In this document: positions 1-18,913 of the stretch, one piece after another
How the letters are laid out: each line of letters opens with the position of its first letter
Position numbering within the stretch: position 1 is the stretch's first letter
Assembly (NCBI GenBank): GCA_016215705.1
Contig: JACRIR010000052.1
Coordinates: forward strand, 1-18,913
DNA from: Candidatus Poribacteria bacterium
GTDB taxonomy: Bacteria > Abyssobacteria > SURF-5
Length of the DNA: 18,913 nt
Direction of reading: 5' to 3'
Translations under genes and position numbers: made by a program
Notes under the pieces: generated by a model
What the model saw: only the letters and a program-made list of their open reading frames with translations
Told to the model about the DNA's origin: nothing
Database searches by the model: none

Positions 1-299
1 CTCATCCAAGTGGCCTCCCGCCATGCTTCTGCGGAAGACTTGGACAGAGAAGCGCGTTAACAGGCCGGGTCTACAACCGACATGCGCCCGTCATGGAGAA
101 TACCCTCGCCATACCGTTGTATGGCAGCCACGCGCCGAAGGTCGGCCTGAGCGATGCGAAAAGAGACTCATTCTTGCTGTTCGCTTCGCCAACGGCACGG
201 CTAATACCGGCGAAAACCGTGGTGGGGGACCGGAGGCAGCCGCTTGTCTTCACAGTTCAAAACATGCGCGCGGGAAGGAGCGCATGGCCAAACAATCAA

Positions 300-319
300 C
301 TCCACGCCCGGGCGTGGAG
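300..319. repeat. Perfect 20-bp GC-rich palindrome
   Basis: Two 10-base arms, CTCCACGCCC and its exact complement, abut with no loop. It lies in non-coding DNA and is followed by CCCAGGCTT. It could be a dispersed palindromic element or a protein-binding site. There is no T-run after it, so an intrinsic terminator is unlikely. Confidence 0.7.
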
Positions 320-381
320 CCCCAGGCTTCCTTAGTCGCACGTTTCATAATTCCTGCAACGTATTCGCCTGACCTCCGTAG

Positions 382-402
382 GGGCGACCCGGCGGGTCGC
401 CC
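382..402. repeat. Hairpin repeat, GGGCGACCC arms
   Basis: Perfect 9-bp arms (GGGCGACCC and GGGTCGCCC) are separated by GGC and preceded by GTAGG. The same TAGGGGCG edge occurs in the reverse complement of the hairpin at 1541-1572, which suggests members of one dispersed palindrome family. Confidence 0.6.
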
Positions 403-424
403 GCAAACAAAATGCACTACAGGC

Positions 425-456
425 GCGAATTCATTCGCACGCCTTCACGCGAAGGC
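425..456. repeat. Two adjacent small inverted repeats
   Basis: GCGAAT/ATTCGC with a 2-nt loop lies at 425-438, followed directly by GCCTTC/GAAGGC with a 4-nt loop at 441-456. With the hairpin at 382-402 they form a run of three different hairpins within about 75 bases, as in composite miniature elements. Function unknown. Confidence 0.5.
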
Positions 457-535
457 GCTTCAGGAAACCGAAGGCCAAACCCGAAAGGAACATGGCTAAA
501 AAGAACTTCGCGAAACACACGGCGGAACCTATTGA

Positions 536-598
536 CCATAAACCATGAACTATAAACCATAAACCATAAACCATGAACCATGAACTATAAACCATAAA
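536..598. repeat. Tandem array of nine 7-bp units
   Basis: Nine consecutive heptamers of three types occur in the order CCATAAA, CCATGAA, CTATAAA, CCATAAA, CCATAAA, CCATGAA, CCATGAA, CTATAAA, CCATAAA, followed by a partial CC. The units differ only at position 2 (C/T) and position 5 (A/G). There is no spacer, so this is a minisatellite-like array and not CRISPR. It sits outside genes. Confidence 0.9.
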
Positions 599-691
599 CC
601 CCCCGTGGTCTCCGGGGCAAGAATAGTCTCTTGGAGTCTCTTTACGTAGCGGTGTCATCTGCCTCGCGTTTCGCAGATTCGTGTTCTTTGT

Positions 692-726
692 TTTCCTCTG
701 CGCGCCTTTGCGTCCTCTGCGGTTAA
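692..726 (-). repeat. Degenerate dispersed repeat of the CGCAGAGGA type
   Basis: Read on the minus strand this is TTAACCGCAGAGGACGC followed by AAAGGCG and another CGCAGAGGA, a loose 9-10 bp periodic motif. A related stretch (CCACAGAGGTCACCGAG) starts at 18892 on the plus strand. Similar AGAGGA-periodic intergenic repeats are, from memory, widespread in environmental bacterial genomes. Confidence 0.45.
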
Positions 727-947
727 GATGTCTGTGCTTTGGACAGCAGTGCTCGCATTTTACAATTTCGCATTTCGCTAGCATAGTAGTTCAATGGAAA
801 AAGAGGTGTTATTGTGCCCGGACGTGAGGCTTTATGGCGAAGCGCGCCTCGCGTTCAGGACGGCATCTCATTGATGTGTCGCGTTTCACGCCATGCAGAG
901 AAGCAGCAGATCAAAGAAGTGGGGAAACACCAGAAAGGAGATTCAAC

Positions 948-1493
948 ATGTTCAGAAGAAACAGTGCTTTGTTTGTTGCGGTTTTGGTAGTGGTTTTGAT
1001 GATGTTCGGAGGCGCGGTGTATGCGGCTGAGCATCCGGGAACCGCCACTGCGGAACACCCGAAAACGGCAATGAAGTCGGCGTTGACAAAGGCAGACCTT
1101 GCGAGCGCGATCAAGGGATTTGTTGAAAAGGACGCCAAGAGAAGAGGCGGATACTTCCTGGTGTATGACGACGCGGAAAAGAAACCCGTCGCGCTCACCC
1201 TCGTTAAAGTCCATGAGGATCGTCTCTCGAAGGTTTCCGAAAACCTCTATTTTGCCTGCGCAGATTTCAAAGCGACCGATGGCGTCATGTACGATGTTGA
1301 CATTTTCATGATGGGGCCCGATAAGGACAACCTGAAGGCCACGGAGATCACCATCCATAAAGTGGCCGGCAAGGAAAGATACACGTGGGCCGAGGAAGGC
1401 GGAGTATGGAAGAGGATGCCCCTCTCTATGCCCGGCAAATCGGCTGAGCACCCCGCCGGTCACGAACATCCTCAAGGAAGCGAACACAAGTAG
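948..1493 (+). CDS. Small secreted protein with EHP-rich ends, unknown function
   Basis: The protein has 181 residues. The chosen ATG follows AAAGGAG at 934-940 and opens directly into a signal peptide (positively charged MFRR, hydrophobic core, AYA|A-type cleavage near residue 25). The in-frame ATG at 834 would put 38 poorly structured residues before the signal and is rejected. After the signal come two EHP motifs, then a compact domain of about 110 residues (roughly 40-150) with a GGYFLVYDD segment and a conserved-looking FACADFKATDG stretch. The C-terminus carries two more EHP motifs and ends in EHK. The His/Glu-rich tails suggest metal binding, which is inference. I do not know a function. 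It lies about 195 bases upstream of the DsbD-like gene, and I believe similar small proteins occur next to thiol-reductase genes elsewhere, but I cannot verify that here. Confidence 0.8.
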   Translation: MFRRNSALFVAVLVVVLMMFGGAVYAAEHPGTATAEHPKTAMKSALTKADLASAIKGFVEKDAKRRGGYFLVYDDAEKKPVALTLVKVHEDRLSKVSENLYFACADFKATDGVMYDVDIFMMGPDKDNLKATEITIHKVAGKERYTWAEEGGVWKRMPLSMPGKSAEHPAGHEHPQGSEHK

Positions 1494-1540
1494 CGCGTCC
1501 GGAGGGGCGGAGTTCTGAGAGACTGTGACTGTCTTTTGTG

Positions 1541-1572
1541 GGGGCGTCCCGCCTCAGCGGGACTGCGCCCCT
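1541..1572. repeat. Hairpin repeat after the EHP-protein gene
   Basis: The inner arms GTCCCGC and GCGGGAC (1546-1552, 1557-1563) pair across a 4-nt loop. The outer arms GGGGC and GCCCC pair with a 3-nt bulge. It lies about 47 bases past the stop at 1493 and could help end transcription, but no T-run follows. The reverse complement begins TAGGGGCG, like the hairpin at 382-402. Confidence 0.5.
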
Positions 1573-1688
1573 ACAAGAAGAGCACGGATTTTATGCGCCC
1601 AACGCATTTTGGATTCAGGTCTTGACGGTCTGTTGCCCCTCAAACGCCGCCAAAGGCTGACCGAGGGAAGGAGAGGAGTGCCGGTGCA

Positions 1689-4067
1689 ATGAGGCGATGG
1701 GTCGTCGTTGCGGTAATCACTATATTCCTCGCAGTGGTTTCGTTGTTGGCGCAAAGCCCGAGTGCGCACCCCGCAGATGAAGGCATCCGGACTGTCGATG
1801 TGACTTACCGCTTCATTATTCGAGACATTCCGGATGGAGCACAACGGGTTGTTGCGTGGATTCCGCTTCCTCTGACAGATTCACGGCAGAACCTCGAGAG
1901 TTTCCGCGTCGAGAATGGCCGGCCCTACGCGGTTGTGAGCGAACCGGAGTATGGCGATCAGTTTATCCAGTTCGATCTTTCAAGGGAGGTTTCTGAACGA
2001 CCGGGGGAGATCACTGCTTCCGCGGTCTTCCATGTGCAACGCAAGGCATACCGTGAGCTCGGGATGGAGCCGCCCGCTCCTGTTTCTGAGGTTATCCTTG
2101 CCCGCTTTCTTGCCCCTGACCGCCTCGTTCCCGTCGGGGGGAAAATAGCCGAAGAGGCCCGGCGTGTTGCAGGCGACGTCGACGAGCCGCTGGTCCGGGC
2201 GCGGCGACTCTATGACCACATCGTCAACAGCGTAAAATACGACAAATCGGGCACGGGCTGGGGTCGGGGTGACGCCATATATGTCTGCGACTCGCGCGCG
2301 GGAAACTGCACGGATTTTCACTCGCTTTTTATCGGAGAGGCTCGCTCCCTCGGCATCCCCGCCCGATTCATTATGGGCATCCCCTTGCCCCCGAATGCCA
2401 GTGAAGGCCTAATCCCGGGCTACCATTGCTGGGCGGAATTCTATGTTCATGGCCATGGCTGGATACCCGTGGACGCCTCCGAAGCCAGCAAGGACCGCTC
2501 GAAAGAAGATGCTCTCTTTGGCGGGCTTGACGCGAATCGGGTCGCGTTCACCGTGGGCAGAGATATTCATATACCCGGAACCTCGGGAGATTCGCTCAAT
2601 TATGTCATTTATCCATATGTCGAGGTTGATGGGAAACCATATGCCAAGGTAGAGACACAGTTCAGTTTTCGGGATGCGGGTGTCCCACCGCACGACCACG
2701 GCGCCATGGCGACAACGCCTCCGGCGACACCCGTTGCCGCAGAACATGAGGCGATCCGAGGAGCCCATTCTGCGAAAGGGTTCTGGGGAATGCTCACTAA
2801 CTTCAACGCGGAGGACTTTGTCACACGGTACGGCTACGGCTTGGCGTTCATTGGGGTATTCATGCTTGGCATGGGTCTCACTCTGACACCGTGTGTCTAT
2901 CCCATCGTTCCGGTGACCGTTGGCTATTTCGGGGCGCAAGCAGGAGGGAAGTGGACACTCCGACTCGCCTTCGCGTTGGTCTTTGGAGTGGGGATTGCCG
3001 TGAGTTATGCCGCTGTGGGAACGTTGGCGGCATTTTCGGGGTCTGTTTTCGGAGCAACCATGCAGAATCCGGCCGTGCTCGTGGCTATTGCCGCCCTCTG
3101 CGCAGCGATGGGCCTGAATGCGTTCGGCGCTTTCGAACTGCGTCTTCCCCGTTGGCTGACGCGTTTGGCAAACGGCGGCTCACGCGGCGGGTTCATCGGC
3201 GCAGCCCTCATGGGACTCACTATGGGCGTGGCTGCGGCTTCGTGCCTGGGAGCATTCATTGTAAGTCTGCTTGCCTATGCGGGCCAGAAGGGCGATCCGG
3301 CGCTCGGCTTTGCCTTGTTCATGATGCTGGGGCTCGGCCTCGCCACTCCATTCGTCGCGCTCGCCACATTCTCAAGTCTTATCTCAAAAGTCCCGAAGTC
3401 AGGAGCATGGCTCGTATATACCAAGAAGGTAATGGGAACTCTTCTCTTTGCGGCGGCCCTGTATTTTATGCACACACTTGTTCCCGAAAGAGCCTTTCGC
3501 CCCCTCGTTCTCCTCTGCCTGGTGACCGCCGCGCTGTATTTCGGATTTCTTGAAAAAACGCCCACAAGCACAAGGCGTTTCCGGATTGCCCGACTTTCAT
3601 TGGGGGCCCTCTACCTGGGGCTGGCCGCTTGGTGGTGGCTGCCGCCTGACGTTGAGTCCTCCACTGCGCGCATCGAATGGAAGCCCTATTCGGAATCTGC
3701 CCTCCAGGCTGCGCAAGCCGGTGGACGACCGACAGTCATCTATTTCCATGCCGATTGGTGCATTGTGTGCAAGGAACTCGAGCGTCTCTCACTGCCCGAC
3801 CGCCGCGTTGTCGATGCGAGTAGGGATTTTGTAATGCTCAAAGCAGACTTGACCCGGACTGACTCACCCGAGGCGCTGGCGCTCGCTATACGCTACAGCA
3901 TTTGGGGCTTTCCAACTCTTGTCTTCATCGGGCCCGACGGCATTGAAAGACAGCACCTGCGAATAGAACAGTTTGAGCCGCCGGCCGTAATTCTCGAAAA
4001 ACTCATAAAACTAAAAGGGTCCTCAGAGACCGTCCCGCAATTGGCGAAGCACCATGGGATTCTATAG
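1689..4067 (+). CDS. Transglutaminase-like / DsbD membrane core / thioredoxin fusion
   Basis: The protein has 792 residues and appears to be a periplasmic thiol-disulfide transporter. Its start follows GAAGGAGAGGAG at 1667-1678. Residues 1-28 form a signal peptide. About 35-300 is a transglutaminase-like region with the catalytic-type triad Cys207 (GNCTDF), His246 (YHCWAEF) and Asp262 (VDASEA). About 383-650 is a DsbD/CcdA-type membrane core with several TM helices, Cys402 in TPCVYP and Cys519 in AASCLG, matching the paired membrane cysteines of DsbD. About 665-775 is a thioredoxin fold with Cys691-Ile-Val-Cys694. Classical DsbD carries an immunoglobulin-like alpha domain at the N-terminus; here a transglutaminase-type domain takes that place. 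In known systems DsbD/CcdA moves cytosolic thioredoxin electrons outward, including for apocytochrome c reduction, which fits the multihaem cytochrome downstream. Whether the N-terminal domain cleaves, crosslinks or only binds is not known. Confidence 0.85.
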   Translation: MRRWVVVAVITIFLAVVSLLAQSPSAHPADEGIRTVDVTYRFIIRDIPDGAQRVVAWIPLPLTDSRQNLESFRVENGRPYAVVSEPEYGDQFIQFDLSREVSERPGEITASAVFHVQRKAYRELGMEPPAPVSEVILARFLAPDRLVPVGGKIAEEARRVAGDVDEPLVRARRLYDHIVNSVKYDKSGTGWGRGDAIYVCDSRAGNCTDFHSLFIGEARSLGIPARFIMGIPLPPNASEGLIPGYHCWAEFYVHGHGWIPVDASEASKDRSKEDALFGGLDANRVAFTVGRDIHIPGTSGDSLNYVIYPYVEVDGKPYAKVETQFSFRDAGVPPHDHGAMATTPPATPVAAEHEAIRGAHSAKGFWGMLTNFNAEDFVTRYGYGLAFIGVFMLGMGLTLTPCVYPIVPVTVGYFGAQAGGKWTLRLAFALVFGVGIAVSYAAVGTLAAFSGSVFGATMQNPAVLVAIAALCAAMGLNAFGAFELRLPRWLTRLANGGSRGGFIGAALMGLTMGVAAASCLGAFIVSLLAYAGQKGDPALGFALFMMLGLGLATPFVALATFSSLISKVPKSGAWLVYTKKVMGTLLFAAALYFMHTLVPERAFRPLVLLCLVTAALYFGFLEKTPTSTRRFRIARLSLGALYLGLAAWWWLPPDVESSTARIEWKPYSESALQAAQAGGRPTVIYFHADWCIVCKELERLSLPDRRVVDASRDFVMLKADLTRTDSPEALALAIRYSIWGFPTLVFIGPDGIERQHLRIEQFEPPAVILEKLIKLKGSSETVPQLAKHHGIL

Positions 4068-4200
4068 CCGCAAACTTATTCGCATGGTATTTTCGGACCC
4101 TTTGCGCGTCGCACGTGTGATTGAATTGGCGCCTACAGAATTTCGGGAAATCTTTTCTGGGAGTCTGTCTGCTTAGCGATGAGGACGGATCTCGCCGCAC
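4068..4200. other. Intergenic stretch before the regulator promoter
   Basis: I see no gene, clear terminator or repeat in these 133 bases. They separate the DsbD-like gene from the promoter starting at 4201. Confidence 0.5.
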
Positions 4201-4229
4201 TTGACAAAAAAGAAAGTCGCAGTTATAAT
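4201..4229 (+). promoter_or_regulatory. Consensus sigma-70 promoter of the Rrf2 gene
   Basis: TTGACA at 4201-4206 and TATAAT at 4224-4229 are separated by exactly 17 bases. Both hexamers match the consensus perfectly. The expected transcription start is near 4236, giving a leader of about 40 nt before the ATG at 4277. A promoter this strong is usually held down by a repressor, which fits autoregulation by the Rrf2 protein (inference). Confidence 0.85.
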
Positions 4230-4235
4230 TAGGCC

Positions 4236-4270
4236 ATTAAAGATATTAAATAGCTTAAATAGCGTATTTA
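4236..4270 (+). promoter_or_regulatory. Candidate operator in the leader of the Rrf2 gene
   Basis: TTAAA recurs at 4237, 4246 and 4255, a 9-bp period, and TTAAATAGC is directly repeated at 4246-4263. TAAATA-GCG-TATTTA at 4256-4270 is a perfect inverted repeat. The block starts at the predicted transcription start and ends 6 bases before the ATG. Rrf2 regulators often bind AT-rich dyads and control their own genes, so this is a candidate autoregulatory site. No clear Shine-Dalgarno sequence precedes the ATG. Confidence 0.45.
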
Positions 4271-4276
4271 TCCACC

Positions 4277-4693
4277 ATGGAAATCTCAAAAGCGGCTATC
4301 ACTGCAATTCACGGCCTTGTCTATCTCGCCAATAATGGCAGCGAAACACTCATGGACGTGCGCAAAATCGCCGACGACCTCGCAATTCCTTACGGATATC
4401 TCGCAAAAATCCTTCAGCGAGTGTCGCGCTCTCACCTCATTGATTCCGTTCGCGGCCCTCATGGCGGCTATCGTCTGGCGCTCGACCCTGCGAAGATCAG
4501 TCTTCAGAACATCATTGAGTCAGTTGATGGACCCGTTGTAGTCGGCAGATGCGAGCTTGCGCCAGGTTCACAGTGCCGCCGGTTTGACCGTTGCAAGATT
4601 CGACGGCAACTTGACAAGGTAAAAAAGCAGGCATGGGAAGCATACGGCGAGATCACATTGGATAAATTCAGCGACCAGTTTCTGAGCGTATAG
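4277..4693 (+). CDS. Rrf2-family transcriptional regulator with Fe-S-type cysteines
   Basis: The protein has 138 residues, the usual family length. The N-terminal winged helix (about 1-70) has the family signature: the recognition-helix region IPYGYLAKILQRV (37-49) and the wing motif RGPHGGYRLA (59-68). Cys92, Cys100 and Cys106 give C-x7-C-x5-C. From memory this matches the spacing in RirA (91/99/105) and differs slightly from IscR (92/98/104), so a sensory [4Fe-4S] or [2Fe-2S] cluster responding to iron, oxygen or NO is likely but unproven. It stands between the thiol-transport genes and the respiratory cluster, 128 bases before the first gene of that cluster, and is the obvious local regulator. 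Candidate target sites are at 4256-4270 and 4717-4732. Confidence 0.9.
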   Translation: MEISKAAITAIHGLVYLANNGSETLMDVRKIADDLAIPYGYLAKILQRVSRSHLIDSVRGPHGGYRLALDPAKISLQNIIESVDGPVVVGRCELAPGSQCRRFDRCKIRRQLDKVKKQAWEAYGEITLDKFSDQFLSV

Positions 4694-4716
4694 CCAAACT
4701 GTATCGGAGCAGCCGA

Positions 4717-4732
4717 CCTACTTGCAAGTAGG
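4717..4732. promoter_or_regulatory. 16-bp palindrome upstream of the respiratory operon
   Basis: CCTACTTG and CAAGTAGG form a perfect, loop-free palindrome between the Rrf2 gene and the operon it precedes. A possible -10 (TAGAAT, 4740-4745) follows, with no good -35 hexamer 17 bases before it. The palindrome would cover the -35 area. It may be an operator of the adjacent Rrf2 protein or of another dimeric regulator. It is too short and lacks a T-run, so it is not a convincing terminator of the Rrf2 gene. Confidence 0.45.
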
Positions 4733-4756
4733 CCTGTTGTAGAATAAACGTAGTTG

Positions 4757-4800
4757 CCTTTAATTGGGGACAAGATAGCGCATGACGTCCCCGACAAAGG
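4757..4800. repeat. Decayed copy of the GGGGAC palindrome family
   Basis: The left arm is CCTTTAATTGGGGAC and the right arm GTCCCCGACAAAGG, with a shared GCGCATG-like centre. It is 44 bases long against 45 for the intact copies at 15790-15834 and 16802-16846, and aligns with them almost end to end, but its arms no longer pair fully. It ends 21 bases before the GTG start of the FAD oxidoreductase gene. Confidence 0.65.
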
Positions 4801-4821
4801 GTTTCCGAGGAGTTCGCATCG

Positions 4822-6696
4822 GTGAAAACGGTCCCCCTTTTCAAGGTAACGATCCCGGATCACAGCTATTGGCGCAGCCAAATCAATTGCCAGAATGCTT
4901 GCCCGGTTCACACCGACGCCAGAGGATACGTGCGGGCAATAGCCTCGGGCGACTTCGAGCTTGCATACCTCATTGCCCGCGGACCAAACCCGCTTGCATC
5001 CATTTGCGGGCGCATTTGTGGCGCGCCCTGCGAAGCTGCATGCCGCCGCAGCTCGGTTGACAGGCCAATCGGTATTCGCCCTCTCAAACGATTTGCCGCG
5101 GGACACTCCGGTCCCGAGGTATGGGAGACCAAAGGCGACTATTTTGGCGATTGGCTCAAAGAGAGAATCATCCCTCAACTCTGCCAGAGTCGCGACGAGT
5201 TGCTCTGGTTGATCCGTCGTTCCGGCGAACCTCTCTCTCGCCCTTTAAAGGTCGCGATCATCGGATCGGGCCCGGCCGGATTGGCCTGCGCCCATGATCT
5301 TGCTCTGTTGGGCATCAATCCCGTCATTCTCGAAATGGAACCTGTGCCTGCAGGCATGCTCTATGTTGGAGTACCGGAATATCGTTTGCCTCGTGACGTG
5401 ATTCGTGCGGAAGTGAGCGTGATCGAATCTCTTGGCGTGGAGATTCAATGCGGGGTGGAAGTCGGCAAGGATGTGACATTCGATTCCTTGCAGTCAGAAT
5501 ACGATGCCACCGTAATTGCCGTCGGCGCCAAGCGCTCACGCGGCTTGCCTCTGCCTGGCGTGCAAGGGCCGGGCGTGATGGGAGGAGTAGATTTCCTTCG
5601 CGATGTCGCCTTGCGCAATCCTTTGGAGTTGGGCGCCAACGTGGTTGTGATAGGGGGAGGGAATGTCGCCTATGACGTGGGGCGCACCGTCCTCAGGCAG
5701 GCATATTTCGATATGGCGCGCACCGCGGTTCGTCAGCCGCGCGTGCACGAAGTCCACCTGTGTTGCCTTGAATCACTGATGGAAATGCCTGCCGACGACG
5801 TCGAGATTATCGAGGGCGCTGAGGAAGGCATCGCGCTCCATAACAGTTTCGGGCCGAAGGAGATCGTGCGCGATGGGCAGGGACGCGTGACCGGAGTGAC
5901 TTTCCAAAAAGTGCTCCGCGTCTATGACGAGAACAAGAAGTTCGCACCGCTGTTCGATTCAAGTTCCTTGACCACGATCGAATGCGATACCGTCCTGATT
6001 GCAGTCGGACAATCGACTGATCTGTCCTTTATTGATCCCGCTCGTCATGGGGTCGCAATAAGTGAGCGCGGAATTCCTGTGGTAGAACAGAGCACTCTTG
6101 CCGGCGCCGCGAGAGGCGTCTTTTTCGCCGGCGACGTGGCTCACGGTCCCGGCTTGATGATACATGCAATTGCCAGCGGCAAGAAGGCTGCCCGGTCAGT
6201 GTATGAATACCTCACCGGTCAAAGTATCGAGCCGAAGACACTCGAATTCCATCTTGAGTTGCCCAACTACAAACGCGAAACGGGCTACGAGCGTATCGCT
6301 CGTATCGATATTCCTGCTTCCGACCCGAAGGAACGTGTCCGCCGCCAGGACATATGCGTCGAGTCCGGCTATTCCGAGCCCATGGCGCGGACGGAGGCCT
6401 CCCGCTGCCTGGATTGTGGTGTCAATACAATTTTCGATTCCGATAAATGCGTTCTCTGTGGAGGGTGCGCAGAGGTCTGCCCGACTCTATGTCTAAGACT
6501 CGTTTCAATTGAGAATCTGGAACAGGATGACGGGATGCACAGGGCGGTCGAGTCGGTATCGGTGCGTCCCGGCGAGCCGATCTCAGCCATCATCAAGGAT
6601 GAAGAGAGATGCATCCGGTGCGCTTGCTGCGCACAACGCTGCCCTACGGGCGCGATCACTATGGAACGGTTCTGTTTCCGGGAGAGTTGGCCATGA
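4822..6696 (+). CDS. FAD/NAD(P) oxidoreductase with three Fe-S regions (GltD-like core plus ferredoxin)
   Basis: The protein has 624 residues, starting at GTG after GAGGAG at 4808-4813. Residues 1-140 form the GltD/dihydropyrimidine-dehydrogenase-type Fe-S domain with Cys23, Cys27, Cys62, Cys66, Cys70 and Cys74. FAD binding is shown by IIGSGPAGLA (146-155) and NAD(P) binding by VVIGGGNVAYDVG (275-287), and FAGDVAHGPGLMIHA (435-449) is the second flavin motif. After about 520 come SRCLDC (Cys529, Cys532), then two ferredoxin motifs: Cys543/546/549/553 and Cys597/600/603/607. It is cytoplasmic with no signal peptide. Its stop overlaps the ATG of the Rieske gene, so it is translationally coupled to the cytochrome b complex. 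The likely role is electron exchange between NAD(P)H or ferredoxin and the Rieske/b complex; anammox Rieske/b complexes include NAD(P) oxidoreductase subunits of this kind. Direction of flow is unknown. Confidence 0.9.
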   Translation: MKTVPLFKVTIPDHSYWRSQINCQNACPVHTDARGYVRAIASGDFELAYLIARGPNPLASICGRICGAPCEAACRRSSVDRPIGIRPLKRFAAGHSGPEVWETKGDYFGDWLKERIIPQLCQSRDELLWLIRRSGEPLSRPLKVAIIGSGPAGLACAHDLALLGINPVILEMEPVPAGMLYVGVPEYRLPRDVIRAEVSVIESLGVEIQCGVEVGKDVTFDSLQSEYDATVIAVGAKRSRGLPLPGVQGPGVMGGVDFLRDVALRNPLELGANVVVIGGGNVAYDVGRTVLRQAYFDMARTAVRQPRVHEVHLCCLESLMEMPADDVEIIEGAEEGIALHNSFGPKEIVRDGQGRVTGVTFQKVLRVYDENKKFAPLFDSSSLTTIECDTVLIAVGQSTDLSFIDPARHGVAISERGIPVVEQSTLAGAARGVFFAGDVAHGPGLMIHAIASGKKAARSVYEYLTGQSIEPKTLEFHLELPNYKRETGYERIARIDIPASDPKERVRRQDICVESGYSEPMARTEASRCLDCGVNTIFDSDKCVLCGGCAEVCPTLCLRLVSIENLEQDDGMHRAVESVSVRPGEPISAIIKDEERCIRCACCAQRCPTGAITMERFCFRESWP

Positions 6697-7160
6697 GCAG
6701 CTTACGAAAACCGCAACCTGTCCCTCGGCGCGATTTTCTGGGGGCCGCTGCCCTGATGACCTGCGGGGCTACACTTGGACTGGCGACGGTCGGAATGGCG
6801 CGGCTGCCATTCCCGGCTGTCATTGCGGGTGAGTCCAGCAAAATAAAGATTGGGCGGCCTGACGACATTGCGATGGGAGAGGAACGCTGGGTTCCATCCG
6901 CACGCGCATTCGTTTTCCGTGACAAAGATGGGGTTCACGCAATCTCGGGCGTATGCACGCATTTGGGATGCATTGTCTCACGCGCGCCGACGGGATTCGC
7001 TTGCCCCTGTCATGGCTCCCGCTTCGGCCCACAAGGTGAGGTAACGAAAGGGCCGGCCCCATCAGCGCTGCCGTGGCTCGAGATATCACTGGCGCCGGAC
7101 GGGCAGTTAGTCGTGGACGTGGAAAGCAGAACAGCGACCGGGTCTAGATTTCGCGTGTAG
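6693..7160 (+). CDS. Tat-type Rieske [2Fe-2S] protein
   Basis: The protein has 155 residues. The ATG overlaps the preceding stop (ATGA). An in-frame upstream ATG at 6609 would lie inside the previous gene and precede the Tat signal by 28 residues, so it is rejected. The N-terminus has PRRDFLG (11-17) and a hydrophobic helix (18-36), an uncleaved Tat anchor typical of Rieske proteins. Cluster ligands are Cys88, His90, Cys104 and His107, and Cys93/Cys106 form the usual disulfide (CTHLGC, CPCHGS). Residue 111 is Phe (CHGSRF) where high-potential Rieske proteins have Tyr; Ser109 is kept. Loss of the Tyr hydroxyl generally lowers the potential, which would suit menaquinol. It pairs with the cytochrome b encoded 9 bases downstream. 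Confidence 0.95.
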   Translation: MSSLRKPQPVPRRDFLGAAALMTCGATLGLATVGMARLPFPAVIAGESSKIKIGRPDDIAMGEERWVPSARAFVFRDKDGVHAISGVCTHLGCIVSRAPTGFACPCHGSRFGPQGEVTKGPAPSALPWLEISLAPDGQLVVDVESRTATGSRFRV

Positions 7161-7169
7161 GGGGATGAA

Positions 7170-8726
7170 ATGGTTGCGTCGATCGAGAACACTCCGTCTG
7201 CTTTGAAGACCTTTGCGGAAAATCTCAAGAGAGCTCCGATTCGATTGCGCGAATCGGTGTTCCGACACGATTGGCCGGATACTGATCGGACACGCTCTCA
7301 GGCAGTCTTCGCAAACTTCTTTCTGCACCTGCACTCGACACGCATCCACGAACGAACATTGCGGTTCTGGTCCACTTGTGGAATGGGTGTAGGGGCGTTG
7401 GCGAACTTCGTGCTGCTCACAGTCACGGGGATTCTGCTTATGGTCTACTACAAGCCAAGCACGGACCTTGCCTATCAGTCCATCAAAGATATCACCTTTA
7501 TCGTTCCGACCGGTCAGTTCATCCGGAATATTCATCGCTGGTCTGCGCACATGATGGTAGTATTCGTGTTGCTTCACATGGTCAGAGTTTTCTATACGAG
7601 CGCCTACAAAAGCCCTCGCGAATTCAATTGGCTCGTCGGAATGGCGCTGCTCGTACTCACGCTCGGACTCAGCTTTACTGGATATCTCTTGCCGTGGGAC
7701 CAATTGGCTTATTGGGCGATAACAATCGGTTCTAACATCGCCCAATCGCCTCGTGAGGTCACCGATGCGATCGGTGTCACCCGATTCTTTGATCCGGGTG
7801 GCCTACAAAAACGCATATTGCTCGGAGCGGATACCGTCGGTCAGGAGGCGGTCACGCGATTCTATCTCCTTCACGTGATGGTGCTGCCGCTCTTCATGAT
7901 TGGGCTCATAGGCGTGCATTTTTGGCGCGTGCGAAAAGATGGAGGACTGGCGCGCCCCGCTGACGAGCCCGGGACACCCGTCCGCTTGCTGACCGGACAA
8001 ACAGTATCTTTCGCGCCCGCGCCGGAGAAGACGTACGGCCTCATGGCGTTGGTGCGCGGGAAGACGCCGCAGGTGGACCGTGGCCCCGAGCATACGATAA
8101 CAGCATGGCCTAACGCCTTCTATGCGGAAATGGCGGTTCTGATGGCCACTTGCACGATTTGTCTCGTGCTGGCATTGATTGCCGACGCGCCGCTGAAGGA
8201 AATTGCAAATCCGGGTGTGCCGGAGAATCCCGCCAAAGCACCCTGGTATTTTCTCGGACTCCAGGAATTGGTTTCCTATTCTGCCTTCATGGGAGGGATC
8301 GGCATTCCCACTCTGGTTTTGCTCGGACTTGGGCTGATTCCGTTTCTTGACAGCGAGGCGGACACAGGTGGTCTCTGGCCGACCAGCTTGACTCACCGAC
8401 TGTTGATTGCGGGCAGCGCCTTCTTCAGCGCCTTTGTGGTGATTGCATTGCTGGCATTCACAATCCGATTCGGCTGGCTTCGGAGTTGGTTCCCGCATAT
8501 CCCGCAACTCATCATTATTGTCCTCAATCCCGGAACGCTGTTGGTTGCTCTCTTTGCAGAGTTCTCGCTGTGCATAATGAACAGATACAACTCGACACGC
8601 GCCGGAGCGGTGGCGCTTTTCACATGCTTCATTGTGGCGTTTGTCATCCTGACTTATGTGGCAACGGTACATCGAGGCCCCAACTGGAGTTTCTATTGGA
8701 GTCGGAGCCAATGGCCAATTCACTGA
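7170..8726 (+). CDS. Cytochrome b of a Rieske/cytochrome b complex, full length
   Basis: The protein has 518 residues with a GGGGATG-type ribosome site just upstream. The quinone-reactive, dihaem membrane subunit carries both the b6-like N-terminal and subunit-IV-like C-terminal halves in one chain. Haem b ligands are His122 and His136 in helix B (HRWSAH...LLH) and His235 and His250 in helix D. The second pair is separated by 14 residues, as in cytochrome b6, where bc1-type proteins have 13. GYLLPWDQ (171-178) is the usual Qo-side motif. The PEWY Qo-site motif is replaced by APWY (357-360), so its Glu is absent; KAPWYF-type variants occur in other bacterial b subunits. An N-terminal extension of about 65 hydrophilic residues precedes helix A. 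No cytochrome c1 gene follows; the nonahaem gene overlaps the 3' end. Confidence 0.95.
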   Translation: MVASIENTPSALKTFAENLKRAPIRLRESVFRHDWPDTDRTRSQAVFANFFLHLHSTRIHERTLRFWSTCGMGVGALANFVLLTVTGILLMVYYKPSTDLAYQSIKDITFIVPTGQFIRNIHRWSAHMMVVFVLLHMVRVFYTSAYKSPREFNWLVGMALLVLTLGLSFTGYLLPWDQLAYWAITIGSNIAQSPREVTDAIGVTRFFDPGGLQKRILLGADTVGQEAVTRFYLLHVMVLPLFMIGLIGVHFWRVRKDGGLARPADEPGTPVRLLTGQTVSFAPAPEKTYGLMALVRGKTPQVDRGPEHTITAWPNAFYAEMAVLMATCTICLVLALIADAPLKEIANPGVPENPAKAPWYFLGLQELVSYSAFMGGIGIPTLVLLGLGLIPFLDSEADTGGLWPTSLTHRLLIAGSAFFSAFVVIALLAFTIRFGWLRSWFPHIPQLIIIVLNPGTLLVALFAEFSLCIMNRYNSTRAGAVALFTCFIVAFVILTYVATVHRGPNWSFYWSRSQWPIH

Positions 8727-11044
8727 CGAATAACTCCCGCGACAACACTGGCCCGCGCGCTGTCATTGCCGAAGCGCCGGTCCCGATTTTCGACCCGGTC
8801 ACCCCGGAGGGCCGCAGGGCGCGCTGGGCTCTTCTTGTCACTTCACTTGTTACCTTGGTCTGCTTGCTCGCCGCTATTCTGTCAGAACACTATCTGAAAC
8901 CATGGCGGATGTATCAACGCGAATACAAGGCTCTTCTCGCCGTCAAGGCGCAAGCCGAAGGAAAGAAAACGCCTCCTTTCAAAGCTGAAATCAAGCAGAT
9001 CACGTCGGCTTCACTAGGAGTGACGGATCGCTGCACAACTTGTCATCTCGCGGTAGATGACCCGTCCATGGCGAAAGAGGCCGAGCCTTTTCGCTCGCAC
9101 CCGAAATGGGTTCTCGACCTGCATCCAATCGAGAAATTCGGTTGCGCCTCATGCCACGGCGGTCAAGGGCTTGCCACGTCCACAGATGACGCGCACGGCC
9201 ATGTGCCCCACTGGGAAGACATGCTGATTCCTGCCGGATACTATGAGGCGGGCTGCGGAGGGTGCCATACGTTCTTGAGGGTTCCCGGCGAAGAATCTCT
9301 GGCGCGAGGCGCGCGACTATTCGAGAGTAAGGATTGTTTCGCGTGTCATCGCATTGACGGCAGGGGACGCGGAAACGGGCCGGACCTCTCTGAATTCGGC
9401 GCAAGACGTATTCAAGAAGACTGGCATCAAAAACATCTTGTGCTTCAGGAACGGAGCCCCGACGAGATATGGCAAGAGAGTTATGGTCCGCTTGATCCCT
9501 CCGAGATAGGCGCGATCAATGCGTATCTTGGAGGATTGGTTCGCGCGCCAAAACTAATAGAAGCCAAGGCCGCTTTCTTGAGCAAAGGATGTTTGGGCTG
9601 CCACCGGATCAATGGCGTTGGTGGCGAAGACGGCCCGGACCTTTCCGCAGCGGGGCGAAAGAATATAGCCAAACTGGACTTTTCGATGATTCGTGGGAAG
9701 CATGATCTGGCGGGATGGCATAAGGCACACCTGAAAGCGCCGGCGCAAGTTGTGCCGGACAGCCAGATGCCGCAGCCAACGCTTGACGACAAGCGACTTG
9801 ATTTGGTCACACTCTACCTTCTGTCGCTCCGCGATGAAACTGCATCGATGAACAGGTGGCCGACAGACCGGCTCGAGGCGCTGCGTCTTGGCGAGCGTGA
9901 ATTCGTTGACGACGGAGAATCGCTTTTCAATGCGTTCTGCAATGGCTGCCACGGTCCGGAAGGATTCGGAGCGCGATTCGGAGTATCGACACAAGCGTTT
10001 CCCGCGATTGCACACCCTGAGTTCCTGGCCATTGCGTCGAATCGATTCATACGGCAGTCGCTGATGGACGGGAGAACCGGACGCCGGATGCCCGCATGGG
10101 GAGCAAAAGAGGGCGGCCTGCGTGTGAAGGAGGTTGATGCGCTTGTGGAGTATCTGCGCTCGCGAATGCCCTCAGCGCCATCATGGGAGGAAGTTTCCAG
10201 CGTTACTCCTGACCCGGCTCTTGGCGCTCGCTTGTACCGCGAGACGTGCGCAGTTTGCCACGGCGTGAAAGGGGAAGGAGCAATCGGACCGGCGCTTTCG
10301 CACCAGGTCTTTCAGCGAACGGTGGAGCCACAGTTTATTTACCGCATGCTAACGATGGGCCGGGCGGATACGGCGATGGGTAGTCAACCAAGGTTTGACG
10401 CGCGCGACATGGCCTCAGTAATCAGGTATGTCCGAAGCTGGCGCAAGGAAGCTCCCTTAAAACTGCCTGCCCTCCCACCCGAAAGATCGACAGAAAACGG
10501 TGAGGCAGTGTATGCGCGTTCCTGCGCTTCATGCCACGGGCGACAGGGCGAAGGTGGAATAGCCTCGAGTGTCACTAGCTTCGTTCTCCTCGCTTCCGCA
10601 TCGGATGGATTCATGGCTGCAGCCGTTAAGCTTGGACGTTGCGTTCCGCCGAGACTTCTCCCCGGAGACGCCGCAAGAGCTCTCGAAGCGCCCAAAGTGT
10701 CAGACCAGGAACTTGCTGATGCTATCGAGTATCTGCGAAGACTCGGGCGCTTTGACGCAAAACAATCGCGGGGGCGGCCTGCCCGGGGCGATGCAGCGAA
10801 TGGGAGTGTGCTTTTTGCGCAGGCATGCGCCGGCTGTCATGGGAACGGAGGCCGAGGCGGTTCGGCGCCGGAGCTCGCGAATGCTGCGTTATTGGCTGCT
10901 GCCACCGATGGATATCTCGAGGCATCGATAATCCGTGGCCGGCCTTCGGTGGGGATGCCGGCCTTCGGCAACGACAGCATTAGTTACAAGAAACTGATCG
11001 CCGGGCAGGTGGACGATATTGTTTGCTATATGCGAACGATGTGA
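8711..11044 (+). CDS. Membrane-anchored nonahaem cytochrome c
   Basis: The protein has 777 residues. The ATG at 8711 overlaps the end of the cytochrome b gene by 16 bases. Residues 39-57 form one TM helix anchoring a large periplasmic domain. Nine CXXCH haem sites lie at 108, 145, 182, 209, 294, 410, 513, 605 and 706. The first three belong to a His-rich N-terminal unit. Sites 4 and 5 are a duplicated module (CHRI-G-G--GPDLS), and sites 6-9 are tandem class-I-like modules. Met ligands are visible for haem 5 (Met353, QMPQ), 6 (Met460, RMPAW), 7 (Met556) and 9 (Met749, GMPAF). Modules 4 and 8 lack Met at the matching place; haem 8 has CVPPRLLP there. Standing where a bc1 operon has cytochrome c1, it probably takes electrons from the Rieske protein and passes them to the Mo enzyme or to soluble carriers. 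Confidence 0.9.
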   Translation: MANSLTNNSRDNTGPRAVIAEAPVPIFDPVTPEGRRARWALLVTSLVTLVCLLAAILSEHYLKPWRMYQREYKALLAVKAQAEGKKTPPFKAEIKQITSASLGVTDRCTTCHLAVDDPSMAKEAEPFRSHPKWVLDLHPIEKFGCASCHGGQGLATSTDDAHGHVPHWEDMLIPAGYYEAGCGGCHTFLRVPGEESLARGARLFESKDCFACHRIDGRGRGNGPDLSEFGARRIQEDWHQKHLVLQERSPDEIWQESYGPLDPSEIGAINAYLGGLVRAPKLIEAKAAFLSKGCLGCHRINGVGGEDGPDLSAAGRKNIAKLDFSMIRGKHDLAGWHKAHLKAPAQVVPDSQMPQPTLDDKRLDLVTLYLLSLRDETASMNRWPTDRLEALRLGEREFVDDGESLFNAFCNGCHGPEGFGARFGVSTQAFPAIAHPEFLAIASNRFIRQSLMDGRTGRRMPAWGAKEGGLRVKEVDALVEYLRSRMPSAPSWEEVSSVTPDPALGARLYRETCAVCHGVKGEGAIGPALSHQVFQRTVEPQFIYRMLTMGRADTAMGSQPRFDARDMASVIRYVRSWRKEAPLKLPALPPERSTENGEAVYARSCASCHGRQGEGGIASSVTSFVLLASASDGFMAAAVKLGRCVPPRLLPGDAARALEAPKVSDQELADAIEYLRRLGRFDAKQSRGRPARGDAANGSVLFAQACAGCHGNGGRGGSAPELANAALLAAATDGYLEASIIRGRPSVGMPAFGNDSISYKKLIAGQVDDIVCYMRTM

Positions 11045-11058
11045 GCAGACTATTCGGC

Positions 11059-11064
11059 AGGAGG
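11059..11064 (+). promoter_or_regulatory. Strong Shine-Dalgarno of the Mo-enzyme gene
   Basis: AGGAGG ends 7 bases before the ATG at 11072. It is the clearest ribosome site within the respiratory operon and fixes the start of the catalytic subunit immediately before its Tat signal. Confidence 0.8.
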
Positions 11065-11071
11065 AAAGAAG

Positions 11072-14000
11072 ATGTCAAATCAGGCGGAGCACGGTTCGGG
11101 AGGCATAAACCGACGCGATTTCGTGAAGATGGCGTCGGCCCTCGGGTTTGCCGGGTATCTTTCCCAATATCCCTGGCTGTGGGCTGAAGCTGCGCAGAAC
11201 CCTCTGGAATCCTATCCGAACAGGGACTGGGAGAAGGTCTATCGTGATCTCTATAAACCCGACAGCACATACTCTTTCCTTTGTGCTCCTAACGATACCC
11301 ACAACTGTCTGCTGCGCGCACACGTGAAAAACGGAGTGGTTGTTCGCATAGGCGCTTCCTACGGCTACGGCAAAGCCGAAGATATTTACGGAAACAAGGC
11401 TAATGCCCGGTGGGACCCGCGCTGCTGCCAGAAGGGGCTAGCGCTGACACGCCGTTTCTATGGCGACCGCCGCGTGAAAGGGCCAATGGTCCGAAAGGGT
11501 TTCCGCGAATGGGTCGAGAAAGGATTCCCACGCGACCCGTCTACCGGCAAGCCTCCCGCTGAATATTTCAATCGCGCGCGTGATTCGTGGCAGAGACTCG
11601 AGTGGGACCAGGCTGCAGACGTTGTCGCGCGAGCTCTCATAAACATTGCACAAACCTATACGGGTGAAGAAGGCGCGCGACTCCTGAAGGCGCAAGGTTA
11701 CGATGAGGAAATGATCGTAGCCACAAAGACCGCCGGAACACAATGCCTGAAATTCCGCGGCGGCATGCCGCTGCTGGGCATGACGCGCGTTTTCGGCATG
11801 TATCGCATGGCAAATTCGCTCGCGCTCCTCGACAAACATATTCGCGGCGTATCGGAGGCCGATGTGCTCGGAGGACGCGGATGGGACAACTATTCCTGGC
11901 ATACCGACCTGCCGCCGGGCCACCCCATGGTCACGGGTCAGCAGACGGTGGAGTTCGACCTGGACTCGTGCGAGCACGCCGACATGATTATTGTGTGGGG
12001 CATGAATTGGATTACGACCAAGATGCCGGACTCGCACTGGCTCACCGAAGCGCGCGTGAAGGGCGCCCGCGTCGTCGTGATCGCCTGTGAATACAGCGCG
12101 ACCACGAGCAAGGCCGATGAAGCCATCGTCGTCAGGCCGGGCACGACGCCTGCGCTAGCTCTTGCTCTCTCCAATGTGATTGTTCAGGAAAAACTGTACG
12201 ACGTCGATTTCATTAAGCGCTTTACCGATTTGCCGCTGCTTGTCAGACATGACAACCTGCAATTCTTGAAGGCTGCGGACGTTATCCCCAACTACAAGAA
12301 CGCGACTCTCGACAATATGACACATGTCTTGAGGTCGGATGAGAAAAGCGCTCCGCCGCATAAACAGGTCGAACAGATCATCCCCCAGAAACTGCGCGAA
12401 GAGTGGGGCGACTTCGTGGTCTGGGACGTGCACAAGAAAGCGCCTGTGGCGATAAGCCGGGACAAAGTAGGCAAGTATTTTGAGGAGTCAGGTATTTCGC
12501 CTGCGCTCGAGGGCGAATTCAAGGTGACCCTGGCTGACGGCAAGAAGGTTGAAGTCACGACCGTTTTCAGTGTCATAAAGAAATACCTTGCCGACAACTT
12601 CTCGCCGGAAAATGCCGAGGGGATAACATGGGCTCCGCGCAACGCGATTGTTTCGCTGGCGCGTGAAATCGCGAAGCGCAATGGAAAGACGCTAATGGCC
12701 GTAGGCATGGGCCCAAACCAGTTCTTCAACAACGACCTGAAGGACCGCGCCATCTTCCTACTCGCTGCGTTGACGGGCAATGTAGGCCGTATCTCGGGCA
12801 ACGTCGGCTCATATGCGGGCAACTATCGTGTCGCCCTTTTCAACGGACTGGGCCAGTACGTGAATGAGAATCCGTTTGACATAGAGACCGACCCGAAGAA
12901 ACCGGCGCGGCCAAAACAATACTGGCGCCCCGAGTCGGCGCACTACTATAACCATGAGGATCACCCGTTGCGCATCGGCGGCAAACTGTATACCGGCAAG
13001 ACGCATATCCCGACTCCAACCAAATCGCTTTGGTTCGCGAACGCAAACTCAATTCTCGGCAATGTGAAATGGCATTATAATGTAGTGCACAACGTGCTTC
13101 CGAAGATAGAGATGATCGCCGTGAACGAATGGTGGTGGAGCACCTCGTGTGAACATGCCGACGTTGTTTTCGCCGCCGACTCGTGGGCGGAGACGAAGAA
13201 CCCGGACATGACCGCTTCGGTTACGAATCCATTCTTGACGCTTTTTCCGGAAACGCCTCTGCCCCGCATTCACGACAGCCGAGGCGACATCGAGATAATA
13301 GCCGCTGTCGGCAAACGCATCGGAGACCTCATCCGAGATTCGCGTTTCAAGGAATACTGGAAATTTGTGGATGAGCGCAAAGTCGGAGTATATTTACAGC
13401 GCATTCTCGACCACAGCAGTGCGACCGCTGGTTACTCTTTCAGCGACCTTCACGACAAAGCGAAGGAAGGCATCCCCGCCTTGATGATGGGGCGGACGAT
13501 GCCGCGAACTGTTGGTTACGAGCAGACGCAGGAAAGCGCGCCCTGGTACACAAAGACGGGGCGCCTCGAGTTCTATCGCGATGAAAAGGAGTTCATTGAA
13601 AATGGCGAGAATCTGCCGGTTCATCGTGAGCCCGTCGACTCGACTTTCTACGAGCCGAATGCGATTCTTGCGGCGCCGCATCCGTTCATCAAGCCTCTTG
13701 GTCCCGCGGACGTGGGGCTCGATCCCTTGGACGTAAGCTCGGAAACGAGGCAAGTGCGCAACGTGCTCAGATCGTGGCCCGAGCTTGCCGCGACCCGCCA
13801 TCCGCTGATGGAGAAGGGGTATCAGTTTGTATTTCACACGCCCAAGTACCGGCACGGCGCTCACACCACGCCTATTGATACGGACATGGTGGCGGTATTG
13901 TTCGGGCCGTTCGGCGACATTACGCGGGCCGACAAACGGATGCCGTTTGTGAGCGAGGGATACGTTGATATGAACCCGCAGGACGCGAAAGAGCTTGGAA

Positions 14001-14548
14001 TCGAAGACGGCGATTATGTGTGGGTGGACGGCGACCCCTCGGATCGGCCTTACCGCGGATGGAAACCCGAAGACCCCGACTACAAGGTTGCGCGACTCCT
14101 GTGTCGGGTGCGCTATTATCCCGGCACTCCTCGCGGAGTAACGCGCATGTGGTTCAATATGTACGCGGCCACACCGGGATCAGTCAAGGCGCACGAGACC
14201 CGCTCCGACGGCCTGGCAAAGAACCCGGATACCAACTATCAGGCGATGTTCCGCTATGGAAGTCATCAAAGCGCGACGCGCGGGTGGCTCAAGCCGACGC
14301 ACATGACCGACTCGCTCGTGCGAAAGGACATTGCAGGCCAGACCATCGGCAAGGGATTCATGCCGGACGTGCACTGTCCCACGGGCGCGCCGCGCGAGTC
14401 GTTTGTCAAGATAACAAAAGCCGAACCGGGTGGAATCAACGGCAAGGCACTTTGGCGCCCCGCTGCGCTCGGCATACGGCCCACATATGAAACTGACGCA
14501 TTCAAACGATACCTGGCAGGCGAATACGTGACCGTCAAGAAGGGGTAA
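11072..14548 (+). CDS. Tat-exported molybdopterin oxidoreductase, NarG/NxrA-like catalytic subunit
   Basis: The protein has 1158 residues and is a type II DMSO-reductase-family enzyme. [17 protein letters not shown] (12-28) is a Tat signal, so the enzyme acts in the periplasm, unlike membrane-bound NarG. The N-terminal Fe-S site reads Cys71-x3-Asp75-x3-Cys79 with the last ligand at Cys118 or Cys119; an Asp stands where many relatives have Cys. Asp279 in [10 protein letters not shown] matches the Mo-coordinating Asp of NarG (YDWYCDLPPA). The C-terminal pterin-binding domain starts near 910, with a [15 protein letters not shown] stretch near 970. The length is close to nitrite oxidoreductase alpha subunits of Nitrospira and anammox bacteria as I remember them, and longer than ethylbenzene or dimethylsulfide dehydrogenase. 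The substrate could be nitrate, nitrite, chlorate, selenate or another oxyanion; sequence alone does not decide. The gene is followed after 4 bases by its Fe-S subunit. Confidence 0.92.
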
Positions 14549-14552
14549 TCTT

Positions 14553-15683
14553 ATGGCTCGTGTTTACAACTGGCAAATCGGCCGCGAGATGAGCTATTGG
14601 TACGGCGAGGCGAGACCCAAGAGGCAGTTCGCGGCGGTCTTTGACACCAATAAATGTATCGCATGCCAGACGTGCACGCTGGCGTGCAAGACGACTTGGA
14701 CCTCGGGCCGCGGGCAAGAATACATGTTCTGGAACAATGTCGAGAGCAAGCCGTACGGGGCATACCCTATAGCGTACGACTCGCGCATAATGGAACTGCT
14801 TGGGCCGCAAACATGGGAGGGCGAGCGATACGAGGGGCGCACGATCTTTGAGGCCGCCCCCGCGGGCGAACGATTGCTCGGCTACCATCCTGAGACGGCG
14901 GACTACGCACATCCCAATCTGGGGGAAGACGAGATCGCAGGTTCAGTCGATGGGGGCATGTCGATAGATTTGCTTCACCCCGTGTGGATGTTCTATCTGG
15001 CGCGAATCTGCAATCATTGCACGTATCCAGCGTGTCTCGCCGCGTGTCCGCGCGGCGCAATTTATAAGCGGCAAGAGGACGGCATTGTGCTCATCGATCA
15101 GAAGAACTGCAGGGGTTATCGAGAATGTGTTCGCGCGTGCCCTTATAAGAAGACGTTTTTCAACTCGCGCACGCTTGTGTCCGAAAAATGTATCGGTTGT
15201 TTTCCTCTTGGTGAGAACGACACGCAGCCGCGCTGCTTTACCGAGTGCATAGGCAAGATACGGATTCGCGGGTGGATCAACAAGCCCTCGGAAGCGCGTG
15301 AGGATAACCCGATCGACTATCTTGTGCATATCAAGAAGGTGGCTCTGCCGCTGATGCCGCAACTGGGGCTCGAGCCGAACGTGTATTACATTCCGCCCGT
15401 CCATGTGCCCGAGGCGTTCCTTGTGCAGCTTTTCGGACCAGGCTCACGCCGCGCAGTTGAGACCTATCGCCGCGCAAACGAGAAGAACAGTAAACTTGCA
15501 GCCCTCATCAATTTGTTCGGCTGCACGAGCCATGTTGTCCCTAGGTTCGAGGCAAAGGACGGCTATGTCAGCGCCTTGAGCGACAAGGGGGAAAAGATTG
15601 TGACGGCGCCTGTGCGCGAGGCCGTCGTCGTCAGGACAGCCTTCGATGCACGGTACGGAGTCCCTCGTTCGAATATTACCTGA
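14553..15683 (+). CDS. Four-cluster Fe-S electron-transfer subunit, NarH/NxrB-like
   Basis: The protein has 376 residues, with a start 4 bases after the catalytic subunit and AAGGGG before it. It relays electrons between the Mo subunit and the haem b subunit. Four cysteine groups are seen: Cys35/38/41/45; Cys153/156/161/165; Cys186/192/196 with Tyr189; and Cys213/216/228/232. In the third group ([15 protein letters not shown]) Tyr189 replaces a cysteine. NarH has Trp in this place and holds a [3Fe-4S] cluster, so one [3Fe-4S] and three [4Fe-4S] clusters are expected. There is no signal peptide; in this family the beta subunit is exported bound to the Tat-bearing alpha subunit. It is shorter than E. 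coli NarH and ends without a C-terminal extension, as is typical of soluble periplasmic relatives. Confidence 0.92.
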
Positions 15684-15702
15684 GCAGAGAAATCCCCCCT
15701 GT

Positions 15703-15720
15703 CCCCCTTTGCAAAGGGGG
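15703..15720. repeat. CCCCCTTTGCAAAGGGGG palindrome, copy 1
   Basis: A perfect 18-bp palindrome lies 19 bases after the stop of the Fe-S subunit gene, preceded by AATCCCCCCTGTC. A near copy lies after the chaperone gene (17515-17535). The hairpin is stable, but an AGAAAGAGGA purine tract follows and no T-run, so termination is doubtful. It is probably a dispersed repeat. Confidence 0.6.
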
Positions 15721-15789
15721 AGAAAGAGGAGTGTTTCTTAGGTGCGTTTGACCCGCGCGTGCGACGCGATTAATCATGAAAGAAACGGC

Positions 15790-15834
15790 CCTTAATTTGG
15801 GGACACCATGCCGCATGGTGTCCCCAAATTAAGG
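15790..15834. repeat. 45-bp palindrome, intact copy A
   Basis: Perfect 21-base arms flank a CCG centre; the arms carry CCTTAATTTGGGGACAC and end in CATG. It ends 29 bases before the ATG of the haem b subunit gene. It differs from copy B (16802-16846) at arm positions 2 and 9, both compensated on the other arm. If transcribed it folds into a long hairpin just before the ribosome site. It could be a REP-type element mobilised by a RAYT transposase elsewhere, or a cis-acting RNA hairpin. Confidence 0.85.
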
Positions 15835-15863
15835 AAACAATCGCCGGTTTCGTAGGAGGAATA

Positions 15864-16781
15864 ATGCTAATGCTATATAGACCGATTATCCCATGTATGA
15901 CGTTTGCCGGTATTTTGATTGCGGCGCTCGCCGGATGTTCCGGCGGCGCGAAGAAGCCGGCTCCCGCGGCCAAGAACGTTGTTGCGCTGTACGTAAAAAG
16001 CGGCGTTGGCGAGCCCAAGCCGGGAGACAAAGTGTGGCAACAGGCGCCGCTCGCGGCTGTCGCCATGCTCCCGCAAGACCTTACCGATCCGAAGCTAATG
16101 GACTCTGGGATTCCTTCCATTCACGTAAAGGCTCTGTGCGACGACAAGAATATTGCGTTCAACATCGAGTGGTATGATTCTACGCCGGACACCGCCGAGG
16201 TCGAGGGGAAGTTCCCGGATGCCGTGGCCGTGCAACTACCGCCTGCGCCCGGAGGCGAGACACCGGACCCTACGATGGGCCAGGCCGGGCGTCCGGTGCA
16301 TATTCACTTTTGGAAGGCTTCGTATCAGCAAAATCTCGACCGGGGCGAGTGGAGCCTGCGGCAGAATTTCCCGAATGCGAGCGTGGACCATTACCCGTCC
16401 GATGCAGCAACGGACCAGGCGGACAAAGAGAAGCTGAGTGAGCAATTTACGACCGGACTTGCAGCGGGCAATCCGATCACGCGCAAGAGAACCTCGAGCG
16501 TGGACGATTTGATCGCGGAAGGATTCGGCACGTTGAGTTTCTTGCCGATGCAGGTGTCGAAGGGCTGGAGCAGTTGGCGAAACCTCAAATGGTCTGTCGT
16601 AGTTCTCAGTCCGCTAGCAGTTGCTGACTGGCCCGGCGGGCCAGGACTCAAAGCGGGACAAAACAGCTTTGTTGCCTTTGCCGTGTGGGATGGAAGTCGA
16701 AAACAGGCAGGCTCGCGAAAGATGCGGAGCGTTTGGACGCCTCTGGCATTGGGGGCGAGCGACTATACCGGACAGAGATGA
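15864..16781 (+). CDS. Lipoprotein haem b subunit, EbdC/NxrC-like
   Basis: The protein has 305 residues from the ATG at 15864. The ATG at 15870 is as likely, since AGGAGGA at 15854-15860 is then better spaced. The N-terminus is a lipoprotein signal with lipobox ALAGC and Cys25 as the lipidated residue, followed by a Gly/Ala/Pro-rich linker. Residues from about 40 to 300 resemble the beta-rich haem-binding domain of ethylbenzene dehydrogenase gamma and related cytochrome c-552/DMSO-reductase-like proteins. Family features seen are a DxxVWQQAP-like start, HIHFWKA (about 152-158) and the closing LAVADWPGGPGLKAGQNSFVAFAVWDGS region. The haem is probably b-type with Met/Lys ligation, as there is no CXXCH; I cannot assign the ligands. 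It would tether the Mo enzyme to a membrane and connect it to the nonahaem cytochrome. Palindrome copies A and B bracket the gene. Confidence 0.85.
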   Translation: MLMLYRPIIPCMTFAGILIAALAGCSGGAKKPAPAAKNVVALYVKSGVGEPKPGDKVWQQAPLAAVAMLPQDLTDPKLMDSGIPSIHVKALCDDKNIAFNIEWYDSTPDTAEVEGKFPDAVAVQLPPAPGGETPDPTMGQAGRPVHIHFWKASYQQNLDRGEWSLRQNFPNASVDHYPSDAATDQADKEKLSEQFTTGLAAGNPITRKRTSSVDDLIAEGFGTLSFLPMQVSKGWSSWRNLKWSVVVLSPLAVADWPGGPGLKAGQNSFVAFAVWDGSRKQAGSRKMRSVWTPLALGASDYTGQR

Positions 16782-16801
16782 ATGGTTTCCCGCCGGACGT
16801 G

Positions 16802-16846
16802 CGTTAATTAGGGGACACCATGCCGCATGGTGTCCCCTAATTAACG
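16802..16846. repeat. 45-bp palindrome, intact copy B
   Basis: Perfect 21-base arms flank a CCG centre; the left arm starts CGTTAATTAGGGGACAC and ends CATG. It lies 20 bases after the stop of the haem b subunit gene and 22 bases before the GTG of the chaperone gene. The bases after it (CGGTTTC then T-GGAGG) also resemble the bases before the ribosome site downstream of copy A. Confidence 0.85.
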
Positions 16847-16868
16847 GCGGTTTCTTGGGAGGTGGCGC

Positions 16869-17504
16869 GTGACAAGAATAAGCGAGGTGCTAGCTGCCGG
16901 CGCGTCATGGAGATTTTTGTCGCTTTTGTTCCGGTGTCCGAACAGCGCGCTCGTTGCAGCGATCAAAACACTGCAAGAGGAAATTGCGCCGGAATTGCGT
17001 TCCGAGGCGCACGCGCTTGTGGAGTTATTGGAAGACTCGAATCTTGAGGCATCGTATCACGTTCTGCTCGGCAGCGGCGGCGTCATTTCGCCGTACGAGT
17101 CGGATTATCAGAGCGTCGGTGAGGAAGGTGTCCGCGAGAGAGGCGTGATACTGGGCGACGTGGCCGGCTTTTACAGGGCGTTCGGTTTTGACCCGTCAAA
17201 AGAAATGCCGGAGGCGCCTGACCACGTGTCTCTCGAAATCGCGTTTGTGAGTCATTTGAAACTGAAAGAAGCGTTTGCTTTAATGCAACTTGAAAACGAA
17301 CCATACCAGGTATGCGTCGCCGCCGAGAAGAAGTTTCTGGAGGAACATTTGCTCACCTGGCTTCCGCAATTCCTTGAGCGCATCCACGAGCAGGATGCTC
17401 ACCCATTCTACAAGAAAGCCGCAGACATCATCAAAGGTTATCTCCTGTTGAATCCCCAAATTGTTTCGCCTCGCGAAGAAGTCCTTGGGAAAGAAGAATC
17501 TTAA
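16869..17504 (+). CDS. TorD/NarJ-family assembly chaperone for the Mo enzyme
   Basis: The protein has 211 residues with a GTG start after GGGAGG at 16856-16861. It is a cytoplasmic all-helical chaperone that binds the Tat signal and apo-catalytic subunit so that molybdenum cofactor is inserted before export. Family marks visible are SPYESDYQ (74-81, the YES/YxS region) and PDHVSLEIAFVSHL (117-130, matching the DHxxxELxFxxxL signature). There is no signal peptide or TM helix. As the last gene of the cluster it matches the NarJ, DdhD or EbdD position in other type II Mo-enzyme operons and supports the Tat-export reading of the catalytic subunit. Confidence 0.93.
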   Translation: MTRISEVLAAGASWRFLSLLFRCPNSALVAAIKTLQEEIAPELRSEAHALVELLEDSNLEASYHVLLGSGGVISPYESDYQSVGEEGVRERGVILGDVAGFYRAFGFDPSKEMPEAPDHVSLEIAFVSHLKLKEAFALMQLENEPYQVCVAAEKKFLEEHLLTWLPQFLERIHEQDAHPFYKKAADIIKGYLLLNPQIVSPREEVLGKEES

Positions 17505-17514
17505 ATCCCCCCTT

Positions 17515-17535
17515 CCCCCCTTTGCAAAAGGGGGG
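17515..17535. repeat. CCCCCCTTTGCAAAAGGGGGG palindrome, copy 2 (imperfect by one base)
   Basis: C6 and G6 arms flank TTTGCAAAA; the element starts 11 bases after the chaperone stop and is preceded by AAATCCCCCCTT. It is related to the palindrome at 15703-15720. It lies at the end of the operon and could act as a transcript-end stabiliser; no T-run follows. Confidence 0.55.
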
Positions 17536-17589
17536 ATGTCGTCTGGTTAGAGTGCATGTTATCTGGGAGCGCGGTACCGGCGTGAGTGG

Positions 17590-17617
17590 TTGACAGAATC
17601 AAGCCGCTTCCTATAGC
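17590..17617 (+). promoter_or_regulatory. Promoter of the MFS gene
   Basis: TTGACA (17590-17595) and TATAGC (17612-17617) are separated by 16 bases. The predicted start of transcription is near 17624, only a few bases before the ATG at 17627. No Shine-Dalgarno sequence is present, so the message is probably leaderless or nearly so. Confidence 0.6.
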
Positions 17618-17626
17618 ATTGTTTCA

Positions 17627-18886
17627 ATGAAGAAGACATTCTATGGCTGGTGGGTGGTGGTCGCGGCTTTCTTCACCCTTTTCGTCTGTACGGGGATAGG
17701 TTTTTTCTCTTTTTCAGTTTTCTTGAAGGCCATCGAGGCAGAGGAAGGATGGAGTCGAACCAGCCTTTCGACTGCGGGCGCGATCGCTTCACTGGCGGCT
17801 GGTTTTGCCACGCCCGGTGTCGGCTGGGCAGTCGACCGCTTCGGCGCAAGGGCCGTCATGTTACCGGGCGCTCTCCTGATGTCTGCATGCTATCTGTTGC
17901 TGGGGCAGACCGGGACTATCCATCAACTATATGCTCTTTTTCTCATGGTGGGCATAGGAATGGCGTGCGCCACCATACTTCCATGCCAGACACTGGTTTC
18001 TCGATGGTTTGACAAGAAACGTGGCCGCGCAATGGGTATGCTCATGGTGGCCAACGGAGTAGGCGGAGTGGTATGGACAACCGTTTCGGCCCGACTGATT
18101 CAAGCCGTTGGATGGAGAAACGCGTACGAGATTCTAGGTGTAGTAATTGCCGCAGTGGCGCTCCCTTTGATCGCGCTCATGATCCGAAGCTCGCCTCAAT
18201 CGATGGGCTTGCTGCCCGATGGCGCAGAAGACCCTTTGCCGGGCGCCAAGACTTCTGACGCCGAGGAGCCAGGCTATACGACGCGAGAGGCATTCAGAAC
18301 AGTAAGCTTCTGGCTCATTTTCTTGGCTACGTTCGTCGTCGTGTTTGCATCGTCGGGATTCGTTTTGCACGTGGTTGCCTTCCTGTCGGACCGAGGACTG
18401 CCGGACAGGCGCGCGGCAGATGTTTGGGGCGCAGCGCTTGGATTGAGCATTGTCGCTCGAATTTTATTTGGGTTTCTTTCGGAAAAATATCAGAAGCGAT
18501 TCTTTCTGTTTGGTGCAAACCTGGTTCGGATGTGCTGCTCGGCGCTGCTTGTTCTTTTTGCCCTTGGGTTCGTGCCCCGAACGGTAGGGGCGCTGCAGGT
18601 AATTTTTCTCTACGGACTTCCGATGGGTTGCTACGCCGTGGTGAGCCCGCTGCTAATCAGCGAGACGTTTGGTGTGAAATCTTTCGGAAAACTGATGGGG
18701 CTGTTGGGAATTCCATACACCATTGGAATGGCTCTTGGACAGGTCTCCGGTGGATACTTCTTCGATACGAAAGGCAATTACAACGTCGCCTACTCGATAT
18801 TCGGGGCGGCTTTTCTTATAGGCGGCATAGCGACCCTTCTTGCAAAACCCTGCTTCCTGCTCGACTCCACCGCAAAGAAGGATTGA
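17627..18886 (+). CDS. MFS transporter, monocarboxylate/oxalate-formate-like
   Basis: The protein has 419 residues, with hydrophobic segments consistent with 12 TM helices in two halves joined by a charged loop at about 195-218. FYGWWVVVAAFF (5-16) is a common start of monocarboxylate/OFA-type MFS carriers. The motif-A loop is GWAVDRFGARAVM (64-76), and WFDKKRGRAMG (127-137) is the matching TM4-TM5 loop. The substrate is probably an organic anion, but sequence does not fix it; it lacks the nitrate-signature motif of NarK-type carriers as far as I can see. It has its own promoter and follows the operon-end repeat, so it is probably not part of the respiratory operon. Confidence 0.85.
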   Translation: MKKTFYGWWVVVAAFFTLFVCTGIGFFSFSVFLKAIEAEEGWSRTSLSTAGAIASLAAGFATPGVGWAVDRFGARAVMLPGALLMSACYLLLGQTGTIHQLYALFLMVGIGMACATILPCQTLVSRWFDKKRGRAMGMLMVANGVGGVVWTTVSARLIQAVGWRNAYEILGVVIAAVALPLIALMIRSSPQSMGLLPDGAEDPLPGAKTSDAEEPGYTTREAFRTVSFWLIFLATFVVVFASSGFVLHVVAFLSDRGLPDRRAADVWGAALGLSIVARILFGFLSEKYQKRFFLFGANLVRMCCSALLVLFALGFVPRTVGALQVIFLYGLPMGCYAVVSPLLISETFGVKSFGKLMGLLGIPYTIGMALGQVSGGYFFDTKGNYNVAYSIFGAAFLIGGIATLLAKPCFLLDSTAKKD

Positions 18887-18913
18887 CCGAGCCACAGAGG
18901 TCACCGAGCGTGC
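18887..18913 (+). repeat. Start of a dispersed CACAGAGG-type repeat, cut by the window end
   Basis: GCCACAGAGGTCACCGAG begins 4 bases after the MFS stop and resembles the minus-strand repeat near 692-726. Only 27 bases are available, so the assignment is tentative. Confidence 0.35.

Follow-up and report, generated by a model that had tools for sequence, protein, structure and literature searches.

We identified a conserved cluster of eight genes that combines features described apart until now, namely the pairing of a Rieske/cytochrome b complex with nitrate reductase in haloarchaea and the NAD(P)-linked Rieske/cytochrome b complexes of anammox bacteria. We consider it probable that the cluster encodes a respiratory core running from quinol through the Rieske/cytochrome b complex to nitrate, with an NAD(P) branch that may operate in either direction. 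The parts, their conserved order, the cofactor ligands and the clade membership can be read directly from the sequence, and an electron route to NAD(P)+ is reasonable given what has been proposed for anammox.

Organization of the gene cluster

The stretch of DNA that we analysed (hereafter the window, 18,913 nt) is one entire contig of a 5.47 Mb draft genome. Using ORF calling and family scans, we found eight adjacent genes, all on the + strand at 4822–17504, with the order and span that the initial annotation had claimed. The first is a GltD/NfnL-like NAD(P)/FAD flavoprotein with N- and C-terminal 4Fe-4S motifs (4822..6696, family scans), followed by a Tat-exported Rieske 2Fe-2S protein (6693..7160, identified by its ligands and its matches in the PDB), a cytochrome b with the b6 and subunit-IV parts in a single chain (7170..8726, family scans and ligands), and a membrane-anchored multihaem cytochrome c (8711..11044, motif count). 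We refer to these four as the front end. The remaining genes encode the Mo-bisMGD catalytic subunit (alpha, 11072..14548), which has a Tat signal and was classified by its match to 7b04_B and by trees; an Fe-S electron-transfer subunit (beta, 14553..15683), which matches 7b04_A (NXR-B) with an E-value of 3e-106; a haem b subunit that is a predicted lipoprotein (gamma, 15864..16781, Pfam EB_dh and 7b04_C); and a TorD-family chaperone for type II DMSO-reductase enzymes (16869..17504, family scans).

Two start sites required a choice. The Rieske start is most likely at 6693, where it shares an ATGA with the flavoprotein stop, and not at 6609; an in-frame overlap of these two genes is present in 24 of 33 loci. 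For the cytochrome c, the start was set at 8711 (MANSL...) instead of 8486; counted from 8711, the protein contains nine CXXCH motifs, in line with the nonahaem cytochrome first described here. Seven of the motifs are invariant in the clade; nine haems are a lineage-specific state, with seven in most of the clade.

An Rrf2-family regulator with the cysteine triad C-x7-C-x5-C (4277..4693, + strand; Pfam Rrf2, E 9e-30) lies 128 nt upstream of the cluster, and such a regulator is found upstream in several other clade loci as well. The downstream MFS gene (17627–18886) was rejected as a part of the system, as it has no match in the relatives' loci. Its family resembles lactate/oxalate-type carriers. 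An Rfam scan returned no match, nor did a comparison of alpha with viral contigs.

Conservation of the cluster and exchange of its modules

A scan of 84,980 species genomes yielded at least 532 relatives of alpha, and the best 80 were kept. Alpha is present, with an identity of 81% or higher, in all three genomes of the window's phylum in the collection. Among these best 80 of at least 532 relatives, 35 clade members had enough upstream sequence (3.8 kb or more), and in 33 of them the block of flavoprotein, Rieske, cytochrome b and multihaem c genes lies ahead of alpha; in the other two (L040 and L053), the adjacent front end is missing. The clade itself has a support of 98 in a tree of 44 rows and of 100/99 in a smaller, more careful tree, and the conserved order spans Planctomycetota, Acidobacteriota, Myxococcota and the window's own small phylum. 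Because the identical order recurs so often, the cluster is more than a chance arrangement, and the outcome that would have counted against the initial annotation, an order unique to this genome, did not occur. A pairing of front end and Mo enzyme that is real, old and conserved is thus supported. Pairwise distances of every subunit also track those of alpha (r 0.88–0.92), a correlation that fits joint function and joint inheritance alike and cannot separate the two.

The Rieske/b complex is very likely to be the electron donor of the Mo enzyme. A stable supercomplex of both halves is a more tentative proposal. The chances are close to even that the front end and the Mo enzyme are merely co-regulated and exchange electrons through soluble carriers, an arrangement that is compatible with the quinol-to-nitrate core and concerns physical association only. 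It would account for L040 and L053, and for related alphas that adjoin other quinol-oxidizing or electron-transfer genes, such as those for an alternative-complex-III-like system (L083), an Fe-S membrane protein (L074) or NrfHA (L073); however, gene order and distances vary little in the clade and gamma is predicted to be a lipoprotein, both of which point to a closer association. As these other neighbors exist, the original statement that electrons “must” take the Rieske/b-nonahaem route was too strong, although that route is still the best reading.

The front end was also found apart from this alpha. In four of the sampled Acidobacteriota, a close flavoprotein (at least 54% identical) is present and alpha is absent, and three of these (L104–L106) have the same front end ahead of an alpha of another kind. 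The one from L105 is PcrA-type (985 bits to PcrA 5e7o), the one from L106 hits the same family profile, and the one from L104 was placed by a 26% match and its position only. In addition, more distant versions of the front end precede clade II nosZ in L112, L113 and L115. Since it stands before both a PcrA-type enzyme and clade II nosZ, the front end has the look of an exchangeable supply module for strongly oxidizing periplasmic reductases.

The front end and the proposed NAD(P) branch

The genes that mark an anammox-type complex (a Rieske protein, a b6-type cytochrome b, a multihaem cytochrome c and an NAD(P)/FAD/Fe-S flavoprotein) are all present in the one cluster. The GltD-like flavoprotein is also similar to the NfnI large subunit, the site of the bifurcating flavin in Nfn. 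No export signal was seen in it, and its C-terminal cysteines are conserved in 33/33 and its N-terminal ones in 31/33 clade sequences. Residues C88, H90, C104, H107 and S109 of the Rieske protein are likewise kept in 33/33. Its closest PDB matches are 9rk4 and 9rk3, which we take to be Kuste4569 and Kustd1480 of Kuenenia, considering the deposited names and the Tyr/Phe difference given in PMC12954380. The measured potentials of these two Rieske proteins are +303 and +335 mV, and the serine that corresponds to S109 is said to raise the potential (PMC12954380).

In cytochrome b, the haem ligands H122, H136, H235 and H250 are kept in the clade. No cysteine position reaches 90% conservation in the clade, and no conserved candidate for attaching a covalent c_N haem was seen, C70 occurring in only 4/32 sequences. 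An extra histidine, H53, occurs in 32/32 clade sequences as well as in the versions linked to PcrA-type enzymes and NosZ, and is missing from the haloarchaeal and standard bc controls. It is a candidate ligand for an interface haem of the kind modelled in anammox. We considered H53, R255 and K256 as a diagnostic for NAD(P)-linked complexes and ruled this out, as all of them occur in a Rieske/b-multihaem cluster of Aureibacter that has no flavoprotein next to it; H53 therefore cannot serve as proof.

In the mechanism that we propose, the Rieske/cytochrome b complex would oxidize quinol, and electrons would pass from the Rieske protein to the multihaem cytochrome c and then through gamma, beta and alpha to nitrate. 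The low-potential electron would enter the b haems and return to the quinone pool in a Q-cycle or, alternatively, continue from the b haems to the cytoplasmic flavoprotein and yield NAD(P)H, as has been proposed for anammox. The nitrate/nitrite couple is oxidizing enough to pay for NAD(P)+ reduction. Reduction of NAD(P)+ by bifurcation is a possibility that we put forward with some reserve, and in anammox itself it is proposed rather than proven (PMC12954380).

The NAD(P) branch could also run the other way, with nitrate reduction relying on a normal Q-cycle and the flavoprotein oxidizing NAD(P)H to supply the b haems or quinone. This is a sub-case of the core described above and departs from our preferred reading only in the NAD(P) branch. 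Proteins of the GltD family do use NADPH as a donor, as is established for glutamate synthase, and a standard Rieske/b complex is proven to drive periplasmic nitrate reduction in Campylobacter (PMC6195509). However, NAD(P)+ reduction agrees with the high potentials measured for the most closely related Rieske proteins of solved structure (PMC12954380), and the cluster retains S109; we regard NAD(P)H as the donor as rather unlikely.

The bifurcating route, if real, might extend beyond this cluster. That Rieske/b-multihaem-NAD(P) complexes are a general, exchangeable bifurcating front end, sending quinol electrons both to a strongly oxidizing periplasmic reductase (for nitrate here, a PcrA-type or N2O reductase elsewhere) and to NAD(P)+, is a doubtful but consequential idea. 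If true, the reduction of nitrogen oxides would directly drive NAD(P)H formation, and the cluster would contain, within one operon, a driving reaction of the kind that lacks an assignment for anammox Kustd1480–1485.

Identity of the molybdenum enzyme

Alpha aligns end to end with Kuenenia NxrA (7b04_B, 952 bits, residues 13–1155), a far better match than those to PcrA, EbdA or NarG. The FS0 ligands C71/D75/C79/C119 (three Cys and one Asp), the substrate residue N74 and the Mo ligand D279 are all kept, and C71, N74, D75, C79, C119 and D279 align with KsNxrA C67, N70, D71, C75, C115 and D275, whose roles in KsNXR are described in PMC8387239. For gamma, the lipobox cysteine C25 is present in 31/31 clade sequences, and the predicted haem ligands M138 (31/31) and K286 (29/31) match the positions of KsNXR-C M155 and K305. 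Both the gene set and its order (alpha-beta-gamma plus TorD) agree with the type II DMSO reductase family. The DMSO_red_II models for alpha, beta, gamma and TorD all match, each below its curated cut-off (alpha is far under that of TIGR03479; beta scores 257 bits with TIGR03478).

The enzyme had been described as “NarGH-type”. It is indeed a Tat-exported Mo enzyme, but the alpha subunit is a full-length NXR-type protein and the narG model gives it 163.5 bits against a cut-off of 1084. As first noted, no NarI-like gene is present in the window; this and the narG score set the enzyme apart from membrane-bound NarGHI. It also differs from ethylbenzene dehydrogenase, given an ebdA score of 174.5 bits against a cut-off of 2000 and an Asn kept at the Nar/NXR substrate position, where EbdA has Ile (PMC8387239). 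In the trees that the initial annotation had called for, the window's alpha group and the NXR-like rows separate with supports of 100/99 and 100/100, where Kuenenia NxrA is the only named NXR, and the group is far from the EbdA-, PcrA- and NarG-type rows. It also takes in sequences from Thioploca/Parabeggiatoa/Thiomargarita and Stieleria. The alpha of Natronococcus was left unplaced (its translation had a frame problem, with a branch length of 10 in the tree). As the alpha group branches beside the NXR rows, we assign alpha on sequence grounds to the NXR family, as a sister of NXR and not as NXR itself.

Substrate and direction

Nitrate is the likely substrate of the Mo enzyme, and the reaction likely runs in the reductive direction. 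In one locus with the full cluster (L117), torD is followed on the same strand by nrfH (TIGR03153, above cut-off) and then nrfA. In L116, a pair of genes encoding four and five CXXCH motifs stands where nrfH and nrfA would be expected, in convergent orientation, and the five-haem gene is a NrfA match. The related locus L073 has the order alpha-beta-gamma-torD-nrfH-nrfA. We also compared co-occurrence across an even sample of 297 Acidobacteriota genomes, counting alpha at 60% identity or more. NrfA was present in 17 of the 23 alpha-bearing genomes versus 61 of the 274 others (Fisher p 8e-7, a statistic that ignores kinship), and in none of the 13 genomes with an NXR-like alpha (42–45% identity). 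The window's own genome and its two relatives gave no NrfA or NirK at meaningful scores, and no genome exceeded the cut-off of the NirK marker TIGR02376.

The opposite direction, in which the Mo enzyme would be a nitrite oxidoreductase and nitrite electrons would enter the multihaem cytochrome c and flow in reverse through Rieske/b to quinone and NAD(P)+ for biosynthesis, is unlikely. It would fit the position of alpha as a sister of NXR with identical FS0, Asn and Mo ligands, the bidirectional activity of KsNXR (PMC8387239) and the lineage in which NrfA and NirK were not detected. However, alpha falls outside the well-supported NXR rows, the association with NrfA or nrfHA is seen in its relatives and not for NXR-like alphas, and the front end also accompanies NosZ, an enzyme that works as a reductase. 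Another substrate, such as selenate, (per)chlorate or a hydrocarbon, is very improbable: type II DMSO-reductase enzymes span many substrates and both gamma and beta also resemble ethylbenzene dehydrogenase, but the Asn of Nar and NXR is retained in alpha, which branches at a distance from the EbdA-, PcrA- and NarG-type rows and has relatives with adjoining nrfHA.

Comparison with known systems

The suggested links to haloarchaeal nar operons and to anammox Rieske/b complexes were both borne out, by the gene order in Halomicrobium and by 9rk4 and 9rk3 as the nearest Rieske structures. The nar operon of Halomicrobium matches the cluster in how Rieske, cytochrome b, alpha, beta, EB_dh gamma and TorD follow one another, and in haloarchaea Rieske/b probably feeds the periplasmic nitrate reductase (PMC4683180). 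However, the Halomicrobium alpha shares just 27% identity across 62% of the query and groups with the NarG/PcrA types, so the likeness is one of architecture and not of membership; unlike the cluster, the stretch also has no annotated flavoprotein or multihaem cytochrome. A Rieske/b supply of periplasmic nitrate reduction is shown for QcrABC and Nap in Campylobacter (PMC6195509) and proposed for Nap in Caldithrix (PMC5317091); the enzyme in these systems is NapA-type, and the passages covered report no NAD(P) subunit.

Kuenenia NXR-ABC (7b04) has homologous alpha (full length), beta and gamma subunits, and shares the 3Cys/1Asp FS0 site, the substrate Asn, the Mo Asp and the Met/Lys haem ligands of gamma. 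The cluster differs in that its alpha belongs to the sister clade, its gamma is a predicted lipoprotein and a Rieske/b front end is linked. The alpha of Parabeggiatoa 4572_84 (L078) is 61% identical and belongs to the same larger clade, and the beggiatoid loci examined had no Rieske/b-NAD(P) module beside alpha; a Beggiatoa nitrate reductase, cited in PMC8387239, and the “putative Nxr” sequences of Planctomycetota (PMC10732223) are also among the closest described systems. Because genes strongly matching Kuenenia NxrA were read as putative nitrite oxidoreductases in PMC10732223, the role assignment matters, and a large clade of NXR-like genes gains a likely role in nitrate reduction instead of nitrite oxidation.

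We found no description of the combined cluster in the portion of the open-licence literature that was covered. Closest to its front end are the anammox complexes Kuste4569–4574 and Kustd1480–1485 (PMC12954380), which likewise have a Rieske protein, a b6-like cytochrome b, a multihaem cytochrome c in place of cytochrome f and an NAD(P) oxidoreductase. In these, b6 and subunit IV form two proteins and the models include c_N haems, whereas the cluster encodes cytochrome b as a single chain in which no c_N cysteine conserved across the clade was seen. The anammox complexes are paired with an HAO-like protein or have no assigned acceptor, whereas the cluster has its own nitrate-type Mo enzyme. It thereby ties the quinol bifurcation to NAD(P)H proposed for anammox to a defined terminal enzyme outside anammox, where it is testable, and suggests that nitrate respiration could help the bacteria that carry it to make NAD(P)H.

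EbdA-like enzymes in the genome of the window

Four EbdA-like (ethylbenzene dehydrogenase alpha-like) Mo enzymes were found in the window's own genome (G000). One of these, which scores 766 bits to 2ivf, is encoded in locus L019 (G000:C267:40001-52740) within a group of genes at approximately 564-12152, mostly on the minus strand. The group also encodes a gamma subunit, a beta subunit, TorD, a cytochrome b in split form and a multihaem cytochrome c containing 8 CXXCH motifs. A Rieske match was located near this group, and no flavoprotein match was found in the C267:40001-52740 stretch. L019 is thereby a second Rieske/b-Mo pairing. As three further EbdA-like alphas are present (L017, L018 and L020, on contigs C176, C77 and C174), an anaerobic hydrocarbon- or steroid-oxidising lifestyle is suggested for this organism. 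The C77 alpha carries an interrupting TGA.

Related genes in other settings

In the cultured planctomycete Stieleria sedimenti, alternative complex III-like genes are found upstream of alpha (L083:980-8606); being cultured, this organism could serve as a laboratory model for the enzyme half. Plasmid 2 of Natronococcus occultus carries a full-length alpha (L102:10001-13485, 48% identical) where no gene is annotated, and this alpha may be frameshifted, as the match is split into two pieces. The records of L043 and L048 are titled Acidimicrobiia and are placed inside an acidobacterial group in the tree, and the collection counts the L043 genome within its Acidobacteriota sample; the titles may be wrong.

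At 834-4067 of the window, upstream of the cluster, are a small unknown protein and a transglutaminase-DsbD-thioredoxin fusion. Partial matches to both occur in another genome (L015:257-1909), upstream of its NXR-like alpha.

In three loci (L112, L113 and L115), clade II nosZ immediately follows flavoprotein-Rieske-cytochrome b-multihaem c. In L110 (7619-15953) a GltD-like flavoprotein gene adjoins genes for CcoG and for a P-type ATPase of the heavy-metal type, with a similar arrangement in L111 and L118; the L110 neighbourhood resembles cbb3 oxidase maturation clusters.
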